64,000 nucleotides of DNA, taken from the NCBI RefSeq assembly GCF_020782115.1, contig NZ_JAJGMW010000019.1, positions 1-64,000 on the forward strand. The letters are read 5' to 3'. A program made the position numbers and the translations under genes. Below are positions 1 to 64,000 of the stretch, in pieces. The notes under the pieces are model-generated. The model did no database searches and was not told the DNA's origin. It saw only the letters and a program-made list of their open reading frames with translations. This stretch comes from Leeuwenhoekiella parthenopeia (lineage in GTDB: Bacteria > Bacteroidota > Bacteroidia > Flavobacteriales > Flavobacteriaceae). Each line of letters opens with the position of its first letter. The stretch's first letter is position 1.

Positions 1-63
1 CTCTTTGAGAGCTTCTAAAACCACTTTGGTCTTGAACTTGGGTGTGAATTTTCTTCGTGTCAT
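1..63 (-). CDS. IS3-family transposase OrfA, N-terminal fragment
   Basis: Reading down from an ATG at 63-61 gives 21 codons that run off the window edge. The peptide begins MTRRKFTPKFK and continues with KVVLEALKE. This is the typical opening of OrfA of IS3-family elements, a helix-turn-helix protein that binds the element's ends and, through programmed frameshifting with OrfB, forms the DDE transposase. The family call rests on this short but characteristic N-terminus plus the adjacent inverted repeat. Whether the gene is intact beyond the window is unknown. Confidence 0.8.
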   Translation of the reverse strand, partial: MTRRKFTPKFKTKVVLEALKE

Positions 64-127
64 AAAACAGTAAATTTAAAGTTATTTTGGAACTTAAATT
101 ACTGTCCTAATTTTTGGGGGATGCTCA
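1..127 (-). mobile_element. End of an IS3-family insertion sequence (truncated by window edge)
   Basis: On the minus strand this stretch begins with TGAGCATCCCCC at 127 reading down, followed by an AAAAATTAGGACAGTA tract, which resembles the terminal inverted repeat of IS3-group elements of Bacteroidota. Downstream of it comes the start of a transposase OrfA (63 to 1). Only one end is visible, so the element's length, second inverted repeat and target duplication cannot be seen. The boundary at 127 is inferred from the TG start of the repeat. Confidence 0.75.
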
Positions 128-234
128 GGTTGAATATTGGAATTATTAAACTAAGATACTATTGGAATACTCAATTTTTATATCACGTCCTAATTATTGT
201 TCCAGCGATTTTAATTTATTGGCTGATTAAATAA
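121..234 (+). pseudogene. Short hydrophobic frame next to the IS end, possible remnant of a disrupted gene
   Basis: A 37-codon frame starts at an ATG inside the IS end (121) and stops at 232-234. Its C-terminal half is strongly hydrophobic (FLYHVLIIVPAILIYWLIK), like the last transmembrane helix of a membrane protein. It could be the 3' remnant of a gene interrupted by the IS, or chance in AT-rich DNA. No homology is claimed. Confidence 0.25.
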
Positions 235-398
235 AAATAACTGTAGTCTACAATTTTTATCTGTAATTGTGTGGATTCGACAATATCCAAACCCAATCGA
301 AATTGCAAACGCCAATGCTAAACCGAAAATTAACGCATACTAACCCGTAACTGACGGTTATCTGAGATCGTTAGCTGCTATTTTAAGAGATATCACAC
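235..398. other. AT-rich spacer before the HEPN-like gene
   Basis: No gene is seen between the hydrophobic frame and the TTG start at 399. There is a small hairpin (CCGT / ACGG) around 345-358. No TAnnTTTG promoter box was recognised close to the start. Confidence 0.3.
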
Positions 399-1604
399 TT
401 GAAATCATACAAAAATTTCTTAGCTGAAAGTGAAAATTTATTGCGGTTTTATAAAGCGACACTTTTTACCTACGAACAAACGAGCCTGCTTATCCATTTA
501 TGGAAAAAGGATAAAACTAGTTTTAATACAGTCGGTGTGGAATTTAATGAGTCGGATTATTATATCAATAGAAGAAAAGATCTTTTAAAAAATGAAAAGA
601 ACCTATCAGAAATTGTTTACGTCAGGCTTATTTCGGCATTAGAACTTTTTCTCATTGATTTAATTCGTGATGTTTTTATTGCTACCAAAGAGCCATTTAA
701 GAAACAGGATATTAAACTTGAATTTACTCAAGCGGAATTACTATCCCTCGATTCACCTTCTATAATTTTCAATAAAGTGATCACTAAAGAATTGCGAAAG
801 TTAAGCAGTGGTGGATTTAATGAAATAGTTAAATATTATAAGCGACACTTCGGAATTGAGTTTGGAAATTTCAGTCCCGGAAAAAAGAAAATGGAAGAGT
901 ATCATGATCGTCGGCATCTACTAGTTCATAGATTAGGCAAAACAGATGATCAATATAGAAAGCGATATAATTATGATCATCCGTCCATTACAATTACAGA
1001 AGAGTATCTGCAACAAAGTTTTAAAGACTTTAAAGGTTTTGCTGCTCTTATTAACGATCAAATCAAATATAAGGTTAATCAGCTTATCTATACGAAAAAC
1101 AGAAAACCAAAAATTGTTGAGGCCAAAAGCCGGGTGGTAGTAATGCTCAAACAAGGTGAACAAGATTATTTGAAACCATCTTTTGAATTCTGGGCTGGAG
1201 ACGAATTTACTATGCTTAGTTCCCTCACCGAAAACCGAAATAAAACTGATGAGAAAACGCTGGAATTAATTATTTCGGGAACCGAAAAGCAAATATCAAG
1301 TTATAAAAAGGTACTTCAAGATGGTGCAAAAAAAGGTGAAATTAAACTGAGTAGATTTAAAACAAAATCAAATTATCAAGAACCTTTAAAACCTGTGTAT
1401 CTTAACGAAGAAATGTTGAAGCAAATAGCTAGGGAACTTCCTAAACAGCCTTGGGAAACTGGTATTCATAAAACTATCGCTTCAAAGCTTGGATACTCAA
1501 ATAAATTCGTGTCCGTTGCAATTCAATTACTTATTGGAAAAGGCATATTTAAAAACCAGATTGACGGAAATATAATTGAGCCGGAGAGTAAAAAAAAGGA
1601 TTAA
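399..1604 (+). CDS. HEPN-motif protein with C-terminal winged-helix-like segment, function unknown
   Basis: 401 residues. TTG at 399 is the only plausible start, because an in-frame stop lies 5 codons upstream and the next Met is far inside. Residues 1-230 look all-helical and contain R172-x4-H177 inside DRRHLLVHR, the R-x4-6-H signature of HEPN domains, which in many toxin, abortive-infection and CRISPR-linked proteins is an RNase active site. Residues about 338-392 resemble a winged helix. The gene stands alone next to an IS end and is visibly more AT-rich than its neighbours, suggesting horizontal acquisition. It has no obvious signal peptide and is probably cytosolic. An RNase or defence role is inference; no partner antitoxin gene is visible in the window. 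Confidence 0.6.
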   Translation: MKSYKNFLAESENLLRFYKATLFTYEQTSLLIHLWKKDKTSFNTVGVEFNESDYYINRRKDLLKNEKNLSEIVYVRLISALELFLIDLIRDVFIATKEPFKKQDIKLEFTQAELLSLDSPSIIFNKVITKELRKLSSGGFNEIVKYYKRHFGIEFGNFSPGKKKMEEYHDRRHLLVHRLGKTDDQYRKRYNYDHPSITITEEYLQQSFKDFKGFAALINDQIKYKVNQLIYTKNRKPKIVEAKSRVVVMLKQGEQDYLKPSFEFWAGDEFTMLSSLTENRNKTDEKTLELIISGTEKQISSYKKVLQDGAKKGEIKLSRFKTKSNYQEPLKPVYLNEEMLKQIARELPKQPWETGIHKTIASKLGYSNKFVSVAIQLLIGKGIFKNQIDGNIIEPESKKKD

Positions 1605-1936
1605 AGAAAGTATTTCTGTTCCTTTTTATAAGATGGCAAGACGAATTAATTAAATTTAAATTGTCACCCTTATACAACCCTTTCTGGTCTTTGCTCATAA
1701 CACTTTTATAATTAAACCAAACCCAACTTTTCCCCAAAAAAAACACCTCACCACCCTCTAACCAACTCTAATCAAGCGAACCAGGCTTTCTAAGAATGTT
1801 ACGCGCTTTAAAAATAGCGGTTTTCTGAAAGGGCTTTGAGATTTTTGAATCCGGTCTACTATTGACCGGTACCCAAAAGAAAAGCCAAACAAGAACTGTC
1901 TGGCTTTTAATATTATTTCTTTGAGATGTTTAGATC
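1605..1936. other. Intergenic region without genes
   Basis: This AT-rich convergent spacer contains no supported gene. The only clear structure is the hairpin at 1880-1908. Confidence 0.5.
1880..1908. terminator. Hairpin terminator between convergent genes
   Basis: Perfect 8-bp arms AAAAGCCA (1880-1887) and TGGCTTTT (1901-1908) flank a 13-nt loop. The A/T-flanked symmetry would let it end transcription from both sides: the HEPN-like gene on the plus strand and the small secreted-protein gene on the minus strand. Confidence 0.6.
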
Positions 1937-2260
1937 TTATTTGTCATTGGCAAGCGTAATGCTTTTGATGATACCCTCACTGGACGAATCGGCAGACCGG
2001 TCTAATGCTTTATAGGCTACCACTACCCGGCTTCCTTCATAGTTTCCGTTTTCCAGGTCAATGGCCAGTTCGCTTGAGCTTTCAAGAACCACCGCCTGTA
2101 AATCGGCGTCGGTAAAAAAGTAATATTCGCCTTCATAGCCGTCAAAGGTAAGTTCTGCATTTACAAAGGTATCGTTAGTGATTTCTGCGTTCGCCTCTTT
2201 AGAAGTTATAGGCGAAAAAGAAAGTATTAGGACGCTGATGATGCTTATTAAAAGTTTCAT
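1937..2260 (-). CDS. Small secreted protein of unknown function
   Basis: 107 residues. The N-terminus MKLLISIISVLILSFSPITS is a typical Sec signal peptide with likely cleavage near KEANA|E, so the mature protein is about 83 residues, acidic, and probably periplasmic or secreted. No lipobox Cys is present. The mature part (TNDTFVNAELTFDGYEGEYYFF...) suggests a small beta-rich domain, but I recognise no family. It stands alone, with the hairpin at 1880-1908 downstream and a long gene-free region upstream. Confidence 0.7.
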   Translation of the reverse strand: MKLLISIISVLILSFSPITSKEANAEITNDTFVNAELTFDGYEGEYYFFTDADLQAVVLESSSELAIDLENGNYEGSRVVVAYKALDRSADSSSEGIIKSITLANDK

Positions 2261-2750
2261 AGTTTTCGATTTTGTTTCACTAAGATAAGAAGCAAGACCG
2301 CCTATTTAAAGAGTCTTATACATACTTTAGCATCAAGTGCTAAAGCCTTCCCAATACAGCTCCTGCATTCCCGTGATTTTAAGATTCCGAATAAAAAAAC
2401 CTTAACATTTATGGCGCTATGATGCTCAACTGACCGGGTAGTTACACTAAGGCTTAAACAGTACTCCAATTCATCCGGAATGGTTTTAAAAAGCATTTCG
2501 GCATCCTGAAAAGGTATTGAGCAGTCGTTCAGCGATTAAAAACAGGTTTTAATCAAATATCCTCCTTCCGCACTAAAAAACAGCTTCCATCGGCTGCCAT
2601 GTACCCAATCTTTCCCGTAAATTAGCTACAGGTGTTTGTAGCTGGCCCAGTACTCACCCTTTGCTTTCCTCTATAAGCACCCCCGGCCAACTCAGGCAGC
2701 ATACAATTGTGACATTTAACCATTCTATATATTAATTAAATCAACCTGTT
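2261..2750. other. 490-bp intergenic region without a supported gene
   Basis: It contains two small perfect hairpins: CTTTAGCA/TGCTAAAG at 2325-2345 and AGCTACA/TGTAGCT at 2624-2643. A minus-strand 64-codon frame (2302-2496) has no convincing features. The region may carry the divergent promoters of the small secreted protein and the curlin-repeat gene. Confidence 0.4.
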
Positions 2751-3959
2751 ATGAGGAAACTGTTTTTTTTGCTCGGAACACTGTTCTGCGGTACCTTCTT
2801 AATCGCACAGACCAATACGAGTGTAGTTACACAAACCGGAACGGGCCACGAGTCCTATGCCCTACAGGCCGGGAGACTCCATATTTTAGACCTCAACCAG
2901 GAGGGGCTGACTAACTTTTCCGATTCGAGACAGACCGGAAAGTCAAACGATGCCGATATCGATCAGATTGGTACCAATCAGGATACATATATCAAGCAAA
3001 TTGGGAGCAGTAATGAGTACCGTGTCACGCAGGCTGAAAATGGAAACGACAACCTTGCAATGGTGCGCCAGGAAGGTCGCAGAAACTACGGAGGCCGCGG
3101 AAACGACTGGGGTACCTACCAGGCAGGATCGCGCAATTTTTCGGAAACCTCTTCAGTGGGAGACGATAATGGTGCCGCAACCCTTCAGCGTGGATCTGAT
3201 AACAAAGCTTCTCTGGTACAACGGGGAGACCGCAACAGCGGTACCTATTTAACGAGTTTAAACTGGGGTATTCAGCAGATCGGGAACCGCAATGCGGCAG
3301 ATATCGACCAGATCGATGATGATAATACCGCTTCCATAGAACAATTGGGTGATGACAACGCATTCCGCATCACACAGGAGGGTTTTGTAAATACCGCCTC
3401 CTCCTATCAATCGGGAAACCGCAACCGGGCCGGGGGTTCTGCCTTAAACTGGGGCATTTTACAGGTAGGAAGCAACAACCGCGCTACCTCAAGCTCTGTG
3501 GGTAACAATAACAATTCGGGTACACATCAGGGCGGGAATCACAATATCTCTACCATTGTACAAACCGGTGACGGCAATGTCAGCAACGGCCTGTCTCGCG
3601 GATATTTTGGCACCGATCAGCGCGGGTATTACAACAATTCCGATCTGGTTCAATCGGGCAACTACAATACCGCCTCAACAGACCAGCAGGGTAACCGCAA
3701 TCAGGCAGACACCTATCAGTTGGGTACGTCTCACCGGAGTTCGGTGTATCAGGATGGAGCAGATCACGATTCAAACGTTGACCAGTTAGGAACCGCAAAT
3801 ATCTCAAGCGTTATTCAATATGGGACCTCCAACAGCAGTCTTGTTTTTCAGGATGGAAACACCAACCAAAGCAGCGTTTTCCAAACCGGACTTGCGCATC
3901 TAAGTACGGTTACCCAAACAGGAGTTACTAACAGTTCAAGTGTTAATCAAAGTAACTGA
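2751..3959 (+). CDS. Curlin-repeat (CsgA/CsgB-like) secreted protein
   Basis: 402 residues. A Sec signal peptide (MRKLFFLLGTLFCGTFLIAQ) is followed almost entirely by degenerate repeats of about 11 residues with the pattern Q-x-G-x-x-N-x-[SA]-x-[VI]-x-Q, clearest at residues 335-400 (for example VFQDGNTNQSS followed by VFQTGLAHLST). This is the curlin half-repeat, which in CsgA stacks into a beta-solenoid amyloid of curli fibres. It is about three times the length of E. coli CsgA. No csgE, csgF or csgG secretion genes lie nearby, and the gene appears monocistronic with a strong terminator behind it. It probably encodes an extracellular amyloid or matrix subunit; the export route is not visible here. 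Confidence 0.85.
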   Translation: MRKLFFLLGTLFCGTFLIAQTNTSVVTQTGTGHESYALQAGRLHILDLNQEGLTNFSDSRQTGKSNDADIDQIGTNQDTYIKQIGSSNEYRVTQAENGNDNLAMVRQEGRRNYGGRGNDWGTYQAGSRNFSETSSVGDDNGAATLQRGSDNKASLVQRGDRNSGTYLTSLNWGIQQIGNRNAADIDQIDDDNTASIEQLGDDNAFRITQEGFVNTASSYQSGNRNRAGGSALNWGILQVGSNNRATSSSVGNNNNSGTHQGGNHNISTIVQTGDGNVSNGLSRGYFGTDQRGYYNNSDLVQSGNYNTASTDQQGNRNQADTYQLGTSHRSSVYQDGADHDSNVDQLGTANISSVIQYGTSNSSLVFQDGNTNQSSVFQTGLAHLSTVTQTGVTNSSSVNQSN

Positions 3960-3986
3960 TCTCCTTTAAAATCACCTGAAATTCCT

Positions 3987-4017
3987 AAAGAGTGCTTTTT
4001 TAAGCACTCTTTTTTTT
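3987..4017 (+). terminator. Strong intrinsic terminator after the curlin-repeat gene
   Basis: Perfect 11-bp arms AAAGAGTGCTT (3987-3997) and AAGCACTCTTT (4002-4012) with a TTTT loop, followed by a T run to 4017. Confidence 0.9.
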
Positions 4018-4048
4018 GATCCTCTTTTTAATTAGGCTTTCTATCCCG

Positions 4049-4056
4049 TACCTTTG
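4049..4056 (+). promoter_or_regulatory. Candidate -7 promoter box (TACCTTTG) for the GH97 gene
   Basis: It matches the Bacteroidota -7 consensus TAnnTTTG exactly and would place the transcript start about 33 nt before the ATG at 4096. No well-spaced -33 TTG was found. Confidence 0.45.
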
Positions 4057-4065
4057 TTTTCCTGA

Positions 4066-6243
<2,178 letters not shown>

Positions 6244-6265
6244 TAATAACTCACTTTTATAGAAT

Positions 6266-6293
6266 AAAACTCAGTCCCAAAAGGCTGAGTTTT
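6266..6293 (+). terminator. Intrinsic terminator after the GH97 gene
   Basis: Arms AAAACTCAG (6266-6274) and CTGAGTTTT (6285-6293) enclose a 10-nt loop and are followed by further Ts. Confidence 0.85.
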
Positions 6294-6551
6294 TTATTGG
6301 CTTGCATTCCTTTAAATTTAGGCCAGAAGATCTGTGCGTGATTTTTGAGGTCGTAAAGCCCTTTTACAGGAAGTTTTAAAAGAAAAATTGCCTGATTCTG
6401 AGCTACATTTATTTTTAATAAATTGATTTTCAATATTTTAATTGAAATAAAAATCAGTTAAAAAAATTAAAAAAAAGTAGTTGCAGATGTTGCACGAGTC
6501 TAAATTTAAATTAGATTCGCACGCATTTTTAACGCAAAATAATTTTATACT
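6294..6551. promoter_or_regulatory. AT-rich leader region before the acidic lipoprotein gene
   Basis: No gene is seen. The region is very AT-rich, with an imperfect hairpin at 6424-6456 (TGATTTT / AAAATCA with inner CAAT/ATTG) and a near-palindrome TCTAAATTTAAATTAGA around 6500. It presumably holds the promoter for the gene at 6552, but no exact TAnnTTTG box was found. Confidence 0.3.
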
Positions 6552-6755
6552 ATGAAACGCATTTTTTTAGCTGTTTTTGCTTTGAGTTTAATGATCACTG
6601 TTTCTTCTTGCAGAGAGTCTGCTGAGGAGAAAACAGAGGAAGTAATGGAGGAAACTTCTATGGAAGCTGCTCCAGTTGAAGCTCCTGTTGAAGTAGAAGT
6701 AGAAGAAGTTGAGGAAGTTGTAGTTGATACTACTGCTGCTCCTGAAGTTCAATAA
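6552..6755 (+). CDS. Small acidic, low-complexity lipoprotein
   Basis: 67 residues. The signal peptide ends in lipobox VSSC (Cys20), and the mature part is only about 48 residues, made almost wholly of Glu, Val, Ala, Pro and Thr (EEKTEEVMEE, then EVEVEEVEEVVVD). No Lys or Arg is seen after the first few mature residues, so it is strongly acidic and probably disordered. It would be anchored to a membrane by the lipid. I recognise no family. It is monocistronic, with a clean terminator after it. The low-complexity translation could look like chance, but the correct signal peptide, lipobox and terminator support a real gene. Confidence 0.75.
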   Translation: MKRIFLAVFALSLMITVSSCRESAEEKTEEVMEETSMEAAPVEAPVEVEVEEVEEVVVDTTAAPEVQ

Positions 6756-6795
6756 TCCAGATACCAAGACGTAATAAGCCCCAAAGCTTAGAAAC

Positions 6796-6820
6796 AAAAC
6801 CCTGCCGAGTGCAGGGTTTT
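6796..6820 (+). terminator. Intrinsic terminator after the acidic lipoprotein gene
   Basis: Perfect 10-bp arms AAAACCCTGC (6796-6805) and GCAGGGTTTT (6811-6820) with a 5-nt loop. Confidence 0.9.
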
Positions 6821-6925
6821 GTGTTTATGGGCACCAACAAAGGACTTCAGCACCCAAAGACTTTCGTTGAATTTGAACATTTTTACCGAAAAATACTTTG
6901 TAGTACTGCCCCTGGGGTAGTTTAC

Positions 6926-8482
6926 TTAAAGCCCATATTTAACCGCAACGGCATCTGCGCAATTGATCCCGTCAATAGCAGCAGACATGATTCCCCCCGC
7001 ATAACCGGCTCCCTCCCCGCAAGGATACAAACCTTTGATTTCGATATGCTGAAGACTGCGTTCATCCCTTGGGATGGAAACAGGTGAAGAGGTACGGCTC
7101 TCGGGCGCGTGCAATACCGCATCAGCTGATAAATAGCCCGGCATCTTTTTGCCAAAAGCCACAAAAGCCTTCTTCAGGCGTTTGGCGATTAAGGGCGGAA
7201 GCACCTCGTTTAAATCGGCACTCACAATCCCGGGCTGGTACGAGGTTTTGGGGAAGTCTTTCGATTTAACGCCCTTTACAAAATCGGTCATACGCTGTGC
7301 CGGTACACGCTGGGTTTTACCCCCGGCTATCCAGCAGGCATGCTCCACCATCTTTTGAAAATTGAGGCTTACGAAAGGATCATCCGGTTTATATCCCGGC
7401 AAATCTTTGGGCTCCACACTCACTACAATTCCTGAGTTTGCATAAGGATTATTGCGTTTGCTGGGACTCCAGCCGTTGGTCACCACCTCGTTCTGATCGG
7501 TAGCGCAGGGGGCGATGATTCCTCCGGGGCACATACAAAACGAATACACGCCCATCCCGTCTACCTGCTCTACCAGGCTGTAGGACGCCGGCGGCAGATA
7601 AGGATTATCGGTTTCCCCGTGGTATTGAATGTAATTAATCACTTCCTGACGGTGCTCTGCCCGTACGCCAAGCGCAAAGGGTTTGGCTTCGATCTTCACC
7701 CCTTTTTCGTGAAGCAAATAAAAGATATCCCGTGCCGAATGCCCGGTCGCCAATATCACTTCTTTAAAGTCGTACTTGATTTTGTCGTTGATGACCAGTC
7801 CGGTGATCTGTTTGTCTTCGATCAACAAATCGGTGAGCTTGGAGTTGAAGTGTACCTCCCCTCCTGCTTCGCGAATGGCATCCCGCATAGCCGTAATGAG
7901 TTTGGGTAATTTGTTGGTCCCAATATGTGGATGCGCATCTACCAGGATATCTTCATCTGCGCCAAAATGCACCAGCCATTCCATCGCCTTGAGGACATTG
8001 CCGCGCTTTTTAGAACGGGTGTACAATTTCCCGTCTGAATAGGTACCGGCACCCCCCTCGCCAAAACAGTAATTCGACTCCGGGTTTACAATTAGCTCCT
8101 TATTGATTTTGGCCAAATCGCGTCTGCGCTCGCGCACATCTTTTCCGCGTTCAAACACAACCGGCTTTAAACCGGCCTCAATGGCCCGGAGCGCCGCATA
8201 CAATCCCGCAGGGCCGGCACCTATTATGGCAATAGCAGGTGCCGGGCGCACATCCCGGGCTATAAAACGACTGAGCTGTGCCTTAGACTCCCCTTTTTTC
8301 CAGATTTCTACCTGCAACTGCAGCTTTACCGGGCGCTTACGCGCGTCTATAGAGCGTTTGCGGATGCGCCAGTCTGACACCTGCGAAAAGGGAATATTGG
8401 CCTTTTGCAGCGCCTGCTTGATGATATACTCGTTATTTTCAAGCAACTCTGGCCTGATGGTAATGGCAACTAATGTACTCAT
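6926..8482 (-). CDS. FAD-dependent dehydrogenase (COG2509-type), substrate unknown
   Basis: 518 residues. After an N-terminal segment of about 80 residues with an RKRSIDARKR basic stretch comes a Rossmann FAD-binding motif IIGAGPAGLYAA (G88-x-G90-x2-G93), then an FGEGGAGTYSDGKLYTR segment and a C-terminal GEGAGYAGGIMSAAIDG FAD-contacting segment. This layout is characteristic of the widespread but poorly characterised COG2509 family of NAD(FAD)-utilising dehydrogenases. It is cytosolic, with no signal peptide or membrane helix. Length is typical for the family. The start is an ATG at 8482. It is divergent from the PAP2 gene and is not part of an obvious operon, so context gives no substrate hint. 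Confidence 0.88.
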   Translation of the reverse strand: MSTLVAITIRPELLENNEYIIKQALQKANIPFSQVSDWRIRKRSIDARKRPVKLQLQVEIWKKGESKAQLSRFIARDVRPAPAIAIIGAGPAGLYAALRAIEAGLKPVVFERGKDVRERRRDLAKINKELIVNPESNYCFGEGGAGTYSDGKLYTRSKKRGNVLKAMEWLVHFGADEDILVDAHPHIGTNKLPKLITAMRDAIREAGGEVHFNSKLTDLLIEDKQITGLVINDKIKYDFKEVILATGHSARDIFYLLHEKGVKIEAKPFALGVRAEHRQEVINYIQYHGETDNPYLPPASYSLVEQVDGMGVYSFCMCPGGIIAPCATDQNEVVTNGWSPSKRNNPYANSGIVVSVEPKDLPGYKPDDPFVSLNFQKMVEHACWIAGGKTQRVPAQRMTDFVKGVKSKDFPKTSYQPGIVSADLNEVLPPLIAKRLKKAFVAFGKKMPGYLSADAVLHAPESRTSSPVSIPRDERSLQHIEIKGLYPCGEGAGYAGGIMSAAIDGINCADAVAVKYGL

Positions 8483-8486
8483 AGCG

Positions 8487-8494
8487 CAAATATA
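8487..8494 (-). promoter_or_regulatory. Possible -7 promoter box for the FAD dehydrogenase
   Basis: On the minus strand this reads TATATTTG, an exact TAnnTTTG match, but only 4 nt before the ATG at 8482. If used, the transcript would be essentially leaderless or the true start would lie further in. Confidence 0.25.
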
Positions 8495-8605
8495 GGCAGT
8501 AGTAATCTTTAAAATACTACTAAATCTTGCTTATAGAATCGTTAAAGCAGATTGTAGGAACGGCAGAATTAGGCATTTTGGTCAGAACAACCTAATCTTA
8601 ACTTT

Positions 8606-9400
8606 ATGCGTATTCTTTGTCTTTGCTTTTTGCTTTTAACGTCGGGCGTTTTTGCTCAGGAAACCGAATCTCCCTATGAACTCAGCTGGGGTAAAGATGC
8701 GACCTGGCTGGGACTGGGACTGGCCGGTACCACCGCGGGCTTTCTTATCATTCAGGATAAAGAACGCATCGATGAAGAAACGATAATGAACCTGAATGAA
8801 GATAACATTCCGTTTTTTGACCGCTGGAATGCCGGCAACTACGATGAAAACCTCAGCAAAATAAGCGATGTGCCCTTTTACACTTCGTTTGCCATCCCGC
8901 TGGCGATGTTGTTTACCAAAGATCAAAGCAACCACACCGGGCAGATCAGCGTGATGTATCTGGAATCGCTGTCGACCACGGCAGCCTTATTTACACTTTC
9001 GGCCGGACTGACCGATCGTTTGCGTCCGCGTACCTATAACGAAAATATTCCGCTGAATGAGCGCACTGAATCTACCAATACCCGCAGCTTTTACTCGGGT
9101 CACGTGGCAGCTTCGGCGACTGCAACCTTTTTTGCTGCTAAAGTATGGACCGATTTTAATCCCGATATGAAAAACAAATGGCTGGTTTGGACGGGTGCTG
9201 CCCTAATCCCTGCAACGGTGGGAACCCTGCGTATGGAGGCCGGAAACCACTTCTTTAGCGACGTTCTGCTGGGTTATGCTCTGGGAGCCGCCAGTGGTAT
9301 ATTAGTCCCCGAGCTGCATAAGAAAAAGTACGAGAACCTTTCGTTTAGCCCGATAATGGGTGATGATTATCAGGGGGTTTATTTGAGTTACCGGTTTTAA
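8606..9400 (+). CDS. PAP2-family membrane phosphatase
   Basis: 264 residues with an N-terminal signal-like segment (MRILCLCFLLLTSGVFAQ). The three PAP2 phosphatase motifs are visible: TDRLRPR (136-142), SFYSGHVAA (S164-G165-H166) and R209-x5-H215-x3-D219 in RMEAGNHFFSDV. These build the His/Asp active site that hydrolyses lipid phosphates or related phosphomonoesters at the outer face of a membrane. Hydrophobic stretches near 33-50, 92-103, 123-133, 192-205 and 220-233 are consistent with membrane association. The substrate could be undecaprenyl pyrophosphate, a lipid A phosphate or another phospholipid; sequence alone does not decide. It is divergent from the FAD dehydrogenase. Confidence 0.88.
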   Translation: MRILCLCFLLLTSGVFAQETESPYELSWGKDATWLGLGLAGTTAGFLIIQDKERIDEETIMNLNEDNIPFFDRWNAGNYDENLSKISDVPFYTSFAIPLAMLFTKDQSNHTGQISVMYLESLSTTAALFTLSAGLTDRLRPRTYNENIPLNERTESTNTRSFYSGHVAASATATFFAAKVWTDFNPDMKNKWLVWTGAALIPATVGTLRMEAGNHFFSDVLLGYALGAASGILVPELHKKKYENLSFSPIMGDDYQGVYLSYRF

Positions 9401-9509
9401 GTCGCCTCAGCTCCAGTCTTTCTACTGCCTAAGGTGTCAGCTTTATTCTGATCTGAATATGGATTCGAGTGATTTTGAGAGCAAGAACTTAGTAAAAGTT
9501 ATCGAGGAG

Positions 9510-9649
9510 TGTCACTTCGAGTGCCAGACGAGGTGAGACCGAGACTGGTGTATCGAGAAGCCCGGTGAGCAAGAGACATACTAACTAAGAAGACTTCTCG
9601 ATACATCTAAAGCTACGCTATTGCTTTGCTTTAGCCACTCGAAGTGACA
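9510..9649. repeat. Nested double inverted repeat, about 140 bp
   Basis: Outer arms TGTCACTTCGAGTG (9510-9523) and CACTCGAAGTGACA (9636-9649) are perfect 14-bp inverted copies. Inside them, TGTATCGAGAAG (9549-9560) and CTTCTCGATACA (9594-9605) form perfect 12-bp arms. The whole could fold into a cruciform. This is the architecture of a REP/MITE-like dispersed palindromic element. No second copy was seen in this window. Confidence 0.75.
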
Positions 9650-9652
9650 TAA

Positions 9653-9685
9653 AAAAAGGCTTCAGTAATCTACTGAAGCCTTTTT
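9653..9685. terminator. Strong bidirectional terminator after the PUL and PAP2 gene
   Basis: Perfect 15-bp arms AAAAAGGCTTCAGTA (9653-9667) and TACTGAAGCCTTTTT (9671-9685) with a 3-nt loop and A/T tracts on both sides. It ends the long minus-strand PUL transcript and the plus-strand PAP2 gene. Confidence 0.9.
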
Positions 9686-9705
9686 AATTTATTCAAAATT
9701 GGAAT

Positions 9706-11985
9706 TTACTCGTAGCTAAAAGCAGCCTTTTTCAAATCCATCGAGTTGGTACCTATCATCACCTCAAAATCTCCGGGTTCGGTTTCCCAGATGTTGTTTG
9801 CACTGTAAAATTCCAGTGTTTTAGGCGTGATCACAAAAGTTACCGTTTTGCTTTCGCCCGGCTCTAATTCGATCTGTTTAAAATCGCGCAATTCTTTTAT
9901 AGGTCTGGTTTTGCTGGCGAAAAGATCACGTATATACAACTGTACCGTTTCTTTACCTGCAACATCGCCGGTATTGGTCACACTTACCGAAGCGGTCAGC
10001 GTTCCATCAGCGTTTAAGGTTTCTGCACCCAGACTGATGTCGCTGTATTCAAAGCTGGTATAGCTTAAGCCAAAACCAAAGGGGAACAAAGCTTCAATAG
10101 ACGAGTCTTCATAACCTGAATAGAATATCAAATCGCTGCTGGGGCGACCGGTGTTTTTACGGTTGTAGTATAACGGCTCCTGCCCCACATTGCGCGGAAA
10201 CGAAACCGGAAGCTTTCCGGAAGGATTATAATCGCCGAATAACACATCTGCAATGGCATTACCGGCACGTGAACCCAAAAACCAGGTTTCTAAAATTGCA
10301 GGTACCTGCTCGTTTGGCTTCGACAAATCTAGCGGACGCCCGTTCATCAGTACCAAAACAATGTTTTCATTAACCGCGTGCACGGCGTCAAGCAATTCCT
10401 GCTGTACTCCGGCCAGGGTAATATCGGTATAGCTGCGCGCTTCGCCGGTCTGGTAGGCGTCTTCACCCAATACCATTACGACAACTTCCGATTTTGCTGC
10501 TGCGGCAACGGCATCGGCAAAACCTGTCGTGTCGGTTTGATTAAGTTTTAAAGGCTGAATAAATGCACGCTCCCCGATAGCTAAATCGGCACCTTTGGCA
10601 TAATTGATTTCAACAGCAGCTCCCAGTTTATTCTGAATACCTTCTAAAACCGAAACGGCTGAATTAGGCACGGCCTGCGCTCTCCAGTTACCCAATGGCG
10701 AATCTTTATCTGCCGCCAGCGGACCAATTACCGCAATACTTTTTAAAGAGGTTTTTAGCGGAAGTGCATTATTTTCGTTCTTTAACAAAACAATAGACTT
10801 GCGGGCGATGTCTTCAGACGCTTCCAGGTGTGCTTCGGTATAGACATTTTGAGCCTCCCGGGTCTCATCGCTGTATTTATAAGGATCTTCAAAAAGTCCC
10901 AGATTAAATTTCACCCTTAGGATTCGGCGTACCGCATCGTTTAAAAGCGCTTCGTCTATGCTTCCGTTTTCAACTAAAGGAACCAGAGACTCCTCGTAGA
11001 CCAAACCTTCCATATCCATATCGCTTCCTCCCTTCACGGCGAGTTCACCGGCCTGCATCTTATCTTTTGCATAGCCGTGGTTGATCATTTCAACAATAGA
11101 ACCCCAGTCTGAAACCACAAAACCTTTGTAATCCCAGTCTTTTTTTAGCACTTCGCGCTGCAAATACACACTGGCTGTCGCAGGAGTACCGTCAATCTCG
11201 TTAAAACTGTTCATAAACGTAGCTACGCCGGCTTCGGCAGCAGCTTTAAAAGGCATCAATATCGAGTTTTGTAATTCGGAAATACCCACATTTACCGTGT
11301 TGTAATCCCTTCCGCCTTCACCATAACCGTATCCGGCAAAATGCTTGGCACAGGCTGCAATACTGAATACATCAGAAAGATCAGTTCCCTGAAAACCTTT
11401 TATGCGGGCAACGCCTATGACGCTGTTGAGATACGGATCTTCTCCGCCGCCTTCCATGATACGACCCCAACGTGCGTCACGGGAAACGTCTACCATAGGC
11501 GCAAAAGTCCAGTGCACCCCGGAAGCTGCGGTCTCTACAGCTGCAATACGCGCTCCGTTTTCAATAGCTTCAAGGTCCCAGCTTGCGCTTTCGCCCAGGG
11601 GCACGGGAAACATGGTTTTATACCCGTGAATCACGTCATACCCAAAAATCAACGGAATCTTTAACCGGCTGTACTTCATTACATTTTCCTGAGCCTCGCG
11701 GGTACCGGCAGCAGTCAATACATTGAGCATCGAACCTACCTCACCAGCGCGCAGTTTTTGCAACTTGGTATTCCCATCAATCTCTGAGGGTGCTCCGGTA
11801 AGATCAAAACTCCCGTTGTATTGCACCATTTGGCCCATTTTTTCCTTGAGGGTCATCAGATTGATGATCGAATCGATTTTCCGCTCGGTTACGGGATCGA
11901 GATCGTTTACTCCCTTTTGCGCCGAAGCAAGCTGCGTGGCAAAAGCCAAAACCATAAGGGATAGCAGCGCTTTTGTCGTATTCAT
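9706..11985 (-). CDS. bglX: GH3 beta-glucosidase (BglX-like)
   Basis: 759 residues. A signal peptide (MNTTKALLSLMVLAFATQLASAQ) sends it to the periplasm. The architecture is GH3 N-terminal TIM barrel (about 35-360) with nucleophile D293 in VVSDWGS and the substrate-binding KHFAGYGYGEGGRDY loop, then the GH3 alpha/beta sandwich domain (about 390-620), then a fibronectin-III-like C-terminal domain (about 680-750). Length and layout match BglX-type beta-glucosidases. As the last gene of the minus-strand PUL, 80 bp after the multi-module binding protein, it most likely releases glucose from the short beta-1,3 or beta-1,6 gluco-oligosaccharides made by the GH16 enzymes. A strong terminator follows. 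Confidence 0.93.
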   Translation of the reverse strand: MNTTKALLSLMVLAFATQLASAQKGVNDLDPVTERKIDSIINLMTLKEKMGQMVQYNGSFDLTGAPSEIDGNTKLQKLRAGEVGSMLNVLTAAGTREAQENVMKYSRLKIPLIFGYDVIHGYKTMFPVPLGESASWDLEAIENGARIAAVETAASGVHWTFAPMVDVSRDARWGRIMEGGGEDPYLNSVIGVARIKGFQGTDLSDVFSIAACAKHFAGYGYGEGGRDYNTVNVGISELQNSILMPFKAAAEAGVATFMNSFNEIDGTPATASVYLQREVLKKDWDYKGFVVSDWGSIVEMINHGYAKDKMQAGELAVKGGSDMDMEGLVYEESLVPLVENGSIDEALLNDAVRRILRVKFNLGLFEDPYKYSDETREAQNVYTEAHLEASEDIARKSIVLLKNENNALPLKTSLKSIAVIGPLAADKDSPLGNWRAQAVPNSAVSVLEGIQNKLGAAVEINYAKGADLAIGERAFIQPLKLNQTDTTGFADAVAAAAKSEVVVMVLGEDAYQTGEARSYTDITLAGVQQELLDAVHAVNENIVLVLMNGRPLDLSKPNEQVPAILETWFLGSRAGNAIADVLFGDYNPSGKLPVSFPRNVGQEPLYYNRKNTGRPSSDLIFYSGYEDSSIEALFPFGFGLSYTSFEYSDISLGAETLNADGTLTASVSVTNTGDVAGKETVQLYIRDLFASKTRPIKELRDFKQIELEPGESKTVTFVITPKTLEFYSANNIWETEPGDFEVMIGTNSMDLKKAAFSYE

Positions 11986-12065
11986 AGTCTTAAAATTTAG
12001 GTATTAAAAGGAGCTGATCTTTAAACCTGATCAGCTCCTGAATAGTTAATTGCTTTTAAAGTTTT

Positions 12066-14828
12066 CTAATTTCTTACGGTCACAGAAACATTATCTACGT
12101 TAGCAGAAACACTACATCCCGCATCTCCACCGCAAACCGACTCGATAAGCAACGACAGCCCTTCACTCACATTCGTTCCTGCGGGAATGGTATAGGTCGC
12201 TGTAAACGTTGTCCAGGTATCGGTTAGGGCGGGCCTTGGATCAAAAACCTGCGTAAATGAGGCACCATTCGCAGTTTCACCAAATAAAATCACATTAAAT
12301 ACCGCTCCGGGCTGAGTTACGGAACCTATATGATCAAATTTTACCTCGATCACATCTCCTGCTTTTACAACGCCGGCACCAAATCGCTCTTGTTTAATGG
12401 CCGGGTTACTAGGACCATTAGTACTAATCTTCGTAGATGCTGCACTTCCATTACCTAAAGAATTATCCAAAATGGAGCTGCCTCCATTTTGAAAAAATGT
12501 CCATCCGGTTTCTCCGGCTTCAAAACCACCATTGGTGATAAAGTTATCAGAAGTACCACCGCCACCGCCGGTTCCTCCGGTTCCGCCGCCGGTGTCATTG
12601 CGAGTGAGGGATACATTGTCAATATTTACAAGGCCTACTGCGCCACCGTTATCAAAAAGTACGCGGCTGTTTGCATCACCAAAACCATTTGCTGTTAGCG
12701 TTAAGGTATACGTTGTACGCTCTGAAGTTATAGCTACATTTGCTGATGTATTGGCAAAATTACCGTCACTCAAACCTATCCCGGCTATTATGGAGCGATT
12801 GCGATCAGACCAGGCGTCAAAAGTAAGCGTATAGGTAGCGTCCGGAACAATGGTTAATTTTTGGCTCAGGTTTACTAAAAACGCATCACCCGCAGTTTCT
12901 ACGTTAACCGAATAAAAGGTATTTCCATTTTCGGTAGTAGTGGGCGCAGGGTTACTTCCTACTCCTACCGTCCAGGGGCTGGCTCCGTCTTCAAAATCAC
13001 CATTTACGAGCAATCCTGAATCGAAATCACTTCCGCCACCTCCGCCGGTGCCTCCGGCAGCTTCCAATCTAAGATCATCGAGGTAATAGGTGCCGTTTGC
13101 GGTAATTGCATCATTAGCCTGATTGTTATCGGGCTTAATAACCAATTGATTGTAAGCCGTAGGCGCAGCCGGTAAATTGGTGAACGTAAACTGAACTTCT
13201 GTCCAGGTATTTGCTTCCGGAATCGTTACAAAAACGGGAGCAGGATTACCGGTTACCGGAACGGTTTGAGGATCAACCGCAAGCTCAAATCTAAAGACCA
13301 CATTCGCTTTAGTGGAATACACTTTAAGTTTGAAGGTATTGGTCGTCGTTAAATCAAAATTAGGATTGAAGGTGTTTTGAATACCTGCAAAGAAACTTGA
13401 ACCGGCAGGCTTGTCAACACGAAGTACATAATCTGAGGTATTTATACCTGTTTTGCTTGGGTTATCGGCAAGACCTGAAGTGATACCGTCTCCAAAATTG
13501 TTGGAAGCTAAAAAGGTCTGACAACCTTCAAAATTTAAAGGAAGCGTTGTTGCGGCTACCGGGGTACCGGTACAGCCACCTCCGCCGGTTCCTCCGGGGT
13601 TACTGTCACTTCCGTCACCTCCTACTACAAGGGAAATATTATCCAGAACCACAACACCAGTATCTGCACCCATATCAAAAAGCACGCGGCTGTTTGCACC
13701 GCCAAAGTCGGCAGCACTCAATTGCAGGGTAAAGGTTTGGGTTTCTGTGGTCAGATTGATTTGTGGAGCCGTATTGGTAAAAGGGGCTTCGTTAAGACCA
13801 ATACCCGCGAGAATCGTTCTGGCGCGATCTGATGAAGCGTTAAACGTCAGAATATAATTGGTTCCCTGAGTGATTTCAACAACCTGACTCAAATTCACAT
13901 TAAAAGGTTCCCCTGCAGTTTCTACGTTTACGAAATTATAGGTATTACCTCCTTCTGTCACGGCGTTGGCACCATTACCTATCCAGGGTTGGATACCTGC
14001 CTCAAAATCACCATTTATCAACAAGCCTGAATCAAATGGTGGTACCGGAGTTTCAATCTGTGCAATATCATCTACATAAAACGTATCGGCAGTATTGCCC
14101 GGGCCATCTGCAAAGAGGGTCACTCGCGAATAACTCGCTGCAGAATTAAAGTCAAACTGAAGACTTTCCCAACCGCTACCGGTATGGTTTGCACTCACCT
14201 CAACATCTGCACCGGTACCCTGTTCTAATTTCAACAGAACCGGAATCGCAGTTTCAGACCAGAAATTCATCGTGATGGTTTTCTCAGTGGTCAGATCTAC
14301 AGCCATACCCACATCGAAGGTGATTCCTTCAAACTGGTTACCTGCATTAACGATTTCACCTACCTGAGAAGCTTTATCATTTGATCCCGAAACGTCAGGA
14401 TTGGATACAATTTGAAAAGTCGTACCATTAAAGGTATTTACCACATAATTCACATTAGGATCGTCAAAAGTCACCGGAAGATTCATAGGTAATGGAATGT
14501 TGATCACTACAGTATCTGTAAAACTATCTGAACCACCCGCAGCGTTTTTAGCCGTCAGGGTTACTTCATACGTACCTGTTCCAAAAGCTCGCATGGGGTT
14601 GATCTCTTTAGAAGTACGCCCGTCGCCAAAATCCCAGCTGTACATCGTAGCTTCTTCTGAGGTATTGAAAAAGGTAACTGCCCCGGTATCTTCATCAAGG
14701 GTATAGGTAAATCCTGCCGAAACTTCCGGCAATTCTGCATCATCTTCTTCGCAGGATACGAAAGCGACAAGGCTTAGCACTACTGCCAGTACTCCGGCAA
14801 ATTTTATGTTCTGTATAAATTTTCTCAT
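12066..14828 (-). CDS. Multi-module PKD / carbohydrate-binding lipoprotein of the PUL
   Basis: 920 residues from the ATG at 14828, chosen because a lipoprotein signal (lipobox FVSC, Cys26) starts there; a frame 30 codons longer would overlap the previous gene. Modules in order: PKD domain (about 35-110, YSWDFGDG), a beta-sandwich module (about 115-256) like those of the triple-module protein of this PUL, a CBM4/9-like module (266-401), a further jelly-roll-like module (430-592), a second CBM4/9-like module (606-742), and a last CBM-like module (765-919). Glycine-rich linkers separate them (near 405-420, 592-600 and 747-760). No catalytic domain is recognised. It is probably a surface anchor that captures glucan. 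It begins 10 bp after the GH16 gene ends, so the two are co-transcribed. Confidence 0.8.
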   Translation of the reverse strand: MRKFIQNIKFAGVLAVVLSLVAFVSCEEDDAELPEVSAGFTYTLDEDTGAVTFFNTSEEATMYSWDFGDGRTSKEINPMRAFGTGTYEVTLTAKNAAGGSDSFTDTVVINIPLPMNLPVTFDDPNVNYVVNTFNGTTFQIVSNPDVSGSNDKASQVGEIVNAGNQFEGITFDVGMAVDLTTEKTITMNFWSETAIPVLLKLEQGTGADVEVSANHTGSGWESLQFDFNSAASYSRVTLFADGPGNTADTFYVDDIAQIETPVPPFDSGLLINGDFEAGIQPWIGNGANAVTEGGNTYNFVNVETAGEPFNVNLSQVVEITQGTNYILTFNASSDRARTILAGIGLNEAPFTNTAPQINLTTETQTFTLQLSAADFGGANSRVLFDMGADTGVVVLDNISLVVGGDGSDSNPGGTGGGGCTGTPVAATTLPLNFEGCQTFLASNNFGDGITSGLADNPSKTGINTSDYVLRVDKPAGSSFFAGIQNTFNPNFDLTTTNTFKLKVYSTKANVVFRFELAVDPQTVPVTGNPAPVFVTIPEANTWTEVQFTFTNLPAAPTAYNQLVIKPDNNQANDAITANGTYYLDDLRLEAAGGTGGGGGSDFDSGLLVNGDFEDGASPWTVGVGSNPAPTTTENGNTFYSVNVETAGDAFLVNLSQKLTIVPDATYTLTFDAWSDRNRSIIAGIGLSDGNFANTSANVAITSERTTYTLTLTANGFGDANSRVLFDNGGAVGLVNIDNVSLTRNDTGGGTGGTGGGGGTSDNFITNGGFEAGETGWTFFQNGGSSILDNSLGNGSAASTKISTNGPSNPAIKQERFGAGVVKAGDVIEVKFDHIGSVTQPGAVFNVILFGETANGASFTQVFDPRPALTDTWTTFTATYTIPAGTNVSEGLSLLIESVCGGDAGCSVSANVDNVSVTVRN

Positions 14829-14838
14829 AATACTGGTT

Positions 14839-15693
14839 TTAAAAGTTTCGTTGTCCATTGCTTTCGTAAACGCGTACGTAATCAACGAGCATGGTTTGTG
14901 GGAATACGGTTTCTGCATTGGGCGAGCCTACAAAGCTTCCACCCACGGCGAGGTTGAGAATGATGTAAAAATCGTGATTGAAGACCCACTCGCCGGGAAC
15001 ATCATCGGGAGTGATCTGATTATAAAGCACGTCATCTACATAAAAGTTGATGTATTCAGGTCCCCATTCAATACCAAATATGTGAAAACCGGTATCAAAA
15101 CGGTCGCCCTGCAGTTCGTAACGCTTCGAAATGGATTGCCCGGCAGAGTAGCCCGGTCCGTGAACCGTACCTAACACCACAGTAGGTTCCTGCCCGCGGT
15201 ATTCCATAATGTCTATTTCGCCTATTTGTGGCCAAATTTCCCCCGGAATGTCTGAACCTAAAAGCCAGAATGCCGGCCAGATTCCCTGCCCGTAAGGCAG
15301 TTTGATGCGGGCTTCATAACGACCATAGGTATTCTCAAATTTGCCTTTGGTAAGCAAACGTGCAGAGGTGTACCCTGAACCCTGAAAATTCTCTTTCCGG
15401 GCGGTAATGAGCAGGTAGCCGTTTTGCACACTTACATTCTCACTGCGACTGGTGTAATACTGAAGTTCGTTATTGCCCCAGCCGTTTTGTCCGGTTCCGA
15501 TATCGTAGTTCCAGATGGAAGCGTCTGGCGCGCCATCCTGATCAAAATTATCTTCGAGTATCAAATCTTCGAAAACAGCCACAGTCTGCTCTTCGCTGGT
15601 GTCACAAGCCGCAAAAGCAAATACAACAGCAAGCAGGGCAAGTTTCGATTTGGCAACCCGAAGCATTGGTATAAATCGTTTCTTATCTTTCAT
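14839..15693 (-). CDS. GH16 endo-beta-1,3-glucanase (laminarinase-like), lipoprotein
   Basis: 284 residues. The signal peptide ends in lipobox AFAAC (Cys30), giving a lipid-anchored single-domain GH16. The catalytic signature is GEIDIMEY, with nucleophile E159, helper D161 and acid/base E164. The NNELQYYT segment (about 74-81) and the WPAFWLLG strand (139-146) are usual for laminarinase-type GH16. It should cut internal beta-1,3 (or mixed-linkage) glucan bonds with retention, at the cell surface or in the periplasm. The gene lies 11 bp after the Ig-like lipoprotein and 10 bp before the multi-module protein, in the middle of a tight operon. Confidence 0.92.
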   Translation of the reverse strand: MKDKKRFIPMLRVAKSKLALLAVVFAFAACDTSEEQTVAVFEDLILEDNFDQDGAPDASIWNYDIGTGQNGWGNNELQYYTSRSENVSVQNGYLLITARKENFQGSGYTSARLLTKGKFENTYGRYEARIKLPYGQGIWPAFWLLGSDIPGEIWPQIGEIDIMEYRGQEPTVVLGTVHGPGYSAGQSISKRYELQGDRFDTGFHIFGIEWGPEYINFYVDDVLYNQITPDDVPGEWVFNHDFYIILNLAVGGSFVGSPNAETVFPQTMLVDYVRVYESNGQRNF

Positions 15694-15704
15694 AATCCTA
15701 TTTT

Positions 15705-17102
15705 TTATTCGGTGTAGAAGTAAATGTTATCCACGAGCAATTCGTTTATTTCTGCACTTCCCTGAAAAAGAATAAGTCCCAGATTGGTGCGCGTGGTAAG
15801 TGCTGTAAAGTCTGAAAGTGGAATATCTAGCGTGACCCACTGCCCGGTTTGTAAGCGGTCTGCTGTTATTTTGATACGGGATACGGTGTCGTCTCCTCCA
15901 CCGGTTACAGCGTCACTGCCGTAATCCTGTAATTCAATATCGATAAAGCTACTCGCATTCAGATTTATACCTTCGGGGATGTACAAATCAATATGTAAAC
16001 CGGTCATTGCTGATGCATTTACACGGCCAAATTGAATTCCTACGAAATTAAAGTCGGTATAACTGATGATGCTGTTGCCGTTGATATTTAGATCATCTCC
16101 ACCAAGGGTGGTCTGAAAAGGCTCAAAAAAGCCGTTATAGAAATCAACATTCACATTGGTATAGGCATCACTATACACCGAAATCACATTTGCAGCGGGG
16201 CGTGTAGGTGTGGGTGCCAGTTCAAAAGCACCTCCCACATTGAGCGTGAGCGAACCAGCCGCACGTACACCGCCTACTAAAGCGGTAATGACCGCAGTAC
16301 CTTCATTGAGCGTGGTCACAACACCCTGCTCGTTGACTAAAGCCACGCCGGGGTTTGATGTTTCAAACGTGAAATAACCCGGAGCAGCATTAACGGTTTG
16401 ATTTACCCCGTTTGCCAGATTGAAGGTTTGGGTAAGACCGGTTACAGGAATGGTAATATCTGTAAATGTAGTTTGCTCCACATCCTCACCGTTTAGAATT
16501 GATGGTCTGGGCTGCGCTACTGTACCCAGTTTTTCAAATTGCACTTCATCAACCCAAAAGGTATAGCCGTCGCCATCTTCAGGACCCTCTGAGTACCAAA
16601 AGAGGCCGCTTTCAGCAATGAGTTTTGACGGATCAGGAATCGGGATTATGTATTTCACCCAGTTTGTGCTGATGCGCAGATTGGTTTTGGTTACCAAAAA
16701 TTTATTTTCGCCAAAATTGTTGCCAAAGCCAATCTCGTTTATAGTCGCTGCCTTTGTTGCTTTCGCCCAAAAGGTAAGGGCGTCATAACCCGAAAGGTCA
16801 CGCGGACTATTTGTAGGGAAAACAGCACCCGCGTAAGCCCCTCCGGGATCTCCAAAATTTGGTACATCTATACGCATAGAAGCTTCACCATCATAGCTGA
16901 CTTCTGAATCGACCGTAAAGGCGTCGAGTTTAGATCCTTCAAACGGGAAGTAATTTAAGCCGGCGGTAAAGCCATCGAGAAATACATCGCCGTTGCTTGC
17001 ATAGGTTGCAAATTCAACATCGTCAGACAGGGGTCGTTCACAGGCGGTAAAACCTATTAAAATACCTGTACATATGAGTTTATATAAATTTGTTTTCATC
17101 AT
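15705..17102 (-). CDS. Ig-like (Big_2) lipoprotein, probable surface glycan-binding protein
   Basis: About 465 residues from the double ATG at 17102/17099. A longer frame from 17159 would overlap the upstream gene and bury the lipoprotein signal (GFTACERP). Residues about 25-190 form a jelly-roll-like domain (TFWAKATKAATINEIGFGNN... YTFWVDEVQFEKLG), followed by a bacterial Ig-like domain (about 210-295, with VALVNEQGVVTTLNEGTAVITALV) and a second jelly-roll-like C-terminal domain ending LLVDNIYFYTE. No catalytic signature was found. The place in the operon, 4 bp after the barrel-fused hydrolase and before GH16, suggests a glucan-binding surface protein. The ligand is not demonstrated. Confidence 0.72.
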   Translation of the reverse strand: MMKTNLYKLICTGILIGFTACERPLSDDVEFATYASNGDVFLDGFTAGLNYFPFEGSKLDAFTVDSEVSYDGEASMRIDVPNFGDPGGAYAGAVFPTNSPRDLSGYDALTFWAKATKAATINEIGFGNNFGENKFLVTKTNLRISTNWVKYIIPIPDPSKLIAESGLFWYSEGPEDGDGYTFWVDEVQFEKLGTVAQPRPSILNGEDVEQTTFTDITIPVTGLTQTFNLANGVNQTVNAAPGYFTFETSNPGVALVNEQGVVTTLNEGTAVITALVGGVRAAGSLTLNVGGAFELAPTPTRPAANVISVYSDAYTNVNVDFYNGFFEPFQTTLGGDDLNINGNSIISYTDFNFVGIQFGRVNASAMTGLHIDLYIPEGINLNASSFIDIELQDYGSDAVTGGGDDTVSRIKITADRLQTGQWVTLDIPLSDFTALTTRTNLGLILFQGSAEINELLVDNIYFYTE

Positions 17103-17106
17103 CTCT

Positions 17107-20100
17107 CTAGTTACCAATGTTGATATGTATGTATGTTCTGATTTCCCATTCGTTTCCATCGGGAAAACCTACCGGACTAATTGTGGGTTGAGTAGCAAAT
17201 TCTTCTCCCTGCAGGGGTGCGTAGCGGTTTGAAAATTCGTTAAGTGAGCGCCATGTGCCGCGAACACCGATGCGGGTATTGGGCAGAATAAACCAGCTGG
17301 GTTTGCCCAGAGTTGTTGACACATCAAGCATCAACTGCACCGGAAAAGTGAGGTTAAAATCGCGGTGGTAGTCAAAAGGCCCCCAGTCATTGATCTTAAA
17401 GGAATGGATAAACTTAAACTTGTTATAGATCACCCGGATGTCCCCACCTACCCGCTCGATCAAACGTGGATCGCTACCACGAGCCTGGGCGTTACCTAAG
17501 TACATATTGGCAATCAGACCCAGATTAGGTGCTGCTTTTGAAACGATACGGGTGTTGAATTCCCATAAATCTTCTGCCGGTACGGAATTGGGGAAAGCAA
17601 ATGAAGTACGGTTACCCAGGAAACCAATCGCGGCATCCATAGTTGTAGGTAAATGCCAATACACAAAACCGGCGTTGAAGGCAAATTTCGCGTCTTCCAT
17701 CTCATCGTTATCCCAGGCGTACATCCAGGTTCCCGGTGTAGGGTCATACGTTAGCAGGAACTCACCTGCAACCGTTTCCCGGTTTTCACGCACCGAAAAC
17801 GGATCGTCCTGAATGTTACGCAAACGTGCCGGAGCTGGTGCGTCGTTTGGAATGGCTTCCACCAAAGGTTTTTGCCACAGGAAATTAGGTGCAAGCGTCC
17901 AGTTACCGGTGAGATAGGTAAACCCGGAAAGGAAATTGGTAATATTTCCACCTCCTACATCTTTTAATCTCCAGCCGGTAAAAGTCTGGGTTTGATCAAA
18001 ACCGCTGCGGGCTACAAGACCCATGGCCGATCCCTGAGCGTACCAGTTTAAGGGACCACTTGAGAACGTTATTTTTGCTTTACCTCCCCAGTTATCCATT
18101 GAATTTACCTTGTCTGTATACACGATGTAATTATCAGGGTTATCGCCGCGTACTACCTGAAATTCGCGGCCATTAAGCGGTTGTCCTGCCCAAATGGCTC
18201 CGGCTTCAAAACCGAATTTACCCAGCGTGGTTTTACCCTGAAGGGTTACGCGTCTGGTTTTAGGCTGGGGAATCGCTATTGAACTGACTGTAGTACCGTA
18301 ATCGTCAATATCTTCGTGATAGATGGCAGCTACATCAACGTTTTTGAACTGCTTGTAATATTTAAGGAAAACAGCCGGGTTTGCGCCCCACCACAATTGA
18401 GGGCCAAAGGCTACTTTAAAATCTTTTAGGGCTTTTTTACCATCAACTTCAAAACCTAAAATCTCCCCGTTGTAGATATCGAGGTTGGGCCCGTAATTGG
18501 CTTCAGGATACAGACCGAAGAAGTCGCCCTCGTAACCCCAGTGGTAATGCCCGGTACGGTAGAATCCGCGTAGGTCAAAGTACTCAGCATTCCACTCGTA
18601 TTCGGCGCTGTACACCTGTACACGATTCACATCGGTAACATCTACGGTGCCGTCCGGACTTAAAAAGCGTCTCGCGCGTGCCCGGTTTTCGTAGAAAATC
18701 TCGTCTATGGGATTTTCGGCCACATTGCCTACGATGTTGAAATTTACTTCTGCACGCATATTGGCAGTAGGATTCCCTTCCACACCCACATAATAGGATT
18801 GCATATGGTCAAAGCCCAGCTCATCGGGGTACATCATCGCGTCTGGATCTGCATCACGAGGCGTGGTAATGAGGCTTCCGCCGGTGTTGAAAGTCGTGAA
18901 TTCGGCTCTTAGGTTGCTGAGTCGCGCTTTGCTGTTGAGCTCCACTCCCAAAGCCGCTTTATCGCCACGGGCACGCAGTACCGCGTCCATGATTTCGATA
19001 TCCTTAAAGGCGGTTGAAATACTTTCGGCAGTCATTCCGCCGGAATAAGGGTTCAGGCTATGCGCTTCTTTTAACACATAATAGGCTGCACGCGGATACA
19101 GATCGTAGAGTCCGCGTTCGTTAGTAGGGCCTTTGGCACAAATACCAAACCACTCTTCGTTCATATTGTTTTCGCCATCGCGGAAATCAAACGCGTAACC
19201 CCCGTTAGACCAGGACGCATTGTTGTCGTGTACCGAAAGATTTTCGGTCTGACCGTATTTCCACCAGCCGTCGCTAAACTGAAAGGTAAAACCTCCAATA
19301 GAGTTACCGGCTTTACCCATACCCGAAGCATTGGCATAAATTTCTTCCCAGTTGCTTTTAAGGTATTTGGCCTGAGCTTCCTGATCTTCCTGGTTTTCGA
19401 TTGCGTTAAATGCGTCAGAGCCAAACTCGGTAAACATAATTGGCATATTGAGTTCGTCCCGCACCCGGGTGAACGCATCACCAAAAGACATTCCCCGATA
19501 CACGTTTGTACCAAAAATATCCACGTCTTTACACTCCTGTTTGATGATTTCAAGAAACAGCAAATCCCCGTTACACATCGCTACGGGATGATCGGTATCG
19601 ATCGCCTTCATCGCTACGGCAGCATCGTTAAACAATTTGTACATAGCTTCGGCACGTATGGTAGACTTGCGATCTTCAAACGGAATATCTTCGGTCTCTG
19701 CACCGTCCCAAAACAGGCCGTAGTTGTTTTCATTACCCAACAGGAACATCAAAAGACCGCGGGTGTTTTTGTATTTCGCAGTCATTTCGGTTACTTCCTT
19801 AAGCAGCAACTCCCGGGTTAAGGGATTGGAATACTCGGTATTGGCAACCCATTCCCCATTAAGGGTAAGACCATAGCGCCCAAAAGAATGGTTGAGCATG
19901 GTATAAATCCCATAGTTGTCGTAGATATAGGTAATCCATCGCGGCTGAATACCGGTGTACTGGCGCACCACATTGACCCCCATATTTTTGAGAAGCCCCA
20001 TCTCTGAATCGAGCGCAGCCTTGATAATATCATCAGGCTGATTCCACAGACTGTATGAAAAGTTAGTACCTATGGGAAAGTAATCCCAGTTCATCCCATT

Positions 20101-20235
20101 TATCATAAATGGTTTGCCTTCAACCAGCAATTGCATACCCCCTGCATTCTTATCAACCATGACTCGCTGAGTCTGACTGATTAATGCGGAACTGTACAAA
20201 ACAATAGCCAGCGCAAGTAGTTTTTTGTAAATCAT
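17107..20235 (-). CDS. Clan GH-A glycoside hydrolase fused to a predicted outer-membrane beta-barrel
   Basis: 1042 residues with a signal peptide (MIYKKLLALAIVLYSSALISQ). Residues about 25-395 form a clan GH-A-type TIM barrel: a GNENN motif with the probable acid/base E169 after strand 4, and FTEFGS with the probable nucleophile E270 after strand 7. Similar active-site motifs occur in GH2, GH5 and relatives; I cannot name the family. Residues about 430-1042 have no enzyme motif but show many short alternating, aromatic-rich strands (DLRGFYRTGHYHWGYEGDFFG, SFKINDWGPFDYHRDFNLTF) and end in a beta-strand (EWEIRTYIHINIGN), as in outer-membrane porin-like barrels. It probably displays a glucan-active hydrolase on the outer membrane. 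It sits in the PUL 230 bp after GH16 and 4 bp before the Ig-like lipoprotein. Confidence 0.75.
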   Translation of the reverse strand: MIYKKLLALAIVLYSSALISQTQRVMVDKNAGGMQLLVEGKPFMINGMNWDYFPIGTNFSYSLWNQPDDIIKAALDSEMGLLKNMGVNVVRQYTGIQPRWITYIYDNYGIYTMLNHSFGRYGLTLNGEWVANTEYSNPLTRELLLKEVTEMTAKYKNTRGLLMFLLGNENNYGLFWDGAETEDIPFEDRKSTIRAEAMYKLFNDAAVAMKAIDTDHPVAMCNGDLLFLEIIKQECKDVDIFGTNVYRGMSFGDAFTRVRDELNMPIMFTEFGSDAFNAIENQEDQEAQAKYLKSNWEEIYANASGMGKAGNSIGGFTFQFSDGWWKYGQTENLSVHDNNASWSNGGYAFDFRDGENNMNEEWFGICAKGPTNERGLYDLYPRAAYYVLKEAHSLNPYSGGMTAESISTAFKDIEIMDAVLRARGDKAALGVELNSKARLSNLRAEFTTFNTGGSLITTPRDADPDAMMYPDELGFDHMQSYYVGVEGNPTANMRAEVNFNIVGNVAENPIDEIFYENRARARRFLSPDGTVDVTDVNRVQVYSAEYEWNAEYFDLRGFYRTGHYHWGYEGDFFGLYPEANYGPNLDIYNGEILGFEVDGKKALKDFKVAFGPQLWWGANPAVFLKYYKQFKNVDVAAIYHEDIDDYGTTVSSIAIPQPKTRRVTLQGKTTLGKFGFEAGAIWAGQPLNGREFQVVRGDNPDNYIVYTDKVNSMDNWGGKAKITFSSGPLNWYAQGSAMGLVARSGFDQTQTFTGWRLKDVGGGNITNFLSGFTYLTGNWTLAPNFLWQKPLVEAIPNDAPAPARLRNIQDDPFSVRENRETVAGEFLLTYDPTPGTWMYAWDNDEMEDAKFAFNAGFVYWHLPTTMDAAIGFLGNRTSFAFPNSVPAEDLWEFNTRIVSKAAPNLGLIANMYLGNAQARGSDPRLIERVGGDIRVIYNKFKFIHSFKINDWGPFDYHRDFNLTFPVQLMLDVSTTLGKPSWFILPNTRIGVRGTWRSLNEFSNRYAPLQGEEFATQPTISPVGFPDGNEWEIRTYIHINIGN

Positions 20236-20465
20236 AAATACGTAATATTAGCCCTGTTATCTTCTTAAATTTAATCTTTTAAATGGTGTTATTTCCTTTA
20301 TTTCAGCGGTTTAAGCCGTTTTTTAAAGCCCTTAAACCCGTTAATTGATCAAAACATCGTGCAAACGTTGTAGCCAGTGCGTTTCTTTTAAATGTTAAAA
20401 TTTATCCCGCGCTCTATTTACGGTTTTTCTGGCCGTTTTCAAGGCCCATTTAGGCTCTGTGAGCC
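20236..20465. other. 230-bp spacer inside the PUL
   Basis: This is the longest gap between PUL enzyme genes. It contains no gene and no clear terminator or TAnnTTTG box. It could hold an internal promoter for the distal five genes. Confidence 0.3.
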
Positions 20466-21251
20466 CTATTCCAGCTCATAAACCCGCACATAATCAATAC
20501 TGAATTCCTGTGGGAAAATCGTATCGTCAACCTCCGGTCCGCCGAAGTTTCCGCCGATGGCCAAATTCAGAATAAAATAGAAGGGCTGGTCAAAAGGCCA
20601 AACGGCTTCGGTTTTATCTTCGGGATTAAAGGTGTACACCAACTGATCGTCTACAAAAAAGTCTATTTTCTCAGGTGACCATTCTGCTGCATACACGTGA
20701 TAGGCATCTTCAATACCCGGAAATTGGGTCTTTTTGGTATTAATGGTATTGCCGTGGCTATCCGGCGTATGCAAGGAAGTGAAAATCTCCCCGGGTTCAC
20801 GACCTACATACTCCAAAATATCGATCTCGCCACAAGCCGGCCAGCCCACTTCGCTGATGTTTGCCCCCAGCATCCAGAAGGCAGGCCACAGGCCGTGACC
20901 TACAGGTAATTTGGCACGGGTTTCCATACGACCATATTGAAACTCGTGCTTGTCTTTGGTGGTAATTCGGGTAGAAGTATAGGTATCACCATCTTTCTTT
21001 GCGGTGATGATTAGCTTCCCGTCTTCCAGCCGGTGGTTCTCTTTGGTATAAATCTGCCGCTCGTTATTACCCCAGCCACACAGATTGGGACAACCATCGC
21101 CCAATTCGTAATTCCAGGATGCCTCATCCAGGCTTTGTCCGTCAAATTCTTCGGCCCAAACCAGTTTTTGATTTTGGGCATTGCCGCTGTACGCTATAAG
21201 CAAGACTAGCAATGCGGTTAATTTTAGTGTTTTCATAGTATTTTTCATCAA
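20466..21251 (-). CDS. GH16 endo-beta-1,3-glucanase (laminarinase), short secreted form
   Basis: 261 residues. The signal peptide is best read from Met6 (ATG at 21236, MKTLKLTALLVLLIAYSGNAQ); the first ATG is at 21251. It is a single GH16 domain with GEIDILEY, nucleophile E142, helper D144 and acid/base E147. The WGNNERQIYTKEN segment and WPAFWMLG strand are laminarinase-like. An extra Cys pair (CPNLC, about 54-58) is present near the N-terminus. It has no lipobox, so it is probably periplasmic or released. It most likely cuts beta-1,3-glucan chains or imported oligomers. It follows the PKD-GH16 gene by about 100 bp. Confidence 0.93.
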   Translation of the reverse strand: MMKNTMKTLKLTALLVLLIAYSGNAQNQKLVWAEEFDGQSLDEASWNYELGDGCPNLCGWGNNERQIYTKENHRLEDGKLIITAKKDGDTYTSTRITTKDKHEFQYGRMETRAKLPVGHGLWPAFWMLGANISEVGWPACGEIDILEYVGREPGEIFTSLHTPDSHGNTINTKKTQFPGIEDAYHVYAAEWSPEKIDFFVDDQLVYTFNPEDKTEAVWPFDQPFYFILNLAIGGNFGGPEVDDTIFPQEFSIDYVRVYELE

Positions 21252-21350
21252 TAAAAAAACGCTCCTCAGCAGATAAAAACCGTTTGGGGAGCGTTTTCTA
21301 TTTTTCGTTTAATTCACAACAAGAGAATCAGTTACGATTCTGTATTTTTA

Positions 21351-23018
21351 TCAGTCACGCTGATAGACGCGTACATAATCTACTTCCATACTGGACTGCT
21401 GGAAACCGGGATCAACGTCACCTCCAAAGTTTCCGCCCATAGCTACATTGAGGATCATAAAAAAGTCCTTATCAAATGGCTTGCTCGCATCATTCTGAAA
21501 AATGTGGTAGAGCTCGTCATCTACGTAAAAACGAATCTGGGTCTCGGTCCATTCGGTTGCATACACGTGAAACTCGGTTGAAGCAGTAGGCACGGTTGTG
21601 CTTTCACTTACGCCATTTGCTCCAAAATTTTCCGGGAAGTGCAGGGTTGAGAAGACGGTATTCTGCTCACGGCCTACGTGCTCCATAATATCGATTTCTC
21701 CGGCTGCAGGCCAGGCATTGGTCTGGTAGTCTGCACCCAGCATCCAGATTGCAGGCCATGTACCTACGCCGGTAGGCAATTTGGCTCTCACCTCTACTCT
21801 ACCAAAGGTAAACTCCTGTAAACCTTCAGACTTAATACGCGCCGAAGTGAACGGCTGCCCGTTGAACTCTTCACGTTTAGCAGTGATTTTAAGCATTCCG
21901 TCTTCAACAATCACGTTTTCCGGACGGTCTGTATAATATTGAACTTCGTTATTACCCCAGCCGGCCTGACCTACGCCAATATCATAAGTCCAGTTTGCTG
22001 AACTTGGAGCACCGTTAGTATCAAATTCGTCTGACCAAAGCAGCGTTGGAAACTCATCTTCTTCGGCAACCGGACCTGTACTTTGAACAGGTTTAGTAGA
22101 CGTAAAAATCTGATACCAGGCTAAGAAATCATCATTGCCCTGAATGGCACGGGTAACCATACGATTTTCGGTAATTGAGAGAATTTCATATCGGGTGGTC
22201 CCAATATAATAGCCCATAAAACCACCGTCGTTAAAGGTCATCACCGTTCCGCGCTTGCGCTCCGGAGCAACAACCGATTCTGAAGGTCCTAAAGTAACGG
22301 TCTGTGTACCACCTGAAGTCGTATCAAACTCATAACACTGGTCGTCTGGCGAAGTACCGCCTGCTACGCTGGCATAACTTCTGTTAAAGAAGGTAGCACC
22401 ATTATTGTCGTACAGGTAATTTAGATTTTCACCATTTGTGGTGCTGAAAATGAATTCGTCATCGTACGCACAGCTTGCGGCATCAAAGTTCAGCGCGAAA
22501 GGATCGGTAAACGAGAAGAATGCCCAAAAGTAGTTTTGGCTTAGATCATCGTTGTTTGGCCCTACACCCAAATGGTTAGGCACATCTGCCGCCCAGTACC
22601 AGGTTTTGGTGGAAGGACTTCCGCTCGCGGGATTATATCCCGTTAACAGCTCAATCGCATCAAGATCAGAAAAATCACTTTCTACCTCAACTACGATGAG
22701 TTGCGAAGTACTTACCCCTGCCTGCCCGTATGCAATAACAGTTACGGTGTAGGTATTTAAACCGGTTTTGGTAAAACGTTTGGTATACACCCCGCTTGGC
22801 GCAACGTCTGAAGATCCGTCAGGAAATATAAAGCGATACGTAATTGCATGATCTGCAGTTGCGGTAAAGGTTACATTACCCGACCCGTCTGTCGTAATAT
22901 CTGTAGACACGGTAAGATTTTGAGGTACAGCGACTGACTCAAGAGTCGCGTCGTCGTCCTGACAACTAAATGTCAGAAACAAACTCATTACCGTAACTAG
23001 TTTTAAAATAGTTTTCAT
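21351..23018 (-). CDS. PKD-GH16 laminarinase lipoprotein with extra middle domain
   Basis: 555 residues. The lipoprotein signal ends TFSC (Cys19). Residues about 30-112 form a PKD/Ig-like domain. Residues about 113-315 form a separate domain (AIELLTGYNP... WYWAADVPNHLGVG... FLAWYQIFTS) resembling the module found ahead of GH16 in other Bacteroidota PULs. Residues 325-555 are GH16 with GEIDIMEH, nucleophile E441, helper D443 and acid/base E446. It is expected to be the surface endo-glucanase that makes the first cuts. It begins 10 bp after the triple-module binding protein, so the two are co-expressed and probably cooperate on the cell surface. Confidence 0.92.
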   Translation of the reverse strand: MKTILKLVTVMSLFLTFSCQDDDATLESVAVPQNLTVSTDITTDGSGNVTFTATADHAITYRFIFPDGSSDVAPSGVYTKRFTKTGLNTYTVTVIAYGQAGVSTSQLIVVEVESDFSDLDAIELLTGYNPASGSPSTKTWYWAADVPNHLGVGPNNDDLSQNYFWAFFSFTDPFALNFDAASCAYDDEFIFSTTNGENLNYLYDNNGATFFNRSYASVAGGTSPDDQCYEFDTTSGGTQTVTLGPSESVVAPERKRGTVMTFNDGGFMGYYIGTTRYEILSITENRMVTRAIQGNDDFLAWYQIFTSTKPVQSTGPVAEEDEFPTLLWSDEFDTNGAPSSANWTYDIGVGQAGWGNNEVQYYTDRPENVIVEDGMLKITAKREEFNGQPFTSARIKSEGLQEFTFGRVEVRAKLPTGVGTWPAIWMLGADYQTNAWPAAGEIDIMEHVGREQNTVFSTLHFPENFGANGVSESTTVPTASTEFHVYATEWTETQIRFYVDDELYHIFQNDASKPFDKDFFMILNVAMGGNFGGDVDPGFQQSSMEVDYVRVYQRD

Positions 23019-23028
23019 AGATTATTTT

Positions 23029-25161
23029 TTATTGCTGAACAATATCATCAAGATAGAAGGTACCTGCTGTAGTACCCGGACCGTCAATAAACAATACTAA
23101 CGTGCCGTACTGACCTGTAGGAACAAATGGTTCACCTACTCCCTGACTGCCATCTATATAACTTTTAACAGCTTCTGTGGCAAAATTAAAGGTCATCGTT
23201 TCCCATCCGGTTCCACCGTGGGTTTTAGAAATTTCGTTTTGACGTTCGCCATTCACGCCACCTTCAAATTTCAGCAATACAGGAACCGATACGTTAGACC
23301 ATACTTTCATCGTAATGGTTTTATTAGAACCACTGAAATCTACCGGCTGCGATAAATTGTAAGCACCACCTTCCCAGTTTCTGCCCGAGTTGGTCAATGC
23401 TCCCACGTTTGAAGCGCTGGTGTTTGCACCAGACTGATCAGGATTTGCCACTACCTCAAAGCTCGAACCGTTAAAAGTTCCCATTGCGTAATAGAAGGCC
23501 TTATTGTCAAAATTTATAGGAAGCCTTGGTGCCGGATTCTTCTGGATATCATCAATGTAGAACGTACCAGCAGTAGTACCGGGACCATCAACAAACAACA
23601 CCAGTGTATTATACTGACCTGTTGGTACAAATGGCTCACCTACTCCCTGACTGCCGTCAATGAAGCTCTTTGTTGCTTCGGTAGCGAAATCAAAGGTTAA
23701 AAGCTCCCATCCCGAACCGGTATGTGCTTTTGAAATTTCATTTTGACGTTCCCCATTTACACCACCTTCAAACTTAAGCAGTACAGGTACCGATACGTTA
23801 GACCATACTTTAATCTGAATGGTTTTGTTTTCTCCACTGAAGTCTACCGGCTCAGAAAGGTTGTACGCAACACCTTCCCAGTTGCGACCGCTATTAGTGA
23901 TTGCCCCAACTTTTGACGCTCTGGTATTCGCTCCGCTTTGATCGGGGTTTGTAACCACTTCAAAAGAAGTCCCATTGAAGGTTCCCATAGTATAATCAAA
24001 GGCCGCCTGATCGTAGGTAACAGGAAGTTTAGGAGCTGCAAGGCCGGTTTGCTCGATATCATCAATGTAGAAGGTTCCGGCCAGGGTACCGGGGCCATCT
24101 ACAAAAATAGTCATTGCTGTGTATTGGCCCGTAGGCACAAAAGGCTGCCCTCCGGTATCACTTTGATCGATATAGCTGGTATTTGCTTCTGTAGCAAAAT
24201 TAAAGCTTAGCTCTTCCCATCCGGTACCACCGTGTGCTTTAGAAATCTCATTCTGGCGTTCTCCATTTACACCACCTTCAAATTTCAGCAGAACTGATGT
24301 AGGTTTATCTGACCAAAACTTCATCGTAATAGTTTTATCTGCACCGCTAAAGTCTACCGGAGTTCCCAGGTTGAACGTACCTCCTTCGAACTGTGCTCCA
24401 CTATTTTTAATAGCGCCAACATTAGAATCTGAAGTGTTTGCCCCAGACTGATCTGGATTTGCAACCACTTCAAAGATTACTCCGTTAAAGGTTACGAATT
24501 CGTAGTTTACATCAGGATTGTCAAACGTAATAGGCATTACGATGGGGTCAACTGCACCCGCAACCAGAATAGATTTGGTAAGTTCTACAGTTTCAACCGA
24601 AGCTGCACGTGCAACTACTCTAATATCGTAGGTTCCGGGTTCGGCATACTCATAAACCGCAGACTCACCGGGCATAATCGTAACCGGCTCCTCCTCATCT
24701 CCAAGACCAAAATACACGTCAAATTGTGCTGCATTGGTAGCTTCAGGCGTTACGGTAAGCTTAAGACCACTTACCGAAGTGGTAAAGGCCAAATTTTCGG
24801 GAGCTGTAAATGATATAATCAGGTTTTGATTGTATTCACTGGTAAGCCCGGTAGCTCCTGTCGCCACGATTCGTACCAGATACTCACCTTCCGTATAGGT
24901 AAAGTTTACAGACTCACCGGCATTGATGGTTATTGCACTGTCCCCTTCAATCCCCGAATACACCGTAAAGGTTGAAGCCCCTTCACCCACCGGCGTAATT
25001 GTCACAAGACCCGAATCATCCTGAGTTACGACAAAATTGGCTTTCAGATTTTGGGGTGCCGAAATATCTTCAAAGGCGTAATTGGTGATGATATCTTCCT
25101 CACAGGCGGTAAACGCGGTCACTGCCGTAAGAACTAACACTAAGAGTTTAAAAATTTTCAT
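23029..25161 (-). CDS. Surface glycan-binding lipoprotein with three tandem repeated modules
   Basis: 710 residues, lipobox FTAC (Cys20). Two PKD/Ig-like domains (about 32-118 and 119-202) are followed by three highly similar modules of about 163 residues (about 209-371, 379-541, 547-710). Each has the same landmarks: FNG..FEVV.NPDQSGANT, LLKFEGGVNGERQNEIS, FVPTGQY and a GTFY-DDI end. The position right after SusD is where SusE/SusF-like surface glycan-binding proteins sit, and no catalytic residues are recognised, so binding of beta-glucan is the likely role. Related single modules occur in the protein at 12066-14828. It lies 18 bp after susD and 10 bp before GH16. Confidence 0.85.
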   Translation of the reverse strand: MKIFKLLVLVLTAVTAFTACEEDIITNYAFEDISAPQNLKANFVVTQDDSGLVTITPVGEGASTFTVYSGIEGDSAITINAGESVNFTYTEGEYLVRIVATGATGLTSEYNQNLIISFTAPENLAFTTSVSGLKLTVTPEATNAAQFDVYFGLGDEEEPVTIMPGESAVYEYAEPGTYDIRVVARAASVETVELTKSILVAGAVDPIVMPITFDNPDVNYEFVTFNGVIFEVVANPDQSGANTSDSNVGAIKNSGAQFEGGTFNLGTPVDFSGADKTITMKFWSDKPTSVLLKFEGGVNGERQNEISKAHGGTGWEELSFNFATEANTSYIDQSDTGGQPFVPTGQYTAMTIFVDGPGTLAGTFYIDDIEQTGLAAPKLPVTYDQAAFDYTMGTFNGTSFEVVTNPDQSGANTRASKVGAITNSGRNWEGVAYNLSEPVDFSGENKTIQIKVWSNVSVPVLLKFEGGVNGERQNEISKAHTGSGWELLTFDFATEATKSFIDGSQGVGEPFVPTGQYNTLVLFVDGPGTTAGTFYIDDIQKNPAPRLPINFDNKAFYYAMGTFNGSSFEVVANPDQSGANTSASNVGALTNSGRNWEGGAYNLSQPVDFSGSNKTITMKVWSNVSVPVLLKFEGGVNGERQNEISKTHGGTGWETMTFNFATEAVKSYIDGSQGVGEPFVPTGQYGTLVLFIDGPGTTAGTFYLDDIVQQ
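23032..24537 (-). repeat. Three tandem copies of a binding-module coding unit, about 490 bp each
   Basis: Copies lie at about 24537-24049, 24027-23539 and 23523-23032. At DNA level the copies differ mostly at third codon positions while the protein is strongly conserved, which points to an older duplication under protein-level selection rather than a very recent event. Confidence 0.8.
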
Positions 25162-25179
25162 CGTATTCTGGTGTATTAA

Positions 25180-26652
25180 TTAGTATCCTTGATTTTGTTC
25201 CCATCGGTTTCCGGCCAGTTCGATTTCGATTGACGGGATGGGGAATAATTCGTTTTTATTGGGTGTAAAGCCGGGTATCTCATCTGCCGCGCGACCGGTA
25301 CGAACGAGGTCGAAGAAACGGTGTCCTTCGCCTACCAGCTCCAGTCTGCGCTCTGCATAAATAAACTCGGTGAGTGCTGCGCCGGTTGCCACGATATCGT
25401 GGTCCAGATCTCCAAAAGCCCTGCGTCTTACGCGGTTAAGGTACTCCTGTGCCAAAACATCGTTAGGATTGGTCTTACGGTTGTGCGCTTCTGCAGCCAT
25501 AAGCAATACATCAGCAAAACGAATAGACCGGTAATTATTGGGATTGGTAAGGTTAGCATCTCCCAGGTTGGCATCGCCTTTACGCGGTAAGTATTTACGG
25601 TTGAAATAACCCGTATGCTCATAACCTTCGTTATAGGTTGCGCCGGTGCGTGCTGCAAAGGCTTCAATATCTAAAATCGCATTGTCCTGACGGCTGTCTC
25701 CCGGTTCAAAAGCATTGTAAGCTTCGGCTACCGGCACGTTAAAGCTGAAACCGCTGTCAAATTCAGGACCTGAATAATTACGTATTCCGTTAAAACCAAC
25801 GGCTACGTTACCTTCACTACATTGTAAACATCCAAAACCGGCTCCTTCCTTATCGGTGTACTGTACTTCAAACACAGACTCCACGCTGTTTTCACCTTCC
25901 TGAAGAAATAAAATAGAATAATCATCAAGCAAATCATAAGGACCTGCGATTACCTGATCAAGCGCGTTTGCAGCTTCAGTAAATTTATCCTGATACAGGT
26001 AGGCTTTGCCCAAAAGCGCGCGAGCAGCACCACTGGTAACGCGACCTTCCTGAGCCTGAGTGGCCGGCAGGTTTTCGGCAGCAAAAATCAAATCCAGCTC
26101 AATCTGTGCATAGACTTCTGGAGCCGGAGTACGATCTACATTAAACTGATCTCCAAACAACAAACGCTGATCTACGGCAAGCGGCACATCACCAAACCAT
26201 TTTACCAATTCAAAATAGTAATAGGCTCTTAAAAAACGGGCCTGGGCAATGATTTCATTTTTACCGTCAAAATCAATTTTATCCTGAAACTCCAGAATGT
26301 AGTTCGCCCGGTTTACGCCGCTAAACATCCAGCCCCAGATATCACGCAATTGCTGATTAACCGGAGTATGGGTCATATTATCAATCTCCTGTATTCCGGG
26401 AGTATCGGTAGCGCTTTCTCCACCGGCAAGGGTGTTGTCGGAAGCAATTTCTCCTACCAGAACATTCAGATACGTGGCCTGTAATAAATCATAGGCACCC
26501 ACCAGGGCAAGTTCGTAATCCTCCGGGGTATTAAAGTAGTCCTCAGAATTTTCATTATTAGGCGCTACATCAATAAAGTCTTCCCCGCAAGATGTAAAAA
26601 GCAACAGGGCAGAAAGGCCTAAAATTTGAAAGTATGTTATATATTTTTTCAT
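25180..26652 (-). CDS. susD: SusD/RagB-family glycan-binding lipoprotein
   Basis: About 490 residues from the ATG at 26652, chosen because the lipoprotein signal (MKKYITYFQILGLSALLLFT, then SC) starts there; a longer frame from 26766 would overlap susC. Family landmarks are the NSEDYFNTPEDYELALVGAYDLLQ N-terminus, helical TPR-like stretches (ARFLRAYYYFELVKWFGDVPL, ARALLGKAYLYQDKF) and the C-terminal RRLELVGEGHRFFDLVRTG segment with a final NRWEQNQGY. It forms the lid of the SusCD outer-membrane importer and captures oligosaccharides. It starts 10 bp after susC ends. Context indicates beta-1,3-glucan oligomers as cargo. Confidence 0.97.
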   Translation of the reverse strand: MKKYITYFQILGLSALLLFTSCGEDFIDVAPNNENSEDYFNTPEDYELALVGAYDLLQATYLNVLVGEIASDNTLAGGESATDTPGIQEIDNMTHTPVNQQLRDIWGWMFSGVNRANYILEFQDKIDFDGKNEIIAQARFLRAYYYFELVKWFGDVPLAVDQRLLFGDQFNVDRTPAPEVYAQIELDLIFAAENLPATQAQEGRVTSGAARALLGKAYLYQDKFTEAANALDQVIAGPYDLLDDYSILFLQEGENSVESVFEVQYTDKEGAGFGCLQCSEGNVAVGFNGIRNYSGPEFDSGFSFNVPVAEAYNAFEPGDSRQDNAILDIEAFAARTGATYNEGYEHTGYFNRKYLPRKGDANLGDANLTNPNNYRSIRFADVLLMAAEAHNRKTNPNDVLAQEYLNRVRRRAFGDLDHDIVATGAALTEFIYAERRLELVGEGHRFFDLVRTGRAADEIPGFTPNKNELFPIPSIEIELAGNRWEQNQGY

Positions 26653-26662
26653 CGCTCTTCGT

Positions 26663-29600
26663 TTAAAATTTGAAGTTAAGTCCGGCTGTATAAATGCGCG
26701 GTACCGGGTAGAATCCCTGGTCAATACCGCCTCCAATAGGAGCTCCTGAAGATGCAGAAGGATCAAAGCCCTGGTATTTGGTTAGGGTAAAGGCATTAGC
26801 CACAGCCACGTAAAAACGCAGTTTACTAATTCCCAACTGCTCAATAACGTCATTGCCCAGACTATATCCCACCTGAACGTTCTGAAGTCTCAGGTACGAA
26901 CCATCTTCCACATAAAAATCAGAAAACAGCAAATTTGAGTTAGGCCCAATAGTCACCCGGGGATAGGTATCTGTAGAACCGGCACCAATCCATCGGTTTA
27001 AAACATAGTTGGTCTTGTTGGTCAGGTTTTGATTACGGTCGTAAGCCCGTACAATGTCATTACCAATTGATGCATAGGCATAAGCGGTAAAGTCAAAGTT
27101 TTTATAATTAAACCCGATGTTCAAGCCCATCGTCACATCAGGAATAGGATCGCCAATATTGACACGATCATCACCGTCTATCACTCCGTCACCATTTTGA
27201 TCTACATAACGTAAATCTCCCGGCACTGCATTTGCCTGCGTGGCGTGCGCATCAACCTCAGCCTGGGTTTGGAAAATACCGTTGGTTTGTAACCCGTAGA
27301 AATAACCTATTGGGAAACCGGCTTCCATACGTGCCGGAGCTTCCTGACCAAAACCAAATGAACCGCCTGGTATGAATCCACTTTGATTTCCTACCTGAAG
27401 CACTTCGTTTTTAAGGGTTGTAAAGTTGTATCCAATGTTGAAATCGGCATCATCGCTGATGATCTGGTTGTAGTTGATTGAAAATTCAAAACCTCTGTTC
27501 TCAACACTACCGGCATTTACAATAGGCGGAGAAGATCCCGGAGCCGTAACCCCTAGCAATCCTGAAACCTGAGGCACCAGTAATAAGTCTTCAGTACGCT
27601 TATTAAAGTAATCTGCGGTTATTCTTATGGCAGAACTAAACAATTCCAGGTCAACACCTATATCGTAGGTTTTTTGTCGCTCCCATTTAATTTCAGGGTT
27701 TGATAGTTGTCCAGGTGCAACGCCAAAGACCAATTCGTCGTCAAAAACATAGGTGCCTTCTCCATTGAGGGTTGAAACAAACCCAAAGGCTCCAATGCGG
27801 TCATTACCCAGCAAACCGTAACTACCTCTTAATTTGGCGAAATTTATAAATTCACTATCAAAGAAATCTTCATCACTTAATACCCAACCCCCTGATAAGG
27901 CATAGAAATACCCAAATTTATTTTCAGGTCCAAAATTTGAAGAACCATCTCGTCTCAGCAAAGCAGAGAACAAGTATTTTTCTTTAAAGTTGTATTGCAA
28001 GCGCGTAAAATAGGATAATAAACGCTGGTCAAATTCATTGGGGCCACCACTCACCGTACGTGCATCAATAACTTCCTCTGCACCAACAAGGCTTGCTTCT
28101 GCAAAGGTATTACCCGGTACACCGCGGCCGGTGAAGTTGTAAAACTCTCCGCTGGTTCTAAAGGCCGACATACCCAAAAGAGCTGTGATGTTGTGATCAT
28201 CGGCGATGGTATTGGTATAAGTCAACAGGTTATCCCAGGTATAATCCCTGAAGAAACTATCGTTTACGAAGTACTCGTTACGTCCCAGGTTATTAAACAC
28301 TTTACCATCACCATAATTTAATCCGGATGGGTTAAAAGCACGATTACGAACTTCCGAATAGTTGAACTGATAGTTCGATTCGATTTTGAAATTGTCTAAG
28401 AATCCATAGGACAAACCCACAGTACCGGTAATTTTATCAACCTGAGTACCGTTGAAGGTATTGGCAATTTGCGCAACGGGATTGATTACCTCATTTCCTA
28501 AACCGGTAGCTAAGGTAAAATCGCCGTTAGCATCCCGCACCGGTCTGGTAGGATCCATATTAACTGCGTTGAAGAGTACTGATCCTAATGTGTTTTCAAG
28601 CAGCGTGCTTCGGTTAGAATTGGTGTAAATACCCGAAGCTTTAAATTTCAAGTTATCGGTAATATCGAGATTATAGCTTCCGCGACCGGTAAATCGCTCA
28701 AAGTTTGCTGCACCGCCTCCTACTATACCGTCCTGATCGAGATAACCCAAACCAATAGAATACGTAGAATTTTCGCCCCCGGCATAAATAGTAGCGTTTA
28801 CATCAGATAAAAAGGCTTTTCTAAAAACCTCATCCTGCCAGTCTGTACCCATACCCAGATTTCTAAGATTGGGGAATGGTGGCGCCTGATTGCCGGCAAC
28901 AAAGGCTTCATTAATAATAGCTCCGTATTCGGTAGCATTTAAAACAGGTAATTTACGTGTGGTTTCCTGAACACCTACATACGAATCTACATTTACTCTT
29001 AAGTCTGTGTTCTTACGTCCTGTTTTAGTAGTGATTAAAATAACACCGTTGGCAGCACGAACTCCATAAATACCGGCAGTTGCGTCCTTTAGAACATTTA
29101 TACTTTCAATATCATTAGGGTTGAGTACACTTAAGTCTTCAATTACCGCTCCATCAACCAAAATAAGAGGACGGTTGTCTCCATTGGTTGAAATACCTCT
29201 AATGTTAATGGTTGAAGCACTACCGGGAGAACCTGAGGTCGAACTGATGTTAACCCCCGCAACGCGCCCTTGTAGCGCCTGTTCTATGCGTACCGGGTTT
29301 TGCTCTTCGATAGTTTCAGAACCTACCACAGCAACGGCTCCGGTAACCTCTTTACGGGTTTGTGTACCGTAACCAATTACCACTACCTCTTCTAAGGCAC
29401 TGGCATCTTCTACCAGTTGAACGGTGATGGGATTGGTACTCGTAACAGTTACTTCCTTGGGTTGAAAACCCAGATACGAAAAAACCAGGGTACCTGATTG
29501 CAGAACTGAGAGGCTAAATTCACCGTCAAAATTTGTACTGGTCCCTCTTGAAGTTCCTTTTACAATGACATTAACCCCGGGAAGTGGCATTCCCGTCATA

Positions 29601-29698
29601 TCTGTCACTGTACCTGATGCCTGAATGGGATCACCGGTCTGTGCGAAAAGCCCCGATGAAAACAAAACAAGAACCATTAAGGATAATATTGATCTCAT
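26663..29698 (-). CDS. susC: SusC/RagA-family TonB-dependent outer-membrane transporter
   Basis: 1011 residues. The signal peptide (MRSILSLMVLVLFSSGLFAQ) is followed by a carboxypeptidase-regulatory-like domain (about 25-100, ASGTVTDMTGMPLPGVNVIVKGT), a TonB-box region (EEVVVIGYGTQTR), a plug domain (about 115-225, GRVAGVNISSTSGSPG and INVLKDATAGIYGVRAANGVILITTK) and a 22-strand barrel to the final aromatic residue (YTAGLNFKF). It imports oligosaccharides released by the surface glucanases, powered by TonB/ExbBD. It is the first gene of the enzymatic part of the PUL and is followed by susD 10 bp later. A TAGATTTG box lies 19 bp upstream. Confidence 0.97.
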   Translation of the reverse strand: MRSILSLMVLVLFSSGLFAQTGDPIQASGTVTDMTGMPLPGVNVIVKGTSRGTSTNFDGEFSLSVLQSGTLVFSYLGFQPKEVTVTSTNPITVQLVEDASALEEVVVIGYGTQTRKEVTGAVAVVGSETIEEQNPVRIEQALQGRVAGVNISSTSGSPGSASTINIRGISTNGDNRPLILVDGAVIEDLSVLNPNDIESINVLKDATAGIYGVRAANGVILITTKTGRKNTDLRVNVDSYVGVQETTRKLPVLNATEYGAIINEAFVAGNQAPPFPNLRNLGMGTDWQDEVFRKAFLSDVNATIYAGGENSTYSIGLGYLDQDGIVGGGAANFERFTGRGSYNLDITDNLKFKASGIYTNSNRSTLLENTLGSVLFNAVNMDPTRPVRDANGDFTLATGLGNEVINPVAQIANTFNGTQVDKITGTVGLSYGFLDNFKIESNYQFNYSEVRNRAFNPSGLNYGDGKVFNNLGRNEYFVNDSFFRDYTWDNLLTYTNTIADDHNITALLGMSAFRTSGEFYNFTGRGVPGNTFAEASLVGAEEVIDARTVSGGPNEFDQRLLSYFTRLQYNFKEKYLFSALLRRDGSSNFGPENKFGYFYALSGGWVLSDEDFFDSEFINFAKLRGSYGLLGNDRIGAFGFVSTLNGEGTYVFDDELVFGVAPGQLSNPEIKWERQKTYDIGVDLELFSSAIRITADYFNKRTEDLLLVPQVSGLLGVTAPGSSPPIVNAGSVENRGFEFSINYNQIISDDADFNIGYNFTTLKNEVLQVGNQSGFIPGGSFGFGQEAPARMEAGFPIGYFYGLQTNGIFQTQAEVDAHATQANAVPGDLRYVDQNGDGVIDGDDRVNIGDPIPDVTMGLNIGFNYKNFDFTAYAYASIGNDIVRAYDRNQNLTNKTNYVLNRWIGAGSTDTYPRVTIGPNSNLLFSDFYVEDGSYLRLQNVQVGYSLGNDVIEQLGISKLRFYVAVANAFTLTKYQGFDPSASSGAPIGGGIDQGFYPVPRIYTAGLNFKF

Positions 29699-29716
29699 AC
29701 ATGTTTAATTTGAAAT

Positions 29717-29724
29717 CAAATCTA
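29717..29724 (-). promoter_or_regulatory. Candidate -7 promoter box (TAGATTTG) for susC and the PUL operon
   Basis: This is an exact TAnnTTTG match on the minus strand, implying a leader of about 12 nt before the ATG at 29698. A TTG at 29741-29739 lies upstream, but closer than the usual -33 spacing. Confidence 0.4.
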
Positions 29725-29947
29725 CCCGCAAGCATTAACAATTCCTTAAAATCTGCCTTTACAAAAAATCAACAACCCCGGTATTAACCGGCATAACCGA
29801 AAAAAACTCAACGCAAACGCTTTCGTAATAAGGCTTAAGGACAGATGTTAAAATTAAGAATGTAAAATCAAAAAACACTCAAAAACACCACATTACAGGC
29901 TTTTGTATAGGTAATGTTGAGTTCTAAACCAGACTTGTATAGGTCTT

Positions 29948-32767
29948 TTAGATCGAAAGAATATACTCAACAAGTCCATCCTCGCGCTCTAAATCCATTT
30001 TTTTACGCAAACGATATCTTTTTATCTCTACACTGCGTACCGAAATGTTAAGTAATGGAGCAATCTCCTTGGAAGTCAGATTCAAGCGGAGGTATGCGCA
30101 AAGTTTTAGGTCATTTGGAGTAAGCTTGGGATGCAGGCGCTTGATCTTCTTTAAAAAGTCTTTATCTGCATTATTGAAAGCCTCCTTGAAGAATTCCCAA
30201 TCCTTTTTAGGATCCAGATTGTTATCTATGATTTTAATAACCGTCTTTGTGTTTTTTTGTTCGGTCTGCTCCAACTCCTTTTTAATGGTGTTGAGCAACT
30301 CGTTTTTCTTAACCAGATTCATGGTAGAAGCTGCCAGCTCACGGCTCTTACTATCTACATCCTGCTGTAGTTTTTCATTCTCAAGCCTGATAATCTCCCG
30401 CTGCTTTTCAGAATTGGCCAATTCAATCCTGCGGTTATTGATCTCGATGAGTCGTTGTTTTTGCTTCCGGTAGTAACGCCGGTTATAAATTTGAATTCCT
30501 GCAATGAGCAGAAGCCCTAAAACAACATAACATACAATAGCGAGTATAGATAAGTACCAGGGTCGTTTGATCTGAAAAGGATAGCTAAGTGTGTTTTCTG
30601 AGTACGATTCCCCAATACGCGCCCGTACTTCAAAAACATAGTCCCCATGCGGAAGATTCTCGTAAGAAACCAGTGCTTCAGGTGACCAGGCTGACCACTC
30701 CTCGTAATAGCCCTGTAGCCGGTACTGATAAACCACAGCACGAAATTTGTCGTATTGCGGCACGCTAAACATAAACCTAAAATTTGACTGCTCATTGGGA
30801 TAAGGCTCCCTGTTGTCCTGATCGATGTATTGCAACTTTCCATCCCGGGTACCGTTCTCGACACCGCGTAGTCGTATGCTGAACCCTTCCTCGCGGGCCT
30901 CATTCAGGTCAAAAAGCGTATATCCGGTTGAATTACCCAACAAATACACGTTGGCGCCAACAGGAGTAATATTCTCAAAACCCGGAATATCCCTGCGAGC
31001 TTTCGCCGGTAAGGCAAAACGGTTTATTTCAAACTCATCAGCCAGAATGCCCGGTTTCAGATAACTGATTTCCTGCGAATTAAAAGACCACAAGCGATCA
31101 TTTGCGTCGTCATAAGTTAGTTTTCCGGTGGTGTAAGTACCTGTTTCAAAAAAACTCCTGGTAAGCAAACTATCAAGCTGAAAAGCTTCGGTCTGTTTAT
31201 CGAGTTCATAAACACCCGCATTACTTACGTAGAACAAGCGGTCTTTATAAGGTGTTATACCCGCTTTTTCTGCCGGGGGTAATTCAGGTATCAATTCATA
31301 ATTGCGAACACTTGTGAAATTTTCGTTTACCGAAACCTTAAAAACCCCTTTGTACTCGTGACTCACATAAATGGTCTGGTTTGGTCCGAGACCAAAATAC
31401 CTGCTTGAGATATCAAAACCGGAAATTTTATTTCTAAGCTGCCAGCCATTGGCTGTATTTTGCAAGACATAAAGACCGCTGTAATTTCCCTGAATGGCGA
31501 GTCCCTGGGCTTTAGAAAGCCATTGTACCTGCCAGGTACCCGGTGTTCTGGCAAGTTGCTTAACCTGGGCTTTATCCACCAAAAAAGTCCCCTCGTGATG
31601 ACCGCAAAACAAATCATCCCCTATTTTAGTTAGGCTCCAAACCTGTCCTTTAGTTCCGGGAATTAATTGATAATTGCTTGTTTTATCCTGAATAGTACGG
31701 TAAAATAATCCCTGATTGGTGCCCAGGTACAAATAGTCCCCTACCCGAGCTGAAGTATATACCGAACCCAGATTACCGGCATTGTCCCTAAACACTTTAA
31801 AAGCAGTGCTGCTGTTGATAACGCTTATACCGTTGTCAAGTCCCAGCCATACGTTAGCATCCCGGTCTTCTTCAATTGAAAGCACCGTATTATTAGTGAT
31901 GCCACGCTGCTGGTTGAGAACGTAATCAAAATTAAAGGCCTCATCTAAATGTATCAGACCTGAAGAAATAGTACCCAGCATCAGGGAGCCGTCTCTGAGC
32001 TTTTGGCAACTGTAAATAACCGCCTCCTGAACACTTTGAGGTACGGTAAGAGTCGACACTTCATCATTCTTCAAACTGAAAAACCCTGAACGTGCCATGA
32101 TCATAATATAACGACTTTCACTTTTGAAAAAGCCGACCAGAACATCAGACTTTAAGAACTCCGCATCTGATAGTAAGACCGCCTTTCCTTCCTGAAGCTG
32201 AAAAAGCCCCTGCCCTTCCAGTTGAAAATAGACCGATTTATCAATGCGAAAAGCTTTGGTTATATTACCCCGGGGAGAAAACGTTTCAAGACTCTGATTT
32301 TGGGTATCGTAGCTGTAAATTCGGTTTAAAGACTGAAACAGTACCAGGTTGTCGATGGTAAAAATATTCCAGAACTGTTCATCCTCGACCAGTTGCAATT
32401 CCTTCTGGCTGCTTAAGGAATGATATTCTAAAAGTCCTTTCCGGTTGGGTTCCCAGTAGCCAAATTCCATATAGGCTCCCGTGTAGATACGATTGCCACT
32501 GGCCTCAACGGCTCTGATGATGGTTTTATTGGGGGAATCGTAAACGCGCCAGCGTGCTCCGTCATATTCCAGCAGACCCGAGTTGTTAGCCACGTAAATA
32601 AAATCATTGGCTCCCTGGGTGATGGCCCAGTTTTGATTCTCTGCTGCATACTCTTCGGGCGAAAAGTTTTGCACAGGAGGCAACTCCTGCCCTATCATCG
32701 CAGGCAGAAAGAGTATAAAGCAAAAAATGAAATACAGAAATCTCAACAAGACGGTGTTTTTAAGCAA
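29948..32767 (-). CDS. Membrane-spanning sensor-regulator: beta-propeller, Y_Y_Y domain and LuxR-type HTH (SusR-like)
   Basis: 939 residues. A signal or anchor segment (about 1-27) is followed by a two-component-regulator propeller region (about 30-620, with repeats such as NTVLSIEEDRDANVWLGLDNGISVI), a Y_Y_Y domain (about 650-720, ending YENLPHGDYVFEVRARIGE), one transmembrane helix (about 730-752, WYLSILAIVCYVVLGLLLIAGIQIY split around the core), a long coiled coil (about 755-850) and a C-terminal LuxR/GerE-type HTH (LTPNDLKLCAYLRLNLTSKEIA). There is no histidine kinase or receiver domain, so this is a one-component, membrane-tethered activator rather than a hybrid HTCS. It presumably senses glucan oligomers in the periplasm and activates the adjacent susC operon. 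Upstream it follows the Wzi-like gene by 24 bp. Confidence 0.88.
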   Translation of the reverse strand: MLKNTVLLRFLYFIFCFILFLPAMIGQELPPVQNFSPEEYAAENQNWAITQGANDFIYVANNSGLLEYDGARWRVYDSPNKTIIRAVEASGNRIYTGAYMEFGYWEPNRKGLLEYHSLSSQKELQLVEDEQFWNIFTIDNLVLFQSLNRIYSYDTQNQSLETFSPRGNITKAFRIDKSVYFQLEGQGLFQLQEGKAVLLSDAEFLKSDVLVGFFKSESRYIMIMARSGFFSLKNDEVSTLTVPQSVQEAVIYSCQKLRDGSLMLGTISSGLIHLDEAFNFDYVLNQQRGITNNTVLSIEEDRDANVWLGLDNGISVINSSTAFKVFRDNAGNLGSVYTSARVGDYLYLGTNQGLFYRTIQDKTSNYQLIPGTKGQVWSLTKIGDDLFCGHHEGTFLVDKAQVKQLARTPGTWQVQWLSKAQGLAIQGNYSGLYVLQNTANGWQLRNKISGFDISSRYFGLGPNQTIYVSHEYKGVFKVSVNENFTSVRNYELIPELPPAEKAGITPYKDRLFYVSNAGVYELDKQTEAFQLDSLLTRSFFETGTYTTGKLTYDDANDRLWSFNSQEISYLKPGILADEFEINRFALPAKARRDIPGFENITPVGANVYLLGNSTGYTLFDLNEAREEGFSIRLRGVENGTRDGKLQYIDQDNREPYPNEQSNFRFMFSVPQYDKFRAVVYQYRLQGYYEEWSAWSPEALVSYENLPHGDYVFEVRARIGESYSENTLSYPFQIKRPWYLSILAIVCYVVLGLLLIAGIQIYNRRYYRKQKQRLIEINNRRIELANSEKQREIIRLENEKLQQDVDSKSRELAASTMNLVKKNELLNTIKKELEQTEQKNTKTVIKIIDNNLDPKKDWEFFKEAFNNADKDFLKKIKRLHPKLTPNDLKLCAYLRLNLTSKEIAPLLNISVRSVEIKRYRLRKKMDLEREDGLVEYILSI

Positions 32768-32791
32768 GATACTTAAAACCGAAGTTAACTT

Positions 32792-34147
32792 CTAAAACTG
32801 ATACCGGTAGTTAAGCCCAATTCCCAGATTTTCTTTGGAGAGGTTACTGTAATCTACTCCAAACAAACCGGTAAAGCTTCCAAACTTACTGGGATAGGTA
32901 AGCTCCAGAAAGGAATAAATCGCTTCCTCGGTTACAGGATAGGGTCTGCCGTAAGTACCCAAATTTTTCACATAACTCACTTTACCCTTAAAATTGAACT
33001 TGCCCAGAGTACCTGCGGCTCCAAGATGATGAATGTAAAAGCGATCGTTGATATTTTTACTTTGTGGATTAACCCGATCCGGGATTACAAAAGGCAAACC
33101 TATGATGCGGTTGTGGTATTGCCAACCGGTATTGTAAATGCCGTTCCAGAAATAACTGTCGCCACCACTAAAGCTTCCACCATTTGATGCGTTTCCAAAA
33201 CGCCCGCTTTGCGAAACAGTTTGCACATATTCATAAATTAGAGCATCGATAAAACCCAAGTTTTCAGGCTCGAGATACGCGCCCCAGACCCCATCGGGAA
33301 AATTGCTGAGTTCAATCCCAGAGGTATCTTCAAAAAGTGACTGATGGTACATTCTCAAATAAAAGTTTTCGCGGGTCAAATCATAGGCAAGTTCGTAAGA
33401 TCCTAAACCATTTCCTAAGGAGTTTACCTGCTCACCACCAAATGCACCAGAATTACTGGATCCCTGCCCGAAAAAAACATCTATAAAATCCCTGAAACCG
33501 GAAGGTTGCTTTCCAAATCGGGGATTACTTGAAGTCCCTCCAAACTGTACATAATGCTTCATACTGCCGCTCAGGCGATCTCCCGGCGAAAAAACCAGTG
33601 CCAGCTCGAGGCTTTTGTGATGTACCTGTGCATTTTCAACCACCCGGTCGTCTCCCAGAAAGTAATGTCCAAAAGTGGCATTGGCTTCAAACCATTTAAA
33701 AATTTTGAAGGGTTCGGTCATTTGTAAATAGACTCCGGGTAAAGCACGTGCGTTGTTACTCCAGATGATATCTCCACCTACACTAGAGATTCCGCTTAAT
33801 TTTTCGTCACGATGCTTTAAACCAAGATCGGCTCTGATGATCTTCCACTGATAGGTGCCATAAAGCTGGTCTAGGATTGCCCCGTCATACAAACCATCTT
33901 TGTATAATACCCCTCCGCCCAATTCAAAGCGGTTATCTTCATTTAAAGCCTTTTCGTATTTTGTCTCTGCCAGAGCATAAAAGTTGGTCTGCTCATCTAC
34001 GCGGCCTTTTTGATTGGCATAAAACCAGAAGTTATTAGCATCGCCGCTTGAGGCCATTCCGCGCAGCTCAATTGAAGTTACCAGACTGTCCTGGGCCTGT
34101 AATACGGAAACGAGCATCAGGCTCAGGAGACTAAAAAGGGTTTTCAT
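32792..34147 (-). CDS. Wzi-family outer-membrane beta-barrel (capsule/EPS assembly)
   Basis: 451 residues. A signal peptide (MKTLFSLLSLMLVSVLQAQ) precedes an outer-membrane barrel built of alternating strands and ending in NLGIGLNYRYQF with a C-terminal Phe. The layout, including the SNNARALPGVYL loop and the PFKIFKWFEANATFGHYFLGD strand pair, matches Wzi-like capsule assembly proteins of Bacteroidota. Wzi anchors or organises capsular polysaccharide at the outer membrane. Its left neighbour on the same strand (24 bp) is the PUL regulator, and its divergent neighbour is the PHP phosphatase of capsule systems, which supports the capsule link. Confidence 0.82.
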   Translation of the reverse strand: MKTLFSLLSLMLVSVLQAQDSLVTSIELRGMASSGDANNFWFYANQKGRVDEQTNFYALAETKYEKALNEDNRFELGGGVLYKDGLYDGAILDQLYGTYQWKIIRADLGLKHRDEKLSGISSVGGDIIWSNNARALPGVYLQMTEPFKIFKWFEANATFGHYFLGDDRVVENAQVHHKSLELALVFSPGDRLSGSMKHYVQFGGTSSNPRFGKQPSGFRDFIDVFFGQGSSNSGAFGGEQVNSLGNGLGSYELAYDLTRENFYLRMYHQSLFEDTSGIELSNFPDGVWGAYLEPENLGFIDALIYEYVQTVSQSGRFGNASNGGSFSGGDSYFWNGIYNTGWQYHNRIIGLPFVIPDRVNPQSKNINDRFYIHHLGAAGTLGKFNFKGKVSYVKNLGTYGRPYPVTEEAIYSFLELTYPSKFGSFTGLFGVDYSNLSKENLGIGLNYRYQF

Positions 34148-34205
34148 AATTGCTTGTTTTGAACGTGGAGGGAAGTTCTTAACATCTTAAACCGGTCAAT
34201 ACATG

Positions 34206-34213
34206 TACTTTTG
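34206..34213 (+). promoter_or_regulatory. Candidate -7 promoter box (TACTTTTG) for the PHP phosphatase
   Basis: Exact TAnnTTTG match 19 nt before the ATG at 34233. Confidence 0.4.
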
Positions 34214-34232
34214 CACAAAATAAACCGGCAGC

Positions 34233-34970
34233 ATGTTTTCTATTTTCAGTTCTAAAAAACTCCTCGCCTCCAGGTTAGGCGAATTTACAGATATTCACAA
34301 TCATATACTACCCGGAATCGATGATGGGGCTAAAACACCTGAAGATTCTCTGGAATTGCTCTCCCATTTTAAGGAACTGGGAATCACAAAGCTTATCTGC
34401 ACACCGCATACCATGAGTGATTTTCACCCCAATACACCTGAAACTATTTGTGGAGCCCAAAACAAACTGGAGAAGTTCTTAGCCGAAAAAGGCCAGGATG
34501 CTTTCAACATACGCGCTTCATCTGAGTATATGATGGACAGTGCCTTTACCGATTTACTGGAAGCCAAAAAAATCCTGCCGCTTAAGGAGCAGTTTGTTTT
34601 GGTCGAAATGTCTTATCTGCAACCTCCGGTAAACCTGCGCGAAATTTTATTTAAAATAGGCAACGCCGGCTTTGTTCCCGTACTGGCACATCCCGAGCGC
34701 TACGCCTTTTACCACAGCAAATACGACACCTATACCGAATTGAAAAGCATCTGCAAATTTCAGCTTAACGCACTTTCAATCACCGGCTATTACGGTTCGG
34801 GAATTGCCAAAACAGCGCTCAAGCTTCTGGAAGATGGGATGTTTGACTTCTTTGGGACCGATACCCATCATATGCGGCATATTGAAAACCTGAAGAACGC
34901 CAAATACCCCGGTAAATACGAGCAGGCTCTGGAACGCATCATCAGCAATACTACTGAGACATTTAGCTGA
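34233..34970 (+). CDS. CpsB/YwqE-type PHP protein-tyrosine phosphatase
   Basis: 245 residues of a single PHP-fold metal-dependent domain. Metal-binding motifs in order are DIHNHILPGIDDGA, CTPHTM, VLAHPERY and GTDTHH. This pattern is typical of CpsB/CapC/YwqE phosphatases that dephosphorylate bacterial tyrosine kinases controlling capsule chain length. It is cytosolic. It is encoded between the Wzi-like gene and a sugar-nucleotide cassette on the opposite strand. No tyrosine kinase (Wzc) gene lies in the window. Length is normal for the family. Confidence 0.9.
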   Translation: MFSIFSSKKLLASRLGEFTDIHNHILPGIDDGAKTPEDSLELLSHFKELGITKLICTPHTMSDFHPNTPETICGAQNKLEKFLAEKGQDAFNIRASSEYMMDSAFTDLLEAKKILPLKEQFVLVEMSYLQPPVNLREILFKIGNAGFVPVLAHPERYAFYHSKYDTYTELKSICKFQLNALSITGYYGSGIAKTALKLLEDGMFDFFGTDTHHMRHIENLKNAKYPGKYEQALERIISNTTETFS

Positions 34971-34973
34971 AAT

Positions 34974-35966
34974 TTATTCTGAAGTAATCCTTTCTAAAAG
35001 CGACTGAGCTTCTTTTACCCTGTAGTTCTGGGCGGAACGTATACATTGCAGCAGTAAGGCTGAATCAAGCAGGGTTTCTTTGGTATTGCTAACCAAGACC
35101 AATGATCCGGTATACGCAGTACTTTCCATTTCGGTGGAAGCTTTAAGCTCTTCATTTTCTTTTTCGGATGAAAAGAGCGGTTCGTATTCCAGGGGATAAT
35201 CTTCCTTATTGATACCCAAGGATTCCAACACCCGGTTTGCAACCTCGGGTACGGTTAACAGTTCATAATCCTTTGGAATATAGACTCCCGAAGCTGCACC
35301 TCCCATCAAAACGGCTAACATAGGCATCAACTGCCCGGGCTGCACGAAAGCCCTCCTGGACTCCTTTCCGCGAATAATAAGCGGCTGATTTTTAGCAATA
35401 CGTTCTTCAAACAAGGGCACAACAGAACCTGACGAACCGTACACATTGCACAACCGCAGGATGTGAATTTCAATATTTTGATTTTGCTTCTGCTCGCTCA
35501 GCGCATACATTTCAAAGAGCTTTTTGGTGCGTCCCATCACACTCTGAGGATTTACTGCTTTATCTGTTGAAACAAAGATGAATCGAGCTACCTGATGCGC
35601 TATCGCCTTATCGAGAATCTGCTTAGCTCCTGTAAAATTGGTATTAATAGCTGCACACACGTTAGTCTCAACCATAGAGACGTGCTTGTAAGCCGCCGCG
35701 TGTATAAGCGTCGTGACTTTGAACTCATTGAACAGATGCGTAACGAAAGCTTCATTGCAAATGCTGTCTATAAAATACCTGATCGCGGTATTCGGGGCGA
35801 CCTGTTTTAATTCAAGTAACAAGCCGTGTAAAGCCGTTTCGGCAAAATCAACCAGAATCAACTGTTTTGGATTGCGTTTAGCAAGACCCAGGGTGAGTTC
35901 GCGGCCAATGCTTCCTGCGGCTCCCGTGATTAGAATGATTTCGTTCTGTACTGAATGTTGCGTCAT
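34974..35966 (-). CDS. CapD/FlaA1-type nucleoside-diphosphate-sugar dehydratase/epimerase (soluble form)
   Basis: 330 residues of an SDR enzyme. The NAD(P)-binding motif TGAAGSIGRE lies at about 15-24, and the AAYKHVSMVETN and STDKAVNPQSVMG segments are diagnostic of the CapD/FlaA1/PglF group (UDP-GlcNAc 4,6-dehydratases). Only the catalytic half is present; the four-helix membrane part of PglF/CapD is absent, so it resembles soluble FlaA1/PseB-like forms in length. It probably makes a 4-keto-6-deoxy sugar nucleotide used by the aminotransferase encoded 2 bp upstream. Substrate and stereochemistry cannot be read from sequence. Confidence 0.88.
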   Translation of the reverse strand: MTQHSVQNEIILITGAAGSIGRELTLGLAKRNPKQLILVDFAETALHGLLLELKQVAPNTAIRYFIDSICNEAFVTHLFNEFKVTTLIHAAAYKHVSMVETNVCAAINTNFTGAKQILDKAIAHQVARFIFVSTDKAVNPQSVMGRTKKLFEMYALSEQKQNQNIEIHILRLCNVYGSSGSVVPLFEERIAKNQPLIIRGKESRRAFVQPGQLMPMLAVLMGGAASGVYIPKDYELLTVPEVANRVLESLGINKEDYPLEYEPLFSSEKENEELKASTEMESTAYTGSLVLVSNTKETLLDSALLLQCIRSAQNYRVKEAQSLLERITSE

Positions 35967-35968
35967 AA

Positions 35969-37108
35969 TCAGCGCGAAAAATACGCAATTAGCGTTTCCT
36001 GAATGTAGTTAAGTTCGGTTTTTGTGAGTCCGGCACCGCTGGGCAGGCACAGGGCGTTTTGCCAAAGACTTTCGGCAACGGGATTCCCAAAATAGTGTTG
36101 TTCTTTATAGATTCCCTGTAAATGCAAGGGTTTCCACGGCTGGCGGCTTTCAATCCCGGCACTTTGCAAGTGTTGCAGTAGGCCTTTTGGCGTAGCGTTT
36201 TCCTGAGGTGTACTAAAACGTAAAACATTCAGCCAATAGTTTGAAAAGCATTCCGGTGGTTCGTTTAACAATGCAACACCTGATTGTTCTTTGAAAATTT
36301 CGCTATACACTGCGTGTATATTCCGCTTTGCGGAAACCTTAACATCCAAAGACTGCAACTGACTTTTTCCTAAAGCTGCATTGAGACCGGGCATTGCATA
36401 ATTATAGCCCACCGTGTCGTGCTCAAAAGCTTGCTGAGTGATTTTCGCCTGACTCGCGAGATGCCGTGCCAATTTTGCCTGTTCCGCATTTTTACAAATC
36501 AATGCTCCGCCCCCACCGGTGGTGATGATTTTATTGCCGTTAAAGGATAAGATTCCAAAATCGCCGAAAGTCCCGCAGGCGTTTCCAGCAACACTGCTTC
36601 CGAGTGCTTCTGCAGCATCTTCAATAAGCGGAATCTCGTATTCCTGTGCAATCGCTGCGATCTCCTGAATTTTGCACGGAATACCGTATGAGTGAACCGC
36701 TACAATCGCAGCCGGTTTTTTATGCTGACTTAAACAAAATTGAATAGCCTCGAGCACTGCATCGGGATCCAGGTTGTAGGTTTCAGGCTCGCTGTCTACA
36801 AAAACCGGAATGGCGTTGAGATATGCGATGGGATTGGCAGTAGCTACATAGCTCATCGTCTGGCAAATCACAAAATCGCCACGTTTCACCCCGGCCAAAA
36901 TAAGCGCCAGATGTAATGCGGCAGTACCTGAATTTAAAGCAACAACCTCAGCTTCGGTATTTAAATGCGCTTTTAAATCCTGCTCAAAAGTCTGTACAAA
37001 AGGACCACCCGCTGTAATCCAGTTCTCCTGCAAAGCCTCCGCCACTGCGTTAGTATCCGTTTCGTTAAGCAACGGAAGCGAAAGACCTATTTTGGGCGTT
37101 TTAGTCAT
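35969..37108 (-). CDS. DegT/DnrJ/EryC1/StrS-family PLP sugar aminotransferase
   Basis: 379 residues. Family features include GTAALHLALILAGVKRGD (phosphate binding), VHSYGIPCKIQEIAAIAQEYEIPLIEDAAEALGS split around the conserved Asp, and the PLP-lysine segment FNGNKIITTGGGG. It transfers an amino group to a 4-keto (or 3-keto) sugar nucleotide. Similar to PglE/LegC-type enzymes that work after a 4,6-dehydratase, which is exactly the gene 2 bp downstream. It lies 12 bp after the WecA/MraY-like transferase, so all three are one operon. No acetyltransferase was seen nearby. Confidence 0.9.
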   Translation of the reverse strand: MTKTPKIGLSLPLLNETDTNAVAEALQENWITAGGPFVQTFEQDLKAHLNTEAEVVALNSGTAALHLALILAGVKRGDFVICQTMSYVATANPIAYLNAIPVFVDSEPETYNLDPDAVLEAIQFCLSQHKKPAAIVAVHSYGIPCKIQEIAAIAQEYEIPLIEDAAEALGSSVAGNACGTFGDFGILSFNGNKIITTGGGGALICKNAEQAKLARHLASQAKITQQAFEHDTVGYNYAMPGLNAALGKSQLQSLDVKVSAKRNIHAVYSEIFKEQSGVALLNEPPECFSNYWLNVLRFSTPQENATPKGLLQHLQSAGIESRQPWKPLHLQGIYKEQHYFGNPVAESLWQNALCLPSGAGLTKTELNYIQETLIAYFSR

Positions 37109-37120
37109 AAATACACTGTA

Positions 37121-38170
37121 TTACTTTTCTTCTTTAAACTGCTTTACCAAAAGTCTGAGGTAAAAATGAAACCCAAACCAAAGCATCGCTTGTAAAACAA
37201 AATACAGATAAATTCCGGTTACGGGAACCAGATAAACCGCCCCCAATACCTGAATAAGGGTTGCCAGAAAAACCACAAGCGCGATAAAGGCAGGACGGTA
37301 ACCCACGCGCAACAACAAGGAGTAACTGTGTAGCTTATCGCGTTCAAATAAGGATTTACCGGCACGAAGACGCAGACTAAAAACCCGCAGCGTATCAAAA
37401 ACGGGAAACCAAAATAAAGCTATTGCGACTGGCAGACGCTGGCTGTAGGTCTCGAGCCAGTAGTTAGTTGTAGAAAGGTCTGCTTCAATAAATTTGATGA
37501 GTAACACACTGCACAACAAGCCCAGAAACAGCGAACCGCTATCACCCATAAAGATCTTGGCAGGTTCTTTATTGAGCATTCTAAAACCAAATACCGCGGC
37601 AACCACTACAAATAAAAACGGATTGAAAAAAGGGATCTGAAAAAACAGCATCCCTAAAATTGCCGTAAGCGCAACGAGAGCTGCCAGTCCGTCTGAACCG
37701 TCAATAAAATTAAACGCGTTGGTACCAAAGGTGAGAATCGCTATACTCAGAATAACACTTAACGCATAAGGCATCAGCAGAAAACGATCTTCAAATAAAA
37801 CCGTTTCCAAACGTACATCGGCCACGACGACCACAAAGCCAATAAGAACGAGCTGGGCAATGAGTTTGGGTAACCAGCCTAAAGATTTGAGATCGTCTAT
37901 CAAACCCAAAATAAATATGCCGGTCAGCCCCAGAAAAAGCCATTTTTCGGTCACAAGAAATTCGGGGTAAAACCAGGCTGAGGCTCCAAAAATTCCCAGA
38001 ATTATCGCAATACCTCCTGATGCCGGCACTGCTTTTTTGTGCAGTTTTTTTCCGCCTCCGGCATCACTAAAAAGGTCTGCCAGTCGGGTTTTGTAAAGCA
38101 GCATACATAAACCGTAGGTAAGCAACAGAGCTATAAACGGCGGCAGTAAATTGGCTAAAGAATAGGGCAC
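37121..38170 (-). CDS. MraY/WecA/TagO-family undecaprenyl-phosphate sugar-1-phosphate transferase
   Basis: 349 residues, about ten transmembrane helices. Family motifs are ILGLIDDLKSLGWLPK (metal/active-site Asp pair), NAFNFIDGSDGLAA (nucleotide and catalytic Asp region) and AKIFMGDSGSLFLG. The loop near the end is shorter than in MraY and lacks its signature, fitting the WecA/TagO branch that starts O-antigen, teichoic or exopolysaccharide chains from UDP-GlcNAc-like sugars. It is the first gene of the three-gene minus-strand cassette, 12 bp before the aminotransferase, and probably loads the modified or unmodified sugar on undecaprenyl phosphate. Confidence 0.9.
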   Translation of the reverse strand: MPYSLANLLPPFIALLLTYGLCMLLYKTRLADLFSDAGGGKKLHKKAVPASGGIAIILGIFGASAWFYPEFLVTEKWLFLGLTGIFILGLIDDLKSLGWLPKLIAQLVLIGFVVVVADVRLETVLFEDRFLLMPYALSVILSIAILTFGTNAFNFIDGSDGLAALVALTAILGMLFFQIPFFNPFLFVVVAAVFGFRMLNKEPAKIFMGDSGSLFLGLLCSVLLIKFIEADLSTTNYWLETYSQRLPVAIALFWFPVFDTLRVFSLRLRAGKSLFERDKLHSYSLLLRVGYRPAFIALVVFLATLIQVLGAVYLVPVTGIYLYFVLQAMLWFGFHFYLRLLVKQFKEEK

Positions 38171-38241
38171 GTATCAATTTTATGGTTTTCAAATATACGC
38201 AAGGCCAAAGCAAACCTGTTTACAAATCATCGTAAATGAAA

Positions 38242-38265
38242 AAAAGCCGCCTGTTGGCGACTTTT
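38242..38265 (-). terminator. Terminator-like hairpin after the OsmC gene
   Basis: Arms AAAAGCCGCC (38242-38251) and GGCGACTTTT (38256-38265) with one mismatch and a TGTT loop. It separates osmC from the downstream WecA-like gene on the minus strand. Confidence 0.6.
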
Positions 38266-38289
38266 AATTTTATATCGTTCTGCAAGAAA

Positions 38290-38709
38290 TTAGGATTCTA
38301 AAGTAGCGTCAAGCGTGATCTCTGCCTTAAGCAGTTTTGAGATCGGGCAATTTTCTTTAGCCTTATTGGCCAACTTTAAAAACTCGTCTTCGCTGCACTC
38401 CGGCACTTTACCGGTTAAGGTTAAATGCACCTTAGTCACCGCACCGTCTTCAAAAGTTACTTTAGCTTCGGTATGCAGATTTTCGGGATTGTAATCTTCT
38501 TCGCCTAAAAACGCAGATAATTGCATGGTATAACATCCTGCGTGAGCCGCTCCGATTAATTCTTCCGGGTTTGTACCTTTTCCATCTTCAAAACGGGTAG
38601 CAAAACCATATTTTGCAGCATCAAGTACACCACTTTCGGTAGAAATAGTTCCCATTCCGGCTTTAATTCTTCCTTTCCAAGTTGCAGATGCGTTACGTGT
38701 AAATTTCAT
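38290..38709 (-). CDS. OsmC-family peroxiredoxin
   Basis: 139 residues. The pair of reactive cysteines typical of OsmC is present: C59 in AAHAGCYTMQ and C121 in KENCPISK, with R39 and E50 (NPEELIGAA) as the other active-site residues. OsmC proteins reduce organic hydroperoxides with thiol partners. It is cytosolic and of normal length. It is a stand-alone gene between the WecA-like gene and the divergent helical-protein gene. Organic hydroperoxide reduction is family knowledge; the physiological substrate is not shown. Confidence 0.94.
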   Translation of the reverse strand: MKFTRNASATWKGRIKAGMGTISTESGVLDAAKYGFATRFEDGKGTNPEELIGAAHAGCYTMQLSAFLGEEDYNPENLHTEAKVTFEDGAVTKVHLTLTGKVPECSEDEFLKLANKAKENCPISKLLKAEITLDATLES

Positions 38710-38845
38710 AGTAGTATTATTTTTCTTTTTTGGTTATATCTAAAACTACTAAGCACAGGACGGTTCTGCAACATTTTAATGATATTTTAGCTTTTGAAAC
38801 ACCAGTATTAACGGGCTTTAACAGCTTTTTGGCTAACTTGCGGGT

Positions 38846-39319
38846 ATGAAGACAGCGACGGTTTCTCAACTAAAGAAAGAATTGCAGCATCGGGACGAGG
38901 CAGACCTGCTCGAAATCTGCCTCAAACTGGCAAAATTCAAGAAAGAAAACAAAGAATTGCTTACCTACCTGCTGTTTGAATCTGATTATGAAACCGGTTA
39001 TGTGGAAAGCGTCAAGGAGCTGATCGCCGAACAGTTTGAGACCATCAATACCAAGAATTATTACTGGATGAAGAAAGGCATCCGTAAGATTCTGAAGGAG
39101 ACCAAAAAATACGCCCGCTACTCCGGCAACAAAGAAACGGAAGTCGCGCTTTTGCTGTATTTCTGCGAAAAAATGACGGAGGTGCGCCCTGCAATACGCA
39201 ACAATAATGTATTGCGAAACCTGTATCTGCGCCAGAAGGAATACATCGCCAAAAAGATCGAAGCGCTGCACGAAGATCTGCAGCTAGACTATATACATGC
39301 ACTTGAAAAATTAGATTAA
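38846..39319 (+). CDS. Conserved-looking all-helical protein of unknown function
   Basis: 157 residues, charged, predicted all alpha-helical (KKELQHRDEADLLEICLKLAKFKKENKELLTYLLFE...). No signal peptide, membrane helix or metal motif is present, so it is probably cytosolic. I recognise no named domain, though the composition resembles conserved Flavobacteriaceae proteins of unknown function. Its stop codon is 1 bp before the ATG of the aldose-epimerase-like gene, so the two are translationally coupled. The function is not inferred. Confidence 0.75.
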   Translation: MKTATVSQLKKELQHRDEADLLEICLKLAKFKKENKELLTYLLFESDYETGYVESVKELIAEQFETINTKNYYWMKKGIRKILKETKKYARYSGNKETEVALLLYFCEKMTEVRPAIRNNNVLRNLYLRQKEYIAKKIEALHEDLQLDYIHALEKLD

Positions 39320-39320
39320 T

Positions 39321-40097
39321 ATGACCACCTTACAACTTGACCAATTAAAAGTACAATTAGATGAAGGTTCACTCGTGAGCTTTAAGGCTAACGGACATGA
39401 ATACATACACCAGGTAGGCAGTCCCGGTTGGGGCAAGTCTGACGACGAAATGTTCCCCATCATAGGCCCTACTGATGAAGCCGGTTTTAAGGTAAAAACA
39501 CCTAAAGGAGATGCGGTTCTAGATCAGCATGGCTTGTTACGCGAACTTAAATACCAATGCGTGGATGCTACAGAAACCCAGGCGGTTTTTCAAAAAACCT
39601 ACACGGCCAATACTCCGGTTAAAAACTCCAAATTCCCGAAAAAATCTAGCGAAGAATGGTTGACCTGGCCTTATGATTTCAGGTTTCAAAAGCAGTTTAA
39701 CCTCAAGCAGGACGCGCTGGAAATTGAATTTATCATCACCGGCCCCGAAGGGATGCCATTTATGCTGGGTTATCATCCCGCATTTAAATTACACAGTGAA
39801 AATCCGGTAGTAGTTACTTCAAAAGAGGAAATTCCATTAAAGGATATTCTCGCAGTAGGCAGCAGGGCTTACGAGGTTGCAGATTGTACCGAGATCACAC
39901 TTAAGGACGCCAAAACACTGCGTATCAGTTCGCAGGGATTTGGCAATTTTATGTTGTGGACCGAAGTCACCAATATGCTGTGCATCGAGCCTGTGAGCTT
40001 TTATCCCTACGCAGTAGAGCAGAAAAATCTGGACAAGGGCTTTAGACAACTCATCAATGAGCCGGCGCGGTTTAAAGTTACCCTGTCTATAGCTTGA
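39321..40097 (+). CDS. Aldose 1-epimerase (mutarotase)-like protein
   Basis: 258 residues. It has the galactose-mutarotase fold pattern: a HEYIHQVGSPGWGKSDDEMFPIIGP N-terminal sugar-pocket loop, DQHGLLREL with the conserved catalytic-type His, an MLGYHPAFKL His motif, and CIEPVSFYPYA with the catalytic Glu near the C-terminus. Family members interconvert alpha and beta anomers of aldoses or sugar phosphates. The sequence fits the LacX-like branch. It is cytosolic, and the start ATG follows the previous gene by 1 bp. The physiological sugar is unknown. Confidence 0.88.
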   Translation: MTTLQLDQLKVQLDEGSLVSFKANGHEYIHQVGSPGWGKSDDEMFPIIGPTDEAGFKVKTPKGDAVLDQHGLLRELKYQCVDATETQAVFQKTYTANTPVKNSKFPKKSSEEWLTWPYDFRFQKQFNLKQDALEIEFIITGPEGMPFMLGYHPAFKLHSENPVVVTSKEEIPLKDILAVGSRAYEVADCTEITLKDAKTLRISSQGFGNFMLWTEVTNMLCIEPVSFYPYAVEQKNLDKGFRQLINEPARFKVTLSIA

Positions 40098-40146
40098 AGC
40101 AACCTTTTGAGCTTACCTGCATCTCAGTTTAGTAAAACTCTTAACT

Positions 40147-40686
40147 ATGAAAAAGATTCTGTTTCTCACGTTGCTTTGTCTTATTAATTATTCCTGCTCC
40201 AATGATGTAGACGAAAGCGAGGTTGTATCAATGCGTGTTAATCATTATCAGACCACTGCTATAGGATTGTCACCCCAACTGGTTTTGATGGTTCAGGAAG
40301 GCAATGCAATTGGGTCATCTGAATGGTCCTATTTGTACGAAGGCATTTCTGGTTTTGACTACGTTGCAGGCAAAACCTATGATCTCACTGTTAAGAAAGA
40401 ACGTATCACTAATCCACCCGCCGACGCAAGTACTATTCAATATTCATTAATACGAATACAGTCAACTGAAGAAATTGACGCTGATGTTTCCTTTAAATTG
40501 GCTTTAAAAATCAACGGCGAAAATTTTGTAACCGGTACTTCGCAACTCTCAATTCTTAATGAAATTGACATCACCTGCACTAGTTTTTGTGAAGAACTTC
40601 AGACTAAACTACAAGATCAGGATTTCGTTTATGGCACCTTCAAACGCCTGGGCCTACAAAATCTTGAATTAATTTCGGTAGAATAA
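40147..40686 (+). CDS. DUF4377-like lipoprotein
   Basis: 179 residues. The signal peptide ends in lipobox NYSC (Cys17). The segment of about 60-110 (WSYLYEGISGFDYVAGKTYDLTVKKERI followed by NPPADASTIQYSLI) closely resembles the DUF4377 domain found in heat-shock and META-type lipoproteins. No enzyme motif was found. A C-terminal part with two cysteines (CTSFCEEL) may form a disulphide. It is membrane-anchored in the periplasm or on the surface. It lies 49 bp after the epimerase gene and converges with the FAD/Fe-S oxidoreductase, leaving only 4 bp between stops. Function unknown. Confidence 0.75.
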   Translation: MKKILFLTLLCLINYSCSNDVDESEVVSMRVNHYQTTAIGLSPQLVLMVQEGNAIGSSEWSYLYEGISGFDYVAGKTYDLTVKKERITNPPADASTIQYSLIRIQSTEEIDADVSFKLALKINGENFVTGTSQLSILNEIDITCTSFCEELQTKLQDQDFVYGTFKRLGLQNLELISVE

Positions 40687-40690
40687 TAGA

Positions 40691-43615
40691 CTACAATAAA
40701 GCCTCCCGCAAAACGGTCACGGGATGCAATGCCTCGCGTTGTGTCCCGTCTTTAATCTGATGTCTGCAACTGGTACCCGGCGCCACGATAAGCGTGTCTG
40801 AAGGCGCTTTGCGCACAGCGGGAAACAGGGTCTGCTCCCCTATTTGCATACTGAGTTCGTAATGCTCTTTTTCGTACCCAAAAGACCCGGCCATACCGCA
40901 ACATCCGGAAGGAATAAGTGTTGGCTTATAATTTTCAGGAAGGTTGAGCATCGTGAAGGTATGTTCCATCCCGCTGAGGGATTTTTGATGGCAATGCCCG
41001 TGAATCTTGAGTTTTTTCTCTTGCGTGATAAAAGATTTGGAGGTGATATTCCCCAGCTTGATTTCGGCTGCGATAAACTCGTCTATTATAAATACGTTTT
41101 TGGCCAAAATCTTTGCTGCCTCCACATCTTCACTCAGCCGAATGTATTCATCCCTAAAGCCTAAAATAGACGAAGGTTCGATCCCGATAAGCGGATGTTC
41201 TGCATCAACGAGATTCTTAAATGCCTTGATGTTTTTGTCGGAAACCTTAGCAGCTTCCTTTAAAAAGCCTTTTGAAATCATCGAGCGCCCGCTCTCTGCG
41301 TGGTCTATCGTACGCACTTCATAATTGAGGCGTTGCAGGAGCACCACGGCATCTTCACCTATTTGTGCATCCAGAAAATTAGTGAACTCATCTACAAATA
41401 GATAGACAGTCTTAATTGGATTTTTGGGGTTGAAAGCCCGCAGTTTTTTAAGGCGGTTGCGCAAGGTTTTTTTAGCCAAAGGCGGAAGGCTTCGCTCAGG
41501 GGCCACCTCGAGGGTTTTCTTAATCAATTTACCAGTAAGTTTACCGGTATACAAACCGTTTGTAACGCCGGGCACTACCGAAGCAAAGCGGTTGAGATAG
41601 CTGTTAAAGGCGAAAGCACGGGTACGGAGGGAGCTCCCGTTCTCTTTTTTATACTGGTATTCAAATTCAGCTTTTAATGCTGCTACATCCACATTGCTGG
41701 GGCACTCGCTGGCACAGGCTTTACAGCTGAGACACAGGTCAAAAACCTCTTTGAGTTCTTTATGATTAAAAGGATTTTTTCGGGGCGAATTGGTCAAAAA
41801 TTCCCGTAAGGCATTAGCCCTGCCGCGGGTCGTATCCTTTTCATTACGGGTAGCACGGTAACTGGGGCACATGGTTCCTCCGGCCAGTGGAAGTTTTCGG
41901 CAATCGCCGCTTCCGTTGCATTGTTCAGCCGCTCTCAAAATGCCTTCAGAATCTGAAAAATCCATCAATGTTTCTACTTCCGGTTCTTCGCGGTCCGGTG
42001 TATATCTCAAATGCGTATCAAGCGGTTGCGCATCAACAATTTTACCCGGATTAAAGATATGCTGCGGGTCAAAGGCATTTTTAACCGCTTTTATGCGCTC
42101 ATAGTTGGCTTTACCCAGCATCAGCTCCACAAACTCGCTGCGTACAATCCCATCGCCGTGCTCACCACTCAGGGAACCGTTGTATTTTTTTACCAGATGC
42201 GCCACAGCAGTGGTAATTTGACGAAACAGCAGCACATCATCACTTTTCTTCAGGTTGAGAATAGGCCTCAGGTGTAACTCCCCTGCACCGGCATGTGCGT
42301 AGTACACGGCATCCTGATCAAACGTACTCATCAGAGCGGTAAACTCTTTGATATACGGGGCCAGGTCTTCTAAAGCTACTGCGGTATCTTCTATACAGGC
42401 GGCGGTTTTGCGATCGCCTACGATGTTGCCCAAAAGGCCCAGACCGGCTTTGCGCAACTCCAGCGCCTGGTTGATTTCGGGTCCTTCGAGCGTAGGATGC
42501 GCATAACTTAATCCCGATGCATCCAATGTTTCTATTAGCTTAAGAGCCTGCCTGCGGGCGGTATCTAAATCTGCTGCACGTACCTCAAGCATCAAAATCG
42601 CTTTTGGATCGCCCTGAATGAAAAACCGGTTTTTTTGCTGCTCGCGATTATTCAGGGTGCAATCTAAAATCACCTTATCCATCATTTCACAGGCATACAG
42701 ATTATGCTGCATCACCGGCACAACGGCCTCGAGGCAGGCATTGATGGTTTTAAAATGCGCAGCAACCATCACACCTGCTGCAGGTGGAAGTTCGTCAAGC
42801 TTTAAGGTGATCTCTGTAGTAAATGCCAAGGTTCCCTCGCTTCCGGCGAGCAATTTGCACATATTGAAGGCTTCGGGCGTATTGGAAAACACCTCATTAT
42901 TCAACAGGGCATCAAGCGCATAACCGGTGTTACGACGGTGTATTTCGGGCTTGGGATAGTTACTTTTAATTTCGGTCTGAGCTTCTTTGGTATTTAATTG
43001 CTGATACAGCGTATCGTAGATTTTCCCTTCAAGCGTGTTTAGTTTTCGCTTTAGCGCAAATTCTTCCGCAGTTAAATCTTTAAAAACCGCTTGGCTACCG
43101 TCGCTCAAAAGGGTTTTTAGCTCAACTACTTTATCGCGGGTTACGCCATATTGAATAGAAGTTGTACCCGAAGAGTTGTTACCTACCATTCCACCAATCA
43201 TACAGCGGTTTGAAGTAGAGGTATTCGGACCAAAAAATAAACCGTGAGATTCCAGAAAACGGTTTAACTCATCCCGAATGACTCCGGGCTGAACCGTAAC
43301 GGTTTTTTCCTCCTGATTAAAGTCTATGATCCTTGTAAAATGTTTAGAAACATCTACCACGATCCCCTCACCCACACATTGCCCGGCCAGAGATGTACCT
43401 GCTGTTCGGGGAATAAGTCCCACCTTATGTGAGTGTGCAAAAAGAATGAGTTTTTTAAGATCCTCTTCGGTTTTAGGAAATGCCACTGCAAGAGGCAGAC
43501 GGCGGTATACCGAGGCATCGGTCGCATATAAGTTGCGGTGCAATTGATCTAACATCAACTCTCCTTCGAGTGATGCTGTAAGGGTATCGAGGGCTTCGTC
43601 AAGGCTTGTAATCAT
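40691..43615 (-). CDS. FAD-linked oxidase fused to Fe-S and CCG domains (D-lactate/glycolate-type dehydrogenase)
   Basis: 974 residues, a natural fusion. FAD_binding_4/PCMH domain (about 20-245, PRTAGTSLAGQCVGEGIVVD and GGMVGNNSSGT), FAD-oxidase C-terminal domain (about 265-545, ending YNGSLSGEHGDGIVRSE then FNPGKIVD), a 4Fe-4S region (about 570-680, with CNGSGDCRK and CLSCKACASECPSNVD) and a CCG/HdrB-like domain (about 730-970, HGHCHQK and SGCCGMAGSFGYE). Such fusions oxidise 2-hydroxyacids (D-lactate, glycolate, 2-hydroxyglutarate) and pass electrons to the respiratory chain. No membrane segment was found; it may dock peripherally. The exact substrate is not decided by sequence. Confidence 0.9.
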   Translation of the reverse strand: MITSLDEALDTLTASLEGELMLDQLHRNLYATDASVYRRLPLAVAFPKTEEDLKKLILFAHSHKVGLIPRTAGTSLAGQCVGEGIVVDVSKHFTRIIDFNQEEKTVTVQPGVIRDELNRFLESHGLFFGPNTSTSNRCMIGGMVGNNSSGTTSIQYGVTRDKVVELKTLLSDGSQAVFKDLTAEEFALKRKLNTLEGKIYDTLYQQLNTKEAQTEIKSNYPKPEIHRRNTGYALDALLNNEVFSNTPEAFNMCKLLAGSEGTLAFTTEITLKLDELPPAAGVMVAAHFKTINACLEAVVPVMQHNLYACEMMDKVILDCTLNNREQQKNRFFIQGDPKAILMLEVRAADLDTARRQALKLIETLDASGLSYAHPTLEGPEINQALELRKAGLGLLGNIVGDRKTAACIEDTAVALEDLAPYIKEFTALMSTFDQDAVYYAHAGAGELHLRPILNLKKSDDVLLFRQITTAVAHLVKKYNGSLSGEHGDGIVRSEFVELMLGKANYERIKAVKNAFDPQHIFNPGKIVDAQPLDTHLRYTPDREEPEVETLMDFSDSEGILRAAEQCNGSGDCRKLPLAGGTMCPSYRATRNEKDTTRGRANALREFLTNSPRKNPFNHKELKEVFDLCLSCKACASECPSNVDVAALKAEFEYQYKKENGSSLRTRAFAFNSYLNRFASVVPGVTNGLYTGKLTGKLIKKTLEVAPERSLPPLAKKTLRNRLKKLRAFNPKNPIKTVYLFVDEFTNFLDAQIGEDAVVLLQRLNYEVRTIDHAESGRSMISKGFLKEAAKVSDKNIKAFKNLVDAEHPLIGIEPSSILGFRDEYIRLSEDVEAAKILAKNVFIIDEFIAAEIKLGNITSKSFITQEKKLKIHGHCHQKSLSGMEHTFTMLNLPENYKPTLIPSGCCGMAGSFGYEKEHYELSMQIGEQTLFPAVRKAPSDTLIVAPGTSCRHQIKDGTQREALHPVTVLREALL

Positions 43616-43719
43616 AGGCTAAAGGTACAATTATTCACGGATACAGATATTAACAGAGTCTTAGATAAGCTTAACAAAAGATTGGCGTGTGCGCTATTAT
43701 AACTTGTATTTTCTAAAAC

Positions 43720-43727
43720 TACATTTG
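43720..43727 (+). promoter_or_regulatory. Candidate -7 promoter box (TACATTTG) for the small outer-membrane barrel gene
   Basis: Exact TAnnTTTG match; it would start transcription near 43734, about 27 nt before the ATG at 43761. This also argues against the upstream in-frame ATG at 43689. Confidence 0.5.
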
Positions 43728-43760
43728 CACCAATCAAGTATTAACAAACACGAATTTATT

Positions 43761-44243
43761 ATGAAAAAATTATTTATAGCTTTTGTTTTAATCGCCGGCT
43801 TTTCATTTAGCTCACAGGCACAGGAAATCGCTGACAACGCTTTAGGTATACGTCTTGGAGATAATGATGGTTTTGGTGCTGAAATCTCTTACCAACGTGC
43901 TTTAGGCGGAAATAACCGTCTGGAATTAGATTTAGGGTTAAGAGATGGTAGAAATTACGATGGATTTAAACTCGCAGGATTATACCAATGGGTATGGAAC
44001 ATTGACGGTGGCTTTAACTGGTACGCCGGTGTTGGTGGTGGTTTAGCTAGTTATGATTATAATGACGGACCATTCAGAGACGAGAATGATACATTCGTAT
44101 TTGCCGCAGGAGATATAGGTATTGAATATAATTTTGACATTCCGCTTTTAATTTCTTTGGACTTCAGACCTGAGTTTGCTTTCGGAGACTATAATGACGA
44201 TTTAGATTTTGATATCGCATTAGGTTTGCGTTACCAGTTCTAA
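43761..44243 (+). CDS. Small outer-membrane beta-barrel protein (OmpX/OmpW-like fold)
   Basis: 160 residues from the ATG at 43761 (MKKLFIAFVLIAGFSFSSQAQ signal peptide). The upstream in-frame ATG at 43689 lies before a good promoter box and is rejected. The mature part consists of about eight alternating amphipathic strands (NRLELDLGLRDGRNYDGFKLAGLYQWVW, ISLDFRPEFAF) and ends in LGLRYQF with a C-terminal Phe, the signature for outer-membrane insertion. It is likely an eight-stranded barrel of the OmpX/OmpW class. It is monocistronic with a strong terminator behind. Function unknown beyond outer-membrane location. Confidence 0.85.
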   Translation: MKKLFIAFVLIAGFSFSSQAQEIADNALGIRLGDNDGFGAEISYQRALGGNNRLELDLGLRDGRNYDGFKLAGLYQWVWNIDGGFNWYAGVGGGLASYDYNDGPFRDENDTFVFAAGDIGIEYNFDIPLLISLDFRPEFAFGDYNDDLDFDIALGLRYQF

Positions 44244-44262
44244 TAAGAAATCAACACTATTG

Positions 44263-44288
44263 AAAAGGCCGTCGATTGACGGCCTTTT
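44263..44288. terminator. Bidirectional terminator between the barrel gene and bshA
   Basis: Perfect 11-bp arms AAAAGGCCGTC (44263-44273) and GACGGCCTTTT (44278-44288) with a GATT loop and a T run to 44291. It lies between convergent genes. Confidence 0.88.
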
Positions 44289-44333
44289 TTTATGCTTTAA
44301 AGTTTCAGTTTAAACCTGAAAAAGGAAGTGTTC

Positions 44334-45491
44334 TTATTTTGTAAGGGAAGATTTCTTCTTAAGTGCAATGCGCTTAATGGCTTTGGTATACACCTCTTCA
44401 TACAAAGGCACAACCTTTTCTATAGCAAAATTCTGCGCCTGTTCTTTAGCCTGCTTTTTGAAGTTTTTAAGTCCGGCATCGGTGCGTAAAATAGTAAGGG
44501 CGTTTGCAGCCATATCGGTAACATCGCCCACTGCACTAAGAAAACCGGAAAACCCGTGAATATTTACTTCGGCAAGACCTCCGGCATTTGAAGAAATTAC
44601 CGGAACACCGTGCGACATAGCCTCAAGTGCGGCAAGACCAAAACTTTCGGCTTTAGAAGGAAGTAAAAACAGATCTGAAAAACACAGAATTTTCTCTACC
44701 TCGTTGCTATTACCCAAAAACACCACCTTAGCGGCAATGCCCAGTTCAGCAGCCAGATCTTCTGCAGGTCCGCGTTCAGGGCCGTCACCAACCATAATGA
44801 GTTTTGAAGGGATTTTCTTTTGAATCGCGTAGAAAGTCCTAATTACATCAGGGATGCATTTTACTTCCCTCATGTTACTGATATGGGTGATGATGCGCTC
44901 ATTTTCGCTGGCCATTAGCCCGCGCTGACAATCTGTAAACGTATTTTTTACAGTTGCCAAATCAATGAAATTGGGGATCACCTTAATTTTACGCTTGATG
45001 TCAAACAGGCGGTTGGTGTCTTCTTTAAGGCTTTGAGAAACCGAAGTCACCACATCACTTTTATTAATACTAAAGGTAACCGCCGGCTTATAAAACGGAT
45101 GATTACCTACCAGGGTAATATCTGTACCGTGTAGCGTGGTGACCATAGGAATACGTATTCCCTCCTGCTCCAGCATTTTTTTGGCCATATAGCCTGCATA
45201 GGCATGTGGAATGGCATAGTGCACGTGAAGCACATCTATATTATAAGCCTTTATAATGTTTACCAGTTTGCTCGAAAGCGCCAGTTCGTAAGGCTGAAAA
45301 TGAAATAAGGGATACTCCGGTACATTGACCTCGTGGAAAAATATTTTTTCATTGAGCAGGTCAAGGCGTACGGGCTGCTTGTAGGTTATAAAATGAACTT
45401 CGTGACCGCGCTTGGAAAGCGCAATTCCCAACTCGGTTGCGACTACACCGCTCCCTCCAAAAGTGGGATAACAAACTATAGCAATTTTCAT
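44334..45491 (-). CDS. bshA: N-acetyl-alpha-D-glucosaminyl L-malate synthase, BshA (bacillithiol pathway)
   Basis: 385 residues, GT4 glycosyltransferase. The N-terminus MKIAIVCYPTFGGSGVVATELG, the HVHYAIPHAYAGYMAKKML stretch and the C-terminal LLPSKAESFGLAALEAMSHGVPVISSNAGGLAE (split here in two reads) are the BshA pattern. It joins UDP-GlcNAc to L-malate, the first step of bacillithiol, the low-molecular-weight thiol of Bacillota and Bacteroidota. It is cytosolic. No bshB or bshC is visible in this window. The retained E-x7-E motif (ESFGLAALE) is the usual GT4 nucleotide-sugar contact. Confidence 0.93.
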   Translation of the reverse strand: MKIAIVCYPTFGGSGVVATELGIALSKRGHEVHFITYKQPVRLDLLNEKIFFHEVNVPEYPLFHFQPYELALSSKLVNIIKAYNIDVLHVHYAIPHAYAGYMAKKMLEQEGIRIPMVTTLHGTDITLVGNHPFYKPAVTFSINKSDVVTSVSQSLKEDTNRLFDIKRKIKVIPNFIDLATVKNTFTDCQRGLMASENERIITHISNMREVKCIPDVIRTFYAIQKKIPSKLIMVGDGPERGPAEDLAAELGIAAKVVFLGNSNEVEKILCFSDLFLLPSKAESFGLAALEAMSHGVPVISSNAGGLAEVNIHGFSGFLSAVGDVTDMAANALTILRTDAGLKNFKKQAKEQAQNFAIEKVVPLYEEVYTKAIKRIALKKKSSLTK

Positions 45492-45562
45492 CGTCTAAAA
45501 TTACTCAATAATCAGACGGCATCGATTACAAAAGCTTTTTTTTAGAAATAATTAAGAAGTCG

Positions 45563-48478
45563 CTAAAGTATGATCGCCTCCTGAATTACCTGCTGGATGC
45601 GGGTTCTTAAATCTGAGGTAATCAGCTTTCGGTTTTCTGCGGTCGGAAAGGTTCGGTTAGAAAGAAACACGTAGATGATCTCAGACTCCGGATCGGCCCA
45701 GGTAAACGTACCGGTGAAACCCGAATGACCGAAGCTCGACTTAGCCACACAGCCACAGGTGGGTCCTGCAGTACCTAATTGCGGTTTGTCAAATCCGATC
45801 CCGCGGCGCACACCCTCATCGCAATAATAACAGGTATTAAAGGCTTTCATGGTGTTTTCTGAAAAATACCGCTTACCACCATAATATCCGTTTTGCAAAT
45901 ACATTTGCATCATCTTGGCAACATCATTGGCATTGCTGAAAAGGCCCGCGTGGCCACCAATATTGTCTTCCATCGCAGCACCCATATCGTGCACATAGCC
46001 CTGCACCTGTTGCATACGCCAATAGGTATCGTTTTCTGAAGGCACAACCTTTGCTTTTGCAAGACGGGACAAGGGCTTATATCCCATAAAATTTGCGCCC
46101 AGAGGCTCGTAATACCGTCTTTGCGTAAGCGTATCGAGATCAGAACCTAACGTATCTTCCAGATATTTTTTAAAAAGGAAATACGAAAGATCACTGTATT
46201 TATAAACACGTCTTGAAAGCAAATCGGAATCTGCAATGGTTTTTATGATGCTATCCGGGTAATCGTTACGCAGGTATAAATCTTCGGCTATTTTAATGCT
46301 GAAGTCGTCCTCGGGACGGGTGCGGTAGTAGTTTTTAGAAAGCTTTCCACTTTCATCAAAAGTCGCCGTATAAAAGGGAATCCAGGGTTTTAAGCGCCCA
46401 TAATGGGATAAAACTTCTTTGACTGTAATATTCTGCTTATTGGTACCCTTTAAAACCGGAAGCAAATCTCCCAATTGATCATCAAGTTTGAGCATTCCTG
46501 CATCATACTGTTGCATCAAGACGGGTAAGGTTGCCAGAATTTTGGTCATTGAAGCCAAATCGTATACATCGTCAAGCGCAACGGGTTGCTTTTTACGGTA
46601 GGTGTGATAACCATAGGCTTTTTCAAAAATCACCTTTCCATGACGGGCTACAAGCACCTGAGCTCCGGGGAACATAAGATCGGTAAGTCCCTCGCGCATC
46701 AGTTTATCAATTCCCTGTAGTTTTTGAGAGTCCATCTGCTCCTCTTCGGGGATGCCGTATTTAAGGCGACGCAAGGTTCCGGTCTCATAGCTGGTGTTGA
46801 TTCTAAAATGCGGGTTAAGCGAAACGGGAAGCTTTCCTTCGGCACTGATAGCTCCAAAGATAAGCTGAGCACTGAGCTGCTGCGCGATACGACTGTTTTG
46901 ATACGAAAGCACAACCCCTTCCAGTTTAGTCAGGTCCTTAAGCTGAAGCAAGGCGTACGGACGCACAAATACATCAAGCACCGTAGGTTTCTTTGCCGCA
47001 ATGGCTTCAATCGTAGCTACATCCTGCGCTGAAAAAGAAAAGGACTTCCAGGGAGTTTCATTTGAGCGGTGAAAACCAATAATGACGTAATTAAACTTTT
47101 CCAGTTTCTGTAAAAGCTCAGCGGCACTGGCACCGCTTATCTGAGTCACATCGGCATATTTACGCATCGCTTCAAAGAAGGCCTTACCGCTGTCATCGCC
47201 TAATTCTACATAAGCGATTTTCTTATCGTCTAAATCCTTAACGGGCAGGATTGCACCGTCATTTTTTAAAACCGTCAAAGCCTGAGCCATCGCTTTGGTG
47301 TAAATCACATCATCTTCCGGCTTATTTAAATCTTCGTAGAGATTCTGGGTATCAACCGGCTGGTAAGCATTGAGTCCTACTTTAAACTTGGCGAATAAAA
47401 TTTTCTTTACAGAGCGGGAAAGTCGGGCTTCGGTAATGCTTCCGTTTTTGTAGGCTTCTTCAATTTTTGCTGCTGCTTTCGGTACATTTTCGCTGATAAG
47501 CAAGATATCATTTCCTGCCAAAAAAGCTTCCAGATCGATATCCCCGGGCTCCTTAAAGTTGGCGGCACCTTTCATATTTAAGGCATCGGTAAAAATCAAC
47601 CCTTGAAAATCAAGACTGTCTTTAAGCAAACCGGTCACCACCTTTTTAGAAATCGAAGTGGGATAGCCCTTACGACTTTCCAGAGCAGGCACATTGAGGT
47701 GCGCAACCATGATACTGGCAATACCTGCGTCAATAAGCGGTTTGTAGGGATACATCTCTATAGAATCGAGACGCTTGCGCGAAAAAGGTATCGTTGGCAA
47801 AGTTTTATGCGAATCCTGATTGGTATCCCCATGCCCCGGAAAATGCTTGGCACTACCCAAAACGCCGGTGCTCTGCATTCCTTTTAGAAACGCAATACTT
47901 TTTTGAGTAACATTAGTGCGGTCTTCCCCAAAAGAACGGTTACCAATAATCGGGTTTTCGGGATTTACATTGATATCTACCACCGGGGCGAAGTTGATGT
48001 GAACACCCAAACGCTTATTGTGCAAACCTATTTGTCTCCCTACAGCTTCAACAATTGAATTGTCTTTTATGGCCCCTAAGGTCATATTCCACGGGAAAGC
48101 ATAGGTTGAATCGAGACGCATAGCAAGGCCCCATTCGGCATCCATGGCGACCAGCAGGGGTACTTTACTTGCAGCCTGAAACTCGTTATTGAGTTTAGCC
48201 TGACGCATAGGTCCTCCTTTAGAAAAAATCACTCCGCCAATATGCTGATTGCGAATGAGTGATTTGATCGCATCGGTTTTTGCCTTGGGATCGCTCGAAA
48301 AAACGTCAACCATAAAAAGCTGGCCAATACGCTCTTTTAAGCTCATCGCATTGTACACGCTATCTACCCAGGCCTGCTGCTCTGAGATTTCTTTTGCTAT
48401 AAGGGGGTTTTTACTCTGTGAAAAAGCCTGAAAGCCGGTTAAAAAAACAAGCATCAGGAAAACTGATTTATGCAGCAT
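45563..48478 (-). CDS. GH3 (NagZ-like) domain fused to a serine beta-lactamase-family domain
   Basis: 971 residues with a signal peptide (MLHKSVFLMLVFLTGFQAFSQ). The GH3 N-terminal domain (about 35-390) carries the NagZ signature K211-H212-F-P-G-H-G-D-T-N-Q-D222-S-H224, with nucleophile D298 in FTDALN. A GH3 C-terminal-like region spans about 395-560, followed by a class C beta-lactamase/DD-peptidase-type domain (about 585-960) with S643-M-T-K646 as the catalytic SxxK. It probably recycles or edits peptidoglycan: removing GlcNAc from muropeptides and acting on the peptide or another ester/amide. It is periplasmic. It lies 7 bp after the helical DUF gene, so they share an operon. Confidence 0.88.
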   Translation of the reverse strand: MLHKSVFLMLVFLTGFQAFSQSKNPLIAKEISEQQAWVDSVYNAMSLKERIGQLFMVDVFSSDPKAKTDAIKSLIRNQHIGGVIFSKGGPMRQAKLNNEFQAASKVPLLVAMDAEWGLAMRLDSTYAFPWNMTLGAIKDNSIVEAVGRQIGLHNKRLGVHINFAPVVDINVNPENPIIGNRSFGEDRTNVTQKSIAFLKGMQSTGVLGSAKHFPGHGDTNQDSHKTLPTIPFSRKRLDSIEMYPYKPLIDAGIASIMVAHLNVPALESRKGYPTSISKKVVTGLLKDSLDFQGLIFTDALNMKGAANFKEPGDIDLEAFLAGNDILLISENVPKAAAKIEEAYKNGSITEARLSRSVKKILFAKFKVGLNAYQPVDTQNLYEDLNKPEDDVIYTKAMAQALTVLKNDGAILPVKDLDDKKIAYVELGDDSGKAFFEAMRKYADVTQISGASAAELLQKLEKFNYVIIGFHRSNETPWKSFSFSAQDVATIEAIAAKKPTVLDVFVRPYALLQLKDLTKLEGVVLSYQNSRIAQQLSAQLIFGAISAEGKLPVSLNPHFRINTSYETGTLRRLKYGIPEEEQMDSQKLQGIDKLMREGLTDLMFPGAQVLVARHGKVIFEKAYGYHTYRKKQPVALDDVYDLASMTKILATLPVLMQQYDAGMLKLDDQLGDLLPVLKGTNKQNITVKEVLSHYGRLKPWIPFYTATFDESGKLSKNYYRTRPEDDFSIKIAEDLYLRNDYPDSIIKTIADSDLLSRRVYKYSDLSYFLFKKYLEDTLGSDLDTLTQRRYYEPLGANFMGYKPLSRLAKAKVVPSENDTYWRMQQVQGYVHDMGAAMEDNIGGHAGLFSNANDVAKMMQMYLQNGYYGGKRYFSENTMKAFNTCYYCDEGVRRGIGFDKPQLGTAGPTCGCVAKSSFGHSGFTGTFTWADPESEIIYVFLSNRTFPTAENRKLITSDLRTRIQQVIQEAIIL

Positions 48479-48485
48479 ATCTTTT

Positions 48486-48971
48486 TTATTTAAAGAAACG
48501 GTTATGCCAGCTTTCTATTGCAGGAACTTCCCAATGTTCCTCATATTCTTCAACGGTATTCACCAAATTGTTGAAAACGATGGTATTCTTACCCACGGCG
48601 CCATCTTTAGCCATCTTTTTAAAGTCGGCCAAAGGTTTAAAATGTAAACGGTCGTTTTGAATGTAGGTCACATTCATCTTGTCAAGTAGAGAAACTTCGT
48701 AGGCTGCCTCCAGCTTTTGAATAAAACGCACCTGGGCATCAATAGAGCAACCGGAAGCCGCGTTAAAACTTTGGTCCAGACCTATTACAATAAAGCGATC
48801 GTATTTGATCTCAAAGGCTGCATTGAGATCTGCCCCATGAGCAGTCCATTGCTCCAAAAAGACTGAAAGTTCCTGATTGAGTTTGGGTAATTCTTCCTCC
48901 GTAAATTTACGGTCGCTCTGGTAGATCCAAAGGCGGGAATTTTTAGCTAAATCTTGAAATGGTATAAGCAT
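48486..48971 (-). CDS. Small conserved protein of unknown function (often called an ABC-transporter ATPase without motifs)
   Basis: 161 residues, no signal peptide. The sequence (MLIPFQDLAKNSRLWIYQSDRKFTEEEL... FIVIGLDQSF... CSIDAQVRFIQKLEA) resembles a conserved Flavobacteriaceae family sometimes labelled ABC-transporter ATPase, yet no Walker A, Walker B or signature motif is present, so that label is not supported. It is a cytosolic alpha/beta protein. It is followed 7 bp later by the GH3/beta-lactamase gene and preceded by a TAAGTTTG promoter box. Function unknown. Confidence 0.75.
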   Translation of the reverse strand: MLIPFQDLAKNSRLWIYQSDRKFTEEELPKLNQELSVFLEQWTAHGADLNAAFEIKYDRFIVIGLDQSFNAASGCSIDAQVRFIQKLEAAYEVSLLDKMNVTYIQNDRLHFKPLADFKKMAKDGAVGKNTIVFNNLVNTVEEYEEHWEVPAIESWHNRFFK

Positions 48972-48995
48972 GAATTGTGATCTTGTATAGGATCA

Positions 48996-49003
48996 CAAAC
49001 TTA
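48996..49003 (-). promoter_or_regulatory. Candidate -7 promoter box (TAAGTTTG)
   Basis: Exact TAnnTTTG match on the minus strand, about 25 nt before the ATG at 48971. It would drive the small conserved protein and the GH3/beta-lactamase gene. Confidence 0.45.
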
Positions 49004-49112
49004 AGGTTTATCGCAAAGTTGTCGCGAAAACAGAGTGTTAAAAGGCTATAAAAACCAAAGCTTTAAAAGAGAGCCAATGTTTTAAATCAAAAGGATTTAG
49101 GGGAATTTAAAA

Positions 49113-49733
49113 CTATTCAATATGAGAGATTACAACCCATTTACTGGTGGGACCGTCGTAAACCAGCTCGATCATACCCTGCCCTGAAATATTAAAGGAA
49201 GAACCTGTGAGTGTATCTACCTGATTACCCGGTAGCGATAGGTTACTCATATTAAGAATGGTAAGAGTGCTTTTATCATCCTGATACAAATAGAGGTGTC
49301 TGCCGTCATAACCTCCCTGAATACCTGTAATCTTTATATTTCCGGGAGTATTGATGAGTTTGATGACGATTTTCCCCTCATTAGCCTCACCCGGATCAAT
49401 GTTGACGTCCAGATTACTGGTTATTCCACCCGGAAGTACGCTTATGCCCGATAAATCCTGAACGCCCATAGAATAAAAACTAGAACTCCTGTAGGAGATT
49501 CTACCTTCGTTCATAACGAGATTTTGACCTAAGTCAATCGTTGTTAGCACTCCGTTCTCATCTGCTGCGACGAGAGCGTCTACGTTCTTATCTATAATTG
49601 CAGACTCGACCATTATTGTACCATTAACGTCAAGCATGGTAGTGGGCTCTGTGGTACCAATACCTACCTGAGCAAAAACAGGTGCAGTAAGGATACTGAA
49701 AATCACAATCAGCAGAGGATTAACTAATTTCAT
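49113..49733 (-). CDS. Secreted VGIGTT-repeat protein, third of three tandem paralogues
   Basis: 206 residues. The signal peptide ends APVFAQ, followed by VGIGTTEPTTMLDVNGTIMVES, an N-terminal motif common in secreted Flavobacteriia proteins and related to tail-fibre-like stalk repeats. The rest is beta-rich and ends GQGMIELVYDGPTSKWVVISHIE. Its two upstream neighbours share the same start motif and a GQG/GKG-x-x-[EC]-[FL]-[IV]-YD ending, so they arose by duplication. It is probably a surface or extracellular structural protein. No C-terminal type IX secretion domain was seen. It follows the second paralogue by 20 bp. Confidence 0.8.
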   Translation of the reverse strand: MKLVNPLLIVIFSILTAPVFAQVGIGTTEPTTMLDVNGTIMVESAIIDKNVDALVAADENGVLTTIDLGQNLVMNEGRISYRSSSFYSMGVQDLSGISVLPGGITSNLDVNIDPGEANEGKIVIKLINTPGNIKITGIQGGYDGRHLYLYQDDKSTLTILNMSNLSLPGNQVDTLTGSSFNISGQGMIELVYDGPTSKWVVISHIE

Positions 49734-49753
49734 AATGTAGGGGGTTGTTATAA

Positions 49754-50398
49754 TTATTCCTGAAACTTGATAATAAACCAGCGTCCCAAAGCGTCGTCGC
49801 CACCGTTTTCATCATAGACCAGTTCACAAAATCCCTGTCCCGAAGTCGACCGCGAAGCATTGGCGAGGGTAAGTATTCGATTTTGGGGCAATGACTCCGG
49901 ACTATCCTGCTCAAAGCTCATATTTGCAGTACCTGCATTGTAAATAATCACACGACGGCCGTGGCTCCCATCTTTTAATCCGGTAATCGAAACTTTACCA
50001 CCGGTATTAAATACGGTTAGAAGGGTTATGTCTTTGTTTGTTCCTAGAATATCCAGGTCCAGATTGTTATAAAAACGGTTGCCTCCACTATCGTTATCGG
50101 GAATTACCGTATCTAAATCATACTCCCCTAAGGAAAGCTTGGTAGGTGTAAGCCGAATTTCCTTTTTATTATTCTCCTTAATGATACCTCCTCCCAACTC
50201 GGTTTTACGAAGTAAACCGTTTGTTGTGGTACCGGTAAGGTCGAGACCGGTAGACGATAAATCACGTACACGCACGTTTCCGGCTACATCAAGCTGGTGT
50301 TGTGGATTTGAAGTGCCAATACCCACCTGAGCCGTCATGAGACCGCTTCCAAAAATAATCACACCAAGTTGAAAAAGTAATTTTCGAGTCATAGGCAC
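49754..50398 (-). CDS. Secreted VGIGTS-repeat protein, second of three tandem paralogues
   Basis: 214 residues. A signal peptide (MPMTRKLLFQLGVIIFGSGLMTAQ) is followed by VGIGTSNPQHQLDVAGNVRVRDLSS, a beta-rich middle (SLGEYDLDTVIPDNDSGGNRFYNNLDLDIL) and an ending GQGFCELVYDENGG...WFIIKFQE that matches its neighbours. The layout is a short stalk repeat and one beta domain. It has 6 bp to the first paralogue and 20 bp to the third, so all three are co-transcribed. Function unknown; an adhesive or surface-filament part is the most plausible reading. Confidence 0.8.
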   Translation of the reverse strand: MPMTRKLLFQLGVIIFGSGLMTAQVGIGTSNPQHQLDVAGNVRVRDLSSTGLDLTGTTTNGLLRKTELGGGIIKENNKKEIRLTPTKLSLGEYDLDTVIPDNDSGGNRFYNNLDLDILGTNKDITLLTVFNTGGKVSITGLKDGSHGRRVIIYNAGTANMSFEQDSPESLPQNRILTLANASRSTSGQGFCELVYDENGGDDALGRWFIIKFQE

Positions 50399-50404
50399 AG
50401 GGAT

Positions 50405-51061
50405 TTAGTCTCTAAGATTTACCAGTAACCACTTATCAATGGTTCCATCATAAATAAACTCGGCAACACCTTTACCACTAAGTCCCATACTACTTCCGTT
50501 AGGCAGTACTATTTGATTCTCAATCTTAGAGGCTGTTGCACCATTTGATTTATCTAAAAAAGTAACATTTACTTCAGATTCATTTAAAACATAGATATGT
50601 TTACCATCGATACCCCCTTCAAAACCGCTGATGCTGTAATTACCCGAAACATCATTAAGCCTTACTATAGGTGTTAATTGATGTACCCCGTCAAGAGCAA
50701 TATTGAAGTCGTGGTAAATATTACCACTGCTCAGAACGTTTGTTGTCACAGACAAATCTTCTATATTAAGAAGGTCTGCACCCGAATCGTTTATAATGGT
50801 AAGCTGGTTGTTTACGATACCAAAATCATCTCCTAAACCAATCTCCCCAAGCAAACCGGTATTATCTATACCTACTACACGCTTAGGTTGTACTGAAGTA
50901 TCAGGAATGTATTGCATCGCCCCGGCCACATGCAGCGTAGCTTGTGGATTTGTAGTACCAAATCCCACTCCCTGAGCGGTAATCTGGCAAGTGCCGCATA
51001 TTATACCTAGAACATAAAACACTATACGGACACAGCTCTGATTTATGTTTAAAAGGCACAT
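50405..51061 (-). CDS. Secreted VGFGTT-repeat protein, first of three tandem paralogues
   Basis: 218 residues. The N-terminus (MCLLNINQSCVRIVFYVLGIICGTCQITAQ) is a longer signal peptide, then GVGFGTTNPQATLHVAGAMQYIPD, a beta-rich domain, and the ending GKGVAEFIYDGTIDKWLLVNLRD. The middle portion (VTTNVLSSGNIYHDFNIALDGVHQLTPIVRLNDVSGNYSISGFEGG) aligns by eye with the other two copies (GNIKITGIQGGYDGRHLYLY and KVSITGLKDGSHGRRVIIYN). It is the promoter-proximal gene of the trio. Function unknown. Confidence 0.8.
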   Translation of the reverse strand: MCLLNINQSCVRIVFYVLGIICGTCQITAQGVGFGTTNPQATLHVAGAMQYIPDTSVQPKRVVGIDNTGLLGEIGLGDDFGIVNNQLTIINDSGADLLNIEDLSVTTNVLSSGNIYHDFNIALDGVHQLTPIVRLNDVSGNYSISGFEGGIDGKHIYVLNESEVNVTFLDKSNGATASKIENQIVLPNGSSMGLSGKGVAEFIYDGTIDKWLLVNLRD

Positions 51062-51217
51062 ATCCTACTTGTTTCTGTAAATATAGTATATAATTCAGTC
51101 TAAAAGCTAATTTAATCGATAAAAGCAATTTAAACTCTATAATTTAGAATTTACACCTTTATTTGTAGGTTTTTTAGCTACACATATTGTACTTATGTAT
51201 TTTAAAACTTGTAAAAA

Positions 51218-51243
51218 AAAAGCATCGTTTTCACGATGCTTTT
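51218..51243 (-). terminator. Terminator for the mlaD / Fe-S oxidoreductase operon
   Basis: Perfect 11-bp arms AAAAGCATCGT (51218-51228) and ACGATGCTTTT (51233-51243) with a TTTC loop; read on the minus strand it is followed by a run of T. Confidence 0.85.
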
Positions 51244-51265
51244 TAAAAGTAATGTTTAGATAATC

Positions 51266-52057
51266 TTATAAATCTTCTGCAGCTGCAATCATTTCAGCGA
51301 TATCTAAAACCTCGATTTCAGATTCTTTTTCTTTATTCTTAATCCCGTCGGTCATCATGGTATTGCAAAATGGACAACCTGCCGCAATGATGTCTGGTTT
51401 AGTTTCTAAAGCCTGTTCGGTACGTTCAATATTTACGTCTTTGTTTCCGGGCTCGGGTTCTTTAAACATTTGAGCACCTCCTGCCCCGCAGCAAAAGCCA
51501 TTAGTCTTACAACGTTTCATTTCTACGAGTTCTACTTCCAGCTTTGCCAGAAGATCTCTTGGAGCCTCATAGATTCGGTTTGCTCGTGCCAGATAACAGG
51601 GATCATGAAACGTGATGCGTTTGCCTTTATACTTCCCGCCCTCTACTGTAAGACGTCCTTCAGAAATCAATGATTTTAAAAACTGGGTATGATGTAAAAC
51701 CTCATACGTACCGCCCAATCCCGGATACTCGTTGGCAATGGTATTAAAGCAGTGCGGACAGGCAGTTACGATCTTTTTGACCTCATAACCGTTAAGTACC
51801 TCAATATTGGTAACCGCCTGCATTTGGAATAAAAACTCATTCCCGGCACGTTTAGCAGGATCTCCGGTACAGCTTTCTTCAGTTCCCAGCACGGCAAACT
51901 CCACTCCCGCTTTTGCAAGTAATTTTACAAAGGCTTTGGTTATTTTTTTTGCCCTGTCGTCAAAACTTCCGGCACAACCTACCCAGAATAAAACTTCAGG
52001 GCTTTTGCCTTGTGCCATAAATTCTGCCATTGTAGGAACTTTGATCGCTTCTGCCAT
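51266..52057 (-). CDS. Fe-S protein with two CCG (HdrB/GlpC-type) domains
   Basis: 263 residues. It has two cysteine-rich CCG domains: one with VGCAGSFDDR... ACPHCFNT, the second with HDPCYLARANR and the characteristic CKTNGFCCGAGG followed by AAGCPFCNTMM. These bind an unusual Fe-S cluster in heterodisulphide reductase HdrB, GlpC and lactate-utilisation LldE. It is cytosolic. It is probably the electron-accepting partner of the membrane Fe-S protein encoded two genes upstream in the same operon. The substrate is unknown. Confidence 0.88.
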   Translation of the reverse strand: MAEAIKVPTMAEFMAQGKSPEVLFWVGCAGSFDDRAKKITKAFVKLLAKAGVEFAVLGTEESCTGDPAKRAGNEFLFQMQAVTNIEVLNGYEVKKIVTACPHCFNTIANEYPGLGGTYEVLHHTQFLKSLISEGRLTVEGGKYKGKRITFHDPCYLARANRIYEAPRDLLAKLEVELVEMKRCKTNGFCCGAGGAQMFKEPEPGNKDVNIERTEQALETKPDIIAAGCPFCNTMMTDGIKNKEKESEIEVLDIAEMIAAAEDL

Positions 52058-52073
52058 AAATCCTGTTCTTTTT

Positions 52074-52508
52074 TTAGTCTTTAAATACCTCTATGGTAAC
52101 GTCTTTTTCTACTAAATCTGTAAACTTTCCTTTATAACGCGTAGCACGCACCAGGTGATTGTCTATCCAGTGGTAGTTACCGCCTCTGGGTTTACCCATA
52201 AGCAAACTGTGGTAGTTGAAACCGTGCTTTTCAAGCCAGGCTTCGGTTACTTCGCGATGCTCTTCGGTACGTGAGGTAAAGAAGCATATAATATGCCCTT
52301 CATCATACCACTTATTAAGGGTTGCCAAAGCATCCGGAAAAGGCTTACAGGTAGCCATGCGCTCGGGCTCTTCATTTGGTACATCTTCGGTAATCGTACC
52401 ATCTATATCTATGAGGTAGTTTTTAACTCCTTCGGGCAAAACCGGACTTACGTGTTCGCCGTCCTGCAATTTTTCACTTAACATTTTGTCTACTTCCTCT
52501 TTTTTCAT
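52074..52508 (-). CDS. HAD-superfamily-like phosphatase (often labelled phosphoheptose isomerase)
   Basis: 144 residues from the ATG at 52508; an in-frame TTG three codons upstream is less likely. HAD motif I is visible as YLIDIDGTITED, motif II as FFTSRTEEHRE, a motif III-like Lys in MGKPRGG, and a weak motif IV (WIDNHLV). Databases often call such proteins phosphoheptose isomerase, but the sequence carries HAD phosphatase motifs, so a small-molecule phosphatase is more likely. It sits between the two halves of an Fe-S oxidoreductase in a tight operon, 16 bp before the CCG protein gene. The role in that context is unclear. Confidence 0.75.
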   Translation of the reverse strand: MKKEEVDKMLSEKLQDGEHVSPVLPEGVKNYLIDIDGTITEDVPNEEPERMATCKPFPDALATLNKWYDEGHIICFFTSRTEEHREVTEAWLEKHGFNYHSLLMGKPRGGNYHWIDNHLVRATRYKGKFTDLVEKDVTIEVFKD

Positions 52509-52539
52509 GAGATTCAAATTATAAAATTAGGATTGGTTG

Positions 52540-53883
52540 CTAGATTTCGTTTATCCAGTTTGCCCGGTCCATTTGATTAAACGGCCAGGGCGCTGCATTA
52601 TTTTCAATATTAGTCATTGCGTTATTGAGGTCAGAAGGAGCGGCACTTTGTTCCATAACCAGGTACTGGCGCATATCCATAATGATTGATAGCGGATTGA
52701 TACCTACCGGGCAGGCCTCAACGCAGGCATTACAGGTTGTACAGGCCCAAAGTTCCTCGCGGGTGATGTAATCGTCAAGCAACTGCTTACCGTCTTCCTT
52801 AAACTCCCCTTTATTAGCATCTATATTTTTGCCGATATCTTCAATACGATCGCGGGTAGCCATCATAATACGACGCGGCGATAATTTTTTCCCGGTCTGA
52901 TGAGCGGGGCATTCGCTGGTACAGCGGCCACACTCGGTACAGGTATAGGCATTTAACAGTTGTGCCCAACTTAAATCTGTTGCTTCGCTGGCGCCAAATT
53001 TAGCCGGAACCTCATCGCTTTCTTCCTCAGCAGGCATCGCGTAGGGATCGGCATCAGGATCCATCATCAATTTTACTTCATTGGTAACGGCTTCTAAATT
53101 ATCAAATTCTCCCTGAGGTTTAAGCCGGGCGAAATAGGTATTTGGAAATGCCAAAAGAATGTGCAGGTGCTTGGAATAATATAGGTAATTGAGAAAAACC
53201 AAAATACCCAGAATATGTATCCACCACGCAGCACGCTCAATTAAAATTACGGAAGCCGTGTCCATGTTTTCAAACAACGGGACGATAAACTGGCTTACCG
53301 GGAACGACCCGACAACACCTGAAGCCTGAGCATAATGATCAGCACCTCGCAATTGAAGGCTAAGATCTGCTGCATTCATCGTAAGGAAGAGCAACATCAA
53401 AACCACTTCAAAATATAAAATAAGATTGGCGTCAAGTTTTGGCCAACCCTTAAGTTCCTTATTCAGGAAGCGTTTTATATGTAACACATTACGCCGTATC
53501 CAAAAGATAATCACACCCACCAAAACCAACAGGGCAAAAATTTCAAACACAGCTATCAAAAAATCGTAAAAGCCTCCGAGGAAGCTAAAAATACGATGTG
53601 TGCCGAAGATCCCGTCTATGATGATCTCAAGTACTTCGATATTGATAATGATAAAACCTAAATAAACCAGTACGTGAATGATTCCTGAAACCGGTCTGCG
53701 CACCATTTTGTACTGCCCAAGGGCAATCTTGGCCATGTTTTTAAAACGCTGCGGTTTATTGTCGCTGTGGTTTTCATCACGACCTAATTTTATATTGCGA
53801 ATGAGTTTTCTGCAATTGATAACAAAAAAACCAACGCCGGCAGCCAGTGCCAGAATAAATAAAATATTAGGTAAATACTCCAT
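52540..53883 (-). CDS. Membrane 4Fe-4S oxidoreductase (heterodisulphide-reductase-like / NarI-type membrane part)
   Basis: 447 residues. The N-terminal half has about six transmembrane helices (LPNILFILALAAGVGFFVI, IIHVLVYLGFIIINIEVLEII and others) like the membrane part of NarI/DsrM proteins. The C-terminal half has two 4Fe-4S ferredoxin motifs, CTECGRCTSECP and CTTCNACVEACP. It should pass electrons between a soluble partner and the quinone pool. The CCG protein two genes downstream is the likely soluble partner, giving a two-part HdrBC/DsrMK-like complex. It begins 5 bp after the MCE gene stops. The actual donor and acceptor are unknown. Confidence 0.88.
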   Translation of the reverse strand: MEYLPNILFILALAAGVGFFVINCRKLIRNIKLGRDENHSDNKPQRFKNMAKIALGQYKMVRRPVSGIIHVLVYLGFIIINIEVLEIIIDGIFGTHRIFSFLGGFYDFLIAVFEIFALLVLVGVIIFWIRRNVLHIKRFLNKELKGWPKLDANLILYFEVVLMLLFLTMNAADLSLQLRGADHYAQASGVVGSFPVSQFIVPLFENMDTASVILIERAAWWIHILGILVFLNYLYYSKHLHILLAFPNTYFARLKPQGEFDNLEAVTNEVKLMMDPDADPYAMPAEEESDEVPAKFGASEATDLSWAQLLNAYTCTECGRCTSECPAHQTGKKLSPRRIMMATRDRIEDIGKNIDANKGEFKEDGKQLLDDYITREELWACTTCNACVEACPVGINPLSIIMDMRQYLVMEQSAAPSDLNNAMTNIENNAAPWPFNQMDRANWINEI

Positions 53884-53888
53884 CAGCT

Positions 53889-54839
53889 TTATTTAAGTGA
53901 GTCTTTAGGCTCCTCGTACGGACCGGGGTTCTTGCCAAAAACAGAGAAATGTACGTAGCGCTTGGGGTTGAGTTTTATGTCCTGAAGCAACTCTTCTATC
54001 TGTTTGGTGGCCCGCTCCATATTGTTGTACATATCTTTATCGTTAATAAGCTGGCCTAAAGAACCTTCTCCCTGTTCAATTTTAGAAGTAATGCTTTCAA
54101 AATCTGCTACCACACGCTCCATTTTCCCTACCAGTTCATTGATGTTTATTTGAGATAAGCTGTCACTCACTTTGCTGAAGTTAGCAGACATCTTATCTAG
54201 ATTGGTAAAGGTACGGGATAACTTTTGATCATTATCGGCTAAAAGCGTATTGAGATTTTTTGAAGCCTCCTTGAAGTAAATAGCGGTCTGGCTGATATCT
54301 GCGATGGTTTCTCTAAGATTTCGGCGGGTGGGTTCATCTAACACATTGGAGACGCCCGTTAAGACAGAATCGGTACTGTTGATGACTGATTCTACTTTGG
54401 CCTGTAATGGCGTAAGACGCTCATTTACCAACTCAAATATTCCTTCATCAATGGTTCCTTCTAGCGTATCACCAGACTTTGCCATCTCGTCACGATCGTA
54501 TTCCGGAACGATCGAAAGGTTTTTTCCGCCGATGAGTCCGCCGCCGTAAATTTGTGCCTTACTGTTTTTTGAAAATTGAAAATCGTTCTGAACATTAAAA
54601 GTCACGAGAAGATCACCTTTAGTATCTGCAAAATCAATAGAAAGTACTTTACCTACAACCAAACCATTAATGGTTACATTAGAACCCGGGGAAAGGCCTT
54701 CCACATTATCATAGATTGCATAATATGTACGGTCGTTGTTGAGCAGGTTATTCCCTTTCAGAAAACTATAACCAAAGATCAATAGCGCGATGGCAACAAC
54801 CGCTAAAAGACCTGTTTTTACCTCTCTAGAAATGTTCAA
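53889..54839 (-). CDS. MCE/MlaD-family lipid transport protein
   Basis: 316 residues. One N-terminal transmembrane helix (about 8-26, LLAVVAIALLIFGYSFL) precedes an MCE domain (about 37-115, YAIYDNVEGLSPGSNVTINGLVVGKVLSIDF split around the fold and GGGLIGGKNLSIV) and a long helical/coiled-coil C-terminal tail (about 135-290). MlaD-type proteins bind lipids in the periplasm and work with an ABC transporter to move phospholipids between membranes. No mlaE/mlaF genes are visible here. It is the first gene of a four-gene operon and is preceded by a TAAATTTG promoter box. Confidence 0.9.
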   Translation of the reverse strand: MNISREVKTGLLAVVAIALLIFGYSFLKGNNLLNNDRTYYAIYDNVEGLSPGSNVTINGLVVGKVLSIDFADTKGDLLVTFNVQNDFQFSKNSKAQIYGGGLIGGKNLSIVPEYDRDEMAKSGDTLEGTIDEGIFELVNERLTPLQAKVESVINSTDSVLTGVSNVLDEPTRRNLRETIADISQTAIYFKEASKNLNTLLADNDQKLSRTFTNLDKMSANFSKVSDSLSQININELVGKMERVVADFESITSKIEQGEGSLGQLINDKDMYNNMERATKQIEELLQDIKLNPKRYVHFSVFGKNPGPYEEPKDSLK

Positions 54840-54862
54840 TGCAGTGAATTTTTGATGAGCCT

Positions 54863-54870
54863 CAAATTTA
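54863..54870 (-). promoter_or_regulatory. Candidate -7 promoter box (TAAATTTG) for the mlaD operon
   Basis: Exact TAnnTTTG match on the minus strand, about 24 nt before the ATG at 54839. Confidence 0.45.
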
Positions 54871-54898
54871 GGAATAAAATCTCTTGGGACTTAACCCA

Positions 54899-55996
54899 CT
54901 AACTTTTATTTATAAAATCATTAGCGTTTCTCTTAATCCCATTTTTGAAGGCCACAATGTACGCGGTTTTATAGCCTTTGGCCTGAGCTTCGCTTAATTT
55001 ACGTTGAATTTCAGAGTAATTAGAGGTATTGCCGTAATAGTATTTGTAGAGCTTTCCTTCCTTCTCCCGTTCTATGGGGGAAAGCCCCTTAAAGTTATAG
55101 GCTTTGGGCTCGAGGTCACGGCTGCTTGCAGCTATCTGCACGCGAAATACGGCATCTTCAACCACTACATCTTCTACTTGGGCTACAGGTAATTCATTTT
55201 GAACCGGTAAAAAATCATTTGCCCTGACATTGTCTTTATAGTTTATCACCGCATCTGCGATAGAACCCGCAATCTCTTCCTGCCCCTTTGATGAATTCAA
55301 ATACCTTCCTTCTTCCGTATTGGTAATAAATCCGGTTTCAATAAGAATACTGGGCATTACGGTCTGATGTAAGACTACAAAACCGGCCTGCTTCACACTA
55401 CGGTCTTTTCGTTTCAGTTTTTCCCTGAAATTATCCTGAACATAACTTGCCAACTGAATGCTTTGATCCAGAAACTCTTCCTGCATCAGGGTAAGCCCGA
55501 TGAGTGATTCGGGAGCATTTAAATTATACTGGGCGTATTTCTCTTTGTAATTATCTTCCAAGAAGATCACCTCGTTTTCAGCCTTCGCCACTTCGAGGTT
55601 AGTCTGGTTACGGTGTAATCCCAAAACATAGCTTTCTGCTCCCGAAGCCTGCGTGTTATGGGCATTGCAGTGTATAGATATAAACAAATCTGCCTTCGCA
55701 CGGTTTGCAATATGACCCCGCTCTTCTAGACCTATAAACACATCGGTTTTGCGGGTGTAAATCACTTCAATATCCCGGTCACGCTTCAGTTTATCTCCTA
55801 CCAAAAGAGCAATTTTTAGCGCAATATCTTTCTCTTTAATGCCGCTTTTGGTATTTTTTCCGGGATCGTGACCGCCATGACCGGCATCAATCACCACCAC
55901 AAACTTCTTAAGATCAACGGGTTTTAGATTGGCATAACTTGTTTTCGCATAAGCGAAAACTATAAATACTAATAAGTAGGTTATAATCGTTCTCAT
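54899..55996 (-). CDS. N-acetylmuramoyl-L-alanine amidase (Amidase_3) with SPOR-like tail
   Basis: 365 residues. A signal peptide (MRTIITYLLVFIVFAYAKTSYA) is followed by an Amidase_3 domain (about 32-255) with zinc ligands in VVIDAGHGGHDPG, the Glu of KEKDIALKIA, SIHCNAH, and the catalytic-type Glu of ILIETGF. The C-terminus (about 285-355, FRVQIAASSRDLEPKAYNF and YKYYYGNTSNYSEIQRKL) resembles a SPOR peptidoglycan-binding domain. It cleaves the amide between N-acetylmuramic acid and L-alanine, in cell separation or wall turnover. It is divergent from lptD. Confidence 0.9.
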   Translation of the reverse strand: MRTIITYLLVFIVFAYAKTSYANLKPVDLKKFVVVIDAGHGGHDPGKNTKSGIKEKDIALKIALLVGDKLKRDRDIEVIYTRKTDVFIGLEERGHIANRAKADLFISIHCNAHNTQASGAESYVLGLHRNQTNLEVAKAENEVIFLEDNYKEKYAQYNLNAPESLIGLTLMQEEFLDQSIQLASYVQDNFREKLKRKDRSVKQAGFVVLHQTVMPSILIETGFITNTEEGRYLNSSKGQEEIAGSIADAVINYKDNVRANDFLPVQNELPVAQVEDVVVEDAVFRVQIAASSRDLEPKAYNFKGLSPIEREKEGKLYKYYYGNTSNYSEIQRKLSEAQAKGYKTAYIVAFKNGIKRNANDFINKS

Positions 55997-56191
55997 ATTT
56001 GGGTAACGTCAATTTTGTTGGGCTATTTTACAATCATTTTAAAACCTGTGCTTCATTTTTGCACTGTTAAAAACACAGTGCGATCCAGGCATTTCTATTT
56101 TACCCGGGTTTGCCTAGGGCTTCTAAAAAATAGATGTAATTTTGGCACTTTGAATTTTGCCCTTACATTTACAAAAATAGTATTAATCCCA

Positions 56192-58909
56192 TTGCAAACA
56201 AAGATCCTCTCAGTACTGCTGGTTTTAGGCTTAAGCCTTATAACATGTGGGTCTGTATGGTCTCAGGAACTTCCGGTTAGCACGCTTAACACGATACCCG
56301 CAGACACCTCTGAGACTAACAGGCTAATGCCCAAAGGTACTCTTCTAAGCGAGCAAAAACCGGAAGCTTTACAGGACACCACCGCAAAAGACAGCATCAA
56401 GGCCCCAAGAGAATCTCTTACCGATATTGTCAAATACAATGCCACAGACTACAGTCGCTTCAACAGAAGGGAAAACAAACTTTACCTATACAATGAGGCT
56501 CAGGTAACCTATACCGATATCAATATCACGGCCGGGCAGATCGTGGTAGACAACACTACAAATACTGTTTTTGCTAAAGGAATTGTAGATTCAACGGGAG
56601 CCTATATCCAGGCTCCGGTCTTTGTTCAGGGACCCAATACCGTAGAGCCAGACTCCATCAAATACAATTTTAAAACCGAAAAAGCGCTGATCTACGGCTC
56701 ACGTACACAACAACAGGAATTCTACATCAGAAATGAAGTAAGTAAACGGGTTAATGACTCGGTTGTTTTTATGAAAAACGTACGTTTCACCACGAGTGAG
56801 AATGAGGATGATCCCGAATATTACTTTTACGCCCGAAAGGTCAAATTTGTACCCGGCAAAAAGATAGTAACCGGTCTGGTGAATATGTTTGTCTATGACG
56901 TGCCTATCCCATTAGGTGTACCATTTGCCTACTTCCCGATGGAAAAGGAAACCAGTGTTTCAGGTTTTATTCTGCCTTCGCCGGGTGAAAACCGCGAACG
57001 GGGTTATTTTTTACAGAATGGAGGTTATTATTTTGCCATCAATGATTATGTAGACCTCACCTTACAGGGTGATTATTACACCAACGGAAGCTACGCGTTG
57101 CGCGGAAGCAGCTCGTACCGAAAGCGCTACAAATTCAGTGGAAATGTGAACATTCGTTTTGAACGCTTACTCGCCAGCGAACGCGGATTACCCGATTTTT
57201 CGGAAACCAACACCTACAACATTCAATGGTCACACAGTCAGGATACCAAATCAAGCCCCAACAGTCGTTTTTCGGCATCGGTAAACCTGGGGAGCAGTAA
57301 CTATTTCAGGCAGTCAACAAATATTGACAACGTAGCAAGCCGTTTGACCAACACGCTGAGTTCATCTGTTTCGTATTCAAAAACCTTTCAAACCGTACCC
57401 GATGTCAATCTGGCCCTTACGGCACGGCATTCGCAAAATACCCAGACGCAGCAAATAAATATGACCCTGCCCAGTTTACAGGTTAACGTGGGTCGTATCT
57501 ATCCCTTTGCGCCAAAATCAGGCACCAAAAAGGGTATATTTCAAAATATCAACTTCAACTATTCGGGTAGTGGTGAAAACCGCATACAAACCACAGACAG
57601 CCTGTTTTTCACTCCTCAAATGTTTCGCGATGCCGAACTGGGCGTTCGCCACAGCATACCCGTTACGACTAACTTTAAACTCTTTGATTATCTCAGCGTT
57701 TCGGCCAGTACAAACTTTCAGGAGAGCTGGGTTTTTGAAACCATTAACCAACGTTATGATGTTGAGGAACAGGGCATAGTTCGCGATACCATAGGCGGTT
57801 TTGACCGGTTTAGCACCTATAATTTCAGCACCAGCTTGGGAACTACACTATACGGGCAATTTAACTTCGGGGATGACAAAAAGATACAGGCAATCCGTCA
57901 TACCGTAAAGCCTACCGTTTCCTTTAATTATAATCCGGCTTTTGACCAGTATTATGAAACCTTCCTGGCTCCCGAACGCGATGATCCAAATGGCCCGCTT
58001 ACCCGTGAGGTAACCTATAGTCGTTTTGATGGAGGCTTTTACGGCGCTCCGGGTAATTTCAGCTCCAGCGGAATCAGCTTTAACGTTAACAATACCATTG
58101 AAGCTAAAGTACGCGACAAGGACTCTACTGCTCTTGAACCCAAAAAAATTGACCTGCTGAGCAACCTGGCAATCTCAACCAATTACAATTTTCTCGCAGA
58201 CAGCTTAAAACTAAGCCCTGTTAACGTACGGGGAACCATCCCCATTATTCAGAGCAAGCTTAGCGTCAATTTTAATATGACCTTAGATCCTTATGCGCTA
58301 AATAACAACAACGACCGCATCGATAAACTAAATATCGCCAATGGCGGAAGTTTGTTTAGACTCACTAATGCCAGTGCAAACTTTGGATACTCCTTTAGCA
58401 GCAAAAGCTTTGGAAAGGAAAATGATGATGTTGAGGGCGAAGACACTCAAACAGCCCGTAATGGCGCCAGACGGGATAATCTGCTCGGAGAAGACAGCAG
58501 GCAATTGCAGAATAAATTTAACGACTCTGAAGGAGCAGATGAAGATCCGGAAGAAGAACAGGAATTGTATAACTACAAAATACCGTGGAATCTAAGGGTG
58601 AATTACAATGTAAATTACGGTAACACCGCGAGACAAAACAGGATCACGTCCCATGCGATTAACTTCAGCGGTGATGTGGAGCTGGGAGAAAAGTGGTTTG
58701 TAGGAGCCTCTTCGGGTATTGACGTCACCACCGGAAAGTTTACTCCAACCCAGCTACGCTTTGCCCGGGATCTGGAAAGTTTTAATATGACCTTTGCCTG
58801 GACACCCTTTGGCACCTACGCCTCCTGGAACTTTTTTATCGGAATCAAATCAAGTGTACTCAGCGATCTTAAGTACGAGCAACGCCGTACACCTGATCAA
58901 CGTTTATAG
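56192..58909 (+). CDS. lptD: LptD, LPS-assembly outer-membrane protein (Bacteroidota type)
   Basis: About 905 residues from a TTG at 56192, which opens a good signal peptide (MQTKILSVLLVLGLSLITCGSVWSQ). The in-frame ATG at 56015 is only 18 bp from the divergent amidase start and adds an un-signal-like leader, so it is less likely. The N-terminal part (about 80-220) is an OstA/LptA-like beta-jellyroll (YNEAQVTYTDINITAGQIVVDNTTNTVFAKG), followed by a large barrel with YVDLTLQGDYYTNGSYALRG and PFAYFPMEKETSVSGFILPS, a typical LptD segment. It inserts LPS into the outer leaflet. The length is typical for Bacteroidota LptD. Disulphide cysteines of the E. coli form are not evident. Confidence 0.9.
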   Translation: MQTKILSVLLVLGLSLITCGSVWSQELPVSTLNTIPADTSETNRLMPKGTLLSEQKPEALQDTTAKDSIKAPRESLTDIVKYNATDYSRFNRRENKLYLYNEAQVTYTDINITAGQIVVDNTTNTVFAKGIVDSTGAYIQAPVFVQGPNTVEPDSIKYNFKTEKALIYGSRTQQQEFYIRNEVSKRVNDSVVFMKNVRFTTSENEDDPEYYFYARKVKFVPGKKIVTGLVNMFVYDVPIPLGVPFAYFPMEKETSVSGFILPSPGENRERGYFLQNGGYYFAINDYVDLTLQGDYYTNGSYALRGSSSYRKRYKFSGNVNIRFERLLASERGLPDFSETNTYNIQWSHSQDTKSSPNSRFSASVNLGSSNYFRQSTNIDNVASRLTNTLSSSVSYSKTFQTVPDVNLALTARHSQNTQTQQINMTLPSLQVNVGRIYPFAPKSGTKKGIFQNINFNYSGSGENRIQTTDSLFFTPQMFRDAELGVRHSIPVTTNFKLFDYLSVSASTNFQESWVFETINQRYDVEEQGIVRDTIGGFDRFSTYNFSTSLGTTLYGQFNFGDDKKIQAIRHTVKPTVSFNYNPAFDQYYETFLAPERDDPNGPLTREVTYSRFDGGFYGAPGNFSSSGISFNVNNTIEAKVRDKDSTALEPKKIDLLSNLAISTNYNFLADSLKLSPVNVRGTIPIIQSKLSVNFNMTLDPYALNNNNDRIDKLNIANGGSLFRLTNASANFGYSFSSKSFGKENDDVEGEDTQTARNGARRDNLLGEDSRQLQNKFNDSEGADEDPEEEQELYNYKIPWNLRVNYNVNYGNTARQNRITSHAINFSGDVELGEKWFVGASSGIDVTTGKFTPTQLRFARDLESFNMTFAWTPFGTYASWNFFIGIKSSVLSDLKYEQRRTPDQRL

Positions 58910-58949
58910 TTCAAAAATTAAAACGCATATACATCTAAAACCAAAAGCG

Positions 58950-59330
58950 ATGAAAAAAATAGTAAGTACCCCAAATGCACCGGCGCCCATAGGGCCTTAT
59001 AATCAGGCGATTTTTGCAGGCGATACGCTGTATATAAGCGGTCAAATCCCGCTAGACCCTAAAACGGGCGAACTCGTAAGCGGTTCTATTGCTGAAGAGA
59101 CAGAAACGGTTATGAAAAATCTGCAAGCTATACTTACCGAAGCCGGACTCACTTTTGAACACGTGGTTAAGAGCTCTATCTTCCTGAGCGATATGGGAAG
59201 CTTTGGTGCCGTTAATGAAGTCTACGGAAGCTATTTTGATGAAGCCACCGCGCCGGCCCGCGAGACGGTTGAAGTAGCCAACCTGCCTAAATACGTAAAT
59301 GTGGAAATCTCTATGATCGCCTTAAAATAA
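58950..59330 (+). CDS. ridA: RidA/YjgF-family enamine/imine deaminase
   Basis: 126 residues from the ATG at 58950 (MKKIVSTPNAPAPIGPYNQA); an in-frame ATG at 58794 lies inside lptD. It has the RidA landmarks GPYNQAIFAGDTLYISGQIPLDP, the YF-x4-PARETVEVANLP segment with the conserved Arg, and an EISMIAL end. RidA hydrolyses reactive enamine/imine intermediates such as 2-aminoacrylate made by PLP enzymes. It is cytosolic and a trimer in known members. It lies 40 bp after lptD and is followed by a strong terminator. Confidence 0.95.
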   Translation: MKKIVSTPNAPAPIGPYNQAIFAGDTLYISGQIPLDPKTGELVSGSIAEETETVMKNLQAILTEAGLTFEHVVKSSIFLSDMGSFGAVNEVYGSYFDEATAPARETVEVANLPKYVNVEISMIALK

Positions 59331-59350
59331 GGTGTCCTATTTTAAACATA

Positions 59351-59386
59351 AAAAAGGCCTGAAACATTCAAGTTTCAGGCCTTTTT
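59351..59386. terminator. Bidirectional terminator between ridA and the sugar kinase gene
   Basis: Perfect 15-bp arms AAAAAGGCCTGAAAC (59351-59365) and GTTTCAGGCCTTTTT (59372-59386) with a 6-nt loop and A/T tracts on both sides. It lies between convergent genes. Confidence 0.9.
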
Positions 59387-59405
59387 TATTGATTTACGCA
59401 GTGGT

Positions 59406-60269
59406 TTACTTAACCAGCATATAATTCTTGTGATAGGCTACCAATCCTTCAATAGGTCTCTTTAAAACTTTGCCCATTTTCAGATCGTATTCAGCAAGCA
59501 CGGCTTTCATTTCATCCTGAAGATAGAAAGAGATAGAGCCTACAAAATGTACAGGGATTTCTTTGGCATTCTCAAACTGAAGCACCTGGTGCTCTACAAA
59601 TAATCTAAAGCCCTTGCGTATAAGTTTTTTGCAGTATTCGTGATTTTTATTGGTGATCACAAAACGTGCAAACTGCGCTAAATAGGTGTTGGGATTTGGC
59701 ATTTTATACAAATGGTTCTTAATGCTTTCGGCAGTAAGGTCAAATTGTTTAGCAAACTCGTAAGCCAATTCTTTAGGAATTTTATTAAAGTGAAAATCCC
59801 GCAGTAATTGTCTTCCAAAATAGTTACCGCTACCATCATCCATCAGGATATAACCCAGTGAGGTTACTTTTTGCTCGATATCTTTGCCATCATACAAGCT
59901 GCAGTTAGAGCCTGTACCTATGATGCAAACAATACCGGGTTCTCCCTTCTTAGTAGTAGCATAAAGTGCTGCATAGGTATCTTCTTTAATATCTATTACC
60001 TCTGCTTTATCAAAAAACTCATCAAAAACTCCTTTTATAAGTTCTCTGGGCTTTTGAGTACCACAACCTGCCCCATAAAAATGAACGTGGGTTACATCAT
60101 GGCGGTGCTTGTAAAGCTCATAGTTATTGATAATTCGCTCGGTAAGGATTTCTGCAGACAAAACCTGTGGATTTAATCCAAAAGTCTGAGTCTGAAATAT
60201 CTCATTTCCTTCAGCATCAAGGGCAATCCAATCTGTCTTGGTTGACCCGCTATCTACTAATAATATCAT
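59406..60269 (-). CDS. N-acetylglucosamine kinase, BadF/BadG family
   Basis: 287 residues. It has the ASKHA/BadF ATPase fold: phosphate-1 motif MILLVDSGSTKTDWIALD, phosphate-2-like IVCIIGTGSNCSLYDG, and the LMDDGSGNYFGRQLLRDF adenosine/metal motif. In Bacteroidota this family includes N-acetylglucosamine kinases that phosphorylate GlcNAc from wall recycling. It is cytosolic. It lies 60 bp downstream of the GAPDH gene on the same strand, but a strong hairpin between them may separate the transcripts. GlcNAc specificity is family-based, not proven by motif. Confidence 0.87.
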   Translation of the reverse strand: MILLVDSGSTKTDWIALDAEGNEIFQTQTFGLNPQVLSAEILTERIINNYELYKHRHDVTHVHFYGAGCGTQKPRELIKGVFDEFFDKAEVIDIKEDTYAALYATTKKGEPGIVCIIGTGSNCSLYDGKDIEQKVTSLGYILMDDGSGNYFGRQLLRDFHFNKIPKELAYEFAKQFDLTAESIKNHLYKMPNPNTYLAQFARFVITNKNHEYCKKLIRKGFRLFVEHQVLQFENAKEIPVHFVGSISFYLQDEMKAVLAEYDLKMGKVLKRPIEGLVAYHKNYMLVK

Positions 60270-60286
60270 GTGGAAAGGGTTTAAAA

Positions 60287-60319
60287 AACCCTTTAAACCT
60301 GTAACAGGCTTAAAGGGTT
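60287..60319 (-). terminator. Long hairpin terminator or attenuator between gap and the sugar kinase
   Basis: Arms AACCCTTTAA (60287-60296) and TTAAAGGGTT (60310-60319), with an inner CCTG/CAGG pair; on the minus strand a T-rich run follows. Partial read-through could adjust kinase expression. Confidence 0.75.
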
Positions 60320-60329
60320 GAAACTTATA

Positions 60330-62347
<2,018 letters not shown>

Positions 62348-62481
62348 TTCCTGTAGAATGAAAGGTAAAAATAGCAATTTCATTGCCTTTTAATAAGCCA
62401 TTGGCAATGAATTTAATCGTATTCTCAATTTCAATCGTTATCGTTAATAACTATTTTCAATTGAGGGGTGAAATTTTGGGA

Positions 62482-62537
62482 ATTTTGATCTGAGAACCTC
62501 GTTTTTGCGAGTTTAAAAATTAAAACGGGATCAAAAT
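62482..62537. promoter_or_regulatory. Nested hairpin in the spacer upstream of pfkA
   Basis: Outer arms ATTTTGATC (62482-62490) and GATCAAAAT (62529-62537) enclose an inner CTCG/CGAG stem (62498-62501 and 62508-62511). It may be a terminator for the upstream TamB-like gene or a regulatory leader for pfkA; no long T tract decides. Confidence 0.4.
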
Positions 62538-62569
62538 ATCATATTCTCAGAGTGCAAATGGCTAAAAAA

Positions 62570-64000
62570 TCAATTTAAACCGTCGTAAGGAATTTCAGAA
62601 TCGGGCTGAATAATCTTAATTTCTTCTTCTACCTCACGCATTTCTCCTTTAAAGATTTTACGGATGAGTTGTTTAAACGTGTCGAAGTCTACCGAATACG
62701 ATAGTCCTGCTCCCTGCGTATAGCCTTCATTATTACGGGCTACAAATTGAATATCGGTCTGACGGTTAAAAATACTCGCTCTAAGGGTACCGTCTTCATT
62801 GAGTAAAAAGTTTACCTCAACGTCACCCACTACCGCCTGCTCACTTACGCCGCCCACCGGTACACCTACCTTACCATTAATAATCACGCGGCTGGATATT
62901 TGCGTGGAAAGCGTAAAGCCAAAACGACCCGAGGTTTGTAAATCCGGTCGATTGTCTGCCTGCACATAATCTAAGCCTACATTAAACTTCCCGTCTTCAT
63001 CTGAAAGCAGATCGTTAAAAATACCAGAAGCCGTCTCAATCAAATTCCCGTAAGCCGCAGATTGCGCATCAATACCGTTCTGGCTAAAGAAAGATCCCTG
63101 CGTTACCAAAGAAAAGGCCTGCAGTTCACGTGTGGCTCTGTTGTCTAAACGATAGGCCAGCTCTGAAGTCACAATAGAACTGGTATTCGGAAACTCAAAG
63201 TCAAACGTAATCTCGGGTTGCAAGAGTTCGCCATCCAGATTGATGATCACATTAACCGGAATCTTTCGGTTTATGGAAGGGTTTTCCAGGAGGATGGAAG
63301 GATTTGCCTGAGTTTTGTAAACCGCGCTGATATCGAGCAGGGCTTCGGTAGGATTACCATCCCAGCTTATTTTTCCTTCCGGCAGGATATCAAATTGTTT
63401 CTGCACCACCCCACTATACCTGAAATTATAAGTTCCCTCGTAGGGCGTAAAGTCACCAAACATATTGAACTTTCCGTTGGTATTAATCTGTATCAGCAGG
63501 TATCCCGCTCCTCTTCCTTTAAGGGTGCTTCCGTTTACCTCGTCAACTACAATTTCGACCTCAGCATCACGGGTAACCTCCAGGTCAAAGTTGAGTTCGA
63601 GTCCTTTTATCTCTTCAATAACCAGCTCTTCCCCGCGCATCCGCGATTCTTTCTCTTCGGGACTTAAAAAATAAATATTGCTGCTGTCGCCAAAGGATTC
63701 GGTATCGCTTAAAGGTATTTTAAAAACCGTCCCCCGCTCGGTAGTTGCCGTTACATCGATAACCAGCTCATCTGTAGGACCTCTAAGAGTAGCCTCTCCA
63801 CTCATAAAACCGGTCCCATAATACAAAGCAAAATCATCGGGTTCTGTATCCAGCACCAGCAAACGATCTGTATCGATGGCCAAATCCAACTCCCAATCCC
63901 TAAAATACTGATGGCTTATCGTACCGCTTAGCGTTCCCTTGGTGTTGTACTTGGTATCATTCAACGCAACACTATTAAACCGGAAATCCTGATCGCTTAA
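62570..64000 (-). CDS. tamB: TamB-like translocation and assembly module, C-terminal part (cut by window edge)
   Basis: At least 476 residues visible; the frame stays open past the TTG at 63964 to the window end, so the start lies outside. The visible part is the TamB (DUF490) C-terminal domain: long beta-helical segments (GTLSGTISHQYFRDWELDLAID, LLIQINTNGKFNMFGDFTPYEGTYNFRYSG) and the conserved VTQGSFFSQNG, VGLDYVQADN and FNRQTDIQF stretches. TamB bridges the inner and outer membranes and helps move phospholipids or assemble outer-membrane proteins. A stop at 62570 ends it normally. Confidence 0.88.
   Translation of the reverse strand, partial: LSDQDFRFNSVALNDTKYNTKGTLSGTISHQYFRDWELDLAIDTDRLLVLDTEPDDFALYYGTGFMSGEATLRGPTDELVIDVTATTERGTVFKIPLSDTESFGDSSNIYFLSPEEKESRMRGEELVIEEIKGLELNFDLEVTRDAEVEIVVDEVNGSTLKGRGAGYLLIQINTNGKFNMFGDFTPYEGTYNFRYSGVVQKQFDILPEGKISWDGNPTEALLDISAVYKTQANPSILLENPSINRKIPVNVIINLDGELLQPEITFDFEFPNTSSIVTSELAYRLDNRATRELQAFSLVTQGSFFSQNGIDAQSAAYGNLIETASGIFNDLLSDEDGKFNVGLDYVQADNRPDLQTSGRFGFTLSTQISSRVIINGKVGVPVGGVSEQAVVGDVEVNFLLNEDGTLRASIFNRQTDIQFVARNNEGYTQGAGLSYSVDFDTFKQLIRKIFKGEMREVEEEIKIIQPDSEIPYDGLN

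What the first reader, a model, noticed from the sequence alone, without database searches (positions are those of the whole stretch)
17107..20235. Glycoside hydrolase fused to an apparent outer-membrane barrel inside a beta-glucan PUL
Residues about 25-395 carry a clan GH-A active site (E169 in GNENN, E270 in FTEFGS), while the remaining 600 residues read as a porin-like beta-barrel ending in a terminal strand. Display of a catalytic domain by its own barrel, rather than by a lipoprotein anchor, is unusual for a PUL enzyme. Its immediate partner is an Ig-like lipoprotein 4 bp downstream.
Basis: partly seen in the sequence, partly recalled or inferred. Interest (0 to 1): 0.75.

Follow-up and report, generated by a model that had tools for sequence, protein, structure and literature searches.

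The report
Sugar-cutting enzyme fused to membrane channel
Leeuwenhoekiella and many relatives make one protein that joins an enzyme likely to cut laminarin, a common algal sugar polymer, to a large predicted outer-membrane barrel, and in most of the loci examined the usual uptake genes were not found beside it, so the fusion may be an overlooked way of taking this sugar in.

Summary
Window 17107-20235, minus strand, encodes a 1042-aa protein: a clan GH-A domain (about 25-400; N168-E169 and E270 conserved) and a C-terminal half (438-1041) that AlphaFold2 models as a large beta-barrel. The top 50 PDB matches of that half modelled alone are all outer-membrane barrels by title, with low TM-scores (0.26-0.37). 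Both models have 23 strands of 8 or more residues; I count 24-26 in all. The catalytic domain lies nearest GH158 and GH157, known from beta-1,3-glucan enzymes. The protein is conserved full length across Bacteroidota. An Ig-like lipoprotein is the next gene in 80 of 80 loci; GH16 follows in 73 and GH149 is present in 50. SusC/SusD were detected in 8 of 80, and 4 of 31 genomes searched have no SusD by either of two Pfam models. The enzyme also occurs without the barrel; in one such case a decayed barrel remnant follows. Surface display is not supported: the loop/turn pattern puts the start of the barrel on the periplasmic side. Best reading, partly inferred: an outer-membrane laminarin channel with its own hydrolase at the periplasmic mouth. 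Activity, transport and topology are untested.

The parts
17107..20235 (-). 1042-aa fusion gene: signal peptide (about 1-21), GH-A domain (about 25-400), linker helices (403-411, 415-434), predicted outer-membrane beta-barrel (438-1041)
   Evidence: ORF; Pfam Glyco_hydro_2_C 1.2e-6 at 35-292; AlphaFold2; Foldseek
19036..20163 (-). catalytic GH-A domain, residues about 25-400; acid/base E169 (after N168) and nucleophile E270 by homology
   Evidence: profile hits to GH158 6pal 3.8e-6 and 9oro 1.2e-4; hhalign to GH158 2.6e-15 with both glutamates aligned; Foldseek GH158 4e-12, GH157 6.9e-12
17110..18924 (-). predicted outer-membrane beta-barrel, residues 438-1042, 23 strands of 8 or more residues (24-26 in all by my count)
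   Evidence: AlphaFold2; top 50 Foldseek PDB hits of residues 407-1042; loop/turn alternation and conserved polar face
15705..17102 (-). Ig-like lipoprotein partner: lipobox, Big_2-like domain; flanking modules look carbohydrate-binding-like (inferred)
   Evidence: next gene in 80 of 80 loci; Pfam on 21 relatives: Big_2 in 18, CBM_11 in 5, CBM30 in 2, the CBM hits not in the window's own copy; 4-nt gap in the window
14839..15693 (-). GH16, conserved gene of the module
   Evidence: Pfam Glyco_hydro_16 8.1e-26; a GH16a relative within four ORFs downstream in 73 of 80 loci
12066..14918 (-). PKD-CBM4 protein
   Evidence: Pfam CBM_4_9 2.1e-29, PKD_4 9.1e-11
9706..11985 (-). GH3 beta-glucosidase
   Evidence: Pfam Glyco_hydro_3; NCBIfam BglX over cut-off
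20466..21251 (-). GH16
   Evidence: Pfam 2.2e-26
21351..23018 (-). GH16 with a PKD-like N-terminal part (PKD below its cut-off)
   Evidence: Pfam 2.3e-25 and 7.3e-4
23029..25161 (-). putative surface glycan-binding lipoprotein (role inferred)
   Evidence: galactose-binding-like hit just over cut-off, PKD below cut-off; falls in the lipoprotein/CBM cluster
25180..26766 (-). SusD-like
   Evidence: PF07980 7.4e-26, PF14322 7.1e-22
26663..29698 (-). SusC-like TonB-dependent transporter
   Evidence: Plug 6.3e-21, CarbopepD_reg_2 1.2e-20
29948..32767 (-). sensor-regulator with Y_Y_Y domain; a relative is the neighbouring ORF upstream of the fusion gene, on either strand, in 55 of 80 loci
   Evidence: PF07495 1.3e-8; synteny

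Best explanation
It is one outer-membrane protein of beta-1,3-glucan (laminarin) utilisation. Shown by computation: a GH-A catalytic domain of a family next to GH158/GH157, joined through two helices to a large predicted outer-membrane barrel with no TonB plug domain matched, followed in nearly every locus by a lipoprotein with carbohydrate-binding-like modules. Inferred: the lipoprotein and GH16 capture and cut laminarin outside; chains enter through the barrel's wide, polar, conserved lumen; the N-terminal enzyme at the periplasmic mouth cuts them as they arrive, which would pull uptake inward; GH17, GH30, GH3, MFS and GH149, where present, finish the job. In loci without SusC/SusD it would be the main outer-membrane route; in Leeuwenhoekiella it works beside SusC/SusD.
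For: Architecture: AlphaFold2 and Foldseek. Polar strand face more conserved than hydrophobic face in 27 of 38 windows, p=0.0024; SusC (6 sequences) 23 of 37, p=0.05; none of six other families shows it significantly in this direction. Topology: loop/turn alternation. Substrate: nearest families GH158 and GH157; GH149 in 50 of 80 loci; in 30 phylum-sample loci with cut flanks GH16a in 29, GH149 in 26, GH17 in 18, GH30 in 16, MFS in 13; BuGH158 is an endo-beta(1,3)-glucanase with E137/E220 (passages of PMC7157763). Channel role: SusC/D in 8 of 80 loci, 7 of 51 with more than 7.5 kb on both sides; SusD within 10 kb in 5 of 31 genomes; four genomes without SusD by PF14322 and PF07980. Laminarin link: in a Formosa Hel1_33_131 MAG the gene order after the fusion resembles laminarin-induced PUL 2 of Formosa B.
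Against: No experiment shows activity, pore or topology. TM-scores to known barrels are low, model confidence is moderate (pLDDT 74.7 and 72.5; pTM 0.53 and 0.71) and closure was not measured. Two home-made sequence classifiers gave only intermediate barrel scores. Barrel-less relatives fall at five places among the fused ones, and in six of nine such loci no SusC/SusD was found in the fetched stretch, so the barrel is not indispensable. The four genomes without SusD still carry 13-31 TonB-dependent receptors, which could act from elsewhere. The Formosa paper ties laminarin uptake to SusCD-like transporters (PMC6246565 section 13). Three conserved long loops (562-590, 739-765, 951-963) could plug the pore.
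Confidence: 0.55

Rival explanations
1. Surface display: the barrel is an anchor, and the enzyme is passed out through it in the manner of an autotransporter, with helix 415-434 in the pore.
For: A helix runs almost directly into strand 1 in both models (low confidence in the second), as in classical autotransporters (recalled). Five of eight barrel-less relatives have a lipobox-like motif by pattern or by eye, so the enzyme can be membrane-anchored without the barrel.
Against: The barrel is about twice the size of an autotransporter beta-domain (12 strands, about 300 residues; recalled) and none of the top 50 PDB hits is an autotransporter, though two weak viral-library hits bear that name. 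The polar face and several loops are strongly conserved, more than an anchor needs. The loop/turn pattern puts the N-terminus inside.
Confidence: 0.25
2. The barrel is a porin for short oligosaccharides only, and the fusion merely keeps a periplasmic laminarinase at the membrane; SusC/SusD or other receptors, at the locus or elsewhere, do the main uptake.
For: SusC/SusD are at the same locus in the window and in four other members of its family; the four genomes without SusD have many other TonB-dependent receptors; the Formosa paper ties uptake to SusCD-like transporters.
Against: In 72 of 80 loci, 44 of 51 with full flanks, no SusC/SusD was detected. In three of the four genomes without SusD no TonB-dependent receptor matched on the contig of the gene, and in the fourth the nearest is about 18 kb away.
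Confidence: 0.15
3. The C-terminal half is not a membrane barrel but an unusual soluble beta-rich region.
For: No Pfam or PDB sequence match; classifiers intermediate; the last residue is N here and mostly K in relatives, not the common aromatic.
Against: Two AlphaFold2 models and the top 50 Foldseek hits; face-conservation test.
Confidence: 0.05

Closest known systems
GH158 endo-beta(1,3)-glucanases (BuGH158, PDB 6PAL; GH158(Pro), 9ORO)
   Same: Clan GH-A fold, N-E acid/base and nucleophile glutamate in matching places; also found in beta-1,3-glucan PULs
   Different: About 23% identity; no barrel; a true GH158 lies in the same locus as the fusion in L014 (9ORO 7.7e-88), with 71-74% identical relatives in L057 and L158
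GH157 (LaGH157)
   Same: Next-best fold match of the whole model; laminaribiose in the PDB title
   Different: The solved chains are about 528 residues and no barrel is named
GH2 (Pfam Glyco_hydro_2_C)
   Same: The only Pfam family above its cut-off; a Muricauda laminarin PUL lists a GH2 gene among its upstream genes, which may be this one, not checked (PMC13188888 section 5)
   Different: Only the TIM-barrel domain of GH2 matches
MFS-GH17 fusion of Formosa B (FORMB_24740)
   Same: Transporter fused to a glycoside hydrolase in a laminarin locus (PMC6246565 passages)
   Different: Inner membrane, different enzyme and different transporter
SusCD pairs
   Same: Outer-membrane barrel plus a lipoprotein for glycan uptake
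   Different: No plug domain matched, partner is not SusD, enzyme covalently attached
Autotransporter enzymes such as EstA (recalled)
   Same: Enzyme and barrel in one chain, enzyme N-terminal
   Different: Barrel about twice the size, conserved polar face, no autotransporter among the top 50 PDB hits

Membership tests
Outer-membrane beta-barrel proteins | Signal peptide without lipobox, long amphipathic strands, short turns alternating with long loops, fold match to known barrels | tested here: met
   Signal-peptide-like N-termini; 19 of 76 rows have a Cys in residues 9-40, by eye inside the hydrophobic stretch before an AQ/SQ-like site, lipobox-like in L017, L062 and perhaps L048
Outer-membrane beta-barrel proteins | Closed barrel | tested here: inconclusive
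   No coordinates available; pTM 0.71 and fold hits only
Outer-membrane beta-barrel proteins | Sequence composition like known barrels | tested here: inconclusive
   Two classifiers gave intermediate scores
TonB-dependent transporter / SusC | Plug domain and carboxypeptidase-regulatory-like domain N-terminal to the barrel | tested here: not met
   Pfam scan shows only Glyco_hydro_2_C above cut-off
GH158 | Full-length sequence match to solved GH158 | tested here: not met
   Single sequence E=0.13, profile 3.8e-6 over part, against 7.7e-88 for a true GH158
GH2 | Sandwich, immunoglobulin-like and TIM domains together | tested here: not met
   Only the TIM domain matches
Clan GH-A retaining hydrolases | TIM barrel with N-E acid/base and E nucleophile | tested here: met
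Beta-1,3-glucanases | Hydrolysis of beta-1,3-glucan | not testable with these tools
   context and nearest families only
Classical autotransporters | 12-strand C-terminal beta-domain | tested here: not met
   23 strands of 8 or more residues; none in the top 50 PDB hits; two weak viral-library hits bear the name
SusCD PUL | SusC/SusD pair at the locus | tested here: inconclusive
   Present in the window; detected in 8 of 80 genome-contig loci and 4 of 30 phylum-sample loci

The most novel reading that the evidence does not exclude
An overlooked family of self-contained outer-membrane glycan importers: a plugless barrel of about 26 strands with its own laminarinase at the exit and a glycan-binding lipoprotein partner, which replaces SusC/SusD for laminarin in much of the Bacteroidota and draws the polymer in by cutting it rather than by TonB energy.
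Probability: 0.35. Interest if true: 0.9.

Novelty: new variant of a known kind. Interest (0 to 1): 0.72.

Why it matters
Laminarin is put at over 10% of annually fixed carbon dioxide (abstract start of PMC11345257 in the listing), and its uptake by Bacteroidota is usually explained by SusC/SusD. A conserved enzyme-barrel fusion, found mostly where those genes are not detected, is a concrete candidate for the outer-membrane step of the GH149 CAZyme clusters that lack susCD (noted in PMC5827456, passages), and the idea can be tested with one deletion.

Tried and rejected
Classifiers trained on TonB-dependent receptors, other outer-membrane proteins and lipoproteins of the same genome separated the training classes well (protein AUC 0.994 and 0.997) but scored the C-terminal half in between: logistic 0.51 for the target and mean 0.60 over 76 rows, against SusC 0.88, SGBP 0.40, IgLP 0.38; HMM +0.29 against positives 4.95 (sd 1.95) and negatives -4.41 (sd 2.70, highest 1.55). 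One training negative (L229_8956), by eye a BamA-type protein with a lipobox, was dropped for the HMM. The HMM's own strand count was unreliable (16 for SusC, where 22 are expected; 15 for the target). A simple amphipathicity z-score could not tell barrels from beta-sandwiches: target 3.3, SusC 3.3, IgLP 3.4, SGBP 3.4.

The idea that barrel-less relatives always have SusC/SusD at the locus was dropped: of nine, L111, L113 and L193 have both; L112, L114, L115, L116, L117 and L118 show neither in the fetched stretch. A free-standing barrel relative was sought and not found: 35 of 395 phylum genomes matched the barrel profile, as fusions, as fragments (G204, G235) or as the remnant in G119 (at most three candidates per genome were scored). 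A 600-aa ORF in G546 with a weak match reads by eye as a LepA-type GTPase. An alignment of the GH domain that included a true GH158 gave 5e-23; this was inflated and replaced. Bacteroidota-type promoter motif (recalled): 6 matches against 3.2 expected, none just before this gene; the promoter/terminator scan was uninformative.
Full report
The gene. The ORF at 17107-20235 lies on the minus strand and encodes 1042 residues. Pfam finds only the TIM-barrel domain of GH2 above its cut-off, residues 35-292, E=1.2e-6; NCBIfam finds nothing up to E=1. The neighbours are a beta-glucan PUL: SusC, SusD, a probable glycan-binding lipoprotein and two GH16 genes upstream; an Ig-like lipoprotein, GH16, PKD-CBM4 and GH3 downstream. 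The window is Leeuwenhoekiella-like (98% to L. nanhaiensis over the protein).

The catalytic half. A profile of 26 fused and barrel-less relatives matches two solved sequences at E<=0.001, 6PAL at 3.8e-6 and 9ORO at 1.2e-4; both are GH158 (titles). Profile-profile comparison with three GH158-type proteins gives 98.5% and 2.6e-15, with E169 and E270 aligned to the matching glutamates. In the passages of PMC7157763 that I saw, BuGH158 is an endo-beta(1,3)-glucanase with N136-E137 and E220, deposited as 6PAL. The best fold matches of the whole model are GH158(Pro) at 4e-12 and LaGH157 at 6.9e-12, then beta-glucuronidases. A genuine GH158 (9ORO 7.7e-88) sits in the same locus in L014, with 71-74% identical relatives in L057 and L158, so the fused enzyme is a separate family or a deep branch. 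CAZy's own models were not available.

The barrel half. AlphaFold2 on 76 sequences gave mean pLDDT 74.7 and pTM 0.53 for the whole protein; on residues 407-1042 with 51 sequences, 72.5 and 0.71. Of the 80 loci, 75 went into the first alignment (L030, L031, L047, L052 and L070 were left out) and 50 into the second. Both models show 23 strands of eight or more residues; I count 24-26 in all. The top 50 PDB matches of the second model are all outer-membrane barrels by title: TonB-dependent receptors (BtuB3G3 7.3e-10, OprC, PirA, BtuB, ZnuD and others), LptD and MOMP. Query TM-scores of 0.26-0.37 mean fold class, not a family. With the whole protein, BtuB3G3 is already at rank 20, E=1e-9. Pfam gave no match better than E=0.03 in 51 members, and the PDB sequences only one chance match at E=0.97. 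In the viral library the named hits among the best seven are two porins, SusC and two autotransporter beta-domain proteins.

Independent tests. I assigned 26 strands from the model, completing one and adding two. Segments after odd strands then have a median of 19 residues and hold 278 inserted letters in relatives; those after even strands 2.5 residues and 20 letters (p=8e-5). There are exceptions: odd segments of 4, 5 and 7, and one even segment of 10. With only the 23 long strands the gaps alternate the same way except at the three places where the completed or added strands lie. In an automatic test that does not use these strands, the polar face is more conserved than the hydrophobic face in 27 of 38 windows (p=0.0024). 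SusC tends the same way (23 of 37, p=0.05, six sequences). IgLP, GH16a, SGBP, PKD-CBM4, SusD and the enzyme's own GH domain show no significant difference, and GH3 goes the other way (p=0.04). A conserved polar face fits a functional lumen better than a soluble sandwich. Simple amphipathicity and two trained classifiers did not decide.

Topology. An even number of strands, mostly long loops after odd strands and mostly short turns after even strands put both ends of the barrel on the periplasmic side by the usual rule. The enzyme is then periplasmic, or inside the pore, unless it is carried out through it. Helix 415-434 runs almost straight into strand 1; it could be a plug or, as in autotransporters, a pore helix. 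Without coordinates this cannot be settled.

Distribution and context. In the phylum sample 47 of 395 genomes match the full query, 33 of them nearly full length; 35 match the barrel. In a class sample, which overlaps the first, 24 of 395 match, 17 of them nearly full length. In the 80 best genome-contig loci the Ig-like lipoprotein is the next ORF in 80, GH16a follows within four ORFs in 73, GH149 is present in 50 (47 in one cluster, 3 cut ORFs confirmed), a GH17 cluster in 31, a GH30 cluster in 21 and an MFS cluster in 7, with flanks often cut; the sensor-regulator is the neighbouring ORF upstream in 55; SusC/SusD are detected in 8, or in 7 of the 51 loci with more than 7.5 kb on both sides. 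That count used BLAST against the window's SusC and SusD above 100 bits; L061 has one weaker SusC-like hit, and distant SusD types could be missed. GH149 was identified by matches of E=0 to 6HQ6, GH17, GH30 and MFS by Pfam. UvrA (12 loci) or carbamoyl-phosphate synthase (3 loci) lies on the upstream side of the cluster.

In 30 further loci from the phylum sample, GH16a is found in 29, GH149 in 26, GH17 in 18, GH30 in 16, MFS in 13, and the lipoprotein is the next gene in 29 (in L147 it lies upstream); SusC/SusD in four, all of the window's own family. Of 33 near-full-length genomes 31 were searched for SusD (G204 and G305 left out): a PF14322 match lies within 10 kb in 5, all of the window's family; in the rest the nearest listed match on the same contig is more than 27 kb away or there is none (the list is cut at weak matches). 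G051, G066, G144 and G255 have no SusD by PF14322 or PF07980 (PF07980 was sought in 9 of the 31). They have 13-31 TonB-dependent receptors; none was matched on the contig of this gene except one about 18 kb away in G255.

Barrel-less relatives. Nine proteins of about 430-480 residues lack the barrel (a tenth, L119, is cut by a contig end and was left out). Identity to the enzyme is 53-62% in eight and 57% in the ninth. GH149 is in eight of the nine loci, all but L112; GH17 was confirmed in L111 and L116, GH30 in L112, MFS in L116, GH16 in L111, L113 and L114, GH3 in L112. Five of the eight have a lipobox-like motif, one of these by eye. In a tree of 67 rows (56 of 106 fused rows, nine standalone, two outgroups) six changes are needed; the standalone rows fall at five separate places among the fused ones, which I read as losses, and L115 at the base. 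The long branch of L193 makes its place unsure. In L117 the stop of the enzyme gene is followed by a decayed stretch that still resembles the start of the barrel, so there the barrel was lost.

Literature. PMC5827456 (passages) already notes GH149 CAZyme clusters lacking susCD. A Muricauda laminarin PUL is described with LuxR, GH2, GH16, GH149 or GH3, GH17, GH30 and MFS genes (PMC13188888, section 5); whether its GH2 is this gene was not checked. Formosa B PUL 2 is induced by laminarin, its GH16 FORMB_m24690 exclusively so, and neighbouring tags carry GH17A, GH30 and an MFS-GH17 fusion; the same paper links periplasmic laminarin uptake to SusCD-like transporters (PMC6246565, sections 12 and 13 and passages). 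In a Formosa Hel1_33_131 MAG (L051) the order is fusion, lipoprotein, GH16, CBM protein, GH149, then, on what I take to be the same contig, GH17 and a 782-aa ORF with a GH17 match (GH30 was not looked for). This resembles PUL 2; I did not see the tag of the fusion gene. Five searches aimed at such a fusion or at laminarin loci without SusCD gave no paper, or listings in which no title or abstract start concerned this protein; two of the listings were partial. They cover open-licence PMC papers alone, so absence in print is not shown.

Verdict. The architecture is well supported by prediction and conservation, and the beta-1,3-glucan role by family and context. That it is an import channel with its own enzyme is my best reading but rests on inference.

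Noticed in passing
L117: 2025-3700: Barrel-less enzyme gene followed by a decayed remnant of the barrel with stop codons; the barrel was lost in this lineage.
   Followed up: yes
L014: 16786-18129; L057: 17093-18412; L158: 177-1505: A genuine GH158 (PDB match shown for L014; close relatives in the other two) sits in the same cluster as the fusion.
   Followed up: yes
G051, G066, G144, G255 (L141, L143, L147, L151): Genomes with the fusion gene but no SusD by two Pfam models; three of the loci carry a gene between lipoprotein and GH16 that is ROK-like (Pfam for L151, similar start in L141 and L143).
   Followed up: partly
L121: 8148-9203; L123: 8553-9545: Distant relatives of the enzyme (about 25-28% identity, about 330-350 aa) beside a 1151-aa ORF; could be another branch of the same enzyme family.
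   Followed up: no
L066: Record titled Bifidobacterium breve MAG carries a Bacteroidota-type cluster with the fusion gene; probably a misnamed or contaminated bin.
   Followed up: no
L137: 5448-8027: GH81 with a Por secretion tail is the neighbouring ORF upstream of the fusion gene, on the opposite strand.
   Followed up: no
L147: Variant locus: lipoprotein upstream of the fusion gene, no GH16 found, a GH18 protein downstream.
   Followed up: no
L115: 1711-5187 and 7668-9008: The basal barrel-less relative has a 43% identical GH149-type gene about 2.5 kb away.
   Followed up: partly
window, residues 562-590 of the fusion protein: Long loop after strand 5 is almost invariant (mean entropy 0.18) and rich in aromatic and acidic residues; possible sugar-binding or pore-lining loop.
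   Followed up: partly
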